Assembly: GCF_020165495.1 (NCBI RefSeq)
Contig: NZ_JAIUIE010000003.1
Span: forward strand, 186,001-250,000
Reading direction: 5' to 3'
Length of the DNA stretch: 64,000 bases
DNA from: Mesorhizobium sp. BR1-1-16
Lineage (GTDB): Bacteria > Pseudomonadota > Alphaproteobacteria > Rhizobiales > Kaistiaceae
Made by a program: the position numbers and the translations under genes. A model generated the notes under the pieces. That model was not told the origin of the DNA, searched no databases, and saw nothing but the letters and a program-made list of their open reading frames with translations. The first letter of the stretch is position 1; each line of letters opens with the position of its first letter. This document shows, piece after piece, positions 1 to 64,000 of this stretch.

Positions 1-16
1 CCGCGGGAGGAATGCC

Positions 17-1018
17 ATGCTGATCGAGACCCGTGCCGCCGGTCGCACATCACTTCAGCTTTCGACGCTTGGCCTCGGCACAGCGACGCTCGGCGGCAAT
101 GTCAGTCCGCCGATTTCCGATGTCGAAGGCCGCGCGATCGTCGAGCGGGCTGTCGAGCTTGGCATTCGCTATGTCGATACGGCGCCCTATTACGGCTATG
201 GCCGCTCGGAGCACCTCGTCGGCGATGTTCTGCGCCACCATCCAGACGTCATGATCTCGACCAAGGTCGGACGGATGCTGAAGCCACGCGTCGCGCCGCA
301 GCCGGCCGGCGACCAGTGGGTCAACCCGCTGCCCTTCGAGCATCGCTACGACTATTCCTATGACGGCGTGATGCGGTCCTTCGAGGACAGTTTCCAGCGG
401 CTTGGCGTCGACCATATCGAATTGCTGTTGATCCACGACATCGGCGTCGACCAGCATGGCGAGGCCCTCAATGCGGAGTTCTTCCCGGTCGCCATGGCGG
501 GCGGCTACCGCGCGCTCGACGAGCTGCGTTCCGCCGGCGCGGTGAAGGCGATCGGCCTCGGCGTCAATGAATGGCAGGTGCTGGCGGAGGCGACGAAATA
601 CGGCCAGTGGGACGCGTTTCTTCTGGCTGGACGCTACACATTGCTGGAGCAGGAGCCGCTTCACACGCTGTTTCCACTTTGCGAGCAGGCGGGCACCAGC
701 ATCATCGTGGGAGGGCCGTTCAATTCCGGCATCCTTGCCGGCCGCGACACCTGGAATTATGCCCGCGCGCCCGAGGCGATCATGACGCGCGCCCGCAAGA
801 TCGCTGCGGTCTGCGATGCGCATGATGTCGCGCTGCCCGCCGCCGCGCTGCGCTTCCCCCTTGGCAGCCCGCTGGTGACAAGCGTCATCCCCGGCCCGCG
901 CTCGGCGGCCGAAGTCGGCGAAATTGCCGCCTGGTTTGCGGCCGATATTCCACCTTCGCTCTGGACCGATCTTCGCACCGAAGGCCTGATCGATCCCGCT
1001 GCGCCGATCCCCGCCTAA
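17..1018 (+). CDS. Aldo/keto reductase, D-threo-aldose 1-dehydrogenase type
   Basis: NAD(P)-dependent oxidoreductase of 333 residues, probably oxidising a sugar such as L-fucose or D-arabinose at C1 to the lactone; cytoplasmic. The aldo/keto reductase tetrad is visible as Asp54 and Tyr59 (in VDTAPYYGYG), Lys83 (ISTKVGR) and His140 (LLIHDIG). The long insertion around residues 85-112 and the GPFNSGILAG stretch resemble the L-fucose dehydrogenase/pyridoxal 4-dehydrogenase branch (AKR15-like), which is knowledge of the family rather than something proved here. The ATG at 17 follows a GGGAGGA ribosome site at 5-11. The gene opens the window, so its upstream operon partners are not visible. The downstream gene on the same strand is an unrelated TerC protein. 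Alternative substrates (pyridoxal, other 6-deoxy sugars) cannot be excluded. Confidence 0.85.
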   Translation: MLIETRAAGRTSLQLSTLGLGTATLGGNVSPPISDVEGRAIVERAVELGIRYVDTAPYYGYGRSEHLVGDVLRHHPDVMISTKVGRMLKPRVAPQPAGDQWVNPLPFEHRYDYSYDGVMRSFEDSFQRLGVDHIELLLIHDIGVDQHGEALNAEFFPVAMAGGYRALDELRSAGAVKAIGLGVNEWQVLAEATKYGQWDAFLLAGRYTLLEQEPLHTLFPLCEQAGTSIIVGGPFNSGILAGRDTWNYARAPEAIMTRARKIAAVCDAHDVALPAAALRFPLGSPLVTSVIPGPRSAAEVGEIAAWFAADIPPSLWTDLRTEGLIDPAAPIPA

Positions 1019-1128
1019 AGGACGACGCAGGCAATTTCGGTTCTGGCTGGACAACCCGCGCTGCCAACCCCAGATAGGGAAGACAGCCCCGCCGCAGCCT
1101 CGCCTGACTGACAAGGACACGTTTGTTG

Positions 1129-1767
1129 ATGGATTTCGTGACCGCTGAACTGGTTGCGCTCGCAACCGTTGTCCTGATCGACCTCGTACTCGCCGGCGAC
1201 AATGCGATCGTGGTCGGAATGGCGGCGGCCGGACTGCCGAAGGATCTGCGGCGCAAGGCGATCGTCATCGGCATCGGCGCCGCGGCCGTGCTCCGCATCA
1301 TGTTCGCGCTGTTCGCGACCAAATTGCTCGGCGTGATCGGCCTGACGCTGGCCGGCGGCATCCTGCTGCTGTGGGTCTGCTGGAAGCTCTGGCGCGAAAT
1401 CCGCAATGGCCATGGCGCCGAAGAAGCCGAGGGACACGCCGCGCTTGAGGATCAGCCCGCCGCCACCGGCGGCAAGACCCTCGGCCAGGCGCTCAGCCAG
1501 ATCGTCATCGCCGACGTCTCGATGTCTCTCGATAATGTTCTCGCCGTCGCCGGGACGGCGCGGGATCACACCTGGGTCCTCGTCGTCGGCCTCGTGCTTT
1601 CCGTCGCGCTGATGGGCGTTGCCGCCAACTTCGTGGCGCGCATCCTGAAACGCGCGCCCTGGATCGCTTATGTCGGCTTGCTCGTCATCGCCTGGGTCGC
1701 CTTCCGCATGATCTGGGATGGCGGCCTGGAGATGTTCCACTTCGCCGACAAGGCCGGTGTCATCTGA
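1129..1767 (+). CDS. TerC/YjbE-family integral membrane protein
   Basis: Polytopic inner-membrane protein of about 212 residues. The first helix carries the family signature LVLAGDNAIVVGMAA, with acidic residues inside the membrane, and a second copy (ADVSMSLDNVLAVAG) occurs past the middle. This matches the two-fold repeat of TerC proteins, a family linked to manganese and other metal efflux and to loading of secreted metalloenzymes. A hydrophilic loop separates the halves at about residues 95-125. Three in-frame starts exist: TTG 1123, TTG 1126 and ATG 1129. I chose the ATG, 11 nt after AAGGA; the TTG codons have closer spacing and cannot be excluded. The leader 1019-1128 was examined for a yybP-ykoY manganese riboswitch and no convincing one was seen. 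It converges with the next gene 15 bases away. Confidence 0.85.
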   Translation: MDFVTAELVALATVVLIDLVLAGDNAIVVGMAAAGLPKDLRRKAIVIGIGAAAVLRIMFALFATKLLGVIGLTLAGGILLLWVCWKLWREIRNGHGAEEAEGHAALEDQPAATGGKTLGQALSQIVIADVSMSLDNVLAVAGTARDHTWVLVVGLVLSVALMGVAANFVARILKRAPWIAYVGLLVIAWVAFRMIWDGGLEMFHFADKAGVI

Positions 1768-1768
1768 C

Positions 1769-1782
1769 AGGCCGGTCGGCCT
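1769..1782. terminator. Short palindrome between convergent genes
   Basis: AGGCCG, GT, CGGCCT form a perfect 6-bp stem exactly between the ends of the TerC gene and the convergent aldo/keto reductase gene. It could end transcription in both directions, but there is no T-run, so this is weak. Confidence 0.3.
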
Positions 1783-2789
1783 CAGCCTTTCAGCATTCCG
1801 TCAATTGCATGCGCGTCGATCGCTGCAATCTCCTCCGCCGTAAAGGCGAGATTGTCGAGCGCGTTGACGGCATCCTCGATCTGCGAAATGCGGCTCGCGC
1901 CGATCAGCGCCGATGTCATGCGCGGATCGCGCAGCACCCACGCCAGCGCCATCTGCGCCAGCGTCTGCCCGCGCGCCTTGGCAATGCCATCGAGCGCCGC
2001 GACACGGCCGAGATTGGCTTCGGACAGCACCTTTTCCTGCAGGAAATGCGAATGGCGCACGCGGCTGTCGGCCGGGATGCCCTTCAGGTAGCGATCGGAA
2101 AGAACGCCCTGCTCGAGCGGGGAGAACACGATGCAACCCATGCCCTCCTCTTCCAGCGCATCGAGCAACCCGTCTCGCTCCGTCCAGCGATCGAGCATCG
2201 AATAGCGCGGCTGATGGATGACGAGCGGGGTGCCGAGCCGGCGCGCGATCGCCGCAGCCTCATGCGTCTGCTGCGAGGAATAGCTGGAAATGCCGACATA
2301 GAGCGCCTTGCCCTGACGGACCATCGCGTCGAGCGCGCCGATCGTTTCCTCCAGCGGCGTGTCGGGGTCGAAGCGATGCGAATAAAAGATATCGACATAG
2401 TCGAGCTTCATCCGCTTGAGGCTCTGCTCGAGGCTGGCGAAGAGATATTTCCGGCTGCCCCATTCACCATACGGCCCCGGCCACATGTAATAGCCCGCCT
2501 TCGATGAAATGATCATCTCATCGCGGTAGGGTTTGAAATCGCCCTCAACCATCGTGCCGAAGAATTCCTCGGCTGATCCGGGCGGCGGACCATAATTGTT
2601 TGCAAGGTCGAAATGCGTGATGCCGAGGTCGAATGCACGATGACACATCGCCCGCATTGTCTCAACCTTGCCGTCGTAGCCGAAATTGTGCCAGAGCCCG
2701 AGCGATATGGCCGGAAGCTTGAGCCCGGTGCGGCCGACGCGATTGAAGCGCATCGTGTCGTAGCGTTGGTCGGCGGCGACATAGATCAT
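1782..2789 (-). CDS. mgrA: L-glyceraldehyde 3-phosphate reductase (YghZ-type aldo/keto reductase)
   Basis: Cytoplasmic NADPH-dependent aldo/keto reductase of 335 residues. It follows E. coli YghZ closely through LSLGLWHNFG, FDLANNYGPPPGSAEE, YDMWPGPYG-like and YVDIFYSHR segments. The catalytic tetrad is Asp61, Tyr66, Lys97 and His138. YghZ reduces L-glyceraldehyde 3-phosphate and methylglyoxal, so a detoxifying or sugar-catabolic role is likely. The ATG at 2789 has a GGAG nearby. A 13-bp element, CTGAATCGATTTA (2807-2819), lies 17 bases upstream of the start and recurs at the promoter of the extended SDR gene ending at 6076. The two genes are therefore probably co-regulated. It is divergent from the SDR gene at 2894. 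Confidence 0.88.
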   Translation of the reverse strand: MIYVAADQRYDTMRFNRVGRTGLKLPAISLGLWHNFGYDGKVETMRAMCHRAFDLGITHFDLANNYGPPPGSAEEFFGTMVEGDFKPYRDEMIISSKAGYYMWPGPYGEWGSRKYLFASLEQSLKRMKLDYVDIFYSHRFDPDTPLEETIGALDAMVRQGKALYVGISSYSSQQTHEAAAIARRLGTPLVIHQPRYSMLDRWTERDGLLDALEEEGMGCIVFSPLEQGVLSDRYLKGIPADSRVRHSHFLQEKVLSEANLGRVAALDGIAKARGQTLAQMALAWVLRDPRMTSALIGASRISQIEDAVNALDNLAFTAEEIAAIDAHAIDGMLKG

Positions 2790-2806
2790 GAAACGGCTCC
2801 AGCGAT

Positions 2807-2822
2807 CTGAATCGATTTAAGG
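2807..2822. promoter_or_regulatory. Candidate operator, copy 1 of CTGAATCGATTTA
   Basis: CTGAATCGATTTAAGG contains the palindromic core AATCGATT with a central CG, as in many LacI-family operators. It sits between the divergent aldo/keto reductase and SDR genes and shares 13 consecutive bases with copy 2 at 6087-6099. No regulator gene of matching type is in this window. Confidence 0.5.
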
Positions 2823-2893
2823 CTTCGTTTTTTGAGCGTTGCCGCCGCTGCCGTCAAGCGGCTATGAACGGATGTCAAACGCGGGAGGCCGGC

Positions 2894-3664
2894 ATGGCGA
2901 TGAAGCTGTTCGATCTGACCGGGCGTGTCGCGCTCATCACCGGCTCCAGCCGCGGGATTGGCCTCGCCATCGCGCGCGGGATGGTCGAGGCCGGTGCGAC
3001 GGTTGTGCTCAACAGCCGCAGCGAGACGGCGCTGGTCGAGGCATCGGCAGCCCTGAGGGGGCCCTTCCCGGACCAGGTCTCGACCGCTGCCTTCGACGTG
3101 ACTGACCCCGATGCCGTGACAGCGGAAGTGGCGCGGATCGAGGCCGAGATCGGACCGATCGACATTCTCGTCAACAATGCCGGCCTGCAGAAGCGCTTGC
3201 CTCTGGAGGATTTCCCGCTCGAGGATTTCCGCCGCGTGCTGGAGACCAATGTCGACGCGCCCTTCATCGTCGGCCAGGCCGTCGCGCGCCACATGATCCC
3301 GCGCCGGCGCGGCAAGATCATCAATATCTGCTCGGTCACCAGCGAACTCGGCCGCGCGACCATCACGCCCTATGTGACGTCGAAGGGCGCGGTCAAGATG
3401 CTGACCAAGGGCATGTGCGCCGAATGGGCCAAGCACGGCCTCAACGTGAACGGCATCGGCCCCGGCTGGTTCAAGACGGAACTCAACAGGGCGCTCGTCG
3501 AAAGCGAAAGCTTCAATGCATGGCTGACCCAGCGCGCGCCCATGGGCCGCTGGGGCGAACTGGACGAACTCGCCGGCGCCGCGATCTTCCTCGCCTCCGA
3601 CGCATCGAGCTATGTCAACGGCCACATTCTCTATGTCGACGGCGGCGTAACGGCCGTTGTGTGA
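2894..3664 (+). CDS. Short-chain dehydrogenase, gluconate 5-dehydrogenase-like
   Basis: Classical SDR of 256 residues. The nucleotide-binding TGSSRGIG is at 16-23, NNAG is at 95-98, and the catalytic residues are Ser147, Tyr160 and Lys164 in YVTSK. The C-terminal YVNGHILYVDGG is typical of the family. The sequence style (FDLTGRVALITG, GPGWFKTELN) is closest to gluconate 5-dehydrogenase/IdnO-type enzymes, which interconvert keto-gluconates and gluconate-like acids. That fits a neighbourhood of sugar dehydrogenases; the true substrate is unknown. I placed the start at ATG 2894, 5 bases after GGGAGG (2883-2888), rather than at an upstream ATG at 2864 without a ribosome site. It is followed after 93 bases by a second SDR on the same strand. 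Confidence 0.85.
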   Translation: MAMKLFDLTGRVALITGSSRGIGLAIARGMVEAGATVVLNSRSETALVEASAALRGPFPDQVSTAAFDVTDPDAVTAEVARIEAEIGPIDILVNNAGLQKRLPLEDFPLEDFRRVLETNVDAPFIVGQAVARHMIPRRRGKIINICSVTSELGRATITPYVTSKGAVKMLTKGMCAEWAKHGLNVNGIGPGWFKTELNRALVESESFNAWLTQRAPMGRWGELDELAGAAIFLASDASSYVNGHILYVDGGVTAVV

Positions 3665-3757
3665 GATATCGGTAGACCCGCCCGCCCAAGCCGGTGTCGG
3701 GAAACGCCGCCGCCGCACGTCCTTGGTCAGTGCTGACAAGATGGTCTGGAGGACGGC

Positions 3758-4540
3758 ATGCTGAAGAACAAGCGAGCGGTGATCTATGGCGCGGGCGGTG
3801 CCGTCGGAAGTGCCGTGGCCGAGGCTTTCGCCCGCCATGGCGCGACCGTGGTACTTGCCGGCCGGCGCCGCTCGCCCCTCGAAGCGGTGGCAGCGCGCAT
3901 CGGCGCCTCCGAGGGCTGGGCGTGGGTGCTGCCGGTCGATGCCCTCAATCCTGAGGCCGTCGCCGAGCATTGCGACGAGATGGTCGCCGCGCTCGGCGGT
4001 ATCGATATCTCATTCAACGTGATCGATCTCGGCGACGCGCAGGGTGGAGCGCTGACCGCGATCGAAGCGGAACATTTCCTGATGCCCGTCGCCAACGCGA
4101 TGCGCACGCATTTTCTGACTGCAACGGCGGCGGCGCGGCATATGAAGCGCCAGCGGTCCGGCGTGATCCTGGCGCTCACCGCCCAGGCAGGCCGCAAGCC
4201 CTATGTCGATGTCGGCGGCTTCGGCGTCGCCTGCGCCGCGATAGAGGCCCTATGTCGCCAGCTTGCCGTCGAGCTCGGTCCGGACGGAATCCGCGTCGCC
4301 TGCATCCGCTCGGCCGGCTCGCCCGATACGCCGGGCGTTGCGGCGGCGCTACGGCTACATGCCGAGAATGCCGGCATCACGCCTGAGGAGCAGGAAGCGA
4401 AGATCGCATCCGCCTCGATGCTCAAGCGCATGCCGCGCCTCGCCGAGATCGCCGACGCCGCCGTCCTTCTTGCTTCAGACCATGCCCGGGCCGTGACCGC
4501 CGAGGTGATGAACCTCACCGGCGGCGAACTCGCCGACTGA
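3758..4540 (+). CDS. SDR-family protein with degenerate active site
   Basis: Rossmann-fold protein of 260 residues. The dinucleotide motif YGAGGAVG is at 10-17, and the SDR outline is complete to the C-terminal MNLTGGELAD. The catalytic Tyr-x-x-x-Lys pair is absent: the aligned segment reads GFGVACAA, with Phe155 and Cys159 in place of Tyr and Lys. The NNAG turn is replaced by FNVID. The protein therefore probably binds a nucleotide but may not be a normal dehydrogenase; it could be a regulator, a partner subunit, or an enzyme with other chemistry. The start at 3758 has GGAGG 7 bases upstream. It stands 93 bases after an intact SDR gene and may be co-transcribed with it. A GTCAG/CTGAC inverted repeat lies just upstream (3726-3737). 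Confidence 0.8.
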   Translation: MLKNKRAVIYGAGGAVGSAVAEAFARHGATVVLAGRRRSPLEAVAARIGASEGWAWVLPVDALNPEAVAEHCDEMVAALGGIDISFNVIDLGDAQGGALTAIEAEHFLMPVANAMRTHFLTATAAARHMKRQRSGVILALTAQAGRKPYVDVGGFGVACAAIEALCRQLAVELGPDGIRVACIRSAGSPDTPGVAAALRLHAENAGITPEEQEAKIASASMLKRMPRLAEIADAAVLLASDHARAVTAEVMNLTGGELAD

Positions 4541-4548
4541 CCCACGCG

Positions 4549-5121
4549 TCACCTGATCACCTTCTCGATACGCCGATCCGGCACGAACCAGATCACGGAA
4601 ACGACCGCGTAGCATGCAATGGCAATGCGGATGTCGATGAAGGCGAATGCGATGCCGATCACATAGAGCACCAGCGAAAGGTAGCCCTTGAAATCGTGCC
4701 CGATGGCACGGGCCAGGCCCGAACCAGCGCCTTCATGTTTCAGAAGGACGTGCATCAGCACGGCATAGGCCAGGGCGCACATCACAAGATCCCCGCCATA
4801 GAGGGCCACCGGCACGGCTTCGAGATGGTTCTCGCCCATCCATGCCGTCACGAACGGGATAAGCGACAGCGCGAACAGCAGGAACAGGTTGGCCCACAGC
4901 ACCGCCCCGTTAATGCTTTTCACGACCTGGAAGAGATGGTGATGGTTCGTCCAGTAGATGCCGACGAAAACGAAGCTGAGAACATAGCTGAGAAAGATCG
5001 GGATCTCGGGAACGAGGGCGGCGAGGGTCGTTTCGTGGGGCGCGTGCAACTCCAGCACCATGATGGTGATGATGATTGCGATCACGCCATCACTGAAAGC
5101 CTCGACGCGCCCCTTGCCCAT
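4549..5121 (-). CDS. TMEM175-family (DUF1211) potassium channel protein
   Basis: Small polytopic inner-membrane protein of about 190 residues. It begins with the diagnostic first-helix motif RVEAFSDGVIAIIIT (FSD at residues 9-11), which forms the pore lining in the TMEM175 family. Six hydrophobic helices follow, with NHHHLFQ after helix 3. Bacterial members carry one six-helix unit and assemble as tetramers that leak K+. I use ATG 5121 because homologues start a few residues before the FSD motif; ATG 5142 would add seven residues. An in-frame extension back to 5313 would overlap the neighbouring gene and is not supported. The physiological role in bacteria is poorly known. Confidence 0.82.
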   Translation of the reverse strand: MGKGRVEAFSDGVIAIIITIMVLELHAPHETTLAALVPEIPIFLSYVLSFVFVGIYWTNHHHLFQVVKSINGAVLWANLFLLFALSLIPFVTAWMGENHLEAVPVALYGGDLVMCALAYAVLMHVLLKHEGAGSGLARAIGHDFKGYLSLVLYVIGIAFAFIDIRIAIACYAVVSVIWFVPDRRIEKVIR

Positions 5122-5233
5122 GCCCAGCCCCCGATTGCGCATTCCGGTCTCGCGGCCGCGAGAGGCCCGAAACCGGAATGAACGGCAGACTAGCGCGATT
5201 CGCTTTTCGGCGCCCTGACGGCCCGTGAGAGCA

Positions 5234-6076
5234 TCAGCGCCAGTTGAACAGCGGCTTGTAGCCGAGCATCGACTTGGCCTTCTCGATCGACAGAAGCGTC
5301 TCATGCGGACCAAACGGCCGCTTGCGCGTCACGCCGGGGAAGGCTTCGTCGAGAAGTTCATCGTTCGGCTTGCCCATCACGCCGTCTTCGTTGGCGATGA
5401 TGAAGACCTCGGCGCCGGTGAGCTTCGATTCGAGCGCCAGGCGGACGGCCTGCGCCGCGTCACGCGCGTCGATATAGGCCCAGAGGTTCCACTTGCGCAG
5501 ATTGATGTCCTTGTCGAAATCCGGGAACTCCGAATAGCGATAGGGCGCCATGATATTGGAGAAGCGCAGTCCGAAGATCTTGAAGGCGGGATCCCAGCGG
5601 CAGAATTCCTTCGCCATCTCCTCGGAGAGGAACTTCGACAGCGAATACGCCGACTCCGGCCGGCCGCGATATTCCTCGTCGACCGGCACGTAGGGCGGCG
5701 GCGTTTCGAACGGCAGGCCGAGCACGGTCTCGCTCGACGCCCAGACGACGTTGCGGATGCCGAGCACGCGCGCCGCCTCGAAGATGTTGTAGGTCGAGAT
5801 CATGTTGGTCTCGAAGATGACGTGGTTCGGCGCGAGGCCCGGCGCGGGAATAGCGGCGAGGTGGATGATGCCCTCGACATTCGAGACGCGCTCATCGATG
5901 GCCGAGAGCGCTGCGACGGTCTGCCCGTAATCGGTCAAGTCGGTGCGCGAATATTTGGCCGCCTGCCCGGCTGGCTGCGGCGCGCTGTCGATCGACGTCA
6001 CCTCATATCCATGCGAGACAAGGTCCTCGACCACGGCGCGGCCCGCGAGGCCGCTTCCTCCCGTCACGATGATCAT
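5234..6076 (-). CDS. NAD-dependent epimerase/dehydratase (extended SDR)
   Basis: Extended SDR of 280 residues, cytoplasmic. Glycine motif TGGSGLAG is at 5-12, and the catalytic residues are Ser114/Ser115 (VWASSE), Tyr144 and Lys148 (YSLSK). The substrate part is short, as in nucleotide-sugar-independent members such as uronate dehydrogenases. Oxidation or epimerisation of a free sugar or sugar acid is more likely than UDP-sugar chemistry; this is inference. ATG 6076 has AGGAGA immediately upstream. The CTGAATCGATTTA element at 6087-6099 abuts this ribosome site, so a repressor bound there could block both promoter and translation start. It is the second member of the motif-sharing pair with the aldo/keto reductase at 1782-2789. 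Confidence 0.83.
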   Translation of the reverse strand: MIIVTGGSGLAGRAVVEDLVSHGYEVTSIDSAPQPAGQAAKYSRTDLTDYGQTVAALSAIDERVSNVEGIIHLAAIPAPGLAPNHVIFETNMISTYNIFEAARVLGIRNVVWASSETVLGLPFETPPPYVPVDEEYRGRPESAYSLSKFLSEEMAKEFCRWDPAFKIFGLRFSNIMAPYRYSEFPDFDKDINLRKWNLWAYIDARDAAQAVRLALESKLTGAEVFIIANEDGVMGKPNDELLDEAFPGVTRKRPFGPHETLLSIEKAKSMLGYKPLFNWR

Positions 6077-6086
6077 AGTCGTTCTC

Positions 6087-6101
6087 CTGAATCGATTTAG
6101 G
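6087..6101. promoter_or_regulatory. Candidate operator, copy 2 of CTGAATCGATTTA
   Basis: CTGAATCGATTTAGG is 11 bases upstream of the extended SDR start on the minus strand. It is identical to copy 1 (2807-2819) over 13 bases and in the same orientation relative to its gene. Confidence 0.5.
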
Positions 6102-6169
6102 GTCCGGACGCGAACTTAGGGCGCAGCGCCGTCTTGCGCCAGCGTCGGCATGCGAATGAGGTGATGAAA

Positions 6170-6520
6170 ATGGATCGCGCCCTTCTTGCGGCAGCCGGGC
6201 TTGCCGGCGCGCTCGGCGTCGCGCTGGCCGCCGCCGGAGCCCATATCGCGGGCGCCGAGCGGCTGGTCACGGCAGGCCAGATGGCCATGGCGCAGGCCCC
6301 CGCCCTGCTGGCGCTCGGGCTTTATGGAGCGGCGCGGGGGCGCATGATGACCATCGCGGCTGCCCTGATCGCACTCGGCCTTCTCGTCTTTGCCGGCGCG
6401 CTCGCCTTTCACGATCTCTCCGGCAGCGCCGCGCTGGCCTTTGCAGCGCCCTGGGGCGGCACGGCCATGATCCTCGGCTGGCTCGGCATTATCGTCGCCG
6501 CGCTCGTCCGCAAGCGCTGA
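6170..6520 (+). CDS. DUF423 (YgdD-type) small membrane protein
   Basis: Membrane protein of about 116 residues with four hydrophobic helices (roughly 4-24, 34-55, 59-79, 89-112) and a short basic end (ALVRKR). The first helix has the Ala/Gly-rich GVALAAAGAH pattern and the last region ends PWGGTAMILGW, as in DUF423 proteins. The function is not established. ATG 6170 was preferred because GAGG (6159-6162) stands 7 bases upstream; ATG 6164 is too close to that site. It precedes the release factor 3 gene by about 70 bases on the same strand and may share its transcript. Confidence 0.75.
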   Translation: MDRALLAAAGLAGALGVALAAAGAHIAGAERLVTAGQMAMAQAPALLALGLYGAARGRMMTIAAALIALGLLVFAGALAFHDLSGSAALAFAAPWGGTAMILGWLGIIVAALVRKR

Positions 6521-6593
6521 GGGCTGGCCTTTCGCGCGCGTGTCGTCTAACCATGCGCGCCACACGGAACATCGCCAGAAGCACGCAGATCCT

Positions 6594-8180
<1,587 letters not shown>

Positions 8181-8214
8181 GACGAAACAGGATCCACTCT
8201 CTGTTTGCTTGTGA

Positions 8215-8237
8215 CGGCCGAATCCGGTAATCGGCCG
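8215..8237. other. Stem-loop between prfC and the PRPP synthetase gene
   Basis: CGGCCGA and TCGGCCG form a perfect 7-bp stem around a 9-base loop, 24 bases before the next start. There is no T-run, so it is more likely a leader hairpin or pause site than a terminator. Confidence 0.3.
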
Positions 8238-8260
8238 CCAGTGCTTCATGGGGTGGATCT

Positions 8261-9232
8261 ATGAGCGAACTGGCGGTCTTCAGCGGTCACGCAAACCCCG
8301 ATCTCGCCCAGGAAATCTGCGCTCATCTCAAGGTCCCGTTGCTGCCATCGCGGCTTAAGCGCTTTTCCAACGACTGTCTCGAAGTTCAACTGCAGGCCAA
8401 TTGCCGCGATCAGGACGTGTTCCTGATCCAGCCGCTCACGGCGCCGGTGCAGGAAAACCTGTTTGAGTTGATGCTGATGCTCAACGCCGCGCGCGGGGCC
8501 TCAGCGGCGCGCATCACGGCCGTCATTCCGTATTTTTCCTATGCGCGGTCCGACAAGAAGGACGCCCCGCGTATTTCGCTGGGCGGACGCTTGGTCGCCG
8601 ATCTCCTGTCGACAGCCGGTGCGAGCCGCGTTTTGACCATGACACTGCACTCGCCGCAGGTGCACGGCTTCTTCAGCGTGCCCGTCGACCAGCTGCACGC
8701 GCTCGATGAGCTGTCGTCGCATTTCCAGTCCTACGATCTCAGCCGCGCCGTCGTCGTCTCGCCGGACCTCGGCAATGCCAAGAACGCCGCTGCTTTCGCA
8801 CGGCGGCTCAACCTTCCGGTCGCGGCAGGAGCCAAGGAGCGCATCAGCGATACGCAGGTGCGCATATCGACATTGATCGGCGATGTTCGCGACCGGGATG
8901 TCATCGTCCTCGACGATGAGATCGCCAGTGGCGGCTCCGTACTCGAACTGTTGCAGCATCTGCGGGCAGGCGGCGCCCGCTCGGTTCGCATCGCTACGAC
9001 GCACGGCGTTTTCGCCGGCGAAAGCCTCAAGCGCCTGGCGGCCGAGCCTGATATCGTCGAGATTGTCTGCACCAACACCGTACCGCTGCCGGCTGCCAAG
9101 CGGGTACCAAAACTGACGGTCCTGTCGGTAGTGCCGGCCCTCGCCGAAGCGATGCGGCGCATCAACAGCGGCGAATCCGTCAGCGCCCTGTTTTATGCCG
9201 ATCTGGACGCTGCCAAGATCGCCGCGGAGTAA
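8261..9232 (+). CDS. Ribose-phosphate pyrophosphokinase homologue (divergent)
   Basis: Predicted to transfer pyrophosphate from ATP to ribose 5-phosphate, giving PRPP for nucleotide, histidine and tryptophan synthesis; 323 residues. The family scaffold is clear: PYFSYARSDKK (ATP loop), LHSPQVHGFF, VSPDLGNAKNA and the PRPP-binding VLDDEIASGGS. Several positions differ from the canonical enzyme: PDLGNAKNA replaces PDVGGVVRA, and the lysine loop reads AGAKERISD. It is probably a second, specialised copy, with the main prs elsewhere in the genome. Inference only. The start at 8261 follows GGGTGG. It lies 80 bases after prfC on the same strand. Confidence 0.75.
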   Translation: MSELAVFSGHANPDLAQEICAHLKVPLLPSRLKRFSNDCLEVQLQANCRDQDVFLIQPLTAPVQENLFELMLMLNAARGASAARITAVIPYFSYARSDKKDAPRISLGGRLVADLLSTAGASRVLTMTLHSPQVHGFFSVPVDQLHALDELSSHFQSYDLSRAVVVSPDLGNAKNAAAFARRLNLPVAAGAKERISDTQVRISTLIGDVRDRDVIVLDDEIASGGSVLELLQHLRAGGARSVRIATTHGVFAGESLKRLAAEPDIVEIVCTNTVPLPAAKRVPKLTVLSVVPALAEAMRRINSGESVSALFYADLDAAKIAAE

Positions 9233-9268
9233 AAACGGCCACAGCCGCACGCGTTTGCCGGGAGCCAG

Positions 9269-9628
9269 ATGATGGCGACGACCCCAGATGACCTCCGCCG
9301 CCTGTTCCTCGCGCTTCCCGGCGTCGCGGAGTCGACGCATCACGGCACGATGTCGTTTGTCGTCGCCAAGCGGTTCCTTGGCCGGATTCGCGACGAGGGC
9401 ATGGTCTTCGCGCTCCGCTGCGAACTCGACGAGCGCGATTTCCTGATCGAGATCGAGCCCGAGGCGTTCTTCACCACCGATCATTATCGCGGCTATCCCT
9501 ATGTGCTGATCCGCCTCGCCGCGATCGATGCAGACCGGTTGGCGCCGCTGGTCGAGCGATCCTGGCGCATGGCCGCGCCGAAGAGGCTCGTCGCCGGCTT
9601 CGACAATGCTCGCGCGTCGGGCTGCTGA
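9269..9628 (+). CDS. MmcQ/YjbR-family protein
   Basis: Small cytoplasmic protein of 119 residues with the YjbR fold. It has an N-terminal LRRLFLALPGVAES segment, a central GRIRDEGMVFALRC strand pair, and a C-terminal LVERSWRMAAPKRLV helix. The family has a DNA-binding-like (MmcQ) fold, but its biochemical role is not settled. GGGAG stands a few bases before ATG 9269; ATG 9272 is equally possible. It follows the PRPP synthetase gene after 36 bases and may be carried on the same transcript. Confidence 0.78.
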   Translation: MMATTPDDLRRLFLALPGVAESTHHGTMSFVVAKRFLGRIRDEGMVFALRCELDERDFLIEIEPEAFFTTDHYRGYPYVLIRLAAIDADRLAPLVERSWRMAAPKRLVAGFDNARASGC

Positions 9629-9636
9629 CGCGCCAG

Positions 9637-9660
9637 GTACTCGCCATCGTACTCGCCATC
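9637..9660 (+). repeat. Tandem 12-bp duplication
   Basis: GTACTCGCCATC occurs twice without interruption just after the YjbR gene. It is a simple tandem duplication in non-coding DNA. Confidence 0.8.
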
Positions 9661-9778
9661 CTGCGGCAGACATGTAACGCGGCGCACGGATCGACCCGAA
9701 GGCCCGCATCGGCGTTGCATTCCCGGCGCGGGAATGTCACGTGTCGCCAAGGACATGACGCCTTTCGGAGATTTCACG

Positions 9779-10987
9779 ATGCTGAAGGCCGGGCTGCGGC
9801 TCCTCACAATGCTTCTCGCGATCGCAGCGGCGAGCGCTGCCTCGGCCGCGACGTGCGCCACCAACGGTGCCGGTTTTGCGGCCTGGCTGAAGGACTTCGA
9901 ACGCCAGGCTCTGGCGAGTGGCATTTCGCCAGCGACTGTCTCCTCCGCGCTGGATGGCCTGTCCTATGCGCCCGATGTCATCGCCAAGGACCGCGCGCAG
10001 AACGTCTTCGCCCAGAATTTCCTGCAGTTTTCCGATCGCATGGTCGCGAAATACCGCCTGCAGAAGGGCGCGCAGCTCATCAAGGCGAACGCCAAGCTCT
10101 TCACGCGCATCGACAAGGACTACGGTGTCACGGCGCCGGTCCTCGTCGCATTCTGGGGTCTGGAGACCGATTTCGGCGCCAATCTCGGCGATATGCCGAC
10201 GCTCCGCTCGCTGGCGACTTTGGCTTATGACTGCCGCCGTTCGGACCTTTTCCGCGATCAGTTGATGGCGGCGCTCACCGTCATCGATCGCGGCGACCTG
10301 ACGGCCGCACAGATGAAGGGCCCCTGGGCCGGCGAACTCGGCCAGGTCCAGTTCCTCGCAACGCATTATCGCGACTTCGCTGTCGACTATGACGGTGACG
10401 GCAAGCGCGACCTGCTGCATTCGACCCCGGACGTGCTTGCCTCAGCCGCCGCTCTGCTGGTGCATGAAGGCTGGCAGCGCGGCCAGCCCTGGCTGACCGA
10501 AGTCCGCGTCCCCGCCACGTTGGATTGGTCCCAGTCCGATCTCTCGGTCCGCAAGAGCGTTGCCGAATGGCAGAGCCTCGGCATCACCGCCGCTCCCGGC
10601 TCGACGCTCGGCGCCGCCAGCCTGCCGGCAACACTGATCCTGCCGATGGGGCGCAATGGCCCGGCCTTTCTTGGCTATGCCAATTTCGACGTCTACCTCC
10701 AGTGGAACCAGTCCTTCGTCTATGCCCTGACCGCAGCCTATTACGCGACCCGCCTCGCCGGCGCGCCGCCCGTCAGCCGCGGCGGCAATGTCGATGGCCT
10801 CTCCTTCAAGGAGGTGCAGGAATTGCAGAAGCTGCTCGCAGTGCGCGGACATCCCGTCGGCAAGGCCGATGGCATGATCGGATCAGGCACACGGGCATCC
10901 GTTCGCGCCGCGCAATTGGAGCTCGGCCTGCCGGCGGATGGCTATCCCGACACGACGCTGCTGCAGAAGCTGCGCGCCGGCGGCTGA
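9779..10987 (+). CDS. MltB-type lytic murein transglycosylase with peptidoglycan-binding domain
   Basis: Periplasmic enzyme of 402 residues that cleaves peptidoglycan between MurNAc and GlcNAc with 1,6-anhydro ring formation. A signal peptide covers about residues 1-23, ending ASAASA. The catalytic glutamate is expected at Glu129 in FWGLETDFG, followed by the MltB-family segment MPTLRSLATLAYDCRR. A peptidoglycan-binding domain 1 fills about 335-400 (VQELQKLLAVRGHPVGKADG). There is no lipobox, so it is probably soluble in the periplasm. I chose ATG 9779, with CGGAG 8 bases upstream, because it places the signal peptide at the N-terminus; a start at 9734 would bury it. Confidence 0.9.
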   Translation: MLKAGLRLLTMLLAIAAASAASAATCATNGAGFAAWLKDFERQALASGISPATVSSALDGLSYAPDVIAKDRAQNVFAQNFLQFSDRMVAKYRLQKGAQLIKANAKLFTRIDKDYGVTAPVLVAFWGLETDFGANLGDMPTLRSLATLAYDCRRSDLFRDQLMAALTVIDRGDLTAAQMKGPWAGELGQVQFLATHYRDFAVDYDGDGKRDLLHSTPDVLASAAALLVHEGWQRGQPWLTEVRVPATLDWSQSDLSVRKSVAEWQSLGITAAPGSTLGAASLPATLILPMGRNGPAFLGYANFDVYLQWNQSFVYALTAAYYATRLAGAPPVSRGGNVDGLSFKEVQELQKLLAVRGHPVGKADGMIGSGTRASVRAAQLELGLPADGYPDTTLLQKLRAGG

Positions 10988-11140
10988 CGCGCAGCGACGG
11001 CTCGGCATCGCAACAGACCTCATCGCGCGATGGTAAAATCGGGAGGCTGACGCCGCGCGAGGCATCGCGGCGATGGGAGGCGCATTTCACGGCCGGACAG
11101 GCTAGGATCGACGGAAGAGCGCCATCATGGGATCGGACCA

Positions 11141-11695
11141 ATGACCATCTGGATCGTCCTCGCGATCATCGTCGTTCTCGGCGCCTACGCGGTCGCGCTC
11201 TACAACAAGCTCGTGCGACAGCGCAATCTCGTCCGCGAGGGCTGGAGCGGTATCGACGTACAGCTGAAGCGCCGCGCCGACCTCGTCCCCAACCTCGTCG
11301 AGACGGTGAAGGGCTATGCGGCCCACGAGAAGGGCATCTTCGAGGACGTCGCCGAAAAGCGCGCTGCCAGCATGAAAGCCGGCAATGTCGAAAGCCAGGC
11401 CGCCGCCGACGCTGCGTTGTCGGGGGCGCTTGGCCGCCTGATCGCGATCTCCGAGGCGTATCCCGAGCTGAAGGCCGACGCCAATTTCCGCCAGCTGCAG
11501 ACCGAACTCAGCGCCATCGAGGACGAAATGCAGAAGGCCCGTCGCTACTACAACGCGACGGCGCGCGACCTCAACACCTCGGTCCAGTCCTTCCCGGCCG
11601 TGCTGGTCGCGGGCACGCTCGGTTTCCGTGAAGAGCCCTATTACGAGATCGAGGATCGGGCGGCCGCATCGATCCCGCCCAAGGTCACCTTCTGA
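11141..11695 (+). CDS. LemA-family protein
   Basis: Protein of 184 residues with one N-terminal membrane helix (about 3-21, IWIVLAIIVVLGAYAVAL). A long helical domain with the LemA hallmark VREGWSGIDVQLKRRADLVPNLV follows. The tail reads FREEPYYEIEDRA. LemA proteins are N-out or N-in anchored helical proteins of unsettled function, often encoded with TPM or DUF2207 membrane proteins, as here: the DUF2207 gene starts 8 bases after this stop. The two products probably act together at the envelope. The ribosome site at 11141 is weak. Confidence 0.9.
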   Translation: MTIWIVLAIIVVLGAYAVALYNKLVRQRNLVREGWSGIDVQLKRRADLVPNLVETVKGYAAHEKGIFEDVAEKRAASMKAGNVESQAAADAALSGALGRLIAISEAYPELKADANFRQLQTELSAIEDEMQKARRYYNATARDLNTSVQSFPAVLVAGTLGFREEPYYEIEDRAAASIPPKVTF

Positions 11696-11703
11696 GGGCC
11701 GCG

Positions 11704-13596
11704 ATGCGCCACTTGCTCATCGCTGGCCTTGTTCTGCTGGTGGCGCTGCTGCCGGCCAGGGCCGAAGAGCGCATCCTCACCTTCGTCAGCGACGTCGTCG
11801 TCGCCCGCAATGGCGATCTCGGCGTAACGGAACAGATCCGCATCGAGGTCGAGGGTGACCAGATCCGGCACGGCATCGTCCGCGATTTTCCGACCCGCTA
11901 TACGGACAGGCGCGGCGCCTCGGTCATTGTCGGCTTTACGGTCCAGGGCGTCAGTCGTGATGGCAACGCCGAACCTTACAGCCTCGAACCGCTCGCGAAC
12001 GGGACAAGGATTCGCATCGGCTCCGCCGACGCGACCGTTCCGCACGGGCCGCATGACTATGTCATCCGTTACAGGACGACGCGGCAGATCGGTTTCTTTC
12101 CCGATTTCGACGAACTGACCTGGAACGCGACCGGAACCGACTGGACATTTCCCATCGATAGCGCGGAAGCGCGGATCACCCTCCCCGAGGCGGTGTCGTT
12201 CCAGAACTTCATCGCCTATACCGGCCCGCCCGGATCGCGCGATCATGCAGCTTCCGTGATCTGGGATACCGCGCATCCGGGAACCGTGCTCTTCCGCACG
12301 ACCGAGCCGCTCGCCGTTGGCAGCGGCCTGACCGTTTCGGCCTCCTGGCAGAAGGGGATCGTCGATCCGCCTTCCTTCGAGCGCCGCGCGCGCTGGTGGT
12401 TCCTAGATAATCTCGGTGCCCTTGCCGCGCTCGCTGGCAGCTTCCTCACGCTCGGCTATTTCTTCCTCGCCTGGCTGAAGGTCGGCCGCGATCCACCGCG
12501 CGGGCCGATGGTGCCGCTGTTCTCGCCGCCCGAAGGCATTTCGGCAGCTGCCGCCCGCTATGTCTCGGCCATGGCCTTCGACAATCGCGCTTTCACGGCC
12601 GCCCTGCTCGATCTCGGCGTTCATGGCCGCCTGCAGCTTGCCGACAGCGGGTCAACCCTCGTCGTTTCCCGCCAGGAGAGCGCCGCGCCGGTCGGCCCTC
12701 CCGAAGCCGATATGGAAGCCGCGCTGTTTCGTGGTGCCGCCGCGGTGCCGCTGGAGCAGAAGAACCATCAGGTGCTGCAAGCCGCGAAGGCGGCTCTGTC
12801 GCGCGGCCTCGCGCGCAGCTATGCCGGCACGATCTTCCACTGGAATGGCGGCTGGCTGGCCATCGGCATGCTGCTGACCGCGCTGACCTATCTCCTGACC
12901 GGGCTCGGCCTTGTGACGGCGATTGGCGGTGATCGCGGCGTCCAGGCCATCATCGGCCTGCTCTTCGCCTCGGTCGCCGGCATCGTGGTCGGCATCGCCC
13001 TGAACGCCGGCCAGACCGGACAATCGCTGTTCTCGAGGCTGCTGACATGGATCTTCCTCGGCGCCTTCGCGATCGCGTTCGGCGGTTCCGGCGTCATCGC
13101 CTTTGTCGGAACGATCGTTGCGCCGCTCGACGCCGCGCCGCTGCTGCTGCCGGCGGTGGTCTTGCCGGTGCTGGTCTCGTCATTCGGCTGGATGCGCAGT
13201 CCGACGGCGGCAGGCCAGAAGCTGCGCGATGCCGTTGCAGGTTTTCGCCACTATCTCGGCACCGCCGAGGAGCATCGCCTCGAGATCCTGCATCCGCCAG
13301 AGAAGACGCCGGTCTTGTTCGAGCGCTATCTGCCTTATGCCGTGGCGCTCGATGTTGAAAACGCCTGGGCCGCCAAATTCGCCGGTGTCCTCGCGACCGC
13401 GGGGGCTTCAGCCGCGGTCGCCAACTGGTATGTGACGAGTTCGCATCGCGACCCCTCCAGCCTTGTCGACCGGCTGGGATCGAGCCTGTCGCAGAGCGTG
13501 GCCTCGGCTTCGACGGCGCCCGGGTCGAGCTCCGGCTCGTCGGGCGGCGGTTCGTCAGGATCGGGCGGAGGAGGCGGCGGCGGTTCGGGCTGGTGA
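11704..13596 (+). CDS. DUF2207 membrane protein with Gly/Ser-rich tail
   Basis: Envelope protein of 630 residues. A signal peptide (about 1-20, ending ARA) precedes a large extracytoplasmic beta-rich DUF2207 domain (about 21-225, including GIVRDFPTRY and FDELTWNATG). A membrane helix follows at about 238-256, then a cytoplasmic segment and a cluster of helices (about 380-500). The last 30 residues are almost only Ser and Gly, ending GGGSGW. This end resembles DUF2207 proteins whose Gly-rich tail may be a flexible linker or a processing target. The gene follows lemA with GAGGG in the gap, so translation is probably coupled. It converges with the next gene with only 3 bases between the stops. 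Confidence 0.88.
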   Translation: MRHLLIAGLVLLVALLPARAEERILTFVSDVVVARNGDLGVTEQIRIEVEGDQIRHGIVRDFPTRYTDRRGASVIVGFTVQGVSRDGNAEPYSLEPLANGTRIRIGSADATVPHGPHDYVIRYRTTRQIGFFPDFDELTWNATGTDWTFPIDSAEARITLPEAVSFQNFIAYTGPPGSRDHAASVIWDTAHPGTVLFRTTEPLAVGSGLTVSASWQKGIVDPPSFERRARWWFLDNLGALAALAGSFLTLGYFFLAWLKVGRDPPRGPMVPLFSPPEGISAAAARYVSAMAFDNRAFTAALLDLGVHGRLQLADSGSTLVVSRQESAAPVGPPEADMEAALFRGAAAVPLEQKNHQVLQAAKAALSRGLARSYAGTIFHWNGGWLAIGMLLTALTYLLTGLGLVTAIGGDRGVQAIIGLLFASVAGIVVGIALNAGQTGQSLFSRLLTWIFLGAFAIAFGGSGVIAFVGTIVAPLDAAPLLLPAVVLPVLVSSFGWMRSPTAAGQKLRDAVAGFRHYLGTAEEHRLEILHPPEKTPVLFERYLPYAVALDVENAWAAKFAGVLATAGASAAVANWYVTSSHRDPSSLVDRLGSSLSQSVASASTAPGSSSGSSGGGSSGSGGGGGGGSGW

Positions 13597-13599
13597 GCG

Positions 13600-14706
13600 T
13601 CAGGGGATCGCAAGTTCGGCGATCACCGCAAGATGATCCGAGCCGAAGGGCTTGCTGACCTTGATCCCGGCGAGACCAATATCCTTCGAGACAGCGATGC
13701 GGTCGATAGGCGTGCCGAGCGCGGGAGGCAGTCCGAACTCCCGGAAAAAGCGCGTTGGCTGCGGCCAGGGGCCGGGCTCGGTGGTAACCAGCCCCGACTT
13801 CCTCAGAATGCTGGCCAGCGTGGGCGACCAGTATGACGTGTTCCAGTCTCCAGCCATGATGACGTCGGTGCCGACAGGCTCGCGCAGGATGCGGCCGGCG
13901 ATCTGGTTCAGATAGGCGTTGCGGGTGGACCAGCCACGCGCGAGCCGCGTGGTCGGCGCATGGATCGCGTAGAGCACGAGCGGACGGATGGCGCCGGGCC
14001 GGTCAATCTCGACCCGCACGGCGCGAGCGCCGCCGGTCCGCCCATCGGGCGCGGCCGCCGGCACCAGTTGCACAGGCGCGGAGCGCATCGGATAGCGGCT
14101 GACGACGACGACCGAGCTATTCGGGTCAGGCTGCGTGACATAGCCGAGGCCGGGCAGGCTGGTCGCGGTCGGGCGCCAGGCCGGCACCGCTTCGTTCATC
14201 ACGACGATGTCAGGATCGGCTCCGGCCACGACCTGTCGGAAGCGATCGAAGTCAGTGTTTGTCCGCAGCACATTGGCCGTCATCACGCGGAGATTGCCCT
14301 CCGCCGCCGCCACGGCTTTCGGCAGGCCGGTCGAGATGAGCGGCACCAGTGCCGCGCCGAAGATCAGCACAGAGACGGCGATCCGTGGCACGCTCGTCGT
14401 CGTGACCGCCAGCAGGACGAACAGCAAGGCGGCGACCGCGATATGCGGTCGGAAGAAATTCGTCATCTCGAACAGCCAATCCTGCTGCCCCCACCGCCCG
14501 ACGATGACGAGCACGGCGATCGGCACCAGCGAGGCGTCGAAGACGAAGCGAAGGATGGAAGACATCATGGCGGTCCGCCACGATGCAGCGAGCGTGCCAG
14601 ACGCGGCTTTCCCGCGAGGAGCCGGGCCCGCGAGCGGCACCGGCTCCGCCAGCGCCACTGCGGGATCGCCGTCCACGACTGCATTTGCCTCGCCGGCTCC
14701 GCTCAA
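13600..14706 (-). CDS. Membrane-anchored endonuclease/exonuclease/phosphatase-family protein
   Basis: Protein of up to 368 residues, third gene of the mprF operon. Three hydrophobic helices (about 53-70, 88-105, 108-126) precede an EEP-fold domain. Metal and catalytic residues are recognisable: Asn145 (MTANVLR), Glu172 (MNEAV), the GDWNTSYW motif and the C-terminal GSDHLAV. The domain should face the periplasm if the N-terminus is cytoplasmic. Many proteins of this fold are phosphodiesterases acting on lipids or nucleotides; a lipid headgroup substrate would suit the operon. The start is unsure: TTG 14706 is 9 bases after the acvB stop but lacks a clear ribosome site. ATG 14568 would still keep all three helices. 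Confidence 0.8.
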   Translation of the reverse strand: MSGAGEANAVVDGDPAVALAEPVPLAGPAPRGKAASGTLAASWRTAMMSSILRFVFDASLVPIAVLVIVGRWGQQDWLFEMTNFFRPHIAVAALLFVLLAVTTTSVPRIAVSVLIFGAALVPLISTGLPKAVAAAEGNLRVMTANVLRTNTDFDRFRQVVAGADPDIVVMNEAVPAWRPTATSLPGLGYVTQPDPNSSVVVVSRYPMRSAPVQLVPAAAPDGRTGGARAVRVEIDRPGAIRPLVLYAIHAPTTRLARGWSTRNAYLNQIAGRILREPVGTDVIMAGDWNTSYWSPTLASILRKSGLVTTEPGPWPQPTRFFREFGLPPALGTPIDRIAVSKDIGLAGIKVSKPFGSDHLAVIAELAIP

Positions 14707-14715
14707 ATGCAGCGC

Positions 14716-16107
14716 CTATCGATCGGCGACGGGTTCGACGGCGCCGGAGAGCCGCCGGTTGAGTCCGTCGAGAATCCGTCGCGCCAGCCCGTCATAGTCG
14801 CCGTCGAAATGATGGCCGCCGGTGGTCTTGATCAATTCGACGCCAGTCCCCTCGAGTTTCGGACAGAGACTGTCATCTTCTTCCTCGCCATAGAAGCACT
14901 GGATCAGCGAGGGCTTCATCGCCTTGATATCAGGCAGCGTTTCGGCGTCGCCCGAATTGGTCCCGAGGAAGGCGCCGACCGAGATGACGTAGTCGACCTG
15001 GTCCGAAAGACCGAGCAGCGAAACCTCGCTCACCTGGCTCTGCTCGTCCGGCGGCAGCAACCGATAGGCGGAGGGCAGCACGTCGGCGCCGAAGGAGTAG
15101 CCCACCAGGACGACATGATCGATACCCCACTTCTCGGTGTAGTAATCGATGATGCGAGCAAGATCCGCCGATGTCTGTTGCGGCGTCTTGCGTGACCAGA
15201 AATAGCGCAGTGAATCGACGCCGATGGTTGGAACACCCTCCTTCTGGAAGGCGTCGCCGATCGACTTGTCGAGATCGCGCCAGCCCCCATCACCGGAGAA
15301 GATGATCGCCATCGAGCTGTGCTGCACGGGCGCGGGGAGCTCGACGAGCGGCAGATCGGCCAGCGGATTGTCCGTGTCGGGCTTCGGCGACAGCAGCCGC
15401 GTCAGGCGCGACTTCAGCGCAGGAAAGGCGCCTTCCGTCACGTCCTTCGACTTGATCGCGAAACCCTGCCCCTGCAACGTCGTGACATGATCACGGCCAT
15501 CCTTCGGCGCGGCGCTGGTATAGAGCACATCGACCGGATTGGTGAGATCGCCCTCGGCCAGGCCGTAGATCGAGCCATCGGCGGTCGCCTGACGCGGCGC
15601 GTCGGTGCAGAGCGGCTTCTTCAAGGGCAGCGCCAGCGTCGGGTCGACGACGACGCTATGGCCGAAGGTGGCGTCCGGCGTCTGTGCCGCGATGGCCAGC
15701 GCGAGCGTCCCGGCCGTGCCGACGCCGGCGATGATCGGCGAATGATAATTCGGCGTTCCGAGCGCGCGCTGGATCTGGTGCGACAGATCCTCGATATCGG
15801 CGACGAGATAGATGCACTCATCGTCCTTGTCGGCCTCGAGACCGGCATACATCGCGGTCGTATCGACGCCCACGACGATGGCACCGCTCTTCTGGAGGTC
15901 GGTGGCAAGGCTCGACTCGTCCGACGTCCAGCCATCCTTGTCGGCGAACAGGACCACGGTGCCCGTAACGGGCACTGTCGGCAGCAGGATCTGCGGCTTG
16001 CCGAGCAGGCCGGCGGTGAATTCCGGCAGCGGCTTCGGGGCGTCGTCCGCGAGGGCCGGAAACGCGAATGCAGCCGCGACGACCGCCGAGGCGAGAAAAC
16101 GGATCAT
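14716..16107 (-). CDS. acvB: AcvB/VirJ-domain protein, probable lysyl-phosphatidylglycerol hydrolase
   Basis: Periplasmic protein of 463 residues. The signal peptide covers about 1-20 (AAAFAFPALA). The C-terminal half is a VirJ-type alpha/beta hydrolase: an oxyanion-like SGDGGW is at 271-276, the nucleophile elbow GYSFG with Ser338 is at 336-340, and GGHHF supplies the likely histidine. AcvB of Agrobacterium hydrolyses lysyl-phosphatidylglycerol and lies with lpiA (mprF) in one operon. Here the gene overlaps mprF by an ATGA (start 16107), the same arrangement. The pair should set the LysPG level in the membrane: MprF makes it, AcvB removes it. The N-terminal half is a second, degenerate hydrolase-like region. 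Confidence 0.88.
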   Translation of the reverse strand: MIRFLASAVVAAAFAFPALADDAPKPLPEFTAGLLGKPQILLPTVPVTGTVVLFADKDGWTSDESSLATDLQKSGAIVVGVDTTAMYAGLEADKDDECIYLVADIEDLSHQIQRALGTPNYHSPIIAGVGTAGTLALAIAAQTPDATFGHSVVVDPTLALPLKKPLCTDAPRQATADGSIYGLAEGDLTNPVDVLYTSAAPKDGRDHVTTLQGQGFAIKSKDVTEGAFPALKSRLTRLLSPKPDTDNPLADLPLVELPAPVQHSSMAIIFSGDGGWRDLDKSIGDAFQKEGVPTIGVDSLRYFWSRKTPQQTSADLARIIDYYTEKWGIDHVVLVGYSFGADVLPSAYRLLPPDEQSQVSEVSLLGLSDQVDYVISVGAFLGTNSGDAETLPDIKAMKPSLIQCFYGEEEDDSLCPKLEGTGVELIKTTGGHHFDGDYDGLARRILDGLNRRLSGAVEPVADR

Positions 16108-18785
16108 TTGCCGACGACTCCCTTGAGACCGCCACTGATCAGGACGGTGACATCAGCCAGAACCAGAACCGGGCTCGCGCCGCCGGAAACGGCAAGATAG
16201 CGCGGCTGCCATTCGGGCTGGAACTTGGCCTTGAATGCACGAAGACCATTGAAGTTGTAGAAACGCTCGCCGTGATCGAAGACGGCGCTGCCGATCCGGT
16301 GCCAGAAGGGCGCGGTCGGGCCGCCGGTCAGCCCCGAAAGCGGCGCCATGCCGAGATCGAAGGTGCGATAGCCTTCGCCCTTCAGCGCCAGCATCAGGTT
16401 GACGAACAGGAACTCCATCGTCGAGGCCGGCGCGTCGGGCGCAAAGCGCATGAGGTCGACGGTCGCCTCCTGCTTCAGCGCCGTTGTCATGACGGTGGCG
16501 AATGCGATGATCCGCCCTTCACGCCGAACGATGGCTGCCGATTGCGCCGCGACATAGCCGCGGTCGAAGGCCCCGATCGAAAAGCGCTTCTCGCGCGCCT
16601 TGTGCTCGGCGAGCCAGAGATTGGACACGCCCTGCAGCGCATCGATCTCCTCCGCCACCCGTTCGGGCGGCAGAAGCTCGAAGCTCAGACCCTCGCGGGT
16701 CGCGCGGTTGTTGCCATGGCGCAGCCCTGCCCGTTTGGCACCCTTCAAGTCGAACGTCGCAAGTTCGACCTGCGCCGCCTCGCCAAGCTTGAAGGCCCTG
16801 AGGCCGGCATCGGCATAGAGCGAAAGGTTGTGCGGCTGGACCTGGTAGAAGACGGCGCGGCCGCCGGCAGCCTGCGCCATCTCGACGAACTGCCAGACGA
16901 GGCCCGGCCAGGCATCTCGCGGACCGATGGGATCGAACAGCGCCACCCAGGAATGAGCCTGCCGTCCGAACATGATGAAGGCACGGCGATCTTCCGAGAA
17001 CAGCAGGGTCTTGTCGCGCATGCGGGCGAGGTTCGCATCCGGATAGGGCTGCTCGGCCAGGATGTTGACGGCTTCCGCAATTTCCGCGTCGGTCGGCGTG
17101 CCGGTCTTGCCCTTGGAGGGGCGGAGCAGCGACCAGGCGGCCAGCGAGCCGGCGGCGATGACGACGCCGAGCAAAGCGCGCAGGCTGCGCGGTGCTTCTT
17201 CGGAGAATTCAAACTGCCACCAGAGCTGTCGCGAATAATCGACATCGCTGTAGACGAACAGCAGCACGACGACGGCGCTGCCGATGACGGTGGCAATGGC
17301 GAAGAACCAGCCCGGCGTCAGCCGCTGATGAAACAGCGAGGCAGGCCGGCTGAATTCGCGCCGCGTCGCCAGCAATGCGATGAACAACAGCGCCAGCGCG
17401 ATCGACTCGGTGATGGCGATCGCCTTCAGCAGCGACAGCACCACCGCGACGCCAACCGAAACGACGGCGGCCCACCAGGCTCCGTCGAGCCTGTGCGCGA
17501 GGCCGCGCGAGATCGCGATGAGTCCAAGGCCGAGCACGCTCTCGATGAAATGCGCGCCCTCCAGGATCGGCAGAGGGAGAATGTTCGAGAGGATGTCGAG
17601 CCGCTCGTCGGCAGCAGGCGTCACGCCGGAGAAGATCAGCGCCGCGCCCATGGCGAGCGTCAGAGCAGAGAGAACGCGCGGCGAAAGATGCGCGCCCGCC
17701 TTGATCACCCGCGAGGCCTGCGTGCCGGCCGCGACGCGGCGAAGTTCCAGCGACGTGACGAGGCCGGAGGCGGCGATGAGCGGCACGCCGTAATAGATGA
17801 TGCGGTAAAGGAACAGCGCCGACAGCACCTGGTCGACCGGCGCTGTGCGGCCGATGACGGCGACGATCACCGCCTCGAACACTCCGAGGCCAGCGGGCAC
17901 GTGGCTGGCGACGCCGAGGCCGATCGCGACCGCGTAAATTGCGATGAAGGCAGGGAAACCGACATCGGTCTGCGGCAGCAGCACCCAGAGCACGGCTGCG
18001 GAGGTCACGACGTCGATCAGCGTGCCGCCGAACTGCATCAGCATGATGCGAGGCGTCGGCAGCGCGAAGGAGACGCCGCGCCAGCCGATCCGGCCAGAGC
18101 CGAATGCCGACCAGGCGAGCAGGGCGGCAAGACCGGCGAGGATGGCCGAGCCGATCGTCGTCAGGATCGCAGGCGGCAGTCCAACCGGCGCCGCGACATC
18201 GGCCGGATCGAAGAGAAGGCCGAGGGCGGTCACGCCCGCCAATCCAAGCCCGAAGGCAATCGTGATGAAGGCGACGATGCGGGCGACGTCGGCCGGCTCG
18301 AAGCCGAGGCGACCATAGAAGCGAAAGCGGATCGCGCCGCCGGTGAGCGGACCGAACCCGGCCGTATTGCCCACGGCATAGGCGCAGAACGACGTCAGCG
18401 CCACCATCGGATAGGACACGCGCCGGCCGAGATGGCTGAGCGCCGACCAGTCGTAGATGCTGAGCGACAGGAAGGAGAGAGCGGTGAAGCCGAGCGCCGC
18501 CGCGATCGCCGTGATCGGCGTCGCATGCAGCGCGTCGATCACATCGTCATAATCGACCTCGCCGATCAGATGATTGATCGCGAGCCACACGAGGACGAGG
18601 ACGGCCAGCCCGGCCGCAGCACCAATGGCCGGCTTCCAGGCTGACAGTGTGCCCAGGATCCGATCGAGCGGCCGCGGGCGCGGCGAAACCAAGCCAGCGT
18701 CCGATGCCGACTCTCCGGCGGCAGCCGACCGGGGCTCTTCGAGTCCCCCTTCCGAATGGCGAGAGGCTGTTGCAGCCTGTGACAT
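16104..18785 (-). CDS. mprF: Bifunctional lysylphosphatidylglycerol flippase/synthetase
   Basis: Inner-membrane protein of 893 residues, called LpiA in rhizobia. It transfers lysine from Lys-tRNA to phosphatidylglycerol and moves the product to the outer leaflet. This lowers surface charge and protects against cationic peptides and acid. The N-terminal flippase part has about 14 hydrophobic helices (roughly 50-560), including FGPLTGGAIRFRFYGRLGF. The C-terminal synthetase (DUF2156/GNAT-like, about 590-890) contains FIMFGRQAHSWVALFDPIG and DLGMAPLSGL. The first 40 residues are polar and disordered-looking. ATG 18785 follows AGGGG. It is the first gene of a three-gene operon; its stop overlaps the acvB start. 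Confidence 0.95.
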   Translation of the reverse strand: MSQAATASRHSEGGLEEPRSAAAGESASDAGLVSPRPRPLDRILGTLSAWKPAIGAAAGLAVLVLVWLAINHLIGEVDYDDVIDALHATPITAIAAALGFTALSFLSLSIYDWSALSHLGRRVSYPMVALTSFCAYAVGNTAGFGPLTGGAIRFRFYGRLGFEPADVARIVAFITIAFGLGLAGVTALGLLFDPADVAAPVGLPPAILTTIGSAILAGLAALLAWSAFGSGRIGWRGVSFALPTPRIMLMQFGGTLIDVVTSAAVLWVLLPQTDVGFPAFIAIYAVAIGLGVASHVPAGLGVFEAVIVAVIGRTAPVDQVLSALFLYRIIYYGVPLIAASGLVTSLELRRVAAGTQASRVIKAGAHLSPRVLSALTLAMGAALIFSGVTPAADERLDILSNILPLPILEGAHFIESVLGLGLIAISRGLAHRLDGAWWAAVVSVGVAVVLSLLKAIAITESIALALLFIALLATRREFSRPASLFHQRLTPGWFFAIATVIGSAVVVLLFVYSDVDYSRQLWWQFEFSEEAPRSLRALLGVVIAAGSLAAWSLLRPSKGKTGTPTDAEIAEAVNILAEQPYPDANLARMRDKTLLFSEDRRAFIMFGRQAHSWVALFDPIGPRDAWPGLVWQFVEMAQAAGGRAVFYQVQPHNLSLYADAGLRAFKLGEAAQVELATFDLKGAKRAGLRHGNNRATREGLSFELLPPERVAEEIDALQGVSNLWLAEHKAREKRFSIGAFDRGYVAAQSAAIVRREGRIIAFATVMTTALKQEATVDLMRFAPDAPASTMEFLFVNLMLALKGEGYRTFDLGMAPLSGLTGGPTAPFWHRIGSAVFDHGERFYNFNGLRAFKAKFQPEWQPRYLAVSGGASPVLVLADVTVLISGGLKGVVGK

Positions 18786-18989
18786 GGTACCCCTGAGGCC
18801 TCGCGATCCGGCCGATCAAATGCCGGCCCGCGACGTGCCCTTCCCAGATATTGCGTTGCCTCTGTGATGAGGCCGTAAATCTGGCCGGATTGAGGCCGGC
18901 AGGGGCGTGGCGGCATGAGGCCGCGGTGATGGCCGGCGCTTTCCGTCGGCCTCACAGAAATGTGCGCGAGCGACGGCCGCCGCTGACGG

Positions 18990-20243
18990 TCAGACCCACT
19001 CACCCTTGCGCATGATCGGCTCGGCGGCGCCCGATGCGGAGACGCCGTCGATATCGACTTCGCCCGAACCGATCATCCAGTCGATATGGATGAGGCTGCG
19101 ATTGGCGCCCTTTTCAGCGAGCTCCTCGACGGTCATCTGGTCGCCGCCACGGATGCATTTGGCATAGGCCTGGCCCAGCGCGATGTGGCAGGCGGCGTTT
19201 TCGTCATAGAGCGTGTTGAAGAACAGCAGCCCGCTGGCCGAGATCGGCGAGGAATGCGGTACCAGCGCCACCTCGCCGAGCCGCGCAGCGCCTTCGTCGG
19301 TCTCGAGTACCTTGCGAAGCACGTTCTCGCCCGACTTGGCCGATGCCTCGACGATACGGCCTTCCTCGAAGCGCACCTGGATCTCGTCGATCAACGTGCC
19401 CTGGTAGGAGAGCGGCTTCGTGCTCGACACGGTGCCGGAGACGCGGTCCTTGTGCGGCGTCGTGAACACTTCCTCGGAGGGGATGTTCGGGTTGCAGATG
19501 ACGCCGTTCTTGGCCGTCGAAGCGCCGCCTTCCCATTCATGATCGTCGGCGAGCCCGACAGTCAGGTCCGTGCCGGGCCCGGTGAAATGCAGCGCATGAT
19601 AGCGCTTGTCGTTCAGCAGCTTGGTGCGTGCATGCAGCGCCTTGTTGTGCTCCGCCCATGCGGCGACCGGATCGACGCGGTCGACGCGCGAGGCGGCGAA
19701 GATCGCCTCCCAGAGCTTGGCGACGGCAACCGTCTCGGCCTCGTCCGGGAACACCGCCTTGGCCCATGACGGCGAGGCATAGGAAACGATGGTCCAGTTG
19801 ATGTCGAAGCCGGCGATCAGTTCCAGCGCCGGCTGATAAGCCTTCGAACGGGCGCGGTTGGCACGCGCGACCTTGTCTGGGTCCTGCGCCGAAAGCAGCG
19901 ACGGGTTTTCACCAGCGATCGCAAGGCGCGCGGCGCCGCCGCGGAACGCCGACGCCATGCCCTCATAGAGCCAGGCCGAGGCGACATCGAAGGTGCCATC
20001 CGCAGCGAAGCGGAAGCGCATCAGTGTCGAATCCTCGTCGGTAAACAGCGTCGTCACCAGCGAGGCGCCGGCCCTGTACGCGTGCTCGGTGATGCGGCGC
20101 GCGAGCGGCAGCGCCTCGATCGGCGCCGTCATGACCAGTTCCTGTCCCGGCTGCAGACCGAGCCCGACGCGCACCGCGACCTCGCCGAGGCGATCGAGCT
20201 TCACGTCATGAGTGAGGAAAGGATCGCGATTGATGGCATTCAT
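18990..20243 (-). CDS. Aminopeptidase, M29 family
   Basis: Metallo-aminopeptidase of 417 residues, AmpS/thermophilic aminopeptidase type, cytoplasmic. The metal-binding region is seen in GTDLTVGLADDHEWEGG and NIPSEEVFTTPHKD. The final third holds LGEVALVPHSSPIS, FNTLYDENAACHIALGQAY and HIDWMIGSGEVDIDG, the usual M29 conserved blocks. It releases N-terminal residues from short peptides with broad specificity. ATG 20243 has AAGGAG six bases upstream. The 204 bases between this gene and mprF upstream on the window hold several GAGGCCG words but no gene. Confidence 0.92.
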   Translation of the reverse strand: MNAINRDPFLTHDVKLDRLGEVAVRVGLGLQPGQELVMTAPIEALPLARRITEHAYRAGASLVTTLFTDEDSTLMRFRFAADGTFDVASAWLYEGMASAFRGGAARLAIAGENPSLLSAQDPDKVARANRARSKAYQPALELIAGFDINWTIVSYASPSWAKAVFPDEAETVAVAKLWEAIFAASRVDRVDPVAAWAEHNKALHARTKLLNDKRYHALHFTGPGTDLTVGLADDHEWEGGASTAKNGVICNPNIPSEEVFTTPHKDRVSGTVSSTKPLSYQGTLIDEIQVRFEEGRIVEASAKSGENVLRKVLETDEGAARLGEVALVPHSSPISASGLLFFNTLYDENAACHIALGQAYAKCIRGGDQMTVEELAEKGANRSLIHIDWMIGSGEVDIDGVSASGAAEPIMRKGEWV

Positions 20244-20344
20244 GGATGACTCCTTGGATCGCGGCGGCAGGCCCTGCGGGGATCAGCCCCGGTGTCGTGC
20301 CTGGCGGCTCGTGGGCGCGAGATATTGCCTGTGCCCGCCCGGCG

Positions 20345-21775
20345 TCAAGTGCGCGGCGCCGCGGCGCTTTCACGATGTCGATGGCGGCTGACAACGGCGC
20401 CGGCGTCGCGCGGCAAAGAGAGGCTGTCATAGAGCCCCATCAATCCCAGCACCCCGATGATCAGGAAGGCGTAGCGGAAATCGACGAGGCCGAGCGTCTC
20501 GGCGCCAGGCGTCGCGAAACTATCCGCGAAGCGCAGCGCCACGGCGCCGATGGCGATGCCGAGGCCGAAGGTGATCTGCTGGATGAGGCTGAACAGCATA
20601 TTGGCGCCGGCCATCTTTGGCTGTGGCACGTCGACGAAGGCCAGCGTATTGATCGCCGTGAACTGCATCGAGCGAGCCGCGCCGCTGACGACGAACAGCC
20701 CCGCGATGATCCATCCGGGGGTCGCCGGCGTCAGGAAGGCGCAGGCCACCATCGTCGCAACGAACACGAGCCCGTTGCCGATCAGCGTCGTGCGGAAGCC
20801 GAAGCTGCGAAGCACAAGGCTTGTCAGCGGCTTCATGCCGAGATTGCCGGCGAACAGGGCAAGCACATAGAGCCCGGCCTGGAACGGATCGAGCCCGAAG
20901 CCCAGCTGCAGCAGAAGCGGCAACAGGAATGGCACCGCACTCACTGCCGTTCGGAACAGCGAGCCACCCTTCATGGTGACCGCGAAGGTCTGGATCGACA
21001 CGGCGGAGAGATCGGGCACCGGATGCGGATGACGCCCGGCGTGGCGCCACGCCGCTACTCCGAAGATGAGGCTCGCGATCAGGATGGCGGCACCAATCAC
21101 TCCCTGCTGCGCCGATTGCCCGATCAGCTCCAGGCCATACATCAGGCCGGCGCAGGCAAGGCTCGTATAGAGGAAGCCGAACCAGTCGAAGCTTGGCCGA
21201 TCGCCAGTCCGATCATTCGGGATCAGCCAGAACGACAGCGCCAGCGCGACGATGCCGATCGGCACGTTGAGAATGAAGATCCAGTGCCACGAGGCATAGG
21301 TGGTGATGAAGCCGCCGAGCGGCGGGCCGAGGATCGGTGCCGAGAGTGCGGGCCAGGTCAGCGTAGCGATGGCGCGCATCAATTCGGTTTTCGAGGTATT
21401 GCGCAGCACCACAAGCCGGCCAACCGGCACCATCATGGCCCCGCCCATGCCTTGCAGCACGCGCGCCAGCGTGAAGGAGAGGACGCTATCGCTGATGGCG
21501 CAGAAGACGGAGGCGATCGTGAACACTGCGACGGCCGAAGCAAAGACAGTCCGCGCGCCGAAGCGGTCGGCCATCCAGCCGCTCGCCGGAATGAAGATCG
21601 CGAGCGTCAGCATATAGGCCGACATGCCGATGTTGAGATCGACCGGCTGCACACCGAACGAACGCGCCATCGCCGGCAGCGAGGTGGCGATCACCGTCCC
21701 GTCGAGGTTCTCCATGAAGAACGCACCGGCGACGAGAAACGCGATCAGGGTCGATTTGGGAACGGTGGATGTCAT
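20345..21775 (-). CDS. DHA2-type MFS multidrug transporter
   Basis: Inner-membrane drug:H+ antiporter of about 476 residues of the EmrB-like DHA2 branch. The helix-1 motif FFMENLDGTVIATSLP and the loop motif GWMADRFGARTVF (motif A) are present. Antiporter motif C appears as GPPLGGFIT. At least 12 helices can be traced. No periplasmic adaptor (EmrA-like) gene is adjacent, so it may act alone. I chose ATG 21775, which places helix 1 right after a short polar N-terminus. An in-frame ATG at 21838 would add 21 residues and has no ribosome site. It ends 101 bases before the aminopeptidase start and follows the M81 peptidase gene on the same strand. Confidence 0.85.
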   Translation of the reverse strand: MTSTVPKSTLIAFLVAGAFFMENLDGTVIATSLPAMARSFGVQPVDLNIGMSAYMLTLAIFIPASGWMADRFGARTVFASAVAVFTIASVFCAISDSVLSFTLARVLQGMGGAMMVPVGRLVVLRNTSKTELMRAIATLTWPALSAPILGPPLGGFITTYASWHWIFILNVPIGIVALALSFWLIPNDRTGDRPSFDWFGFLYTSLACAGLMYGLELIGQSAQQGVIGAAILIASLIFGVAAWRHAGRHPHPVPDLSAVSIQTFAVTMKGGSLFRTAVSAVPFLLPLLLQLGFGLDPFQAGLYVLALFAGNLGMKPLTSLVLRSFGFRTTLIGNGLVFVATMVACAFLTPATPGWIIAGLFVVSGAARSMQFTAINTLAFVDVPQPKMAGANMLFSLIQQITFGLGIAIGAVALRFADSFATPGAETLGLVDFRYAFLIIGVLGLMGLYDSLSLPRDAGAVVSRHRHRESAAAPRT

Positions 21776-21876
21776 CGGCAAGGGCGGGGCATTGACCGCA
21801 CTTCCTTCGCGCGTTCCGGTCCGCCACACAAGCGGCAATGCATAATCGAACGTTCCGGGTCCGTCGGTTCAGAAGG

Positions 21877-23316
21877 TCAGCGCTGGCGCCCTGCCCTTGC
21901 CGAAACCTCCACCACCGGCGCATAGGCGAAATCGCGCTCGAACGGAAATATCGGCCGCTGGCGGCGGCTGTTGCCGATCCGCGGGATATCCTGATCGACG
22001 ACGCCCTCGCTGAGCGCCATCAGGTTCGGATTGGCGATCGGGCCGAGATCCGGCGAGAGATAGCCAGACTTCACGACCACCAGATCGAAATCCGCCGGAT
22101 GAAAACCGAACCGCGCGAAGTCCGCGATGTCATGGAACGGACGTCGCCGCGCGGTGAGGATGATCGTCGCGGTCCCCGTTCGGACAACCGCTTCGCGTCG
22201 GGGGCCTTCCGCTTCGAGCAATGCGACGACCTCGGCCTCGATCGAGACCGGCTCGCTTGACGGATCGAGCGTGCCGCCGACCTGGAGCCATAGCCGCGCG
22301 CCGATCCCGGCGCGATAGGCCGCCTCGGTCGCCGGACGGTCGGCGATGCCGGCGAAGAGTGCGCTGCCCCGGCCCTGCGCGAGAAAGGCGGCGAGCACAT
22401 CCGCCCTGTCGCCGACGCCGCCGCCGGTCGGGTTGTCGCCGGAATCGGCCAGGATCACCGGGCGGGTCGCCGACGCATTGGCGAGCGCGAGGCATTCATC
22501 GACCGAAGTGGTGACAGGCCCGAAGGCGAATGCCTCGCGCGCCTCGAAATAAGCGGCGGCAAGCTTTTCCGCCTCAGTTGCCATTGCGGCGCGATCGTCC
22601 CCGGTCAGGATGATCGAGGCGGTGGCGCGCGGCTCATCGGCCCACACATAGCCGACCATGATCGAGGCATCGAAAATGCCGGACACCGCGTCGACAGCCG
22701 GCAACCGCGCATAGAGCGACCGCGCCGGCTCGTCGACCGTGCTGGTCCGCTCACCCGGCAGCAGCACCGGAACCTTGGCCCAGACGACGAAGGGATCGAT
22801 CTCGCCATTCAGCCGGCGATGGAGCATGGCGAGCGCGCGCCGCTTGGTCTCGGTGACATCGATATGCGGTGCCGTGCGATAGGCCGAGAACATGTCGATC
22901 GCGTCGATCACCCGCTGGCTGACATTGCCATGCAGATCATAGCTGACGGAGATCGGACAATCGGGGCCGACCACTTCGCGGGCTGCCGCACACCAGTCGC
23001 CCTCGCAGTCATCCATGCCGTCGACCTTCATCGCGCCATGCATCGCAAGATAGAGCCCGTCGATCGGCAGCGCCGCTGCGAGCCGCTCGAGAAACTCGGC
23101 ACGAAACGCCTCATAGGTGGCGCGCTCGACCGGGCCACCGGGGATCGTCCGCGCATGCAGCGTCGGCGCGACGTCCCAGTCCCATTCGGCGAGACAGGCG
23201 AAGTCTTCGGCCCCGGTCAGTTCGGCTCCGCGCAGCACCGTGAAATCGTCAGACGTCGCGAGAAGCGGATTGTAGGTCGAGCATTCGGTATGAATGCCGC
23301 CGACAGCGATCTTCAT
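21877..23316 (-). CDS. M81-family metallopeptidase (MlrC-like), copy 1
   Basis: Zinc enzyme of 479 residues related to MlrC, the linearised-microcystin peptidase. The predicted metal ligands are Asp127 and His129 (SYDLHGN) and His151 (APHIDVT). The AMHGAMKVDGMDDCEGD block at 91-107 and DSGDNPTGGGVGD also match the family. No signal peptide is present, so it acts in the cytoplasm. ATG 23316 overlaps the stop of the GH20 hexosaminidase gene as ATGA, which indicates translational coupling. The same operon region encodes a second, quite different M81 protein at 31904-33403. The natural substrate of most M81 proteins is unknown; a small peptide or acylated amino acid released after sugar hydrolysis is my inference. 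Confidence 0.88.
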   Translation of the reverse strand: MKIAVGGIHTECSTYNPLLATSDDFTVLRGAELTGAEDFACLAEWDWDVAPTLHARTIPGGPVERATYEAFRAEFLERLAAALPIDGLYLAMHGAMKVDGMDDCEGDWCAAAREVVGPDCPISVSYDLHGNVSQRVIDAIDMFSAYRTAPHIDVTETKRRALAMLHRRLNGEIDPFVVWAKVPVLLPGERTSTVDEPARSLYARLPAVDAVSGIFDASIMVGYVWADEPRATASIILTGDDRAAMATEAEKLAAAYFEAREAFAFGPVTTSVDECLALANASATRPVILADSGDNPTGGGVGDRADVLAAFLAQGRGSALFAGIADRPATEAAYRAGIGARLWLQVGGTLDPSSEPVSIEAEVVALLEAEGPRREAVVRTGTATIILTARRRPFHDIADFARFGFHPADFDLVVVKSGYLSPDLGPIANPNLMALSEGVVDQDIPRIGNSRRQRPIFPFERDFAYAPVVEVSARAGRQR

Positions 23317-25349
23317 GCGCCGTCTCCCGTTGCGTCCTGCCAGCCATAGAGGATCGGCATCAGCCCCGCGATGGAGCGGAAGCGCTCCCAAGATTTATCG
23401 GTGGCGCGCGTCCAGCCGCTTTCGGCGATTGCGGAAAGGCGCGGAAAGACAAGGCGGTCGAAGATGGCGCGATCGGCCATCGGTTCGGACCAGATACAGG
23501 CCTGGATGCCAAGGAAATGCGCCTGCTGCGCCTCGCTCCAGCCGGCGGTCGGATCGAAGCGATAGGTCTTTTCCGGGCTCGAATAGCCCGCCCAACCGGC
23601 GCCGGGCTCCGACCAGTCGGTCGCCTGGGACATATCGAGATAATAAGCCTGTCCCGGCGAGACGACGATGTCGTAGCCCTCGCCGGCGAGTTCCGCCGAA
23701 ACCTCGTGGTTGCGCCACCCGACGAGATAGACCTTGGCCTTGTCGATGACATGGCCATGCGCGGCCTCTTCCCAGCCGCCGGTGATGCAGCCGCGCGAGG
23801 CGAGAAATTTCTGGATGCGGGCGAGGAATTCGGCCTGCAGGACGGCCGCGCCCGAACCCTCGATCTCGTCGGCGCCGTGATGGTTGGTGACGACATTGTT
23901 CCGCTTGGCATGCGCTTCCGCCGCGGCCTTACCGGCTATGCTTTCCAGCCGCGCAAGCGCGATCGGCGACCCCGACCAGGCGCCGATCGGCACTTCATCG
24001 GCACCGATATGGACGATCTTGTCGGGGAAGAGCGCGATGATCTCGTCGAAGATCGTCTCGAGGATGGCGTAGGTCTCCTCGCGCGCCGGATTGAGGCAGT
24101 TGTTCGGGAAGCCCTGCACCGAGAAATACTCGCCGCTCTCGCCGGGATCGCGCAGCTCGGGGATCGCCTTCAGCATCGCATAGCAGTGACCGGGGATATC
24201 AATCTCCGGCACCACCGTGACGCCGAGCGACTTCGCATAGGCGACGATCTCGCGGATCGCCGCCTTGGTGTAGTAGCCGCCGGTCTTCTGCGGCCCGGTA
24301 CCCAGCAAGGGCGGCAAAGCGAGACCATGGCCGCGCCAGGCACCGATCTCCGTCAGAGCCGGATAAGCGTCGATCTCGATGCGCCAGGCCTCGTCATCGG
24401 AGAGATGCCAATGGAAGCGGTTCATCTTGTTCCAGGCGAGGATGCGGATCAGCGCCTTGATCTCACCGGTCGAATAGAACTGCCTGCTGACATCGAGATG
24501 GGTGCCGCGCCATGAAAGCGCCGGCGCATCGGCGATCATGCCCGAAGCCGGGAACAGGAACGTCGCGGGATGACGCAGCGCGCCGCGCAGCATCTGGCCG
24601 AGCGTGATCAGGCCATAGAGATAGCCGCCCTCCGAGCCTGCCGTGACGACGATGCCGTTCGGCGCGAAGTCGAGACGATAGCCTTCGCTGGAGATCCCCT
24701 TCCCGGCCTCGAAGGCTACCGGAAGTCCACCTTCCGACACCGGTCGCACCAGAGCATCGCCCGGGAACAGCGCATCCGACAGAGCCATGAAGCTGGCGGC
24801 CGCGGCCGCCGCTGCACCGCCGGATGCCTGGAGCGCCAGGCCCGCCGGGGTCGGCGCACGGCCGCTGATCCGGACATCCGCCGGCCACGGGATCACCGAG
24901 ACGGAAACCGGCGCGCTGACCGGAACGGGATAGACCACCGCGCCGCGCTTCAGCGGCGCGTTGTCGCCGCGGGCCTTCGTCGCCGCGACGCCCACCGGCG
25001 CCGTGCTGCCATCGGCGAAGGCGAGATAGGCGGCCGCCGCGCCATCGCTCCAATGGCGCAGCGGGTAGGAAAGCCCGTGCACCGTGACGGTCCAGGTGGC
25101 GCCGGGCGCCAGCACGAACCCTTCCGGTGGTTCAAATTCAGAGTGATTGGAAAGCCGCTCGACCAGAACGCCACCCTCGATCTCAGCCGCCGGATCGATC
25201 CGGGCCGGCCCGCTGACGCAGAGGCGAAACCCGCTGACGGGCCCGTCGGAGCGGTTGGTCAGCTTCAGCGTATAGGCAAGCGCCACACCCTCGGCGGGCG
25301 GTGTCCATTCGGTTTCGAGACGGAAAGCGGCGCGCGGGGGAAGGGTCAT
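23313..25349 (-). CDS. Beta-N-acetylhexosaminidase, GH20 family, cytoplasmic
   Basis: Exo-hexosaminidase of 678 residues removing terminal beta-linked GlcNAc or GalNAc. An N-terminal beta-sandwich (about 1-140, CHB_HEX-like) and a GH20b-like region (about 150-270) precede the catalytic barrel. Key blocks are FHWHLSDDEAWRIEI (312-326), VPEIDIPGHC and KIVHIGADEVP with the catalytic pair Asp451-Glu452. Canonical enzymes mostly have HIGGDE; here the second Gly is Ala. There is no signal peptide or lipobox, so it must act on imported oligosaccharides, consistent with the ABC importer encoded upstream in the same run. Its stop overlaps the start of M81 copy 1. Confidence 0.92.
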   Translation of the reverse strand: MTLPPRAAFRLETEWTPPAEGVALAYTLKLTNRSDGPVSGFRLCVSGPARIDPAAEIEGGVLVERLSNHSEFEPPEGFVLAPGATWTVTVHGLSYPLRHWSDGAAAAYLAFADGSTAPVGVAATKARGDNAPLKRGAVVYPVPVSAPVSVSVIPWPADVRISGRAPTPAGLALQASGGAAAAAAASFMALSDALFPGDALVRPVSEGGLPVAFEAGKGISSEGYRLDFAPNGIVVTAGSEGGYLYGLITLGQMLRGALRHPATFLFPASGMIADAPALSWRGTHLDVSRQFYSTGEIKALIRILAWNKMNRFHWHLSDDEAWRIEIDAYPALTEIGAWRGHGLALPPLLGTGPQKTGGYYTKAAIREIVAYAKSLGVTVVPEIDIPGHCYAMLKAIPELRDPGESGEYFSVQGFPNNCLNPAREETYAILETIFDEIIALFPDKIVHIGADEVPIGAWSGSPIALARLESIAGKAAAEAHAKRNNVVTNHHGADEIEGSGAAVLQAEFLARIQKFLASRGCITGGWEEAAHGHVIDKAKVYLVGWRNHEVSAELAGEGYDIVVSPGQAYYLDMSQATDWSEPGAGWAGYSSPEKTYRFDPTAGWSEAQQAHFLGIQACIWSEPMADRAIFDRLVFPRLSAIAESGWTRATDKSWERFRSIAGLMPILYGWQDATGDGA

Positions 25350-25388
25350 GCTGGTCTCACTGTCGTGAATGTCTTGAAGAAGAACGCG

Positions 25389-26255
25389 TCAATCGCCGAG
25401 CGGCTGGGTATCGTCGCCGTCGCGATTGATCATGAGCTGATGCTTGATCCGCCGCATGCTTTCGATGGCGCGGCCCTGCATGCGGGTCGCGACGGTCTGC
25501 GCAACGGCATCGATCATCGCAAGAAAGGCGTAGCGCGCCGATGACGGCCGGAGGATGTCGTCCTGTTCAGGCACGTCGATGGCAAGGAGCACATCGGCAT
25601 GCTCAGCAACGGGCGATCCCGGCCGCGTCAGGACGATCCGGTCGAGGTGATACTCGCCGGCGATCGCCAGCGTATTGGCCAGCGGCAGGTTTCGGCCGCT
25701 GGTCGAAGAGGCGATGATCACCGTCCCCTTGGGCGCGCCGGCGGTGCGCATCATCTGCGCCTGGTGATCGATCGAGGAGGTGACGCGGAGGCCGAGCCGG
25801 AACAGCCGCGTCTCCAGCTCGTTCGCGATCATCGACGAAGCGCCGCCCGAGCCGAAGGACAGGATGTAGCTGGAGCCGACGATCTTGTCGGCCGCCGCTT
25901 CGATCGCCAGCGGATCGATCTGCTCGAAGAACGAATAAAGCGTCGTCTGGGCGCAGTTGACGATGTGGCGGGTGATTTCCGTCGCGGTTTCCGGCCCGCT
26001 TGGCGGCACAAGATAGCGCCGCGCGATGAAGCGGCTCTGCGCCAGGCGCACCTTGAAGTCGGCGAAGCTCTGGCATCCGAGCCGGCGGCAGAAGCGCGTC
26101 ACCGTGGGCGGCGACGTATCGGCCCGCGCCGCGAGTTCGACGATCGATGCATTGACCGCCGACTGGACGTCGGACAGCACAAGATCGGCCAGCCGCCGTT
26201 CGGAACGGCTGAAGCTCTCCATATCCGCCTGCAAGAGCCCGACCAGATCGAGCAT
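25389..26255 (-). CDS. RpiR-family transcriptional regulator
   Basis: DNA-binding regulator of 288 residues. An N-terminal helix-turn-helix (about 1-75, ending DTSPPTVTRFCRRLGCQSF) is followed by a SIS sugar-phosphate-binding domain (ILSFGSGGASSMIANEL, VIIASSTSGRN). RpiR proteins respond to phosphorylated sugars or sugar acids. It lies between the ABC ATPase gene and the GH20 gene on the same strand and is the only regulator in the block, so it most likely controls this operon. ATG 26255 was chosen for its position before MLDLVGLLQADM; AGGAGG stands 12 bases upstream. A candidate operator is the inverted repeat at 31863-31883. Confidence 0.88.
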   Translation of the reverse strand: MLDLVGLLQADMESFSRSERRLADLVLSDVQSAVNASIVELAARADTSPPTVTRFCRRLGCQSFADFKVRLAQSRFIARRYLVPPSGPETATEITRHIVNCAQTTLYSFFEQIDPLAIEAAADKIVGSSYILSFGSGGASSMIANELETRLFRLGLRVTSSIDHQAQMMRTAGAPKGTVIIASSTSGRNLPLANTLAIAGEYHLDRIVLTRPGSPVAEHADVLLAIDVPEQDDILRPSSARYAFLAMIDAVAQTVATRMQGRAIESMRRIKHQLMINRDGDDTQPLGD

Positions 26256-26330
26256 GATGACCGAACTCCTCCTAAGACGCGCGCCAAAAAGGCTTTGGAA
26301 CCGCAAGCCCGAGGCGCCGCCGGACCCGTA

Positions 26331-27422
26331 TCAGGCGGCGAGCCCGACCGCGAGGCCCGCCTCGTCGAACAGATGACAGAGGGCCGGATCGACGCTGACC
26401 TCGATGTCGGTGTCATCAGCGACCGGAGGATCGCCGTCGAACAGCGCGACGAATGTGTCGCCGTTCGGCAGCGGCGCATAGGCGACCGTGTGGATGCCGA
26501 GCCGCTCGATGATGCCGGGCCGGATCGTCAGGCGGAAGCCGCCCGGCGCGTCGAGGCTGAGATGCTCGGGGCGAATGCCGACCTCCAGCCTCTGGCCGAC
26601 GAGAGCGGGGCTGCCGGCCCGCGGCAGGGTGATCAGCCCGAGCGGCCCGAGATCGACCGTGATGCCGGCGCCATCGGCCGCCGTGCAGGTGCCCTGCAGG
26701 AAATTCATTTTGGGATTGCCGATGAAGCCGGCAACGAAGCGATTGGCGGGCCGATGATAGAGGTCGAGCGGCGAGCCGACCTGCTCGATCTGGCCGGCGT
26801 TCAGGACGACGATCTTGTCGGCCATGGTGAGCGCCTCGACCTGATCATGCGTCACATAGATCATCGTCGCGCCGAGCTTCTTGTGCAGGCGTGTCAGCTC
26901 GATCCGCATGTCGGCGCGCAAGGCGGCATCAAGATTGGAGAGCGGCTCGTCGAACAGGAAGATCTTCGGTTCGCGCACGATGGCTCGGCCGATCGCGACG
27001 CGCTGGCGCTGGCCGCCGGAAAGCGTGCCGGGCCGCTGCTGGAGCCGGCTTTCAAGCTGCAGGACACGCGCCGCCTCGGAAACCCGGGTGCGGACCTGAT
27101 CCTCGGGCAGTTTCTCGACGCGCAGCGGAAAGGCGATGTTCTCGTAGACGCTCATATGCGGATAAAGCGCATAGGACTGGAACACCATCGCGATGCCGCG
27201 CTTCACCGGCGGCAGATCGTTGACGGTCTTGCCGGCAATGACGATCTCACCCGACGTGACCTCCTCGAGCCCGGCGATCATGCGCAGCAGCGTGGACTTG
27301 CCACATCCCGAAGGCCCGACGAAAACCACGAACTCGCCCTGCGTGACGTCGAGATCGACGCCCTTGATGACGGCGGTTCCCGCAAAGGACTTCTTCAGGC
27401 TGGACAGCGTGAGTTCGCTCAA
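26331..27422 (-). CDS. Sugar ABC transporter ATP-binding protein (UgpC/MsmK type)
   Basis: ATPase of 363 residues that powers a carbohydrate importer at the inner membrane. Walker [11 protein letters not shown]-loop [13 protein letters not shown], signature [10 protein letters not shown], Walker B IFLFDEP and the switch histidine in YVTHDQ are intact. A C-terminal TOBE/OB-type regulatory domain (about 235-360) includes VGIRPEHL. The start is best placed at TTG 27422, with CCGGAG nine bases upstream, giving the common SELTL N-terminus; the ATG at 27452 lies inside the palindromic repeat region. It is separated from the binding-protein gene by this repeat and followed by the RpiR gene. Confidence 0.92.
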
Positions 27423-27444
27423 GGGACGTTCTCCGGGGAAGAAG

Positions 27445-27541
27445 GCCCTCACCCGCCCTCTCCCGCGAGCGGGAGAGGGGGAAGAAAGGCGTGCGATCCA
27501 AACCGTGTCCCCTCCCCCGCAGCGCGGGAGAGGGCCAAGGT
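27445..27541. repeat. Palindromic interspersed element with two hairpins
   Basis: The first palindrome pairs CCCTCTCCCGC (27456-27466) with GCGGGAGAGGG (27469-27479), an 11-bp perfect stem. The second pairs CCCTCCCCCGC (27510-27520) with GCGGGAGAGGG (27524-27534), with one mismatch. GCCCTCACCC at the left and AAGGTAAGGGTG at the right form a looser outer inverted repeat. Such composite elements are dispersed in many Rhizobiales genomes. It lies directly after the binding-protein gene and before the ATPase gene, so it may stabilise the 3' end of the former or lower expression of the latter. Confidence 0.75.
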
Positions 27542-27549
27542 AAGGGTGC

Positions 27550-28764
27550 TTACTTGAACTGGTCGATCGACCCGGCCGCCTTGGTCAGCGCAGCGGCGGG
27601 CTCCGCGTTGCCGGTCACGACGGACTGGACCATGTCGATCATGGCGTTCTGGAAGCCCTTGTAGTCGAGGAACAGCGGCTCCGGGCCACCGAAGGCGATT
27701 CCGTCGAGGAACGGCTTCCAGCTCGGATCTTCCGAGACCAGCGTATCAACGCCGGCGACGGGACGCAGCGGCGTCAGGCCATGCGTCTTCTCATAGAGGA
27801 ACTGGTTTTCCGGGTTGGTCAGGAGCTTGGCGAGATCGATCGCCTGGTCCTCGACGCCCGTGCCCTTGAACACAGCCATGCTATCGGTGATGAGCAGCGT
27901 ACCGGCGCCCTTGGCCTGCGGTCCGACCGGCAGCGGCGCGACGCCCCACTGAATGTCCTTCGAGACCTGGTTGCGAACCCAGGGCCCGCCCTCGATCATC
28001 GCGACCTTGCCGTCCGAGAACAACTTGATCATGTCGTCCTGGTCATAGGCCGAAGGACCATCTTCGGAGACCGGAACGAGCTTCTTGATGAATTCGAGTG
28101 CCTGCAGGTTCTGCGGGCTGTCGAGCGTGATCTTTCCGTCGGCGTCGATGACCGTGCCGTCATTGGTGTACACGTAATGCAGGAACTGATGCATCGTGTT
28201 GTCCATCGTCTTGGCCGGCAGGCCGTAGCCGGCGATGCCGGTCTTGTCCTTGATGGCCTTGGCGTCGTTATAAAGCTCGTCCCAGGTCGTCGGCGGCTTG
28301 GCGGGGTCCAGGCCGGCCTTCTCGAACAAGGCCTTGTTCCAGAACAGCGCCTTCGTCGAGAAGGCGACCGGAATGCCCCAGGCCTCGTCCTTGAACGTCA
28401 CCGTGTCGACGATATGCGGATAATAGGCGGCCTTCTCGGCGTCCGTCATCGGGATCGGCACGATCAGATCGCTATCGGCGAACTGCTTCAGCGTGCGCGA
28501 GCCGACATAGGCAAGTCCGACCGGCGTGCCGGCGGCGGCGAGCGTCGTGATCTTGTCCTGGCACTGCGCCCAGCCAACGATCTCGACATTGACCTTGAAG
28601 CCCGGATTCTTGGCTTCCCAAGCCTTGATCAGGTCCGGATAGGTCTCGGCGATGGCATCGCCGCACTGGATCATGCTGACCGTCTTGTCCTCCGCGAAGG
28701 CCGAAACGGACATCGTCGAGAGGACGACGGCCGCGCCTGCGAGGAGTGTCCCGTAATGTTTCAT
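27550..28764 (-). CDS. Sugar ABC transporter substrate-binding protein
   Basis: Periplasmic binding protein of 404 residues, family 1 extracellular solute-binding (MalE-like). The signal peptide spans about 1-24 (TMSVSAFAE). The mature protein has the typical [40 protein letters not shown] and [12 protein letters not shown] blocks. Paired cysteines (about 34 and 66) could form a disulphide. ATG 28764 with GAGGG eight bases upstream was preferred over ATG 28779, since it starts the signal peptide with MKHYG. It follows the permease genes and precedes the palindromic element and the ATPase gene. The ligand is not predictable; an amino-sugar oligosaccharide fits the neighbouring GH20 enzyme. Confidence 0.92.
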
Positions 28765-28824
28765 TGCTCTTTCCCTCATTGTCTGGCCGCCCCTTTTCCC
28801 GGGACGGTTCGGATGCCTGGACCG

Positions 28825-29685
28825 CTACTGCTTGACCGCGCCGGCTGTGAGCCCGGCGACCAGATAGCGCTGCAGGAATATGAAGCCGATCATCACCGGG
28901 GCGATGCCGACGAAGCTCGCCGCCATCAGCTCGTTCCAGACCACGCGCTCCTTGCCGAAAAAGGCGAACAGCCCCACGGCGAGCGGCATGAATTCGGATT
29001 TCGAGTTGAAGGTCAGCGCGAAGATGAATTGCTGCGCATAGGCGCCGATGAAGGTGGCGAGCGCGACGACGAGAATGCCCGGCGCGGCGATCGGCAACAC
29101 GATGCGGCGCAGGATATAAAGCCGGCCGGCACCATCGACCCAGGCCGCCTCGTCCAGCTCGCGCGGAATGCGCAGGAGATAGGTTCGAAGCAGCCAGATC
29201 GCGGTCGGGATCAGGAAGGCGACTCCCGGGACGATCATCGCGAAATAGGTATTGAGCAGGCCCATCGAGCGCATCAGCCGATAGAGCGGGATGAGCAGCA
29301 CCGCGCCGGAGAACATGTTGACGGCGAGGAAGGCGCCGAGCAACGGCCCGCTGCCCGGAAACTCGAACCGCGCGAACGCATAGGCGGCCGGCACGACGAG
29401 GATCAGCACGGCGATGGTGGCGAGGCTCGAGATCAGCAGCGAATTGAAGATGTAGCGCCCGAGCAGCGGCACATGCTCCCACATCGTGAAATAGGCATCG
29501 AACGACCCATCCTCCGGCCAGAACCGATAGGGCGAGGAGAAGAGATGCGTCAGCGGCTTCAACGAAACCAGGAAGCCCTCGATGAAAGGCGACAGCACGA
29601 AGCCCAGAAACAGGAACATGCCGACATAGATCGCGACATATTCATACCATCTGTAACGGTCGATCATCGGGCGCCCGCTGCTCAT
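28825..29685 (-). CDS. Sugar ABC transporter permease (MalG-like)
   Basis: Inner-membrane permease of 286 residues with six predicted helices. The EAA loop that contacts the ATPase reads ELDEAAWVDGAGRLYILRRIVLPIAAPG. It starts at ATG 29685, overlapping the stop of the MalF-like gene as ATGA, so both permease subunits are made in step. It forms the channel with the MalF-like protein. Confidence 0.93.
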   Translation of the reverse strand: MSSGRPMIDRYRWYEYVAIYVGMFLFLGFVLSPFIEGFLVSLKPLTHLFSSPYRFWPEDGSFDAYFTMWEHVPLLGRYIFNSLLISSLATIAVLILVVPAAYAFARFEFPGSGPLLGAFLAVNMFSGAVLLIPLYRLMRSMGLLNTYFAMIVPGVAFLIPTAIWLLRTYLLRIPRELDEAAWVDGAGRLYILRRIVLPIAAPGILVVALATFIGAYAQQFIFALTFNSKSEFMPLAVGLFAFFGKERVVWNELMAASFVGIAPVMIGFIFLQRYLVAGLTAGAVKQ

Positions 29686-30566
29686 TTTGCCTCCCCCGAT
29701 GAGATCTTGCTGATGACGCGGAAGTAGAAGAAGCAGAACACCGACAGGAACAGACAGATCATCACGGCGCGGGCGGCACCCTCGCCATATTTGTAGCTGC
29801 CGATCGCCGTCTTGTAGGTGTCGATGATCATCGTCGTGGTCTGGCCGTTCGGTCCGCCCTGCGTCAGGATCCAGATGATGTCGAAGGAATTGAAGGTCGC
29901 GATCAGCGACAGCATCGACATCGTGACCAATGCCGGCACGATCAGCGGCAGCGTGATGCGGCGAAAGCGATAGAAGCGTCCGGCGCCGTCCGTCCAGGCT
30001 GCCTCATAGAGGTCCTTGGGGATCGACTGGATCGCGGCGAGCAGATAGAGCGTCACCAGCGGCACGCCGATCCACACATCGGTCAATATCGTCGCGCCGA
30101 AGGCCGTGCCGCCATAGGCCAGCCACGCCAGCGGCCGATCGAGCAGGCCGACATTCTGCAGGATGCCCGAGATCATCCCGAACTGGCCATTATACATCCA
30201 GCCCCACATGAAGATGCCGATGGCCATCGGCACGATCCACGGCGGCAGCGTCAACACGCGAAAGAGCGCGCGGCCAGGCACCAGCGCGTTCAGCAGCACA
30301 GCGCCGCAGGTGCCGATGATCATCTTGAGGCCGACGGAAAAGAAGGTCCACACGAAGGTGCGGATGATGACGGTGGCAAAGTCACCGCCGAAGATCTTCT
30401 GGTAATTGACCCAGCCGACCCACTTCACCGTCCGCCTGAGCGAGGCGTCGGTGAAGGAGAGCGTGAACGTATCGACGAGCGGATAGGCGACGATGAAGAG
30501 AATGTAGATCGTGGCCGGAAGCAGAAGCGCGAAGGCGAACAGCGTGGCACTTCGGGACCGCGTCAT
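29682..30566 (-). CDS. Sugar ABC transporter permease (MalF-like)
   Basis: Inner-membrane permease of 294 residues with six helices. The cytoplasmic EAA motif is DLYEAAWTDGAGRFYRFRRITLPL. The first helix follows a short basic N-terminus (MTRSRSATL). It is encoded just after the Gfo/Idh/MocA dehydrogenase gene (12 bases apart), which implies that the imported sugar or its product is the dehydrogenase substrate. Confidence 0.93.
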   Translation of the reverse strand: MTRSRSATLFAFALLLPATIYILFIVAYPLVDTFTLSFTDASLRRTVKWVGWVNYQKIFGGDFATVIIRTFVWTFFSVGLKMIIGTCGAVLLNALVPGRALFRVLTLPPWIVPMAIGIFMWGWMYNGQFGMISGILQNVGLLDRPLAWLAYGGTAFGATILTDVWIGVPLVTLYLLAAIQSIPKDLYEAAWTDGAGRFYRFRRITLPLIVPALVTMSMLSLIATFNSFDIIWILTQGGPNGQTTTMIIDTYKTAIGSYKYGEGAARAVMICLFLSVFCFFYFRVISKISSGEAK

Positions 30567-30578
30567 CCGCCCGCCCCG

Positions 30579-31736
30579 TCAGCTGTCGCGGCCGGAAAGC
30601 GCCGCATCGAAGCGCTTCCAGGTCTCGGACATGTCCACGACGGTCTTGCTGCGGCGCGCTTCGTCCATGGCGAGGGCCAGCAGGCCGGCTTCGAGCGCAT
30701 TGACCACCGAAACCGGCAGCGGTGCGTCGTTCAGCATATGCGCGCCAATATCGCGCGCCATCTGTTCATCCGCGCCGTAATGAACCGAGAGTTCTGAGCC
30801 GCTATAAGTGGTGTCGATCAGTTTTGACGAGGTGCGGGCGTCATGCACCTTGAAGAAATTGCGGACGAAATCACCCTCAGCCATACCCTTGGCGCCGATC
30901 ACGCAGAACCGGCGGTATTCATCGGGCACGTTCAGATTGGTGTGGAAGGTCATCGAGGCGCCGTTCGCATATTCCACGATTGCCGTCTGGAAATCGATGA
31001 TGTCGGCATCGCTGTCGAACACCTTGTCGGTTCCCATCCAGCCGCTTGGCTTGCGATGATAGACCTCGGTGTCGTTGATGCCGAGTCCTTCCGGCGCATT
31101 GCTTGGCACGAAGCTGCGCTTTCCGCCGAAGCTAGCAACACGCGCCGGGCGAGCGCCCATGACGCCATTGTACAAATCGAGATCGTGGCAGCACTTCTCG
31201 AGCATGAACGAGCCCGAATACTTCTCATAGCGCCGCCAATCGCGCATGAAGAACGCGCCATGATAGGGCGCGATATGCTCGGAGGCCTCAATCGAGACGA
31301 TATCGCCGATGAGCCCGTCCTTCTGGGCCTTGCGCAGGTCGACATAGAGCGGCGCATAGCGCAGCACGAGACCGACCATGACGTTGTCGGAGCCGAATTC
31401 CGCGATCAGCCGTGCGAGCTCCATCGTCTCCTCGACCGTCGTCACGACGGGCTTTTCGGAGAAGACCTTCACGCCGCTATCGAGACCGGTACGGATATGG
31501 CCGAGATGTAGGTGATTGGGCGAGCCGACCATCAAAAGGTCGAGCGTCTCGCCGGCCAGGAGATCCTCGAGTGACCCGTAGGCCTTCCCGACGGGGACGT
31601 CGAACTGCTTCGTATAGGAAAGCCCGGCCGGCTCGGGGTCGACATAGCCGACCACATCGAAATCCGGGAGCGAGGCGGAAAAAATGCGCGCCAGATAGCC
31701 CAGCCGATAGCCAAGCCCGACAATGCCGACTTTCAT
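30579..31736 (-). CDS. Gfo/Idh/MocA-family oxidoreductase
   Basis: NAD(P)-dependent dehydrogenase of 385 residues, cytoplasmic. The Rossmann motif is VGLGYRLGYLA near the N-terminus, with EKPVV supplying the catalytic Lys of the family at about 95. The C-terminal substrate domain includes GSFMLEKCCHDLDLYNG, with the usual His-Asp pair. Members oxidise inositols, glycosides or amino sugars; the 3-keto route of glycoside breakdown is one possibility. ATG 31736 has AGGGG upstream. A good sigma-70 promoter and an inverted repeat lie between 31814 and 31883. This is the first gene of the ABC-transporter transcription unit. Confidence 0.88.
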   Translation of the reverse strand: MKVGIVGLGYRLGYLARIFSASLPDFDVVGYVDPEPAGLSYTKQFDVPVGKAYGSLEDLLAGETLDLLMVGSPNHLHLGHIRTGLDSGVKVFSEKPVVTTVEETMELARLIAEFGSDNVMVGLVLRYAPLYVDLRKAQKDGLIGDIVSIEASEHIAPYHGAFFMRDWRRYEKYSGSFMLEKCCHDLDLYNGVMGARPARVASFGGKRSFVPSNAPEGLGINDTEVYHRKPSGWMGTDKVFDSDADIIDFQTAIVEYANGASMTFHTNLNVPDEYRRFCVIGAKGMAEGDFVRNFFKVHDARTSSKLIDTTYSGSELSVHYGADEQMARDIGAHMLNDAPLPVSVVNALEAGLLALAMDEARRSKTVVDMSETWKRFDAALSGRDS

Positions 31737-31813
31737 CGAATCCCCTGCTTCATCAAGACAGCCGCTTGGACGGGCATCAGCGCCGACCAGCCGCTTTGTA
31801 AATTCTTTCCACG

Positions 31814-31841
31814 ATCATGCCGCAAGACGCACCCCTGTCAA
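31814..31841 (-). promoter_or_regulatory. Sigma-70 promoter of the sugar ABC operon
   Basis: On the minus strand, -35 TTGACA (31836-31841) is separated by 16 bases from -10 CATGAT (31814-31819). It lies 78 bases before the Gfo/Idh/MocA start. Confidence 0.6.
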
Positions 31842-31862
31842 GCACTCTTTTGCAGTTTCTCC

Positions 31863-31883
31863 GCAAGAATGCCCCGTTCTTGC
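31863..31883. promoter_or_regulatory. Inverted repeat GCAAGAA-n7-TTCTTGC, candidate operator or terminator
   Basis: Perfect 7-bp arms around a 7-base spacer, 20 bases after the stop of M81 copy 2 and 22 bases upstream of the -35 hexamer of the next unit. A further TCTTGCGG word (minus strand) overlaps the spacer of the promoter. It has no T-run, which favours an operator (RpiR or other) over a terminator. Confidence 0.5.
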
Positions 31884-31903
31884 ATACAATCTGAAAGGCG
31901 TTT

Positions 31904-33403
31904 TCACTTCACCGTCAAAGTTTGATCGACAAGCGCAAAAGGATCCTCGACCCGCGGCCAGATCGGCCGGTCGAGCTTGCGATAGGCGGTAAGGCGGGGA
32001 TTGGACGGATAAGGCGCGCCCGCGTCGATATAGACGATCTCCGCTGCGATCGGCGCGAAGCCCGCGTGGAAGTGATTGGTCGATTTCACCAGCAGCATCG
32101 CCTTCGCCATCGGATCGATGCCAAGATTGGTGAAGATGTCCGGCTCGAAGGTCTGGGTGCGGTTGGTATTGAGGATGACGTCGATCGTCGTTCCGACGAG
32201 GCGGACTACTGCCGCCGGACCGAGCGTCACGCGGCTGCGGCCGAAGCTTTGCCAGCCCTCCTCCACCGCCCTGATCACATCGACCTCGGCATCGACGGGC
32301 GCGCCGCCATCGGGGCCGGCCTTGCCGCCAAAGCGGAGCTGGATGCGGGCGCCCTCGCCGGCTGCCAGACAAAAGGTCGTCGCGACCGGGTCCCAGATCG
32401 TCGCGACCGCAACATCCTGCATGCCGCGCTCGATGATGCGGCGAAGAATCAGCGTCCCGTCACCGGCAACGCCGCCACCTGGATTATCCCAGGTATCCGC
32501 GACGACGACAGGCTTCCCCGGCTTTGTCGCGGCGAGCGCCGAGGCACGGTCGAGGCCGTCCTCGATACCCAATTGCGGCATCATGGTCTGGCCGCGCAGC
32601 GAGAAGATCTCAAGCCCGAGACGCCGCGCCAGCGCGTCGCCGCCCACTCGGTCGTCCTCGGTGACGACGAGCAGGCGCGTGCCGAGCTCCGGCACGTCGC
32701 CGGCCATGAAGCCATGGATGAGCGAGATCGACAGGACGCCGTCATGCCCCTCCATCGCCTTGACGCGGTCGATAAAGGAACGCATCGGCTCGCGGCTAGT
32801 CGGAAACACTTCGATCATTCGGCAATCGAAGGTCGAGATCACCGGCTTGATTGCGCCGCGGATCGCGCGGATGGCGAGATCGACGACATGCTCGCCGCGC
32901 TCGTAGAAATCGGTGTGGGGAAACTCGAGAAAAGCTGCGAGGATATCGCTGTTGGCGACGCGCTTCGCCGTCAGATGGCTGTGTGGATCGAGCTCCGCCG
33001 CGATGACGACATCCGGACCGACGATCGCGCGAATGCGTTCGAGCAGGTCGCCCTCGCAGTCGTCATAACCCTGCGCCACCATCGCGCCATGCAGTCCAAG
33101 CACGACGCCGTCCACCGGCAGCGCCGCACGGAGCTGACCCAAAATCTCGTCGCGCAATCCCTCATAGGCCGCCCGCTGGATCAGACCGCCAGGTTCGGCC
33201 CATGTCGCAGTGCCCTCGACGAGATCGATCCCGTCCGCCTCGGCCCGGCGGCGCAGCGCGACGATCGGCGAGGAGCAGAGCGTCGGCGTTGCCGGATGCT
33301 CGCCGGGCGCGGCATAGAAGGCCATCTCGAAGCTGGCCCGGTCAGTCGGCACCGGCGAGAATGTGTTGGTCTCGGTCGCGAGCGACGCTGTGAAGATCCG
33401 CAT
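31904..33403 (-). CDS. M81-family metallopeptidase (MlrC-like), copy 2
   Basis: Zinc enzyme of 499 residues, cytoplasmic, no signal peptide. Predicted ligands are Asp139 and His141 (ELDPHSH) and His163 (FPHTDFY). The family block GLHGAMVAQGYDDCEGD is at 103-119 and DTWDNPGGGVAGDGT is also present. It differs strongly from copy 1 (21877-23316), for example TETNTF instead of HTECSTY near the N-terminus, so the two are ancient paralogues and not a recent duplication. It starts 5 bases after the RidA stop. The first of the two M81 steps may act on a different bond or stereoisomer; this is inference. Confidence 0.88.
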   Translation of the reverse strand: MRIFTASLATETNTFSPVPTDRASFEMAFYAAPGEHPATPTLCSSPIVALRRRAEADGIDLVEGTATWAEPGGLIQRAAYEGLRDEILGQLRAALPVDGVVLGLHGAMVAQGYDDCEGDLLERIRAIVGPDVVIAAELDPHSHLTAKRVANSDILAAFLEFPHTDFYERGEHVVDLAIRAIRGAIKPVISTFDCRMIEVFPTSREPMRSFIDRVKAMEGHDGVLSISLIHGFMAGDVPELGTRLLVVTEDDRVGGDALARRLGLEIFSLRGQTMMPQLGIEDGLDRASALAATKPGKPVVVADTWDNPGGGVAGDGTLILRRIIERGMQDVAVATIWDPVATTFCLAAGEGARIQLRFGGKAGPDGGAPVDAEVDVIRAVEEGWQSFGRSRVTLGPAAVVRLVGTTIDVILNTNRTQTFEPDIFTNLGIDPMAKAMLLVKSTNHFHAGFAPIAAEIVYIDAGAPYPSNPRLTAYRKLDRPIWPRVEDPFALVDQTLTVK

Positions 33404-33408
33404 GACGA

Positions 33409-33783
33409 TCAGCCGAGCGGCGCGTAGGCGATGGCTTCGATCTCGATCTTGATGTCGATCATCAGCTTGGCCTCGACAGTGGTGCGGGCTGGCGGCTCGG
33501 CCGGAAAATAGGTGGCGTAGACGGCGTTGAAGGCGGCGAAGTCGTTCGCGTCGGTGAGGATGACGAAGGTCTTCACCACCTGGTCGAGCGTGCAGCCGGC
33601 CAGCGCCAGAGCCGCCTTGACGTTCTCCATCACCTGCCGCGTCTGCGCCTCGATGCCACCGGCAACAACAGCGCGGTTGCTATCGGTCGGGACCTGGCCG
33701 GAGATATAGACAAAGTCGCCCGCCCGAACGGCCGGCGACAGCGGAACATGAGAGGCTCCGTAAACCGTTTTCAACTTTGCCAC
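33409..33783 (-). CDS. RidA-family imine/enamine deaminase
   Basis: Small cytoplasmic enzyme of 124 residues of the Rid (YjgF/YER057c/UK114) family, which hydrolyses reactive imines such as 2-aminoacrylate. Recognisable blocks are GDFVYISGQVPTD, the central QTRQVMENVKAALALAG and the C-terminal PARTTVEAKL, with the Arg that binds the substrate carboxylate. I set the start at GTG 33783, 5 bases from GGGAGA; TTG 33786 would be too close. It is the promoter-proximal gene before M81 copy 2, divergent from the SDR and DSD1-like genes. The presence of an imine-handling protein suggests that the pathway includes a PLP-dependent amine step. Confidence 0.87.
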   Translation of the reverse strand: MAKLKTVYGASHVPLSPAVRAGDFVYISGQVPTDSNRAVVAGGIEAQTRQVMENVKAALALAGCTLDQVVKTFVILTDANDFAAFNAVYATYFPAEPPARTTVEAKLMIDIKIEIEAIAYAPLG

Positions 33784-33920
33784 CAATCTCTCCCGCTCTG
33801 AAGCACCGTGATGCCTGGATTGCTATGTAAATTCCTGCGCTGGCGGCCCGTCAAGCGCCAAATCATGTTGCTTTTTTTCATTTTGGCGCGAAGCTGGCGC
33901 CTAGAATGAGGGGACGCGCG

Positions 33921-34682
33921 ATGTTTGGAATGACGGGGAAGCATGTCGTGATCAGCGGGGCCGGCGGCGGCATTGGCCGCGCCCTCGTCGCCCTGTTCCG
34001 CGAATGCGGAGCGCGCGTGACGGCGTGCGACCGCGATGCGGATCTGCTGGCGGCGCTGGAGGGCGTCACGACAGAGGTCTTCGAACTCACCAACCGGGCG
34101 GCGACGACCGCTGCCATGGAGCGGATCATCGCCCGGCAGGGCGCGCCAGACGCCATCATCGGCAATGCCGGCTTCACGCGGGCCGAACGGATGGTCGATG
34201 TCGGACCGGAGGCCTGGGACAGCGAACTCGCCATCAACCTGACGGGCACCTATAATCTCGTCGCCCCTAGCCTTCCCGCGATGATCGCGGCAGGCGGCGG
34301 ATCGATCGTCCTCGTTTCCTCCGTCAACGCCCTCGCCCATTTCGGCAATCCGGCCTATTCCGCCGCCAAGGCCGGGCTCAACGCTTATGCACGCGCCCTC
34401 GCCGTCGAGCATGGCCGCCACGGCATCCGAGCCAACTGCATCTGCCCCGGTTCCGTGCGCACGCCCGCCTGGGATCACCGCATCGAGAAGCAGCCGGAAT
34501 TGCTCGACGAAGTGGTGCGCTATTATCCGCTTGCCCGCCTTGTGACGCCGGAAGAGGTTGCGCAGACGGCGCTGTTCCTCGCCTCGCCGCTCTCATCGGG
34601 CATCACCGGAACGGCCATCGCCGTCGATGCCGGTCTTACGGCCGGAAACCGCCGCTTCGTCAGTGAAGTTCTCGGCGGCTGA
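33921..34682 (+). CDS. Short-chain dehydrogenase/reductase
   Basis: Classical SDR of 253 residues. Nucleotide motif SGAGGGIG is at 12-19, the NAG turn at 82-84 (GNAGF), and the catalytic residues are Ser133/Ser134, Tyr146 and Lys150 (YSAAK). C-terminal GTAIAVDAGLTAG is typical. Substrate unknown; by context a hydroxy-acid or amino-sugar derivative. ATG 33921 was chosen with GAGGGG upstream; ATG 33930 is an alternative. It is divergent from the RidA gene and probably shares the regulatory gap 33784-33920 with it. The PLP-enzyme gene follows 70 bases downstream. Confidence 0.85.
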   Translation: MFGMTGKHVVISGAGGGIGRALVALFRECGARVTACDRDADLLAALEGVTTEVFELTNRAATTAAMERIIARQGAPDAIIGNAGFTRAERMVDVGPEAWDSELAINLTGTYNLVAPSLPAMIAAGGGSIVLVSSVNALAHFGNPAYSAAKAGLNAYARALAVEHGRHGIRANCICPGSVRTPAWDHRIEKQPELLDEVVRYYPLARLVTPEEVAQTALFLASPLSSGITGTAIAVDAGLTAGNRRFVSEVLGG

Positions 34683-34752
34683 TACGCTGCTTGACCACGG
34701 CCGAAGCGTCGGCAAAGCCTTGGACAGTTGTCGCGACATCAAAGGACATCGG

Positions 34753-35817
34753 ATGCCCACCCATATCGACCAGTTGGACACGCCGGCCGTCCTGATCGAC
34801 ATCGATCGCGTCGAGGCCAATCTTACCCGCACCCAGACCTATGCCGATGCACATGGCCTGAAGCTTCGCCCGCACATCAAGACCCACAAGCTGCCGCGCT
34901 TTGCCCGGCGACAGGTCGAACTCGGCGCCATCGGCATCACCTGCCAGAAACTCGGTGAAGCCGAAGTCATGGCAGATGCCGGCATTGAGGATATCCTGCT
35001 GCCTTACAACATCCTGGGCACGGAGAAGCTGCACCGGCTGCGGCGCCTCGCAGAACGCGTCGCGCTCGCGGTCACCGCCGACAGCCTCGTCACCATCGAG
35101 GGCTATGCACGCACCTTCGCCGACGCCGCGTCACCGCTTCGCGTGCTCGTCGAATGCGATACGGGCATGGGGCGTTGCGGCGTGCAGACGCCCGACGAGG
35201 CCGTGGCGCTGGCGCGCGCGATCGATGCCAGCTCGGGCCTCGCCTTTGCCGGCCTGATGACCTATCCCCCCGCAGGCGCACCGGCTGCGGCACGGGCCAT
35301 CCTAGCGGCCATGGCGGAAGCGCTGCGCAGCGCGGGCCTGCCGCCGACAATGATCTCGACCGGCGGCACGCCCGATCTCTGGTCGGCGCATGAAACGACG
35401 ATCGCTACCGAATATCGGCCTGGCACCTATATCTATCTCGATCGCTACCAGGTGGCCAAAGGGGTCGGCACCATGGACGACTGCGCGCTGACGGTGCTTG
35501 CGACCGTGGTGAGCAGCCCGACACCGGATCGCGCCGTGATCGACGCCGGCTCGAAGGCTCTGACCAGCGATCTGCTTGGTCTTTCGGGATATGGCACCGT
35601 GCTCGGCTATCCTGATGCAGTGATTGCAGGGCTCAGCGAGGAACACGGCACGATCGATCTCTCGGGGTCGGCGCTGAAGCCCGCGATCGGCGAGCGGCTG
35701 CGCATCGTGCCGAACCACGCCTGCCCGGTATCGAACCTCTTTGACCGGGTCCATCTCGTCTCGGCCGACCATGTGGTCGCAACCGAGATCGTCGCGGCGC
35801 GCGGCCGGGTCGACTGA
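34753..35817 (+). CDS. DSD1/D-threonine aldolase-family PLP enzyme
   Basis: Alanine-racemase-fold PLP enzyme of 354 residues. The PLP lysine lies in RPHIKTHK (Lys43). A metal site of the D-serine dehydratase type is seen as HAC (His322, Cys324) in VPNHACPVSNL. Related enzymes cleave D-threonine to glycine and acetaldehyde, or dehydrate D-serine with zinc. The His-x-Cys pair points to the dehydratase side, though D-threo-3-hydroxyaspartate enzymes also fit. D-serine dehydration gives 2-aminoacrylate, the RidA substrate, and ridA is divergently encoded nearby. ATG 34753 has AAAGGA six bases upstream. It converges with the next gene with 19 bases between. Confidence 0.87.
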   Translation: MPTHIDQLDTPAVLIDIDRVEANLTRTQTYADAHGLKLRPHIKTHKLPRFARRQVELGAIGITCQKLGEAEVMADAGIEDILLPYNILGTEKLHRLRRLAERVALAVTADSLVTIEGYARTFADAASPLRVLVECDTGMGRCGVQTPDEAVALARAIDASSGLAFAGLMTYPPAGAPAAARAILAAMAEALRSAGLPPTMISTGGTPDLWSAHETTIATEYRPGTYIYLDRYQVAKGVGTMDDCALTVLATVVSSPTPDRAVIDAGSKALTSDLLGLSGYGTVLGYPDAVIAGLSEEHGTIDLSGSALKPAIGERLRIVPNHACPVSNLFDRVHLVSADHVVATEIVAARGRVD

Positions 35818-35836
35818 CCGCCTGCCCGCCCGCGGA

Positions 35837-36199
35837 TCAGTCCTCGGTCTGCTGCTGCTGGCGCAGGGTCTCGATGCCGCGCGTCAGCTGATCTTCGAGC
35901 TGGCGCAGGAAGGCGACATGGGTCCCAAGCTCGTCGCGCCGTCTCTCGCCGCGCACGAGGAAGCGTTCGGCCTCCTGAATCAGGATCGAACTCTTGCTGG
36001 CCTCGCCGCCATCGCCCTCGATGACGTCGCCATAGAGGAACGCAGCACGCGACCGCGCGTCCTCGAGACGCGCCGCAAGACCCGTCGACTCGCTCTCTGT
36101 GTCCGACAGAGCGCGCGAGACGACCTCCTGTATGGACGACAGACGGTCGATGTCACTGCGGAGATCACGCTCCTTCGAGCGAAACCGGGGGAAAAGCAC
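35837..36199 (-). CDS. Hypothetical coiled-coil protein
   Basis: Protein of 120 residues, very polar and charged, nearly all predicted helix. Heptad-like spacing runs through RLSSIQEVVSRAL, AARLEDARSRAAF and FLRQLEDQLTRGIETL, and the tail reads RQQQQTED. There is no signal peptide or membrane segment. The start is GTG 36199 with GAGGG eight bases upstream. I do not recognise a family. It lies next to two other small orphan genes. Confidence 0.6.
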   Translation of the reverse strand: MLFPRFRSKERDLRSDIDRLSSIQEVVSRALSDTESESTGLAARLEDARSRAAFLYGDVIEGDGGEASKSSILIQEAERFLVRGERRRDELGTHVAFLRQLEDQLTRGIETLRQQQQTED

Positions 36200-36339
36200 G
36201 TCACTGCCCTCATCGAACGATGCCGCACCGCAATAGATACGGCGCCTTATTAAACCATACTATTCCTCCAGTGGATTTACCAGCGCGATACCACCCAAGA
36301 TAGAATGCTGGTCGCCATCATCGCGCGAGCGGCGCGCCA

Positions 36340-36549
36340 TCACGCTTTGCCGGCGGCACTCTTGGCCGGAGCCTTGGTCGTCCCCAATTCCTCGATCATG
36401 TGCTCGACGGCCATGATCGCGTTCTCGATATCCGAGATCTTGCGCACGGCGCTATCGGTTGGCAGAACGCCGGATGACGCCGCCTGCATGATGAGCTTCT
36501 GCTGTTCTTCGACAAGCCGCCCCCTGAGGGCAACCAATTTCTTCTGCAT
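36340..36549 (-). CDS. Hypothetical small helical protein
   Basis: Protein of 69 residues with two predicted helices (KLVALRGRLVEEQQKL and DIENAIMAVEHMIEEL) and a Lys/Ala-rich tail ending SAAGKA. ATG 36549 has AGGAG ten bases upstream. Not recognised. It may share transcription with the coiled-coil gene 140 bases further on. Confidence 0.6.
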   Translation of the reverse strand: MQKKLVALRGRLVEEQQKLIMQAASSGVLPTDSAVRKISDIENAIMAVEHMIEELGTTKAPAKSAAGKA

Positions 36550-36755
36550 CGGTCATGAACTCCTGAACCGCCTCTATTATAGGCCGCGCCCGTTCAGCGG
36601 CAACGAGTTTCACTGAGCGTGAATTTTGCCCCGCGCTCGGCAACATCCGGCGAGACCGCCTCAGGAGCGCCGCTGCGCTGGGCACAACCGTTCGAAATCC
36701 AGGGCAATCATCAGACAGGCGGCTATGAACGCTTGATTTCGTCGCCGAATGAACC

Positions 36756-36775
36756 GATTCTTCATGAAGAGAATC
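36756..36775. promoter_or_regulatory. Palindromic site upstream of a small ORF
   Basis: TTCATGAA (36761-36768) is a perfect palindrome flanked by GATTC and GAATC, 20 bases before the start at 36796. Possible operator; weak. Confidence 0.3.
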
Positions 36776-36795
36776 AAAACGGCGGGAGGAGATCG

Positions 36796-36993
36796 ATGTT
36801 GCGTCGAATATTCCTGACGGCTGCCCTCGAACGGCTGGTGGATGAGGGCAAGATCAAGCGCCGCTCCAAGGCGTTCCGCATCATGCAGATGGTGATCAGC
36901 GACGGTGCCGCAGTGCTCGACGACACGCAGCGGCGCGTCTATGACCAGATTATCGTTCCGCAGATCGAGCAACTCGAGCGCCGCGTCTCCTGA
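36796..36993 (+). CDS. Hypothetical small basic protein
   Basis: Protein of 65 residues, helical, with a basic middle (GKIKRRSKAFRIMQM) and an amphipathic end (IIVPQIEQLERRVS). The ATG at 36796 has a strong GGGAGGAG site, which is the main evidence that it is real. It is divergent from the 69-residue gene, with 246 bases between. No family recognised. Confidence 0.6.
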   Translation: MLRRIFLTAALERLVDEGKIKRRSKAFRIMQMVISDGAAVLDDTQRRVYDQIIVPQIEQLERRVS

Positions 36994-37105
36994 CGCTGGC
37001 TAAGCCTTCTGATGTAACCCTGGAATGCGATTGCGCATGCGGCGTTCTGGGCGCCTGGTTGTGCTGTCGCCGCCGGGATAGAAGTCGCTTCAGCGCAAAA
37101 TCATT

Positions 37106-37149
37106 CCCCGCTCGTCCATCTGATGGAGATGTCCCGCCCTTGAGCGGGG
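37106..37149 (+). other. Nested stem-loop in the leader of the transsulfuration operon
   Basis: Outer stem CCCCGCTC (37106-37113) with GAGCGGGG (37142-37149), inner hairpin CATCT (37117-37121) with AGATG (37127-37131). It ends 50 bases before the cystathionine beta-synthase start. It may be a leader RNA element; it does not match the SAM-II consensus I know. Confidence 0.35.
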
Positions 37150-37198
37150 CCAGCCTTCCAACTAGATGAAGGCAAGGCCCGATGCGGGAGGCAGGATG

Positions 37199-38608
37199 AT
37201 GACGAACTCTCTAGGCGATGCCGCGCTTCCTTTGCCGCCGCCGGTGCGCTCCAGCCTGGACCTGATTGGCCGTACGCCGATCGTTGAATTGACGACCTTC
37301 GACACCGGCCCTTGCCGCTTGTTCGTCAAGCTCGAGAGCCAGAATCCCGGCGGATCGATCAAGGACCGTATCGCCCTGTCGATGATCGCCGCCGCCGAGC
37401 GCGATGGACGTTTGCAGCCGGGCGGCACCATCGTCGAGGCGACCGCCGGCAATACCGGCCTTGGCCTTGCGCAAGTCGGCCTCCCCAAGGGCTATCACCT
37501 GATCCTGGTCGTTCCCGACAAGATGTCACGCGAAAAGGTGCAGCATCTGCGCGCCATCGGGGCGGAGGTTCGTACAACCCGTTCCGATATCGGCAAAGGT
37601 CATCCCGATTATTATCAGGACATGGCCGAGCGAATCGCGGTCGAAACGGGCGGCTTCTTCGTCAACCAGTTCGGCAACCCCGCCAATCCACTCGCCCACG
37701 AGACGACGACCGGTCCGGAGATCCTCGAGCAGCTCGCTGGCGATGTCGACGCGGTTGTGGTTGGCGTCGGCTCCGGCGGCACGCTGACAGGTCTCGGACG
37801 CTTCTTCCGTCGCGCCTCGCCGAAGACGAAGATGGTGCTCGCCGATCCCAAGGGCTCGGTTCTGGCGCCGCTGATCGAGACCGGGCAGATGATCGAAGCC
37901 GGCTCCTGGGCGGTTGAAGGTATCGGCGAGGATTTCGTGCCGCCGAATGCCGATCTCTCGCTGGTCTCACGTGCCTTCACCATCACGGATCGCGAGAGCA
38001 TCGCGGCCGCACGCGCCTTGCTGGCGAAGGAGGGCCTTCTCGCCGGCTCCTCATCGGGAACATTGCTGGCGGCAGCCCTTCGCTATTGCCGCGAGCAGAC
38101 CGAGCCGAAAAATGTCGTCACCTTCGTCTGCGACAGCGGCAACAAATACCTGTCGAAGGTCTTCAATGACGTCTGGGTCGCCGAACAGGGCCTCGCCCAA
38201 CGGCTGCAGCATGGCAACCTCCGCGATCTCGTCGCACGCTTCCATGCCGAGGGCGGCACGGTGACGGTCTCCCCGGCCGACACGCTCTCGACCGCCTATG
38301 GCCGCATGCGCGGCGCCGACGTCTCGCAATTGCCCGTCATCGAGGAGGGCCGTCTCGTCGGCATTCTCGACGAGAGCGACGTGCTGGCAGGTCTGGGACG
38401 GCTGAGGAATGGCGAGGCCGGCAAATTCAGCGCTGTTGTCGCCGACTCGATGGTCACGCATCTCCACACCGTCCCCTCGACGGCGTCCGTCGACGCGTTG
38501 CTGCCGATCTTTGAGCGCAACGAAGTCGCGATCGTCATGGACGACGACGAATTCGTCGGGCTCATCACCCGCGTCGATCTCATCAACCATCTGAGGCTCT
38601 CGCCTTGA
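37199..38608 (+). CDS. Cystathionine beta-synthase with C-terminal CBS domains
   Basis: PLP enzyme of 469 residues joining serine (or O-acetylserine) and homocysteine to cystathionine. The PLP lysine is Lys55 in GGSIKDRIA, and the phosphate loop is GVGSGGTLTG. After the catalytic part (about 10-320), a pair of CBS modules fills about 340-469 (SQLPVIEEGRLVGILDESD and IVMDDDEFVGLITRVDLI), a likely site for adenosyl-ligand control. Cysteine synthase is the alternative, but the CBS pair and the gamma-lyase gene downstream favour CBS. ATG 37199 lies 7 bases after GGGAGG; ATG 37196 is possible. The stop overlaps the next start as TTGA. Confidence 0.9.
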   Translation: MTNSLGDAALPLPPPVRSSLDLIGRTPIVELTTFDTGPCRLFVKLESQNPGGSIKDRIALSMIAAAERDGRLQPGGTIVEATAGNTGLGLAQVGLPKGYHLILVVPDKMSREKVQHLRAIGAEVRTTRSDIGKGHPDYYQDMAERIAVETGGFFVNQFGNPANPLAHETTTGPEILEQLAGDVDAVVVGVGSGGTLTGLGRFFRRASPKTKMVLADPKGSVLAPLIETGQMIEAGSWAVEGIGEDFVPPNADLSLVSRAFTITDRESIAAARALLAKEGLLAGSSSGTLLAAALRYCREQTEPKNVVTFVCDSGNKYLSKVFNDVWVAEQGLAQRLQHGNLRDLVARFHAEGGTVTVSPADTLSTAYGRMRGADVSQLPVIEEGRLVGILDESDVLAGLGRLRNGEAGKFSAVVADSMVTHLHTVPSTASVDALLPIFERNEVAIVMDDDEFVGLITRVDLINHLRLSP

Positions 38609-39774
38609 CCGCACCCGAACGCCCGAACCGCCTCGCCTTCGCCACCCGCACGATCCATGGCGGCCAGAGCCACGATCCGCTGACCGGCGCGGTCATGGTG
38701 CCGATCTACGCCACCTCGACCTATGCGCAGGAGAGCCCGGGCGTTCACAAGGGCTTCGAATATGCCCGTTCGCAGAACCCGACCCGCTTTGCCTTCGAAC
38801 GCGCGATTGCGGATCTCGAGAGCGGCAGCGCTGGCTTTGCCTTCGCCTCGGGCCTCGCGGCGATCTCGACGACGCTGGAACTGCTCGACAGCGGCGACCA
38901 CATCGTTGCGACCGACGACATCTATGGCGGCACGTTTCGCTTGCTGGAGCGCGTGAGGAAGCGCTCCGCAGGCCTCGACGTCACCTTTGTCGACTTCACG
39001 GACCTCGCCGCTGTCGAAGCGGCGATCCGGCCTGAGACCAAGATGCTCTGGGTCGAGACCCCGACCAACCCGATGCTGCGCATCGTCGATCTCGAGGCCG
39101 TCGCGGCGCTCGCCCGCCGCCGCGGCATCATCTCGGTCGCCGACAACACCTTTGCCAGCCCCTATATCCAGCGCCCGCTGGAGCTCGGCATCGACATCGT
39201 CGTGCATTCGACGACCAAATATCTGAACGGCCATTCCGACATGGTCGGCGGCTGCGTGGTGGTCGGGCCACGCGCCGATCTCGCCGAGCAGATGAAATTC
39301 CTGCAGAACGCCGTCGGCGCGATTTCGGGGCCTTTCGACAGCTTCCTCGCGTTGCGCGGACTGAAGACCCTCGCGCTGCGCATGCAGCGGCATTCGGAAA
39401 ACGGCATAGCGATCGCCCGCTTCCTCGAAGCACGGCCTGATGTAAAGAGCGTGCGCTATCCGGGCCTTGCCAGCCATCCGCAGCACGATCTCGCCAAGCG
39501 GCAGATGCATGCCTTTGGCGGCATGATCACGGTCGAATTCGACCGCGACCTCGCCGGCACGAAGCGGTTCCTGGAGCGGGTCGAGCTCTTCGCGCTCGCC
39601 GAGAGCCTTGGCGGCGTCGAAAGCCTGATCGAGCATCCGGCGACGATGACGCATGCCTCGATCCCGGCCGATCAGCGCGCCGCGATCGGCATCTCGGATT
39701 CGCTCGTGCGCATCTCCGCCGGCATCGAGGCCGCTGACGATCTCATAGCCGACATCGTGCAGGCGCTGCGCTGA
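38605..39774 (+). CDS. Cystathionine gamma-lyase/synthase (PLP, Cys/Met metabolism family)
   Basis: PLP enzyme of 389 residues; with the gene before it, it would convert homocysteine to cysteine (reverse transsulfuration). The PLP lysine is Lys205 in HSTTKYLNGHSDM. Other blocks are ATSTYAQ, ETPTNP and LGGVESLIEHPATMTH. The last of these, with Glu at the usual selectivity position, is compatible with gamma-lyase, gamma-synthase or beta-lyase activity. The start is TTG 38605, overlapping the stop of the beta-synthase gene, with GAGG eight bases upstream. Translation is probably coupled. Confidence 0.9.
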   Translation: MTAPERPNRLAFATRTIHGGQSHDPLTGAVMVPIYATSTYAQESPGVHKGFEYARSQNPTRFAFERAIADLESGSAGFAFASGLAAISTTLELLDSGDHIVATDDIYGGTFRLLERVRKRSAGLDVTFVDFTDLAAVEAAIRPETKMLWVETPTNPMLRIVDLEAVAALARRRGIISVADNTFASPYIQRPLELGIDIVVHSTTKYLNGHSDMVGGCVVVGPRADLAEQMKFLQNAVGAISGPFDSFLALRGLKTLALRMQRHSENGIAIARFLEARPDVKSVRYPGLASHPQHDLAKRQMHAFGGMITVEFDRDLAGTKRFLERVELFALAESLGGVESLIEHPATMTHASIPADQRAAIGISDSLVRISAGIEAADDLIADIVQALR

Positions 39775-39829
39775 GGCTGCCGCCTGAGGCCTTGCTTGGC
39801 AGCGCACCCACAATGCAGCGCGCGCCTTC

Positions 39830-41461
39830 CTATACGGGCAGCGCGTCGAAGCTCTCGGCCTGCGCCCGTGCCCAGATGGTCTGGTAGAAACCTTCCTTCC
39901 CCGCGGGCTCCAGCAATTCGCCGGGCTTCAGGAACACATGCAGCTGCGACAGCAGACGGATTTCCGTCGGCGTGACGCGGCGCGCGAGGTGGTGCGGCGC
40001 GAGTTGCGCGGGATGGCTCAGCCCCGCGGCAGCCAGCATCTCCGCGAGCGCCTCCAGCGTATGGCGATGAAAGGCGGCGACACGCGCGGCCTTGTCCTCG
40101 ACGACCAGCGAGCGCTGGCGCAGCGGATCCTGAGTCGCGACCCCGGTCGGGCAGGTGTTGGTGTGGCAGGACAGCGACTGGACGCAGCCGATCGCGAACA
40201 TGAAGGCGCGCGCGGCATTGACCCAGTCGGCGCCGATCGCGAGGCAGGACGCGATATCGAAGGCGGAGATCACCTTGCCGGCCACACCGATCTTGACGCT
40301 CGGACGCAGACCAGCGCCGACCAGCGTGTTGTGGACCAGCAGCAGGCCCTCATGCATCGGAATGCCAATATGATCGGTGAATTCGACCGGCGCAGCACCC
40401 GTCCCGCCCTCGGCGCCATCGACGACGATGAAATCCGGCACGATCCCCGTCGCCAGCATCGCCTTGACGATGCTCATGAACTCCCAGGGATGGCCGAGGG
40501 CGAGCTTGAAACCGACCGGCTTGCCGCCGGAGAGGCGCCGTAGCTCGGCGAGGAAGCGCATCATGCCGAGCGGCGTGTCGAAGCTCGAATGGCGCGCAGG
40601 CGAAATGCAGTCGCGCCCTTCGGGAATGCCGCGCACACGCGCGATTTCCGCCGAGACCTTGTGGCCCGGCAGGATGCCGCCATGTCCGGGCTTGGCGCCC
40701 TGGCTGAGCTTCAATTCGATCATCTTGATCTGCGGGCTTGCCGCGCGCGCCGCGAACAGATCCGGATCGAAAGTGCCGTCATCCTTGCGGCAGCCGAAAT
40801 AGCCGCTCGCCACCTGCCAGACGAGATCGCCGCCGAATTCCTCGTGATAGGGACTGACGCTGCCCTCGCCCGTGTCATGCGCAAAGCCGCCGGCTCTTGC
40901 GCCCTTGTTCAGGGCGCGGATCGCCGCCGCCGACAGCGAACCGAAACTCATCGCCGAGATGTTGAGGACTGAAGCATCGTAGGGCTGATCGCACTGCTCG
41001 TTGCCGATCGGCACGCGAAAGCTCGCCGGATCCGATACCGCGATCGGTCGGACCGAGTGCCCCATGAATTCGTAGCGTTCGCCATAGACATCGAGCAGCG
41101 TGCCGAACGGCCGCTGGTCCGCCTCGCTCTTGGCGCGCTGATAGACGAGGGACCGCTGCGTCCGTGAGAAGGGCAGCTCATCCCGGTCGTCCTCGAAGAG
41201 ATATTGGCGCAGCTCCGGCCGGACCTCTTCGAAGAGATAGCGGATATGGCCGATCACGGGATAGTTGCGCAGGATCGCGTGCCGTGTCTGGACGAGATCG
41301 CGAATGCCGATGAGGCCGAGCCCGCCAAACAGCGCGAGCGGCAGGAAGCCGCGTCCCGTCGCGATCACCAGCGCGAGAAAGGCCACCGCAAGCACGAGGC
41401 AGGCGGCGAAGACGAAATAGCGATTGAGAATGGACGGCATGACGAAGCGCTTGTCTGGCAT
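39830..41461 (-). CDS. FMN-binding glutamate synthase-family protein, membrane-anchored
   Basis: Protein of 543 residues with two N-terminal hydrophobic helices (about 8-45) followed by a GltB-like FMN/iron-sulfur barrel. Diagnostic stretches are GAKPGHGGILPGHKVSAEIA, FIVVDGAEGGTGAAP and the cysteine-rich CVQSLSCHTNTCPTGVATQ, which provides the cluster ligands. It lacks the amidotransferase domain of true glutamate synthase, so it cannot use glutamine by itself. The physiological reaction of these stand-alone proteins is not known. ATG 41461 was chosen because GGGGAGG precedes it by nine bases. It follows the sensor kinase gene on the same strand. Confidence 0.88.
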   Translation of the reverse strand: MPDKRFVMPSILNRYFVFAACLVLAVAFLALVIATGRGFLPLALFGGLGLIGIRDLVQTRHAILRNYPVIGHIRYLFEEVRPELRQYLFEDDRDELPFSRTQRSLVYQRAKSEADQRPFGTLLDVYGERYEFMGHSVRPIAVSDPASFRVPIGNEQCDQPYDASVLNISAMSFGSLSAAAIRALNKGARAGGFAHDTGEGSVSPYHEEFGGDLVWQVASGYFGCRKDDGTFDPDLFAARAASPQIKMIELKLSQGAKPGHGGILPGHKVSAEIARVRGIPEGRDCISPARHSSFDTPLGMMRFLAELRRLSGGKPVGFKLALGHPWEFMSIVKAMLATGIVPDFIVVDGAEGGTGAAPVEFTDHIGIPMHEGLLLVHNTLVGAGLRPSVKIGVAGKVISAFDIASCLAIGADWVNAARAFMFAIGCVQSLSCHTNTCPTGVATQDPLRQRSLVVEDKAARVAAFHRHTLEALAEMLAAAGLSHPAQLAPHHLARRVTPTEIRLLSQLHVFLKPGELLEPAGKEGFYQTIWARAQAESFDALPV

Positions 41462-41508
41462 TACGCCGCCCCTCCCCGGAGGCGTCGCCCGCGGCGGAAT
41501 CACGGCCA

Positions 41509-43683
41509 TCAGGAATCGAGCGCGGCCCGGACGCTGGCCGCGAGTTGATCGAGCGAGAAGGGCTTGCCGAGCAGCCGGACGCCCGGATCGAGCAGGCCAT
41601 TATGCACCACGGCGTTATGCGTGTAGCCCGTCGTATAGAGGACCTTCATCAACGGACGCAGCACCCGCGCCCGGTCTGCGAGTTCGCGGCCATTGATGTC
41701 CGGCATGATGATATCGGTGAACAGGAGATCGATGCGTGGACTCGATCCAATCAACTCGAGGGCGCGGCCGGGCCCCTCGGCATCGATGACCGTGTAGCCG
41801 AGATCGCGAAGCGCCTCGACGCTGAGCCGCCGCACACCGGCTTCGTCCTCGACCACCAGGATCACCTCGTCGGGCGAGCCGGTCGGTCGGCTGTCGCCCT
41901 GCGACTGTCCCTTCTCGATCTCGGCATCGACCCCGTAATAGCGCGGCAGATAGATCTTGACCGTCGAGCCCTGGCCAAGTTCGGAATAGATCGTCACATG
42001 ACCGCCGGACTGGCGCACGAAGCCATAGACCTGCGATAGGCCGAGCCCGCTGCCCTTGCCGACTCCCTTCGTCGTGAAGAAGGGCTCGAAGACCCGCTTG
42101 ATGATATCGGGCGACATCCCCGTTCCGGTATCGGTCACCGCCAGTAACGCATATTGCCCCGAGGGCACATTGCCATGTGCTTCCGAATAGGCCTGATCGA
42201 TGCTGGCATTGGCCGTTTCGATGGTCAGCCGTCCACCCTCGGGCATGGCGTCCCGCGCGTTGACGGCAAGATTCAGCAGCGCATTCTCGAGCTGGGCCGG
42301 ATCGACGCGCACCTTCCAGAGCCCCGCGGCGAGCACCGTTTCGATGCGAATGGATTCCGTCAGCGTGCGTTGCAGCATATCCGACATTCCAGCGACGAAG
42401 CGGTTCGGATCGATCGTCTGCGGTGCGAGCGGCTGCTTCCGCGCGAAGGCGAGCAGCCGCTGCGTCAGCGCTGCCGCGCGGCTTGCCCCTTCCTGCGCAG
42501 CGGTCAGGTATTTCTCGATATCGCGCTCGCCCCGCTTCAGCCGCTTCTCCATGAGGCCGAGGCTGCCGACGATGATCGCGAGCATATTGTTGAAGTCATG
42601 CGCGATACCGCCCGTCAACTGGCCGATGGCCTCGATCTTCTGGAGCTGGCGGAGTTGATCCTCGGCGGATTCGCGGCGGCTCATCTCGACGTGCAGCCCC
42701 TCATTGGCTGCAGCCAGCGACAGCTGCGAGGCGCGCTGCAGGCGGGAGCTGCGGATCGCCAGCCAGCTCAGCACGCCGAACAGAGCGATCGCCACTGCCG
42801 GAACCGGCAGAATATTGGCGAACCATGATCGCCACCCGGCCACCACGGCGGCATCCGAGATATCGACCGTCAGATAGATCGGATGTTCACCGACCCTGCG
42901 GAAGGCGCCGAAGCGGCCATCCGGGCCATGGGTCGCGTATTGACCCGCGGAGGGCGCATTGGCGACGCTTTCGCTGAGACCGGCCGGCGTTGCCGGCTGC
43001 TCTCCGTGCTCGGGAAATTCAGCGAGGACTTCCAGCGTCGGCACCCGCGTGATCGTGACGCGCGCATCATAAGGCAGCGCCACGCCCGCCCAGTAATCGC
43101 TGAAATAAGCGAGATCGGCGGTGACAGAGACCATGCCGTTGAAACTGCCGTCTGCCGCCTGCATGCGGTTCGACAGAAGGAAGGTCGGCCGCCGCGTGAT
43201 CTTACCCCTGATCAAAGTCCCCACGAACAGTTCGTCGACGGGGAGCTTCGCCGCCTTGAAGTTCTCGCGGTCGGAAGCGTCGGATTTCGGCGAGGGAAAG
43301 GCGAAGGACGTAGCGCGGAGCTGGCCAGTCGCGTCATTCAACCAGACATCCTCGATATAGGGGATCGCGTCAGCGAAATCGCGGAGCTGACGCGCGAGCT
43401 CCGGGTTGCTCGCGATCTCTTCCCAGCTCCGGCCCACGGTCAACGAGCGCGCGCCGGACAGCGCGATCATCGCGACCTCGAACAGCCGATTGGCGTGGTC
43501 GGAGAGGAAGAACGCCTCGGTCGCCAGCTGCTCTTTGGCATCATCGAATCGCCGTTGATATTCGCGCTGCGCCAGATACCCCGTCGCCGCCAGCGTCAGC
43601 ACAATGCCCAGCATGCCCATCAAGGCGACGAGGCGGGTGACGTCGAGGCCGGGGCGTCGGCGTCCGGCAGTCAGGGAGGGCAA
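41509..43683 (-). CDS. Hybrid sensor histidine kinase/response regulator
   Basis: Membrane sensor of 724 residues. One helix (about 20-38), an extracytoplasmic dCache-like sensor domain (about 40-285) and a second helix (about 290-310) precede the kinase. The phospho-acceptor is His362 in GGIAHDFNNML, and the ATPase domain has NLAVNARDAMPEGG and GKGSGLGLSQVYG. A receiver domain closes the protein, with its Asp in LLFTDIIMPD (about 655) and the conserved Lys in LGKPFS. The signal is unknown. The start is uncertain: TTG 43683 gives a sensible N-terminus but no ribosome site is visible. No separate partner regulator gene is adjacent. Confidence 0.87.
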   Translation of the reverse strand: MPSLTAGRRRPGLDVTRLVALMGMLGIVLTLAATGYLAQREYQRRFDDAKEQLATEAFFLSDHANRLFEVAMIALSGARSLTVGRSWEEIASNPELARQLRDFADAIPYIEDVWLNDATGQLRATSFAFPSPKSDASDRENFKAAKLPVDELFVGTLIRGKITRRPTFLLSNRMQAADGSFNGMVSVTADLAYFSDYWAGVALPYDARVTITRVPTLEVLAEFPEHGEQPATPAGLSESVANAPSAGQYATHGPDGRFGAFRRVGEHPIYLTVDISDAAVVAGWRSWFANILPVPAVAIALFGVLSWLAIRSSRLQRASQLSLAAANEGLHVEMSRRESAEDQLRQLQKIEAIGQLTGGIAHDFNNMLAIIVGSLGLMEKRLKRGERDIEKYLTAAQEGASRAAALTQRLLAFARKQPLAPQTIDPNRFVAGMSDMLQRTLTESIRIETVLAAGLWKVRVDPAQLENALLNLAVNARDAMPEGGRLTIETANASIDQAYSEAHGNVPSGQYALLAVTDTGTGMSPDIIKRVFEPFFTTKGVGKGSGLGLSQVYGFVRQSGGHVTIYSELGQGSTVKIYLPRYYGVDAEIEKGQSQGDSRPTGSPDEVILVVEDEAGVRRLSVEALRDLGYTVIDAEGPGRALELIGSSPRIDLLFTDIIMPDINGRELADRARVLRPLMKVLYTTGYTHNAVVHNGLLDPGVRLLGKPFSLDQLAASVRAALDS

Positions 43684-43999
43684 TTCGTGGCTCGCTGTCG
43701 TTCAAAGGGCGTCGTCCGAAACCTATACGCGACTCGCTGCGGACGCCAATCTCCCAGGCACTCGAAGCCGGCTCGCATTCTCTCGTTTCGCCGCCCGGTC
43801 CGTTCACACGGATCATCCGCAGGAGCGAGCAAAGAATGCGATTTCGGACACATTTGCCGATGACCGATAAGAACGAATAGGGTACAGTTCTTGAAATTTC
43901 GCGGCAGCGCCCAACCCTATGCTCGGGGGCCGCACGCGCGCCTGTCATCCAGACACATCGAATGCCGCTTAGTGGGCGGCCCTTTGAAGGAGACGAAGC
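43684..43999. other. 316-base gap between divergent sensor kinase and osmF genes
   Basis: No credible gene. TTGAAA (43891-43896) could serve as a -35 element toward osmF, but no good -10 at proper spacing is seen. AAGGAG just before 44000 is the osmF ribosome site. Confidence 0.4.
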
Positions 44000-44926
44000 A
44001 TGATCGCCATCCTCAATCGCCGCGCTCTCGTGGGAGCGGCACTGGCAACACTGATGGGCGCGACGCTCGCACAGGCCGCAGACCCGGTTCGTGTCGGCTC
44101 CAAGATCGACACGGAAGGCTCGCTGCTCGGCAACATCATCATCGATGTGCTTGAGGCTAACGGCATTCCCACCGTCAACAAGGTCTCGCTTGGCAACACC
44201 AAGATCGTGCGCGGCGCCATCACAGCCGGCGAGGTCGACCTCTATCCGGAATATACTGGCAATGGCGCGTTCTTCTTTTCGATCGACAGCGATCCGGTCT
44301 GGAAGAATGCCAAGGAAGGCTACGAGAAGGTCAAGGCCCTTGATTACGACGCCAACAAGATCGTCTGGCTGACGCCGGCCCCGGCCGACAACACCTGGGT
44401 GATTGCGGTCCGCAAGGACGTCGCCGAGGCCAACAAGCTGAAGACGCTGGAAGATTTCGCGAAGTGGCTGAACGGCGGCGGCACGTTCAAGATCGCGGCG
44501 TCGGCAGAATTCGTCGAGAGCCCTGCGGCGCTGCCGGCCTTCCAGTCGGCCTACGGTTTCAAGCTGGGTCCCGACCAGATCGTCACGCTCGCGGGCGGCG
44601 ATACGACAACGTTCATCCGCGCGGCGGCGGAGCAGACCTCCGGCGTCAACGGCTCGCTTGCCTATGGCACCGACGGCGCCCTGGCAGCTCTGGGTCTGGT
44701 GGCGCTCGTCGACGACAAGGGCGTGCAGCCGGTCTATGCGCCGACGCCCATCATCCGCGAGGCGGTCCTCAAGGAGTATCCGCAGATCAAGGATCTGCTC
44801 ACGCCGGTCTTCCAGTCGCTCGATGCACCCACATTGCAGGGGCTCAACGCGAAGATCGCCGTCGACGGCCAGGACGCCGGCCAGGTTGCCTCTGACTATC
44901 TGAAGTCGAAGGGCTTCCTGAAATAA
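44000..44926 (+). CDS. osmF: Osmoprotectant ABC transporter substrate-binding protein
   Basis: Periplasmic binding protein of 308 residues of the OsmF/YehZ (quaternary amine) family. The signal peptide covers about 1-26 (GATLAQAAD). The mature part begins VRVGSKIDTEGSLLGNI and includes VDLYPEYTGNG and YGTDGALAALGLVALVDDKG, both typical. The ligand is probably glycine betaine or another choline-derived compound, though E. coli YehZ binds weakly. ATG 44000 follows AAGGAG. It leads a four-gene unit in the order of E. coli osmF-yehYXW. Confidence 0.92.
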   Translation: MIAILNRRALVGAALATLMGATLAQAADPVRVGSKIDTEGSLLGNIIIDVLEANGIPTVNKVSLGNTKIVRGAITAGEVDLYPEYTGNGAFFFSIDSDPVWKNAKEGYEKVKALDYDANKIVWLTPAPADNTWVIAVRKDVAEANKLKTLEDFAKWLNGGGTFKIAASAEFVESPAALPAFQSAYGFKLGPDQIVTLAGGDTTTFIRAAAEQTSGVNGSLAYGTDGALAALGLVALVDDKGVQPVYAPTPIIREAVLKEYPQIKDLLTPVFQSLDAPTLQGLNAKIAVDGQDAGQVASDYLKSKGFLK

Positions 44927-44945
44927 TCGGAGCTCGGTAACGCGG

Positions 44946-46097
44946 ATGTTGAAGAACCGCGTGCTCCTCGTGCTGATCGTCGTCGGCCTTGCCGCGGCGG
45001 CCAGCCTTTCATTCGTAACGCATGCGCCCAACCGGTTGCTTTCCGGCCAGGGTGTCAGCTGGGCAGTCGTGCTCGGCGCCGGCCGTTGGCTGGCGCTGCT
45101 GCCCGCGCTGCCGCTTGTCGTCGGCCCCTTCCTGCCGCAACGACGGGCGGCCCACCTCTTGATCGCTGTCTCCGCCTCAGCGCTCGCCGCCGCCCTGCTC
45201 TGGCTGGCCGGCGACGTGGCGATCCGCCTCGCCGATCCATCGACGCCGTCAGCGCGCACGGCTTTTGGCGGAGCATTCTGGCTGATCGAGGCGGTGGTGG
45301 CCCTCGCAGCGGCCGATGCGGTCCAACGAGGCATCTCCAATCCCGCCGCTCGCATCGGTTTCGGGGCGGCCCTGATCCTTCCGATGCTGGCTCTGATCGG
45401 CGGCGGCGCGATCGACCAGCTCTCGATCATGAAGGAATACGCCAATCGCCGGGAGGTCTTCGCGACCGCGGTGGCGACGCATCTTGCCATCGTCGGCGCG
45501 ATGCTTCTGCCGACGCTTGGCATCGGCCTGCCGCTCGGCGTCCTCGTTGACCGGCGCGCGCGGCTCCGCAGGCCTGTCTTCGCCATCCTCAACATCATCC
45601 AGACCGTCCCATCCATCGCGCTGTTCGGCCTGCTGATCGCTCCGCTTGCCGGCCTCGTCGCGTTGGCGCCCTTTCTCAGGCAGCTCGGCATTTCCGGCAT
45701 CGGCGTGACGCCGGCCATCATCGCGCTGACGCTCTATTCGCTGCTTCCCATCGTCCGGAGCACGGCAGCGGGACTGGAGCAGGTGCCGAGCGCGGTGGTC
45801 GACGCCGCAACCGGCATGGGCATGACCCCAGCGCAGGTGTTCCGGCGCGTCGAGATCCCGCTCGCTTTGCCCGTCGTCGTGGCCGGACTGCGGGTCACCA
45901 TCGTGCAGGCAGTCGGCCTCACGGCCGTCGCTGCGCTGATCGGCGCCGGCGGTCTCGGCGCCATCATCTTCCAGGGACTCAATGGCAGCGCGATCGACCT
46001 CGTTCTGCTCGGCGTGGTGCCGCTCGTGGCCATCGCCATCACCGCTGATGTGGCACTGAAGCTCGCCGTCACCATGCTCAGAATGAGGTCCGGATGA
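44946..46097 (+). CDS. yehY: Osmoprotectant ABC transporter permease, YehY-like
   Basis: Inner-membrane permease of 383 residues. An N-terminal extension with about four extra helices (to about residue 150) precedes the standard OpuCB-like transmembrane core. The core carries the EAA-like loop ATGMGMTPAQVFRRVEIPLALP. Long forms of this kind are characteristic of YehY as opposed to YehW. It starts 19 bases after the osmF stop and its own stop overlaps the ATPase start as ATGA. Confidence 0.9.
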   Translation: MLKNRVLLVLIVVGLAAAASLSFVTHAPNRLLSGQGVSWAVVLGAGRWLALLPALPLVVGPFLPQRRAAHLLIAVSASALAAALLWLAGDVAIRLADPSTPSARTAFGGAFWLIEAVVALAAADAVQRGISNPAARIGFGAALILPMLALIGGGAIDQLSIMKEYANRREVFATAVATHLAIVGAMLLPTLGIGLPLGVLVDRRARLRRPVFAILNIIQTVPSIALFGLLIAPLAGLVALAPFLRQLGISGIGVTPAIIALTLYSLLPIVRSTAAGLEQVPSAVVDAATGMGMTPAQVFRRVEIPLALPVVVAGLRVTIVQAVGLTAVAALIGAGGLGAIIFQGLNGSAIDLVLLGVVPLVAIAITADVALKLAVTMLRMRSG

Positions 46098-47026
46098 TCA
46101 CCTTCGAACATGTCGGCAAGACCTATGGCGACTGGACCGCGATCGAGGATCTCTCGCTGCATATACCAAAGGGCGAATTCTGCGTTCTGATTGGTCCCTC
46201 GGGGTCCGGCAAGACGACGACGCTGAAGATGATCAACCGCCTGATCGAACACGATCGCGGCCGCATTCTGTTCGAGGGCGCCGAAATCCGCTCCTTCGCG
46301 CCGGAACAGCTTCGTCGCCGCATGGGTTATGCGATCCAGTCGATCGGGCTCTTTCCGCACTGGACGGTCGAGGAGAACATCGGCGCCGTGCCGCGCCTGC
46401 TTGGCTGGCCGAAGAGCCGCATCCGAGACCGCGTGACCGAACTGCTCGGCCTCCTGGCGCTGGAGCCCGAGCGCTTCCGCGATCGCTATCCACGCCATCT
46501 CTCCGGCGGTCAGCAACAGCGCGTCGGTGTCGCCCGCGCGCTTGCGGCCGATCCGGCGGTCCTGCTGATGGACGAACCCTTCGGCGCGCTCGATCCGGTG
46601 ACGCGGGATACGCTGCAGGCGGAGATGCTCCGGATTCACAAGGCATCCGGCACGACGATCGTTCTGGTGACGCATGATATCGACGAGGCGATCCGCCTCG
46701 GCTCGCGCATCGTCATCCTCGATCATGGCCGCATCGTCCAGTCCGGGTCGCCGCGGGAGATCTTGGCGAAGCCCGCGAGTGACTTCGTTGCCGATTTCGT
46801 CGGCCGCGAGGATATCGGCATCAAGCTGCTTTCGATCGAACGCGTCGGCGACCGCATGCGCCCCGGCGAGATGGCGGAGGGCGAGCCGATTGCCGCCGAT
46901 GCCAGCCTTCGCCATGCCCTGTCGATCTTTGTCGCGCGCGGGATCGATCGCCTGCCGGTGGTCGACCAGTCCGGCACGGTCGCCGGCGCCATTCGGCTGA
47001 CCGATCTCACCGGAGCGGCGCCGTGA
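46094..47026 (+). CDS. yehX: Osmoprotectant ABC transporter ATP-binding protein, YehX-like
   Basis: ATPase of 310 residues. Walker [11 protein letters not shown]-loop [14 protein letters not shown], signature [15 protein letters not shown], Walker [14 protein letters not shown] and the H-loop VTHDIDEA are intact. The C-terminus keeps part of one CBS-like module ([20 protein letters not shown]). OpuA/ProV homologues carry a CBS pair that senses ionic strength. Start and stop overlap both neighbours (ATGA, GTGA). Confidence 0.93.
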
Positions 47027-47778
47027 AACGATGGCTTGCCGATCCGCTGATCTGGACCGGCCTTGCGCTGGTGCTGCTCGTCATCTTCATGCCGGCGCTG
47101 AAGCCGCTTTTCGCCGTCCTCTTCCCTGATCAGGATCGCCCCCTCTTCGAGCAGGACAGCTTCATCAATCTGACGCTGGCCCATATCGGCCTCGTTGCGG
47201 CCTCGAGCGCGATCTCCATCGTCGTGGGCGTCACGCTCGCGCTCTTCGTCACGCGGCCGGCTGGGCGCGAATTCCGGCCCCTCGTCGAAACGGTGGTGGC
47301 GACAGGACAGACTTTCCCGCCCGTCGCAGTGCTCGCCGTCGCCGTACCGCTCATCGGGTTCGGCGCGATGCCAGCGCTGATCGCGCTGGCGCTCTACGGC
47401 CTGCTGCCGGTGACGGAGGCAACCGTCGCCGCCATCGAACAGGTTCCTGCAGGCGCCCGTGAGGCTGCGCGCGGCATCGGCATGAGCCCGGCCGGCCGGC
47501 TTCGGCAGATAGAGCTGCCGCTGGCGGCTCCGGTCATCCTTGCCGGCATCCGCACCTCGGTCATCATCAATATCGGCACGGCGGCCATTGCCTCCACCGT
47601 CGGCGCGAAGACGCTCGGCCTGCCGATCATCATCGGTCTCAGCGGCTTCAACACCGCCTATGTCGTTCAGGGCGCAATCGTTGTCGGGCTCCTCGCAGTG
47701 GTCACCGACCTGGCGTTCGATCGTCTCGGCGGCCTGCTCGACCGCTGGAAACGCGACGATGTCGCGGCGTCTGCATGA
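47023..47778 (+). CDS. yehW: Osmoprotectant ABC transporter permease, YehW-like
   Basis: Inner-membrane permease of 251 residues with about six helices and the EAA-like loop [23 protein letters not shown]. It starts with GTG 47023 inside the stop of the ATPase gene. It pairs with YehY as the second membrane subunit. The last gene of the unit; no clear terminator follows. Confidence 0.9.
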
Positions 47779-47908
47779 AGCGCAAATTTCGGCGTCGAAT
47801 CTGGAGCCAAGCAGTGGCACACTCAGGGCGCGCATAACGTCGAGGAACTTCGATAGACTGCCATGCGTTGCAGGTGGTCACAGCCGCGCCGATGAACAGG
47901 AGCATGCC

Positions 47909-48337
47909 ATGCCAGGGAAGAGCGACGAAGCGATCCGTATCAGGGCCTATGAGATCTGGCTCGCCGAAGGCCAGCCGCACGGGCGAGAATGGGATCACTG
48001 GTTGATGGCGGTCGCTGAAGTCGAGAGCGACGGCAAGCCGGCTAAGAAGGGCAAGAAGCCCGCTGCCGACAAGCCGGCATCCGGCAAGGCAGCCAAGGCG
48101 CCCGGTAAGGCTGCGGTAAAGGACGAAGCGCCGAAGACGGCGGCGGCAAAGGCTGCCCCGAAGGCAAAGGCTTCCGCCAAGTCGAAGACGCCGAAGACCG
48201 ACACGGAAGCTCCGGCCGCGGTAACGGAAGCCGGCACCAGCGCGCCGGAGGCGACATCCGCCGCAGAGGCCGCTCCGGAACAGGCAAAGCCGACCGCGAA
48301 GAAGACACGCGCGCCGAAGGCAAAAGCCGCGGTCTGA
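47909..48337 (+). CDS. DUF2934 protein with histone-H1-like Lys/Ala/Pro tail
   Basis: Protein of 142 residues. The first 35 form a DUF2934 module (IRIRAYEIWLAEGQPHGREW then DHWLMA). From about residue 45 to the end the composition is almost only Lys, Ala, Pro, Thr and Glu, with repeated PKAKA/KKTRAPKAKA words, like bacterial histone-H1 mimics. Nucleic-acid binding by the tail is plausible but unproven. The function of DUF2934 is unknown. ATG 47909 lies 6 bases after AGGAG. Longer in-frame extensions upstream run through the YehW gene and are not real. Confidence 0.85.
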   Translation: MPGKSDEAIRIRAYEIWLAEGQPHGREWDHWLMAVAEVESDGKPAKKGKKPAADKPASGKAAKAPGKAAVKDEAPKTAAAKAAPKAKASAKSKTPKTDTEAPAAVTEAGTSAPEATSAAEAAPEQAKPTAKKTRAPKAKAAV

Positions 48338-48364
48338 CGGACCGTTTTACTCCGCGCCTCGCAA

Positions 48365-49720
48365 TCAGCCCGCGTCGCCCGCCTCGAAAGCGGCGCGGGT
48401 AATGCCATGGCGCTTCAGCTTGTCGTAGAAGGTTTTGCGCGGTAGACGCAGCTTCTCGATCGTCGTGCGAACATCGCCGCCGCTTTCGCGCAGCGTCGCG
48501 CGGATGAGATCGGCCTCGAAGCGGTCAACGCGCTCGGTCAGTCCGCCCTCCGCCTCCGCTACGCCCTCCGACGCTGGCGGCGCCTGATCCTCGAGACCGA
48601 GCGCATAGCGCTCGGCGAAGTGCAGCAGTTCGCGCACATTTCCCGGCCAGTCATGCGTTTCGAGATGGGTGCGCGCTGCGGCAGTCAGGTCAGGCTGCGG
48701 CCGGCCAAAGCGTTGCGAAGCGCGGCGCAGGAAAAAGCCGAACAGCAGCAGCACGTCCTCGCGTCGCTCGCGCAGCGGCGGGACTCGGAGCGTCACCACA
48801 TTGAGCCGATAATAGAGATCGCTGCGGAAATCGCCTCGCGCGGCGGGATCCGATAAATCGACCTTCGCCGCCGCGACGACCCGGAGGTCGACCGCGCGAT
48901 CTTCATTGGTCCCGAGCGGCGCCACGCGCCGGGTTTCCAGCACGCGCAGCAGCTTCACCTGCAGTGACGGGGGCATGGATTCGATTTCGTCCAGAAACAG
49001 CGTGCCGCCGTCCGAATGCTCGATCCGGCCGACACGGCGTTTTTGTGCGCCCGTGAACGCGCCAGCTTCATGGCCGAACAGTTCGCTCTCGATGACGCTT
49101 TCGGGCAAACCGCCGCAATTGAGGGCCACGAACGGGCGGGCTGCACGCCGGCTCCAGCGATGCAGATGCTCGGCGACGACCTCCTTGCCGGATCCGGTCT
49201 CGCCCTCAACGAGCACGTCGACATCCGCATCGGCGATCTGCCGGATCGTGGCGCGAAGCCGCCGCATCGCCGGTGCATCGCCAAGAAAGGTGATGTCATC
49301 AGCGCCGCCGGTCGTTGCGGCGCGCAGCCGCCGGTTCTCCAGCACGAGCGTGCGCTTCTCCAGCGCCCGGTGCACGGCCTCGACGAGGCGGTCGCTGGCG
49401 AAGGGCTTCGATATGAAATCATAGGCGCCGTGTTTCAGGGCGCTAACGGCGAGCTCGACGTCGCCATGGCCGGTGACGAGGATGACCGGCAGGTCGGGAT
49501 CGAGCGCGCGGATGCGCTCGAAGAGCTGCAGTCCCGAGAGGCGGGGCATGCGGATATCGCTGACGACGACCCCGGGGAAATTGGCGTCGAGCGCGGCAAG
49601 CGCAGCCGCAGCGGCGGCGAAAACGCGCGGTTGATAGCCGGCGAGCTCCAATGTCTGCGCCGTCGCGGCGCGCATGTCGGGATCATCCTCGACGAGGACG
49701 ACGGGCAAAGCTTCGCTCAT
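48365..49720 (-). CDS. dctD: C4-dicarboxylate transport response regulator (sigma-54 activator)
   Basis: NtrC-family activator of 451 residues. The receiver domain carries Asp55 (VVVSDIRMP) and Lys105. The AAA+ domain has Walker A GETGSGKE (173-180) and the sigma-54 contact loop GAFTGA (220-225). A Fis-type helix-turn-helix ([20 protein letters not shown]) ends the protein. It activates dctA, whose promoter with two dyad sites is found at 51559-51674. Its ATG overlaps the dctB stop, so kinase and regulator are made together. Confidence 0.95.
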
Positions 49721-51546
49721 GCGGCAAGCCTCAGTTCAAGGAGGAAGACGGCGCCCCGCGCATCGGTGGGTTCGAAGCGCAAGGCTCCGCCGAATTCGCG
49801 CGCGATCTCGCTGGAGATGACGAGTCCGAGACCAAGGCCGGTTTCCTTGGTGGTGACGAAGGGCATGAACAGGGTTTCCGCGATGTCGGCCGCAACGCCC
49901 GGCCCGTTGTCGGACACACGAAGGCGCGCCGCCAGGTCGTCGCTCTCGACGCTGATCACGATCCGCCCCTGCGCCTCGCTCTTGACCGCATCGAGCGCGT
50001 TCTGAAGCAGATTGACCAGGATCTGCTCCAGCCGGATGCGGCTCGCCCGCACGATCGGCCCCGGCGTTACCCGAACGCGCTCCAGCACGACCCCGCTGTC
50101 GCGGATGCGGCCGGCGAGGAGCGACAAGGCGCCGTCGATTGCGTCATCGAGTGGGACAGGCCCTTGCGGGCTGGTGGCGCGGCGCGCAAATCCGCGCAGC
50201 GTGCCCGTGATCTCGCCGATCCGGTCCGCCATCCGTCCGATCGCGCCCATGTTTTCGCGCGCCGGATCGGTGCGGCCACTCTCGATCAAGCGCCCCGCAT
50301 TGTCGGCATAGGCGCGAATGGCGGCGACAGGCTGGTTGATCTCATGCGCGACGCCCGCCGCGATCTGTCCAAGAATGGAGAGGCGGTTGGCCTGCGCCAG
50401 TTCATCACGCAGCCGCCGCACCCGCTGCTCCGCGGCCGCACGCACTTCGATCTCGCCGGCCAATGCCGTATTGGCCTGACTGAGTTCGCCCGTGCGCTCC
50501 AGCACGCGCCGCTCGAGCTCGGCATTCATGGCGCTGAGCGCCGCCTGCCGCCTCCGGATCGACAAGCGCCGACGCTGCACCGCGACGGCGACTGCGATGA
50601 TCGCAAGAAGCGCCGCGAGCGCGATCGATATCGCCATGCGCGAGGCCGATGCGATCACCGCATCGGCCGGCACCAGGACCGTCATCCGCCAGTCCGGCGC
50701 AGCGGCTCCGATGGGTCCCGTTGCAACGGCGAAATGTGCGCGGGCATTCCGCGGGCCAACTCCGACCAAGCCGCCGCCATCATCGGCGAGCGGCACGGAA
50801 GCGAGCGGCGCCTCGCCCAGCTGCAGCGCCTGCCGCGCCGCGGCCTCGTCCGCAAGCGGCGCGAGAAGACCGAAGCGCCAGTCCGGGCGACTGGTCGCAA
50901 GCACGATGCCGTGCGGATCGGACGCGAAGACCGTGTAGCCGCTCTCGCGCCAATTGGCCTCCACACGATCCAGCTCGACCTTGACGACGACGACGCCGAG
51001 CGCGCCTGAAGGCCCGTCGACGCGATGCGACAGATAAAGGCCAGGGCGGCGGCTGACGGTGCCGAGCGCGTATTGCAGTCCGCGCCCGGAAGCCATTGCG
51101 TCAGTGAAATAGGAGCGGAATCCGTAGTCGCTGCCGACGAAGCTGTCCGGATCATCAAAATTGGAAGCGGCAACCGTGATGCCGTCGCGGCCGATGAGAT
51201 AGAGCACGCTGGCGCCGGCCTCATCCGCAAGCGCCTCGAGCTTTGCGCTCAGCCGCCCTGCCCGCTCCGCATCCGGAGCCGCAAGCAGCGCAACGACATC
51301 GCTGTCGACAGCAAGCACGGCCGGCAGGAGCTGCTGTTTGGAGATTTCGCCGGAGAGCGCGGCCGCCGCGAGCGGCAAGGTCGAGGCGGCGCGGGCGTCG
51401 AGATCCGCGGTCGCCAACGAGCGACCGTAGCGATCGGCCACCATCACGACGGCGCTGATGACGAGAACGGCCAGGAGCAGCCCAGCGGCCGACCAGAGCC
51501 ACGCCGAGCCCCGCGAAGCCACGATGCGCGCGCCAGTCAGGGTCAT
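49717..51546 (-). CDS. dctB: C4-dicarboxylate sensor histidine kinase
   Basis: Membrane sensor of 609 residues. Helix 1 is at about 19-37 and helix 2 at about 303-323. Between them lies a periplasmic dCache domain whose ligand region includes GFRSYF (142-147) and [10 protein letters not shown] (165-174), as in DctB proteins that bind succinate, malate or fumarate. A coiled linker (about 340-385) leads to His401 in [10 protein letters not shown] and an intact ATPase domain ([15 protein letters not shown]). It senses C4-dicarboxylates and phosphorylates DctD. It is divergent from dctA, with 233 bases between. Confidence 0.94.
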
Positions 51547-51558
51547 CGGCGAAGCCTA

Positions 51559-51574
51559 GTGCGGAAATCCACAC
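51559..51574. promoter_or_regulatory. DctD activator site, distal dyad
   Basis: GTGCGGAAATCCACAC, an imperfect dyad centred about 120 bases upstream of the expected dctA transcription start. Confidence 0.7.
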
Positions 51575-51589
51575 AAGGAAATGCGCCTC

Positions 51590-51605
51590 GTGCGGAAAGT
51601 CGCAC
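51590..51605. promoter_or_regulatory. DctD activator site, proximal dyad
   Basis: GTGCGGAAAGTCGCAC has perfect 5-bp arms. Its centre is 31 bases from that of the distal dyad, three helical turns, so two DctD dimers would bind on the same face of the DNA. Confidence 0.7.
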
Positions 51606-51658
51606 ACTCGGCGCGCGACTTAGCCAAGAAACTGGCTGAGTTCCGCGGTTTTAACGCC

Positions 51659-51674
51659 TTGGCACAGCGTTTGC
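51659..51674 (+). promoter_or_regulatory. Sigma-54 promoter of dctA
   Basis: TTGGCACAGCGTTTGC fits the -24/-12 consensus. GG is at 51661-51662 and GC at 51673-51674, exactly 10 bases apart. It lies 106 bases before the dctA start and is preceded by the two DctD dyads. Confidence 0.88.
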
Positions 51675-51779
51675 GCCTCTCCCTGCGAGACGAAGCGCGT
51701 GTGCGAAAAAAGTGCCGCCGCTGCGGGAGGAACCGGTCCGGGTCCGCCGTCTCACCCGGACGAGGAGGAGGACCTTTCC

Positions 51780-53123
51780 ATGGCCATCATGATCGCAGCC
51801 GGCGCGCCTGCCCCGCGTCGCAAGCCATTCTACGCTCAGCTTTACGTTCAGGTTTTGACGGCGATCGCACTCGGCATCGCGGTCGGCCATTTCTATCCCG
51901 AACTCGGCACCAGCCTGAAGCCGCTCGGCGACGCGTTCATCAAGCTGGTGAAGATGATCATCGCGCCGGTGATCTTCCTCACCGTCACGACCGGCATCGC
52001 GGCGATGCATGACCTTCGCAAGGTCGGCCGCGTCGTCGGCAAGGCGATGGCCTATTTCATCACCTTCTCGACGCTGGCGCTCGCCATCGGCCTCATCGTC
52101 GCCAATGTCGTGCAGCCTGGATCAGGCTTCAATGTCGATCCGGCAAGCCTCGACCCGGCAGCGGTCCAGAGTTTCACCGAGAAGGCGCACGACCAGACCA
52201 TCGTCGGCTTCCTGATGAACATCATCCCGACGACGATGGCCGATGCCCTCTCCTCGGGCGACATCCTGCAGGTGCTGTTCATCGCCGTGCTGTTCGGCAT
52301 TGCGCTGGCCATGGTCGGCGAGGCCGGAGAACCCGTGACGCGCTTCCTGACCGCGCTGACCGTTCCGATCTTCCGTCTGGTCGCGATCCTGATGAAGGCG
52401 GCGCCGATCGGTGCCTTCGGCGCGATGGCCTTCACCATCGGGAAATATGGCATCGGCTCGGTGGTCAACCTCGCCTTCCTGGTCGGCACATTCTACCTGA
52501 CGTCGATCCTGTTCGTGCTGGTCGTGCTCGGCGCCGTCGCCCGCTACAACGGCTTCTCGATCCTGAAGCTCATCCGTTACCTGAAGGAAGAGCTGCTGCT
52601 GGTGCTCGGCACGTCGTCATCGGAAGCGGCCCTGCCCTCGCTTATGGAAAAGATGGAACGCGCCGGTGCCAAGCGGTCGGTGGTGGGTCTTGTTGTCCCG
52701 ACAGGCTATTCGTTCAATCTCGACGGGACCAATATCTACATGACGCTCGCGGCGCTGTTCATCGCGCAGGCGACAAACACGCATCTCTCGCTCGAGCAGC
52801 AGGTGTTGCTGCTGCTGGTGGCGATGCTCTCCTCGAAGGGCGCAGCCGGCATCACCGGCGCCGGCTTCATCACCCTTGCGGCAACCCTCTCGGTCGTCCC
52901 GAGCGTGCCGGTCGCCGGCATGGCGCTGATCCTCGGCGTCGACCGCTTCATGTCGGAATGCCGTGCATTGACCAACTTCATCGGCAATGCCGTCGCCACG
53001 CTGGTGGTCGCCCGCTGGGAAGGCGAACTCGATGTCACCAAAATGAAGGCGGCGCTCGACGGTGCGCCTGGCCGGATGGAGGCCGAAACGGCGCTGGCAC
53101 CCGGCCTCGTCGCTGCCGAATAA
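51780..53123 (+). CDS. dctA: C4-dicarboxylate:cation symporter
   Basis: Inner-membrane symporter of 447 residues (DAACS family) importing succinate, malate, fumarate and aspartate. Family signatures are the serine-rich [37 protein letters not shown] and [17 protein letters not shown] re-entrant loop region. ATG 51780 follows GAGGAGG; an in-frame ATG at 51699 is upstream in the leader and less likely. Transcription is from the sigma-54 promoter at 51659-51674 under DctBD. A strong terminator lies at 53145-53170. Confidence 0.95.
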
Positions 53124-53144
53124 TCCACAGTAACACCCGCATTG

Positions 53145-53170
53145 AAGGGCGCGCTGGTCGCGCCCTTTTT
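53145..53170 (+). terminator. Rho-independent terminator of dctA
   Basis: GGGCGCG (53147-53153), loop CTGGT, CGCGCCC (53159-53165), then TTTTT. The flanking AA/TT extends the stem. Confidence 0.88.
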
Positions 53171-53238
53171 CTTGCGTCGGAACCAAAGACCCAATCGTGC
53201 CGTTTAGCCACCGTCTGGTTCAATAGCGGAGGCTGAAA

Positions 53239-53316
53239 ATGGGTCGCTCAATTCTTCTCTGGTTCCTTGGGGTGCCGATTCCGATCATCATCCTCCTCGC
53301 CCTCTTCTGGCATTGA
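53239..53316 (+). CDS. 25-residue membrane peptide
   Basis: A 26-codon reading frame (ATG 53239 to TGA 53316) encodes one hydrophobic helix. It begins MGRSILLWFLGVPIPII and ends LALFWH, with a basic residue at position 3 and Pro13/Pro15 at a central kink. CGGAGG (53227-53232) stands 6 bases upstream. The next gene starts 10 bases after its stop. Short peptides of this general form with an internal VPIPII word occur in many alphaproteobacteria, as far as I recall, but no function is known. It could be a regulator or subunit of the larger membrane protein encoded after it. Confidence 0.7.
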   Translation: MGRSILLWFLGVPIPIIILLALFWH

Positions 53317-53326
53317 GGGCAGTACG

Positions 53327-54226
53327 ATGACCATCGTCGCAACATCGGCGCCCGCATCGGCGCCGGAGTCTTCACAATCCGCGATCTCGTGGGGCGCAAT
53401 CCTCGCCGGCGCGGCCGTGGCAGCCGCGACCTCGCTTTGCCTCTTCGTGCTCGGATCCGGTCTCGGCTTCGCTGCCGTTTCGCCTTGGTCGAACGCTGGT
53501 ATCGCTGCGGGCACCTTTGCGGTGTCGGCTGCAATCTGGCTCGTCGTCGTGCAATGGCTCGCCTCGGCGCTCGGAGGCTATGTAACCGGCCGCCTGCGCA
53601 CGCGCTGGGTCGGCGTCCACACCGACGAGGTGTTCTTCCGCGACACGGCGCATGGCTTCCTGGCCTGGTGCGTCTCCACGCTCATCGCAGCCGTGCTCCT
53701 CGGCTCGGCAGTGGTCGGCACGGTTTCGTCGGGCGTTCAGGCAACCACGGCCGTGCTCTCCGGTGCGGCGCAGGGCGCTTCGCAGGGGGCAGCTCAGGCC
53801 GCTGGCAACGCAACCGATCCGACGGGGTATCTCGTCGACACGTTGTTCCGGTCAGTTGCTGACCAGCTGCCGCCGGCCACGCCGGCGACCAACCCGGGCG
53901 ATGTCCGGTCAGAAGCAGCCCGTATCGTTGCCACGGGCATCGCAAGCGGCGAAATGCCGGATGCGGACAAGGCCTATCTGGCTCAGCTCATCGCTGCGCG
54001 GACCGGCATTCCCGCGGCTGACGCCGAGAAGCGCGTCAACGACATGCTGGCCCAGGTCGAGGCGACCAAGACCAAGGCCAAGGAAGCAGCCGACGCCGCC
54101 CGCAAGGCTGCGACCACAACGATGCTGCTCGGCTTCGTGGCGCTTCTGGTGGGTGCCTTCATCGCAGCTGTCTCTGCCGCGCTCGGCGGCAAGCTGCGCG
54201 ACGAGGATGTTCCTTCGACCACCTGA
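53327..54226 (+). CDS. Conserved membrane protein of unknown function
   Basis: Protein of 299 residues with hydrophobic helices at about 20-44, 53-75 and 107-130 and a last one at about 263-286. Between the third and fourth is a polar region rich in Ala, Gly and Gln (GAAQGASQGAAQAAGNA) followed by a helical, charged stretch (EKRVNDMLAQVEATKTKAKEAADAARKA) that looks like a coiled coil. The basic RLRTRWVG loop after helix 2 suggests a cytoplasmic side. I do not recognise the family. ATG 53327 has GAGGG upstream; an in-frame extension to 53267 would overlap the small peptide gene. Confidence 0.78.
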   Translation: MTIVATSAPASAPESSQSAISWGAILAGAAVAAATSLCLFVLGSGLGFAAVSPWSNAGIAAGTFAVSAAIWLVVVQWLASALGGYVTGRLRTRWVGVHTDEVFFRDTAHGFLAWCVSTLIAAVLLGSAVVGTVSSGVQATTAVLSGAAQGASQGAAQAAGNATDPTGYLVDTLFRSVADQLPPATPATNPGDVRSEAARIVATGIASGEMPDADKAYLAQLIAARTGIPAADAEKRVNDMLAQVEATKTKAKEAADAARKAATTTMLLGFVALLVGAFIAAVSAALGGKLRDEDVPSTT

Positions 54227-54246
54227 TGGTGTCGACGGGGTAAGGA

Positions 54247-54275
54247 AAAGGGACGGCTTCGGCCGTCCCTTTTTT
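54247..54275. terminator. Rho-independent terminator
   Basis: GGGACGGC (54250-54257), TTCG loop, GCCGTCCC (54262-54269) and six T, with AAA before the stem. It ends the unit 53239-54226 and may also act on the converging cytochrome unit. Confidence 0.9.
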
Positions 54276-54396
54276 GTTGCTGGGCCTGCCCAGCAAAACG
54301 AGAGCGGCCCGCCGATGTGGGTACCGGCGAGCCGCTCCACGATCCCCGAACCGCCCCTCTGTGGGAGAGGATTGGCAGGGAATCTCTTGTGCCAGG

Positions 54397-54936
54397 TCAG
54401 CCCATTTCGTCGGCCGCCATTCCGCGCTTTCTCCCGGTGATCATGGCCAGCGGCAGGTTTTCGCGATGGCGGATGCTGGCGAGGACGACCCCCGCGACAT
54501 GCAGGCCGATCAACCCGAGAATCACATAGGCGAAGGCGCCATGGACCTCCTCCAGCCAGGCGACCCCAAAGAAGGCGTCGGTGGTGAGCAGGTAGCCCAT
54601 CGTCACCTGGGCCGCGATCGCCAGCATGAGCGCGACGATCATCGCGCCGCCTGCCGGGTTATGGCCGATAAAGCGGCGCTCACGACCCGCGGCGATGTCA
54701 CGGAGATAGCCGATGACCGTCGAGGGATGCCGCACAAAGGACGAGAAGCGCGCCGTGCGAGGCCCGATCAGGCCCCAGATGATGCGCACTGCAAGCAAGC
54801 CGGCCGCGACATAGCCTGCGACAAGGTGCACCGACTGCATGTCTTCCGCCGTCAGCCAGGCAACGGCGATCGAGATCGCCAATGCCCAATGGAACAGGCG
54901 GATGACGGGATCCCAGACCTTGACCTCGCCGGACAT
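54397..54936 (-). CDS. Cytochrome b561-family protein
   Basis: Inner-membrane di-haem cytochrome of 179 residues with four helices. Haem ligands are seen as FHWALAI (His16), SVHLVAGY (His37), EVHGAFAYVIL and GLHVAGVV. The N-terminus VKVWDPVIRLFHW is typical of bacterial b-type cytochromes paired with soluble PepSY or c-type partners. It would move electrons between quinones and a periplasmic acceptor or oxidant. It starts 10 bases after the stop of the PepSY-domain gene and belongs to its operon. Confidence 0.88.
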   Translation of the reverse strand: MSGEVKVWDPVIRLFHWALAISIAVAWLTAEDMQSVHLVAGYVAAGLLAVRIIWGLIGPRTARFSSFVRHPSTVIGYLRDIAAGRERRFIGHNPAGGAMIVALMLAIAAQVTMGYLLTTDAFFGVAWLEEVHGAFAYVILGLIGLHVAGVVLASIRHRENLPLAMITGRKRGMAADEMG

Positions 54937-54946
54937 CGCCGCCTCC

Positions 54947-55225
54947 TCAGTCCGCTGCCACGTCGAGCATCTTGAGCGTCGCCGGATCGAACAGCTTCTC
55001 CATCCGGGCGCTGCCCTTCACCGCATAGGCCTCGTAGCAACCCTTCTGGTGCTTGATCTTGCGGACGGTCCAGCCGTCCTTCTCAAGCTGCATCTTGAGG
55101 GCATCGGTGCTCTGGGCCTTGGCCTCAGGCACATTGCAGACATCGGCTGCGAGAGCCGGACCGGCCGCGCCGATCGCAAATGCCGCTGCAGTTGCGAGAA
55201 ACAGGGCGGAAGAGAACGACTTCAT
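54947..55225 (-). CDS. Secreted PepSY-domain protein
   Basis: Periplasmic protein of 92 residues. Signal peptide about 1-27 (GAAGPALAAD). The mature domain has MQLEKDGWTVRKIKHQKGCYEAYAVKG, the PepSY pattern, and two cysteines (one near the mature N-terminus, CNVPEA, and one in KGCYEA) that may form a disulphide. Such proteins accompany b561 cytochromes and copper, haem or peroxide responses. It is divergent from the two-component genes at 55369, with an inverted repeat in the gap, so the pair is probably its target. Confidence 0.83.
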   Translation of the reverse strand: MKSFSSALFLATAAAFAIGAAGPALAADVCNVPEAKAQSTDALKMQLEKDGWTVRKIKHQKGCYEAYAVKGSARMEKLFDPATLKMLDVAAD

Positions 55226-55282
55226 CAGGAAACCTCGTTGTTGCCGTCGATTGGCTCGACAACGCCGTTTTCCCTCCTCGCC

Positions 55283-55331
55283 CTGACGCGAAGCTGACGG
55301 CGGCGGCGCAAACCCGTAAGCTCCGCGTCAG
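55283..55331. promoter_or_regulatory. Inverted and direct repeats between PepSY and regulator genes
   Basis: CTGACGCGAAGC (55283-55294) and GCTCCGCGTCAG (55320-55331) are inverted repeats with 11 of 12 bases matching. A second CTGACG (55294-55299) follows the first at an 11-base interval, as in tandem sites of OmpR-type regulators. Confidence 0.6.
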
Positions 55332-55368
55332 CCAGGACTGATCCGGTCGATGATCGGACGGGGGCAAC

Positions 55369-56028
55369 ATGCGGATCTTGCTGGTCGAGGATGACGAGAT
55401 GCTGGGTGGCGCCTTGCGCGATCACGTCGCCGCAGAAGGCCATGCGGTCGACTGGGTGCGCCGGATCGACGACGCCGGGCATGCGCATGTCACCGTCGCC
55501 TATGACCTGATACTGCTCGATCTCAGCCTGCCCGACGGGCGCGGCCTCGACTTCCTGAAACGGCTTCGGCGGCGCGGCGACACGACACCCGTCATGATCC
55601 TGACTGCCATGGACCAGCTTTCGATGCGCATCGACGGGCTGAATGCCGGCGCCGACGACTATCTGGTCAAGCCGTTCGATCTTTCCGAACTCATGGCCCG
55701 CCTTGGCGCCGTGGCCCGCCGCTATGCGGGCAACCCGAACCCCCTCGTGACCATCGGTCCTCTCGATATTGATCAGGCAAACCGCACCGCGAGCATCGAG
55801 GGCCGGCGGCTCGACCTTACGGCGCGTGAGTGGGCGATCCTCGAGCGCCTTGCGCAGCGACCCGGCATGCTCGTCTCGCGGCCGCAGCTTGAGGATGCGC
55901 TCTATGCCTTCGGCGCGGAGATCGAGTCGAACGCGGTCGAGGTCTATGTCAGCCGCCTGCGCAAGAAGCTCGGCGTCAGCCTGATCCAGACGGCACGCGG
56001 CCTCGGCTATCGGCTCGCTACCGAATGA
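55369..56028 (+). CDS. OmpR-family response regulator
   Basis: Regulator of 219 residues. The receiver has Asp51 (LILLDLSLPDG) and the Lys of LVKPFD. The winged-helix DNA-binding domain (about 125-219) includes LDLTAREWAILERLAQRPG and AVEVYVSRLRKKLG. It resembles the QseB/PmrA branch. ATG 55369 follows GGGGG. The stop overlaps the kinase start as ATGA. It likely controls its own unit and the divergent cytochrome/PepSY unit through the repeats at 55283-55331. Confidence 0.93.
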   Translation: MRILLVEDDEMLGGALRDHVAAEGHAVDWVRRIDDAGHAHVTVAYDLILLDLSLPDGRGLDFLKRLRRRGDTTPVMILTAMDQLSMRIDGLNAGADDYLVKPFDLSELMARLGAVARRYAGNPNPLVTIGPLDIDQANRTASIEGRRLDLTAREWAILERLAQRPGMLVSRPQLEDALYAFGAEIESNAVEVYVSRLRKKLGVSLIQTARGLGYRLATE

Positions 56029-57410
56029 CGAGAGCGGTCAGCAAGCGTCCGGCCAGCCTGACCCGCCGCCTGATCCTCTGGCTGACGCTTGGCGCGTCCG
56101 GCCTGTGGCTCTGCGGCGCGCTCGCTGCCGCCGCGATCCTGCAACACCAGCTTGAGGCCGCCTTCGACGCCGGCCTCCGCGAGACCGCTGAACGCTTGCT
56201 TCCGCTGGCTGCGGAAAGCATCGACGGCGGCGCGCGGGACAGCGACGAAAGCCATGAAATACCCGTCTTCGACGCCCGAGACGGCGAATATATCGTCTAT
56301 CAGGTCCGCAACACCAAAGGGCAGATCCTCGTCCGCTCCTATGATGCCCCGCTCGAGCCCTTCAACGCGGCACTGGCCAATGGCTTCAGCGAGGACGATG
56401 GCTGGCGAGTGCTGACGATCGGCACGCCGGACGGAAGGCTCTTCATCCATGTCGCCGAACAGATCAGCCATCGTGCCGAGACATTGTTCGGCAGCATCGC
56501 GACGCTCATCCTGCCCATCGCAGCGCTGATCCCGCTTTCAGGGATCGGCATCTTTCTGATCGTTCGCGCCGCCTTGAGGCCGCTCACCGCCTTCAGCGCG
56601 GAAATCAGCCGGCGTGACGCGCGCAATCTCGCCCCGATCGAGACGGGCAGTCTGCCGACCGAACTCGCCCCGACCGGAGCGGCCGTTCAGGCATTGATCG
56701 CGCGCCTCGCCGCGGCCTTCGAAGCCGAACGATCCCTCGCGGCAAACAGCGCGCACGAGCTCAGAACGCCGATCGCCGGCAGCCTGGCGCAGACCCAGCG
56801 TCTTCTGGCTGAATTGAAGGGCCAGCCGGCCGAGGCGCGCGCCCGTCAGGTCGAGGACAGCCTGCGGCGGTTGCGCCGCCTCTCCGAAAAACTGCTGCAA
56901 CTCGCCCGCGCGGATTCCGGGATGAGCAGCGCCGCAGAGCCGCGCGATCTCCTGCCGGCGCTGCGTCTCGTGGTCGATGATGCGCGGCGCCCGATGGCAA
57001 ATCCTCGCCGACTGACGCTCGACATCGCCGCCGACGCATCGCTGCTGTCGCCAGTCGATGTCGACGCTTTCGGCATCGCCATGCGGAACCTGCTCGAAAA
57101 CGCGCTTGTTCATGGCGACGTAACAATGCCCGTCACCGTGTCAGTTCCGGCGGATCGCATCGTGACCGTGACGAATGCCGGCCCACCCGTTGCGCCCGAC
57201 CGTCTGGCGCTCCTCACGCGCCGCTTCGAACGCGGCGACACCCGGGCCGAAGGCTCAGGCCTCGGCCTCGCCATCGTCGACCAGATCATGAACAATGCGG
57301 GCGGAGAACTCCGCCTCGCCTCACCGGCCCCCGGCCGAACCGGAGGTTTCGAGGCACGGCTCATCCTCCCGGAAGCCGATCACGTTGTCACGGGCGACCT
57401 CAAAACTTGA
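56025..57410 (+). CDS. Sensor histidine kinase
   Basis: Membrane kinase of 461 residues, QseC/PmrB type. Helices at about 16-39 and 160-181 enclose a periplasmic sensor of about 120 residues that contains the acidic SIDGGARDSDESHE stretch. His244 lies in NSAHELRTPIAG. The ATPase has NLLENALVHG and a GSGLGLAIVDQI lid. A polar or metal-like signal is possible but not proved. Its last 11 bases overlap the end of the convergent large gene. Confidence 0.92.
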   Translation: MTRAVSKRPASLTRRLILWLTLGASGLWLCGALAAAAILQHQLEAAFDAGLRETAERLLPLAAESIDGGARDSDESHEIPVFDARDGEYIVYQVRNTKGQILVRSYDAPLEPFNAALANGFSEDDGWRVLTIGTPDGRLFIHVAEQISHRAETLFGSIATLILPIAALIPLSGIGIFLIVRAALRPLTAFSAEISRRDARNLAPIETGSLPTELAPTGAAVQALIARLAAAFEAERSLAANSAHELRTPIAGSLAQTQRLLAELKGQPAEARARQVEDSLRRLRRLSEKLLQLARADSGMSSAAEPRDLLPALRLVVDDARRPMANPRRLTLDIAADASLLSPVDVDAFGIAMRNLLENALVHGDVTMPVTVSVPADRIVTVTNAGPPVAPDRLALLTRRFERGDTRAEGSGLGLAIVDQIMNNAGGELRLASPAPGRTGGFEARLILPEADHVVTGDLKT

Positions 57411-60400
57411 TCGCCGGCTCCTCCGGTTCGTCGCCGATGTTTGCCGCGCCGACCGCACTGGTCGCAATGGCGACCAGTGCGCGCATGTCCCACAATTCCG
57501 TCGAGACATAGTCGCTGCCGCGGGTCGCCCGGACGATGGGGCGGCAACCAGACCAACCCGCCAAGGTTTCGTTATTCGGTCCGCCAACCGGCGTTCGCAT
57601 TGAAAGGCGCGTGCTCTGCAGCAGCCTGATCGCCTCTTGGTGATCCGGACCGGAGATGGTCCGCATATTGTGCGACATCGACAAAGAGAGGCTGCACACA
57701 CCCTGATCAATTTTCTTGTCCGCCCAGATCCAGGTATGGCTGGCTTCGTCGTGCATTGAGGGAGCGCCATATTTTCCGATCAGCAGCTTCTCGATTCCCT
57801 TTTCAGGCACGGTGGGCGCGACCGCCACGAAGCGTTCGACCCCAATGACATGCTGCGGCTGATCGTCATGCGGAAGCTGCAAGGCGATGTTCTCGCTCTT
57901 GTCGGAACTGACATAGACCCGAACATGATCGAGCGCGTCGAAGTTCGTCCTATCGTCGGCGTTCTCAAGCACCCAGCCGACATCGATTGCCTTCCGCACA
58001 ATCGCATCGGCCTCATCGATCGACATCCCCAGCCGTATACCGAGCACATCCGGTCCCGAGACGTCTCCGTCGAGATAACCGGCGGCCGTGGTGCGGACGG
58101 CTGCGTCCGAAGACTTCTGTTGGTTCTCCGCCTGTGCCGCGATTGCAGCCTTCGCTGCGGCGGCAGCCGCGGCTTCGGCCGCTTCCTTGTCGAGCGCTGC
58201 CTGCTTCTCCTGTGCGGCCGCCTGTGCGCGGCTGACTGCTGCTCCGCTCTGGTCCTCCGGCGGAGGAAATCCAACGCTCGCTACCACCTTTTCACCGACG
58301 CGCAGCCGGGACGAAAGAGGCGTCACCTCGAGCACGCTGCCCGTTCCCACAGTCCTTGCCGGCCCGAGCCTCAGCACGGTTTCCAACACCGCGGGGTCGG
58401 TACCGTTTATCTCCGGGGTGGGAATGACATAAGCGCTGCCCCCAAGGGGGGCGACGGCGACGATCGGTCCCGTGACGGCCGGGATTCGAAAGTCGTTGCC
58501 GACGATGTTGCTGGAACCGCGGCCGGTCGACGCCAAGCTCTGGATCAGGGCCTGATTGTCCGTCGAGATGTAGCTTCGCTCCTGCCCCAGCGCCAGCAAT
58601 CCGCCCTGTGCTGAAGCGAAGGGGCGCTCCTGTCGAAGAACGACCTGGTCGCGCAGCGCTGCCACGCGTCGCATGGTCCAGCCCCGGAAGCGCGCCACCA
58701 GATCGGGATTGCCGCTCGGCCTTGCAGTGAACCAGAGGCCCCAGGGGTCGACGTTCGTCCAATCGGTCCGATGGCTGAAGATCTGTTCGTCGTCGTAGCG
58801 CTTCTGGGCGGCGTTTTCCCAATTGACGCGATCCGGAGAAAGAACGCCGCTCTTGAGCAGCACTAGCATCATCGTTTCGTCGTTGAGCGGCACGTCGCCA
58901 AAGATGGGCACAGCGCCGCCTTTGTCGGCGATGACGCGAGGCAGCCGAGCCTGGGTGGGGAAGGCATAGAGGCGGTTCGTCAGGTGCTCGTCGTCATAGA
59001 GCGCGGGGTCTCCAGCCTCGATCTCCCAGCGAAACCCCCCCGGCAGACCATTCGTCGAATAGACCTTGCCCGCCGCGACACCTTTGATGGTCATCGGAAT
59101 GGCAATGAAGGCCCGGTAGCTGTGTTCTTGGGTAGCTGCGAAGGCCCGGGCTTCTTTTTCCGACGCCGGCCAGATGAGATTCCTCAAAACGAGGTTTGTG
59201 GAACTGCCAAGCACGCCGTAACTCTCGTCTCCCCGGTGCTCCGGCGAGATTCGAAACTGCCCCGTCGTCAAATCATAATCGCTAACACCAGCGGGAACCA
59301 CGATGACGACTTCAAATGGCGGCTTTGGGCCCGCGGAAATGATTTTCGGCAGATAATCGGCTTTGAAGCGGCTGGAAAAGTCATGTAATGCGAACTCGGC
59401 GCCTGGAAAGTTTACGCGGGCCTCTCCGGCACGCAGATACTGACCATACTCTTCCGAGTTGCCTGTATGAAAGGACATATATCGACAAAGCTCCTGCGTG
59501 CCGATCTTTGTTATAATATCCTCATCCAGCATAGTGCAGCCAATAAAAGCAGCAGTGTCTTCGTTATACTGCGGCGCGAGATCAGGCTCCGCCGCGAGAC
59601 CGGCCGCCAATATAAAAGTCTTCCAAGCGCTCAGCGCGGGGCCGTCGCTGGAAAAATGGGAGAGGCGATCGATGTCAGGCTGCGGAAGATACAACCGACC
59701 GCGTAAGATCGGGAGGTTCCACTCTGCAGCGATACGCCGCGTTGTCTCGGCCATCGCCGGAGACGCGACGTCCGAAGGCTTGTCTCTAGGAACGAAATCC
59801 GCGAGCTCGGCGAGTCGCTTGCCATAGAGGCTCGATATGCAGGTATCGTTGCCGCAGTCATCCCGCCTCGCCACCCACGCCAGTTGGCTGGATTCGAAAT
59901 CGCGGGGCTTCGTCTCAGACGTGAGAATGGCAGAAACAGCCGAAACCATCTTGCCGTCGAGTTGCATGAGGCCCGCATTGAAGCACACGAAGCGGCTTCC
60001 GTTTGGCGGCGGGGGATCGCAAGGGACCGGGCTCGCGATGGACGGCGGCTCGATGCCGGACGTCGGAGTTCCAACAAAAGACGGAGCCCCTAAAGGGCTT
60101 GTTTCCGCTGAAGTCTGATTGATATCCGCTGCAGCATCATCCGAGTCCGTCCCCGCTGCCGCCGGGTCGAGACGTGCGATCTGGTCCATCATCGCCTGGC
60201 GGAGACAGTCCGCCGATCCGCCGCAGGCGTTTCGCCTGGCGATGTAGCGCTTCTGCTGCGCTTTGAGGGCGGCTCTGTTACCAGGATTGGCGAGCAGTGC
60301 CATCTTGTAGCTCTCGGCCATGGCCCGATCGAGCGCAGCGAGATCGGCCTGCGAACAGATCGCCGCTTCCGCGGCGAGCTTGGCGCGCCGACAGTCGAAG

Positions 60401-60609
60401 CTCGGACGGACGGTCGTCCGATTGGCAGGTCGCTTTTGCAGCGACCGCTGTCCGGGCGGCGGCACCTCGCGCTCGCCAAGACCGCGGAACATCGGGAAGA
60501 TGTCGGCTGGGAACAGCTGTTGAGCGCTCGATGGTCCCGTAAAAAAGGCCAGAGACGCCAGGGCGCAGGCAAGCGCAACGATATACCAATGCCGGGAGAC
60601 CGCTTGCAT
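57400..60609 (-). CDS. Large secreted protein with two LprI-like cysteine domains
   Basis: Predicted envelope protein of 1069 residues, signal peptide about 1-29 (FTGPSSAQ). An LprI/DUF1311-like domain (about 70-148) has Cys73, Cys85, Cys129 and Cys135 with FDCRRAKLAAEAAIC and ALKAQQKRYIARRNAC. A second, shorter one (about 205-268) has Cys209, Cys252 and Cys257. About 500 residues of unrecognised sequence follow, then an Ala/Gln-rich coiled coil (about 805-850) and a C-terminal domain starting DVLGIRLGMSIDEAD, which is like SmpA-type modules. LprI proteins inhibit lysozyme; here the role is unknown. Part of the middle has lower GC than its surroundings. The stop lies within the end of the convergent kinase gene. 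Confidence 0.8.
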   Translation of the reverse strand: MQAVSRHWYIVALACALASLAFFTGPSSAQQLFPADIFPMFRGLGEREVPPPGQRSLQKRPANRTTVRPSFDCRRAKLAAEAAICSQADLAALDRAMAESYKMALLANPGNRAALKAQQKRYIARRNACGGSADCLRQAMMDQIARLDPAAAGTDSDDAAADINQTSAETSPLGAPSFVGTPTSGIEPPSIASPVPCDPPPPNGSRFVCFNAGLMQLDGKMVSAVSAILTSETKPRDFESSQLAWVARRDDCGNDTCISSLYGKRLAELADFVPRDKPSDVASPAMAETTRRIAAEWNLPILRGRLYLPQPDIDRLSHFSSDGPALSAWKTFILAAGLAAEPDLAPQYNEDTAAFIGCTMLDEDIITKIGTQELCRYMSFHTGNSEEYGQYLRAGEARVNFPGAEFALHDFSSRFKADYLPKIISAGPKPPFEVVIVVPAGVSDYDLTTGQFRISPEHRGDESYGVLGSSTNLVLRNLIWPASEKEARAFAATQEHSYRAFIAIPMTIKGVAAGKVYSTNGLPGGFRWEIEAGDPALYDDEHLTNRLYAFPTQARLPRVIADKGGAVPIFGDVPLNDETMMLVLLKSGVLSPDRVNWENAAQKRYDDEQIFSHRTDWTNVDPWGLWFTARPSGNPDLVARFRGWTMRRVAALRDQVVLRQERPFASAQGGLLALGQERSYISTDNQALIQSLASTGRGSSNIVGNDFRIPAVTGPIVAVAPLGGSAYVIPTPEINGTDPAVLETVLRLGPARTVGTGSVLEVTPLSSRLRVGEKVVASVGFPPPEDQSGAAVSRAQAAAQEKQAALDKEAAEAAAAAAAKAAIAAQAENQQKSSDAAVRTTAAGYLDGDVSGPDVLGIRLGMSIDEADAIVRKAIDVGWVLENADDRTNFDALDHVRVYVSSDKSENIALQLPHDDQPQHVIGVERFVAVAPTVPEKGIEKLLIGKYGAPSMHDEASHTWIWADKKIDQGVCSLSLSMSHNMRTISGPDHQEAIRLLQSTRLSMRTPVGGPNNETLAGWSGCRPIVRATRGSDYVSTELWDMRALVAIATSAVGAANIGDEPEEPAIKF

Positions 60610-60928
60610 GGACAGCTCCGTTCATCCGAGCCAGGCCAACGCCATTTTCCGATGTGACAGCGATGATGCGAAGCTTCGGCAAATCCGGTCAATCCGACTT
60701 CCTGATAAGATCGGCCGTAGCGGGCTACCTCTTTCTTGGGTGCGCTCCTGGATATCCACCCTCATCCCGTGCAGGCCGGCCCGAAATCGGGGCACATGCG
60801 TCGAACCAGCAGTTCATATCGGGGCAGGACCTCGGGAGCACGCTTCGCTGAAATTCGCGCGCGGCAGAACGCCTCGCAGCGCGGACAGCGCGCTACAGGC
60901 CTCGGCTGGATGAAATCTTGGGAGAAAT
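60610..60928. other. 319-base gap before tRNA-Met
   Basis: Only short unsupported frames are present. No integrase, direct repeat of the tRNA end or terminator was recognised. Confidence 0.4.
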
Positions 60929-61005
60929 TGGTAGCGGGAGAGGGACTTGAACCCCCGACACGCGGATTATGATTCCGCTGCTCTAACCAGCTGAGCTACC
61001 CCGCC
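60929..61005 (-). tRNA. tRNA-Met (CAT), elongator type
   Basis: 77 bases including an encoded CCA. Acceptor stem GGCGGGG pairs with TCCCGCT (two G-U ends). D-stem GCTC/GAGC, anticodon stem GCGGA/TCCGC with loop ATCATAA (anticodon CAT), and T-arm with TTCAAGT are all in place. The body matches the alphaproteobacterial elongator Met tRNA as I remember it; tRNA-Ile2 (lysidine) is the alternative with the same anticodon. Confidence 0.93.
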
Positions 61006-61009
61006 ACGC

Positions 61010-61025
61010 TTCGCCCATGGGCGAA
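61010..61025. repeat. Perfect 16-bp palindrome in the pre-tRNA leader
   Basis: TTCGCCCATGGGCGAA, 4 bases upstream of the mature tRNA 5' end and within the transcribed leader. Confidence 0.6.
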
Positions 61026-61039
61026 CATTTGTGCCGCGC

Positions 61040-61068
61040 TTATAGGGAGGGCGGCAAAGTGCTGTCAA
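61040..61068 (-). promoter_or_regulatory. Sigma-70 promoter of tRNA-Met
   Basis: Minus-strand -35 TTGACA (61063-61068), 17-base spacer, -10 CTATAA (61040-61045). Near-consensus, as expected for a stable RNA. Confidence 0.82.
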
Positions 61069-61099
61069 GAGCGATGCACGTTTCGCCCCCAGGCGTTGC

Positions 61100-62056
61100 T
61101 CAGGCTATCCCGGCGAGGGCAGGATCGAGCGTCACGCCGTCGATGTCGCGCGTCGCCTCCAGCCTGCCATCCTCGACGTGAAGCCGCGCGACATGGATCA
61201 CCGTGCGCCGCTCCTCGAAGGTGAGCGGCACCGGCGTCAGCGTTTCCGCCCAGTGCAGGTGCGTGAAATAGAACAGCGCCGCCCAGTCGCCCTGCGTGAC
61301 GACATCGCCATGGCGCGCGAAGCGCTGGTCGTCGGGATGCGCGCCCGGTTCGGCGAGGATCAGGCCCTGCCGATGCCAGCCGAGGGCATCATCGGAGCGA
61401 TAGACCGCCTGGCCGCGCCATTCATCGACAATCAGCCACCAATATCCTGAAAGGAAGAAGACGTTCGGCCCCTCATGCGGCGGTGCGTCGGGCGAGCCGG
61501 GGATGACTTTGCCTTCGAGCGTCCAGGCATGAAGGTCAGGGCTCGTCAGCGACCAGGTGCTCGAGCCGTCGCCCTCGTCCTTGTACCAGAGGCGGTGAAG
61601 CCCATCCGGCGTCCGCGCCACGGCGGCGTCGATGACATTGCGCGAGGTGCGCGGCAGGACGCCCTGACGCGTCCATGCAACAAGATCCGGGCTCGTGAAA
61701 TGCACGATGCGACGATCGGGCTCGCCGAGGGGCTCACCTGTACCCGTCATGTAGGTGAGATACATGTGATAGGTGTCGCCCGCGCGGATCACCTCAGGCG
61801 CCCAATGGGTGTTGAGGCCGGCATCCTCGGGCGCGTCGAGACCTGCCACCGTGCCGCGATAGACCCAGTTGCGGCCGCCATCGGCCGAGACCGCGACGCC
61901 GATCGCGCTGCCATGGATCCAGCCGAACCCCTCCCCACCGAGATCGGCGCGGCGGTTGGTGTAGAACATCCACCATTCATCCGTCCCGGCACGATGGACG
62001 ACGACAGGGTCTGCGGCGCCGTCATGCACCGGATCGGCATAGACAGGGCGCGACAT
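61100..62056 (-). CDS. GH43-like five-bladed beta-propeller protein
   Basis: Protein of 318 residues with repeated propeller blades: DPVVVHRAGTDEWWMFYT, THWAPEVIRAGDTYHMYLT, VIDAAVARTPDGLHRLWYKD and EGPNVFFLSGYWWLIVD. Acidic residues at DPV, APE and the EGP stretch are at places where GH43-type enzymes hold their catalytic triad. A glycoside hydrolase or phosphorylase-like role on a plant or microbial glycan is likely, but the substrate is open. No signal peptide, hence cytoplasmic. It lies after the methyltransferase gene with a 9-base gap and may be in the mnmA transcription unit. Confidence 0.78.
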   Translation of the reverse strand: MSRPVYADPVHDGAADPVVVHRAGTDEWWMFYTNRRADLGGEGFGWIHGSAIGVAVSADGGRNWVYRGTVAGLDAPEDAGLNTHWAPEVIRAGDTYHMYLTYMTGTGEPLGEPDRRIVHFTSPDLVAWTRQGVLPRTSRNVIDAAVARTPDGLHRLWYKDEGDGSSTWSLTSPDLHAWTLEGKVIPGSPDAPPHEGPNVFFLSGYWWLIVDEWRGQAVYRSDDALGWHRQGLILAEPGAHPDDQRFARHGDVVTQGDWAALFYFTHLHWAETLTPVPLTFEERRTVIHVARLHVEDGRLEATRDIDGVTLDPALAGIA

Positions 62057-62065
62057 GGAAAATCC

Positions 62066-62755
62066 CTAGAGCCGCTCGAAGACCAGCAGCGTGAAAAAGC
62101 CGAGCGGTCCGACGCGGCGCTTCTCGACCAGGCGGAGATCGCTCCGGCCCAGGATGCGGCCGAGCTGAAAGTCCGTATGCCAGCCGAGCGCGGCCGAGAG
62201 CGGCGCGAACACCTCGCCGATCGTCTTTCGCCAGCCCTTCTGGTCGGCGAAATGGCTGACGAGTATCACGGTCCCGCCCGGCCGCGTGACGCGGGCGAGC
62301 TCCGACATGACGGCGGCCGGATCGGGCACGACGGTGATGACGAACATTGCGACGGAGGTATCGAAGGCCGCATCGCCGAAAGCGAGGTCGCCGGCATCGG
62401 CCTCCTCCAGCGCCTCGACATGTTGCAGCCGCTCGCCCTCCACGCGTGCCCGTGCCCGCTCGAGCATTTCGGGCGAGAGATCGACGCCGGTGATGCGATG
62501 GTCGCGGCGGTAGTCGGGGAGCGAGATACCGGTGCCGACGCCGCATTCGAGGACGCGGCCCGGCGGCAGTTCGTTGACCACCACAACGGCGGCGCGACGT
62601 CCCGAATCGAAGACGGCCCCGAACACCCAGTCATAAACAGGCGCCCAGCGTGCATAGGCGGCCCTGACGGCGCCGTCATCCATGCGCCAGCCGCGACTTC
62701 TGCCTCCTGAAAAAGACTTGAACCGCCGCGCAACGTCTTCGAACAGATCCGGCAT
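62066..62755 (-). CDS. SAM-dependent methyltransferase, PmtA-like
   Basis: Class I methyltransferase of 229 residues. The SAM motif is VLECGVGTGISLP, followed by VDLSPEMLERARARV and MFVITVVPDP. The combination YARWAPVYDWVFG plus TRPGGTVILVSHF is close to the Rhodobacter-type phosphatidylethanolamine N-methyltransferase (PmtA), which makes phosphatidylcholine. Other small-molecule methyltransferases share parts of this. ATG 62755 follows AGGGAG. It starts 9 bases after the mnmA stop. Confidence 0.8.
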   Translation of the reverse strand: MPDLFEDVARRFKSFSGGRSRGWRMDDGAVRAAYARWAPVYDWVFGAVFDSGRRAAVVVVNELPPGRVLECGVGTGISLPDYRRDHRITGVDLSPEMLERARARVEGERLQHVEALEEADAGDLAFGDAAFDTSVAMFVITVVPDPAAVMSELARVTRPGGTVILVSHFADQKGWRKTIGEVFAPLSAALGWHTDFQLGRILGRSDLRLVEKRRVGPLGFFTLLVFERL

Positions 62756-62764
62756 GCGAACTCC

Positions 62765-63955
62765 CTAGCTGGTCGCCAGCGGCTCGGCGGCGAGGCGGGC
62801 CAGCGCCGCCTCGGCTCCATCCGAGCGCCGGCTGCGTTCGATCCAGCCGCCGCCGAGAACACGCGTCCCGGGCTCGTCGCCCTGATAGAAGACGCAGGCC
62901 TGGCCAGCAGCGACGCCCGTCTCCTCGCCGAGGAGCTCGACCTCGACCACGCCGCCCGAAGACGCGAGGCGGGCTGGCTGTGGCGCGCGCGTCGAACGCA
63001 CGCGGGCAAAGACTTCGACGCCCTCTTCGCCAAAATCGGCGAGCGGCCTGTCGCCGAGCCAGTTCACGTCGCGCAGCACCAGCCGGCGGACGGCAAGCGC
63101 CGTGCGCGGTCCAACGACGACGCGTCGCCTGGCGGCATCGAGCGCCACGACATAGAGCGGCTCGCCGGCAGCAACGCCGAGGCCGCGCCGCTGGCCGATC
63201 GTATAATGGATGATCCCCTCGTGGCGCCCGAGTACGGCACCGTCGAGATGCACGATCTCGCCGGGCTCGGCCGCGTGAGGCCGCAGCCGGGCAATCACGT
63301 CCGCATAGCGTCCGCCGGGCACGAAACAGATGTCCTGGCTGTCATGCTTGTCGGCGATCTCGAGCCCGAGGTCGCGGGCGATCGCGCGCGTCTCGGGCTT
63401 GGTGAGGCTACCCAAGGGAAAGCGCACGAAATCGAGCTGCGCCTGGGTCGTCGCGAACAGGAAATAGCTCTGATCGCGATCAAGATCGGCCGGACGAAAA
63501 AGCCCACGATGGCCGGAGGAAAGCGGCTTCGTCGAGACATAATGGCCGGTCGCGAGCGCCGCCGCGCCAAGGCCCTGAGCGGTCGCCAGGAGATCGGAGA
63601 ACTTCACCGTCTGATTGCAGGCGATGCACGGGACCGGAGTCTCGCCGGCAATATAGCTGTCGGCAAAGCGGTCGATCACCGCCTCTCGGAAGCGCGATTC
63701 ATAGTCGAGGACGTAATGCGGGATATCGAGCCGCTCGGCCACCCGGCGGGCGTCGTGGATGTCCTGTCCGGCGCAGCAGGCGCCCTTCCTGTGCGTCGCC
63801 TCGCCGTGGTCATAAAGCTGCAGCGTGATCCCGACGACGTCATAGCCCTCGCGCTTCAAAAGCCCGGCGACGACAGAGGAATCGACGCCCCCGGACATGG
63901 CCACGACGACGCGGTTGTCCTTGGGAAGCCCGGGAAGATCGAGGCTGTTTGGCAT
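62765..63955 (-). CDS. mnmA: tRNA-specific 2-thiouridylase
   Basis: Enzyme of 396 residues that thiolates U34 of the Lys, Glu and Gln tRNAs. The PP-loop SGGVDSS is at 21-27. The catalytic cysteine pair is Cys113 in [11 protein letters not shown] and the Cys of [10 protein letters not shown]. The C-terminal beta-barrel includes [12 protein letters not shown]. Length and motifs are normal. ATG 63955 is the likely start, although no strong ribosome site is seen. It leads the unit mnmA - methyltransferase - GH43-like gene. Confidence 0.95.
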
Positions 63956-64000
63956 GACCGCTGTCGTTGAGGCCGGCCGGCGGCATCGGCCGGCGGACTG

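Follow-up and report, generated by a model that had tools for sequence, protein, structure and literature searches.

Which compound does a divergent block of sugar-import, hydrolase and dehydrogenase genes in Kaistia serve to take up and degrade? The original prediction for this DNA held that an amino sugar joined to a peptide or unusual amino acid is imported whole, that the sugar is cut off inside the cell and that the peptide part is then broken down. We analysed a 64 kb stretch of the Kaistia genome (the window), reading genes as open reading frames (ORFs) and searching them with Pfam and NCBIfam profiles. This soil bacterium probably imports an N-acetyl amino sugar, makes an amino-acid-like sugar acid from it and burns the acid.

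Gene content of the locus

All of the genes claimed in the original prediction (ABC importer, GH20, two M81 proteins, Gfo/Idh, RpiR, RidA, SDR and DSD1) are present as intact ORFs at the positions it gave. A tight run of ten genes on the minus strand encodes RidA, M81b, Gfo/Idh, a CUT1-type ABC importer, RpiR, GH20 and M81a, and the SDR and the DSD1-type PLP enzyme form a divergent plus-strand unit opposite it:

33409..33786, minus strand: RidA-type imine/enamine hydrolase, OngD-like, gene 1 of the ten-gene run (PF01042, E=2.1e-33; TIGR00004 over cut-off)
31904..33403, minus strand: M81b, MlrC-like M81 metallohydrolase, proposed N-acetylhexosaminate deacetylase (Pfam; PDB 7ylq; AlphaFold model)
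30579..31736, minus strand: Gfo/Idh/MocA dehydrogenase with EKP motif (Pfam; sequence; best PDB match 8qc2, N-terminal part only)
29682..30566, minus strand: ABC sugar permease A, PermA (PF00528)
28825..29685, minus strand: ABC sugar permease B, PermB (PF00528 at cut-off; neighbourhood)
27550..28779, minus strand: sugar-type ABC substrate-binding protein (PF01547, SBP_bac_1; sugar-binding PDB relatives; export-signal-like N-terminus by eye)
26331..27452, minus strand: MalK/UgpC-type ABC ATPase (PF00005; NCBIfam UgpC subfamily over cut-off)
25389..26306, minus strand: HexR-like RpiR regulator, proposed for both units (PF01418 and PF01380, HTH_6 and SIS; motif co-occurrence)
23313..25349, minus strand: GH20 beta-N-acetylhexosaminidase (PF00728, E=7.1e-96; closest PDB entry 6ezr)
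21877..23316, minus strand: M81a, second M81 metallohydrolase (Pfam; PDB 7ylq, E=5.3e-44)
33906..34682, plus strand: SDR dehydrogenase, proposed for C1 oxidation of the amino sugar (PF13561/PF00106)
34558..35817, plus strand: DSD1-type fold-III PLP enzyme, proposed D-hexosaminate ammonia-lyase (PF01168 and PF14031, Ala_racemase_N and D-ser_dehydrat)

The start of M81a was refined to the ATG at 23316, which overlaps the GH20 stop codon as ATGA, and PermB and PermA overlap in the same way. The likely start of DSD1 is the ATG at 34753; the longer ORF (34558..35817) carries an unconserved overhang. The divergent block looks like a jointly controlled catabolic gene set.

Conservation across Hyphomicrobiales

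We mapped 64 of the 78 M81b places found. Where M81b is at least 54% identical to that of the window (n = 41), DSD1 is present in 25 neighbourhoods, RidA in 28, SDR in 32, RpiR in 33 and GH20 in 16; below 54% (n = 23), a line chosen after the list had been inspected, the corresponding numbers are 1, 1, 0, 2 and 0. This linkage exceeds chance, and the gene set stays together across Hyphomicrobiales in many genera. The neighbourhood search that had been proposed with the original prediction thus finds the genes conserved together in relatives, and the predicted conserved, apparently co-regulated unit is borne out by these neighbourhoods and by a motif before both units (see below).

Sixteen of the 41 closer loci have no DSD1 in the stretch, at least one of which (L013) ends there, and 8 of 13 sugar-ABC loci without GH20 also lack DSD1 in cis. 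TRAP importers occur with M81 and RpiR in five loci, all without GH20, SDR and Gfo/Idh; four of the five have DSD1 and RidA, and in the fifth, L148, RidA is missing and DSD1 is represented only by a similar protein at 22%. SDR is present in 29/30 sugar-ABC (CUT1) loci with M81b versus 0/5 TRAP loci, and M81b and DSD1 also recur with sugar importers and SDR. Core and importer type change together, which we counted in favour of an amino-sugar-acid pathway. In Agrobacterium genomosp. 13 (L089) and Rhizobium nepotum (L091), M81b and DSD1 are absent in cis and RidA-DSD1-M81b lies elsewhere in each genome. DSD1 precedes GH20 without M81 in 7/9 Devosia loci, and one other Kaistiaceae genome has GH20-M81a-Gfo-ABC without an M81b or DSD1 orthologue; these cases, like the loci lacking DSD1, weigh against the amino-sugar-acid pathway. 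L218, which speaks for it, combines an amidohydrolase with SDR, Gfo/Idh, DSD1 and RidA, with no M81 found.

A gene resembling the kinase of 2-keto-3-deoxygluconate (KDG) adjoins the M81b/DSD1 core in three loci (L190, L202 and L203). KDG kinase is the best model at L190 (bifunctional KDG/KDGal type, 172 bits) and at L202 (KdgK-type, 300 bits), both below the cut-off of 400, and the similar kinase at L203 was identified by tblastn only. At L204 a kinase best matched by a KdgK-type model (264 bits, below the cut-off of 400) lies beside DSD1 without M81. There is no such gene inside the window's cluster; a KDG-kinase-like gene of the same genome, scoring below cut-off, is located about 34 kb from the cluster, and two Eda proteins and NagA score over cut-off.

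A shared motif before both units

The best NCBIfam model for the RpiR protein is HexR, with a score below cut-off. Allowing at most one mismatch, GAATTTACAWAGC occurs twice in the 64 kb (0.01 expected), once before each unit, and this 13-bp motif is absent from the rest of the window:

33822..33834, minus strand: GAATTTACATAGC, operator-like motif in the RidA/SDR divergent promoter region
31793..31805, minus strand: GAATTTACAAAGC, operator-like motif upstream of Gfo/Idh

The motif is found upstream of module genes in 7/7 loci whose RpiR shares 60% identity or more with that of the window and in 2/40 others, the 60% line having been drawn after part of the data had been seen. It is kept before both modules after their rearrangement in L013 and L014. 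The two promoter regions have no perfect palindrome in common; their common element is AATTTACA, through which the HexR-like RpiR would control both units. One further exact copy of the 13-mer, the third in the genome, sits within a long ORF, and we take it as chance.

M81b as a candidate de-N-acylase

PF07364 matches both M81 proteins (E=2e-97 and 8.3e-85). M81b matches MlrC (PDB 7ylq) with E=1.5e-105, and its AlphaFold model (mean pLDDT 84.5) aligns to 7ylq_A with TM-scores of 0.82/0.85 and 38% identity. M81b has the DUF1485 and MlrC_C domains, as peptidase family M81 requires, and E11, H105, D139, H141 and H163 are invariant across 23 aligned proteins. Five Zn-ligand positions are conserved relative to MlrC, as placed by a constant numbering offset from residues in the accessible text of PMC12474180 mapped on the 7ylq alignment. 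M81b scores 366.8 bits on the NCBIfam MlrC model, below its cut-off of 999, and a fold search with the M81b model returned only two known M81 structures (three chains) at E<0.001, linking it to no other deacetylases. In a quick-search M81 tree all 34 DSD1-linked M81b rows fall inside one 51-row clade (SH-aLRT 92, under the 95 mark), and M81a groups in one clade with GH20-linked M81a proteins. At Rhizobiaceae loci a sugar-efflux-like MFS gene adjoins M81a, and no counterpart was found in the window's cluster.

Because M81b and DSD1, mostly with RidA, occur with TRAP importers and KDG-kinase-like genes, M81b is more likely a de-N-acylase than a peptidase, and the amino-sugar acid itself, D-glucosaminate or one of its isomers, is the likelier candidate for the D-hydroxy amino acid. 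The predicted pairing of an amino sugar with a D-hydroxy amino acid was thus close, and DSD1 and RidA fit it, but the acid is likelier derived from the amino sugar than joined to it. We tentatively suggest that the M81b clade may constitute a new carbohydrate de-N-acetylase family that acts on N-acetylhexosaminate, replacing OngB in an alphaproteobacterial oxidative, non-phosphorylated pathway that starts from the neutral sugar.

GH20, importer and DSD1

The structure closest to the GH20 protein is 6ezr (E=4.9e-96), Vibrio Nag2, an intracellular chitobiose enzyme. Its HIGxDE motif is conserved, with D451-E452, the Asp-Glu that we take to be the catalytic pair, invariant in 6 sequences. No signal peptide was evident by eye, and the protein fits intracellular amino-sugar release, in keeping with the predicted cleavage inside the cell. 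GH20 is patchy within the genus (5/14 genomes). It may be a recruited part, since 55/80 GH20 loci have no M81b in the examined stretch and the nearest relatives outside the genus (64-69%) mostly adjoin Opp-type importers. In Rhizobium, genes for a NagC/Mlc-like ROK protein and for Opp-type importers are found close to this type of GH20. For the substrate-binding protein, model and PDB matches are not specific.

DSD1 matches D-threonine aldolase 4v15 (E=1.4e-55) and D-threo-3-hydroxyaspartate dehydratase 3wqc (E=1.7e-41), to both of which, as to BhcC, it is homologous over the catalytic domains. The BhcC/hydroxyaspartate pathway was rejected, DSD1 scoring 216 bits against the BhcC equivalog cut-off of 690. 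By sequence, DSD1 and RidA fit a D-3-hydroxy-amino acid substrate. Without M81, they adjoin amino-acid ABC importers in L191, L204 and L206, as expected if DSD1 needs a free amine and M81 the acylated form.

Proposed pathway and alternatives

We think it somewhat more likely than not that an N-acetylhexosamine disaccharide, with chitobiose or its oxidised form as the best candidate, is degraded by an intracellular oxidative pathway that the block encodes; the neighbourhoods point to a sugar acid, not a peptide. The CUT1-type importer would bring in the disaccharide, GH20 would cut it in the cytoplasm, and SDR, perhaps with Gfo/Idh, would oxidise C1 to yield N-acetylhexosaminate. M81b would then remove the N-acetyl group, which we liken to MlrC opening the N-acyl bond of Glu, and DSD1 and RidA would eliminate ammonia from the D-amino-acid-like hexosaminate to yield KDG. 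The route would be completed by a KDG kinase and a KDPG aldolase whose genes lie elsewhere.

The same chemistry could act on a galacto- or manno-configured N-acetylhexosamine or on a beta-N-acetylhexosaminyl sugar other than chitobiose, which we consider possible but unlikely. GH20 enzymes accept both GlcNAc and GalNAc, the L190 kinase best fits a model bifunctional for KDG and KDGal, and the binding-protein matches are unspecific; chitobiose is favoured by Nag2 as the closest solved GH20, by the ROK protein and Opp-type importers near this GH20 type in Rhizobium and by the KdgK-type models at L202 and L204. Uptake of an intact glycopeptide or muropeptide, with GH20 freeing the sugar, the M81 proteins and a neighbouring M29 aminopeptidase degrading the peptide and DSD1 handling D-Ser/D-Thr, is improbable. 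MlrC does cleave a peptide-type bond, OngC also deaminates D-Ser and D-Thr, the M29 gene and an MFS gene remain adjacent to the block in Kaistia relatives, and Opp-type importers are found at two M81b loci (L146 and L188). However, the core is also found beside TRAP or other sugar importers where GH20 and M29 are absent, and KDG-kinase-like neighbours make no sense for Ser/Thr, which lead to pyruvate or 2-oxobutyrate. The repeated company of TRAP importers and KDG-kinase-like genes led us to reject peptide degradation as the main reading, and the peptide part of the original prediction is unsupported.

Two unrelated modules might merely adjoin in Kaistia, ABC/GH20/M81a/Gfo serving a disaccharide and RidA/M81b/SDR/DSD1 an N-acyl-D-amino acid. 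The modules do occur apart (L129, L130, L016) and rearranged relative to each other (L013 and L014), but they are joined in many genera and the common motif persists before both after the rearrangement, and we give this arrangement little credence. Similarly doubtful is that DSD1 works in the retro-aldol direction, as D-threonine aldolase or BhcC do, splitting hexosaminate into glycine and a tetrose with no deamination: the solved structures nearest to it are those of D-threonine aldolase and hydroxyaspartate aldolase, but RidA and the KDG-kinase-like neighbours suit elimination rather than aldol cleavage, and OngC acts as a deaminase.

If the oxidative amino-sugar pathway is correct, proteins annotated as M81 metallopeptidases gain a testable role in sugar metabolism and RidA gains a concrete catabolic partner. 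The route would reach soil- and plant-associated Hyphomicrobiales, beyond mostly marine Gammaproteobacteria, with core genes extending to a Phaeobacter plasmid, and would be a second route for chitin-type sugars, to KDG, acetate and ammonia, bypassing GlcNAc-6-phosphate.

Comparison with known systems

The Vibrio pathway shares with the window its GH20, whose closest solved structure is the Nag2 GlcNAcase, and to our knowledge includes neither M81 nor DSD1. M81b is a clear homologue of microcystinase MlrC with the same fold, and MlrC cuts Adda-Glu, an N-acyl bond; the setting of MlrC is microcystin degradation, whereas that of M81b is sugar catabolism. A GlcNAc route via D-glucosaminate, an archaeal prediction for Natrarchaeobius, likewise foresees intracellular oxidation of an amino sugar to its acid and has a RutC/RidA-type gene near, but as outlined in the available text it begins with a CE14 deacetylase, followed by glucose dehydrogenase, a kinase and a glucosaminate-6-phosphate ammonia-lyase homologue (PMC12343721).

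The closest parallel may be the ong cluster for oxidative chitin utilisation in Pseudoalteromonas prydzensis ACAM 620, which according to the accessible text of PMC9537276 combines GH20, RpiR, RidA, a fold-type III PLP enzyme and KdgK with a D-aminoacylase-type deacetylase. There RidA is essential, OngC deaminates, with D-Ser and D-Thr also as substrates, and the complete pathway is reported from Gammaproteobacteria and one betaproteobacterium (PMC9537276); in Aeromonas, as far as the available account goes, matches to OngB/OngC are distant or none. We identified DSD1 relatives in 111/397 genomes across the phylum and recognised no ong cluster among the 40 such places examined, mostly by tblastn with our own query set, which could miss one. 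At the best candidate, L234, the N-termini (60 residues each, by eye) resemble those of an aldehyde dehydrogenase, a LysR regulator and an oxidoreductase of DAO type. The literature on M81 and N-acetylglucosaminate, mostly at the level of titles and abstracts, yielded neither M81 as a sugar deacetylase nor the pathway in Alphaproteobacteria.

Both clusters hold GH20, RpiR and RidA together with a fold-type III PLP enzyme, the likeness of DSD1 to OngC being at superfamily level. OngB, OngC, OngD (RidA), KdgK and OngR may thus be the known parallel to the block, which would follow ong logic with M81 in place of OngB. Non-phosphorylated deacetylation followed by deamination, with KDG as product, is the ong route and a proposal for the window's cluster. 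The ong deacetylase is the D-aminoacylase-type OngB, and a profile search of the cluster's proteins found no OngB-type amidohydrolase there, M81 being the candidate. Import in ong is by an SSS symporter and TonB receptors, in contrast to the CUT1 ABC importer of the window and TRAP in relatives, which would take the place of OngIT; the ong GH20 is periplasmic, the window's apparently cytoplasmic. The KDG kinase lies within the ong cluster and is missing from the window's, but a KDG-kinase-like gene is adjacent in relatives (L190, L202-L204). Whereas ong uses an LPMO, the window's genome has no AA10 match (PF03067, 0 matches); a pathway starting from a neutral sugar oxidised intracellularly would not need one. 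SDR and Gfo/Idh are features of the window's cluster, unlike ong. The prediction's view that no described pathway has this gene set holds for the deacetylase, D-aminoacylase-type in ong and M81 here, and gives way for GH20, RpiR, RidA, the PLP enzyme and KdgK, all of which ong has.

Cluster organization

The cluster is real, conserved and catabolic, and it is apparently under joint control. The window belongs to contig 23 of a genome of 5.2 Mb. Within it, ten genes run in one direction from 33786 to 21877 and encode RidA, the metallohydrolase M81b, a Gfo/Idh/MocA dehydrogenase (Gfo/Idh), two permeases (PermA and PermB), a substrate-binding protein (SBP), an ATPase, the HexR-like regulator RpiR, the hexosaminidase GH20 and a second metallohydrolase, M81a. 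The genes for an SDR and a fold-type III PLP enzyme (DSD1) diverge from this run, starting at 33906. The original prediction had listed these genes correctly. ATGA start/stop overlaps at PermA/PermB and GH20/M81a suggest that each pair is coupled. Larger gaps of 167 bp and 97 bp precede Gfo/Idh and the ATPase ORF, respectively. By eye, two stretches in the SBP-ATPase gap (27453–27549) are rich in GC and resemble inverted repeats; they may form an RNA element that gives the genes different expression levels. The following genes lie downstream of M81a:

18990–21838, minus strand: M29 aminopeptidase gene and MFS gene

The M29 and MFS genes remain beside the modules despite rearrangements in six Kaistia relatives (L012-L015, L129, L130), and an M29 gene (62% identical) also adjoins DSD1-GH20 in a Devosia locus (L067). 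A second RpiR gene, ∼41% to the first, directly follows the SDR in L013-L015; there is none at 34683–34752 of the window, as in L012.

A shared motif and its regulator

The operator-like element GAATTTACAWAGC, allowing at most one mismatch, occurs twice in the window, ahead of Gfo/Idh and between RidA and the SDR, with 0.01 occurrences expected. There are three exact copies in the whole genome, the third within a long ORF. Four Kaistia relatives carry the GH20 module, and within their 19.5 kb AATTTACA is confined to the Gfo/Idh-upstream and RidA/SDR regions, a placement kept in L013 and L014 despite rearrangement of the modules; L015 has AATTTACA only between RidA and the SDR and a one-mismatch form ahead of Gfo. 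Neither of the two Kaistia loci that lack the GH20 module (L129, L130) contains AATTTACA. Among 47 loci, seven have an RpiR at least 60% identical to that of the window, and all 7 carry the motif upstream of module genes, as against 2 of the 40 others (Fisher p = 5.7e-7, a value that overstates the case because four of the seven are Kaistia loci and the remaining three all come from a single further family, f6). Because the motif tracks with RpiR similarity and precedes both transcription units, RpiR likely regulates both.

Conservation of the cluster

A GH20 alignment was used to scan GTDB genomes, and of 563 loci the 80 best were retained. Among these 80, M81b homologues (at least 55% identity) are found in 25 and M81a homologues (at least 57%) in 20; M81b was not found within the stretch examined in the other 55. 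The genera with M81 homologues in this best-80 set are Kaistia, Ensifer, Sinorhizobium, Rhizobium, Agrobacterium, Allorhizobium, Chelativorans, Pelagibacterium, Devosia, Pleomorphomonas, Aminobacter and other Rhizobiales. Within Agrobacterium, L089 has only M81a and L094 has both. A recurrent order is Gfo-PermA-PermB-SBP-ATPase, then DSD1-M81b facing RidA-RpiR-SDR-GH20-M81a (e.g. L150, L153, L154, L157, L162).

A search of 297 genomes of the order placed M81b at 78 sites in 72 genomes (E ≤ 1e-100). The mapped set comprises 64 of these sites, made up of 60 fetched loci and four Kaistia regions, and includes neither the window nor 13 further sites; DSD1 was counted at 45% identity or more within the fetched stretch. 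Where M81b is at least 54% identical (n = 41), the partners are DSD1 (25/41), RidA (28/41), SDR (32/41), RpiR (33/41) and GH20 (16/41); below 54% (n = 23), DSD1 accompanies M81b once. The GH20-based and M81b-based sets are not independent, since they have genomes in common (the M81b sequences of L074 and L152 are identical).

M81a, which forms one clade in the tree (16 rows, support 100), and Gfo/Idh travel with the GH20 importer module, and M81a is absent from the Devosia-type loci L151 and L159. That module must also have a simpler use, since in the Kaistiaceae genome G013 GH20, M81a, Gfo and the importer occur without M81b or a DSD1 orthologue. At several loci of Ensifer and Sinorhizobium, M81b has no DSD1 alongside. 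GH20 is patchy within the genus of the window (5/14 genomes), and many of its nearest relatives outside the genus adjoin Opp-type importers, from which system the Kaistia GH20 may have been recruited.

Several variant arrangements were observed. DSD1 is immediately ahead of GH20 in seven of nine Devosia loci (L063, L064, L066-L069, L072), with no M81 in the stretch and, in several of the seven, a GNAT acetyltransferase after DSD1-GH20. Agrobacterium genomosp. 13 (L221:10415–13505, near repABC-type genes) and Rhizobium nepotum (L222:8359–11029) each have a small RidA-DSD1-M81b operon separate from their GH20 cluster. M81b relatives (53–56%) with a distant DSD1-like gene (26–28%) and further M81 genes occur in L161, L164, L165 and L169, three of which have paired ABC ATPases; perhaps these perform the same chemistry on a different substrate.

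Importers and the predicted substrate

To read the substrate, we compared the same core (M81b/DSD1, mostly with RidA) beside different importers. TRAP importers usually carry carboxylates. Five loci combine a TRAP importer with RpiR and the core (L148, L160, L190 on a Phaeobacter plasmid, L202, L203), and none of the five has SDR, GH20 or Gfo. DSD1 and RidA are present in four; L148 gave no RidA, and the protein at its DSD1 position shows just 22% similarity. A neighbouring kinase best matches 2-keto-3-deoxygluconate (KDG) kinase models in L190 (172 bits) and L202 (300 bits), both below the cut-off of 400, and tblastn places a kinase at the same position in L203.

CUT1-type sugar importer loci have the SDR in 29 of 30 cases. 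Thirteen of them form a GH20-less group; L158, whose stretch has no GH20, is assigned to the GH20 group. The one locus lacking the SDR is L147, and its genome carries RidA-SDR-DSD1 at another place (L223). DSD1 is absent in cis from 8 of the 13 GH20-less loci (L131, L134-L137, L139, L140, L145), and six of those eight genomes encode a 63–65% DSD1 elsewhere.

DSD1 and RidA also occur without M81 beside amino-acid ABC importers (L191 in Chelatococcus, L204, L206), L204 having in addition a KdgK-like gene (264 bits), and 3 kb apart on Sinorhizobium meliloti pSymB (L189). In L218, where M81 was not found, an Amidohydro_1/3 protein accompanies SDR, Gfo/Idh, DSD1 and RidA. The Opp-type importers at two M81b-DSD1-RidA-RpiR loci (L146, L188) are neutral or favour larger substrates. 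In L201:8123–11749, SDR and DSD1 are followed by a sulfatase weakly resembling the C-terminus of N-sulphoglucosamine sulphohydrolase, below cut-off, possibly the same end pathway supplied by a sulfated amino sugar.

Enzymes and proposed pathway

The nearest solved structure to the window GH20 is Vibrio Nag2, and DSD1 is nearest to D-threonine aldolase, hydroxyaspartate aldolase and D-threo-3-hydroxyaspartate dehydratase. The Glu of the Adda-Glu bond that MlrC cuts is D-configured. M81b is an MlrC homologue (PDB 7ylq, E = 1.5e-105), and its structure model aligns with 7ylq_A at TM 0.82/0.85. PMC12474180 describes cleavage of the Adda-Glu bond by MlrC and names zinc-surrounding residues, which by our mapping are conserved in M81b. 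The Asp and the three His among these residues also align in M81a, and all five zinc-site positions are invariant in an alignment of 23 proteins, five of them M81a.

Elsewhere, the genome encodes a KDG-kinase-like protein (165.7 bits, below cut-off), two Eda and one NagA, the last three all over cut-off. The kinase-like gene is ∼34 kb away from the cluster, and its product shares 49% identity with the Phaeobacter kinase in the matched part. A search of this genome for an AA10 LPMO gave zero matches.

Taken together, importer and gene co-occurrence suggest that GH20 would supply the sugar, the SDR would turn the neutral sugar into a carboxylate, M81b would yield a free amino-acid-like compound from the N-acylated carboxylate, and DSD1 would act on that compound. 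An N-acetylhexosaminate intermediate fits each step, with KDG as the would-be product. We infer all of these biochemical steps from gene neighbourhood and protein family. Most likely the cluster encodes an oxidative amino-sugar pathway whose deacetylase is non-orthologous; our confidence is moderate for the pathway type and lower for the exact sugar.

Comparison with the ong cluster

In the oxidative chitin (ong) cluster of Pseudoalteromonas, as described in PMC9537276, GH20 frees N-acetylglucosaminate, OngB removes its acetyl group, the fold-type III PLP enzyme OngC gives KDG and ammonia, and KdgK phosphorylates. An RpiR protein represses the cluster, and the RidA protein OngD is essential, its role being unexplained there. 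The same paper reports the complete pathway from Gammaproteobacteria and one betaproteobacterium, and OngB resembles D-aminoacylase according to PMC12017989. Relative to the ong cluster, the window cluster differs in deacetylase, importer, apparent GH20 compartment and LPMO, whereas the logic is common to both, making it a variant of the ong pathway rather than a member as defined there.
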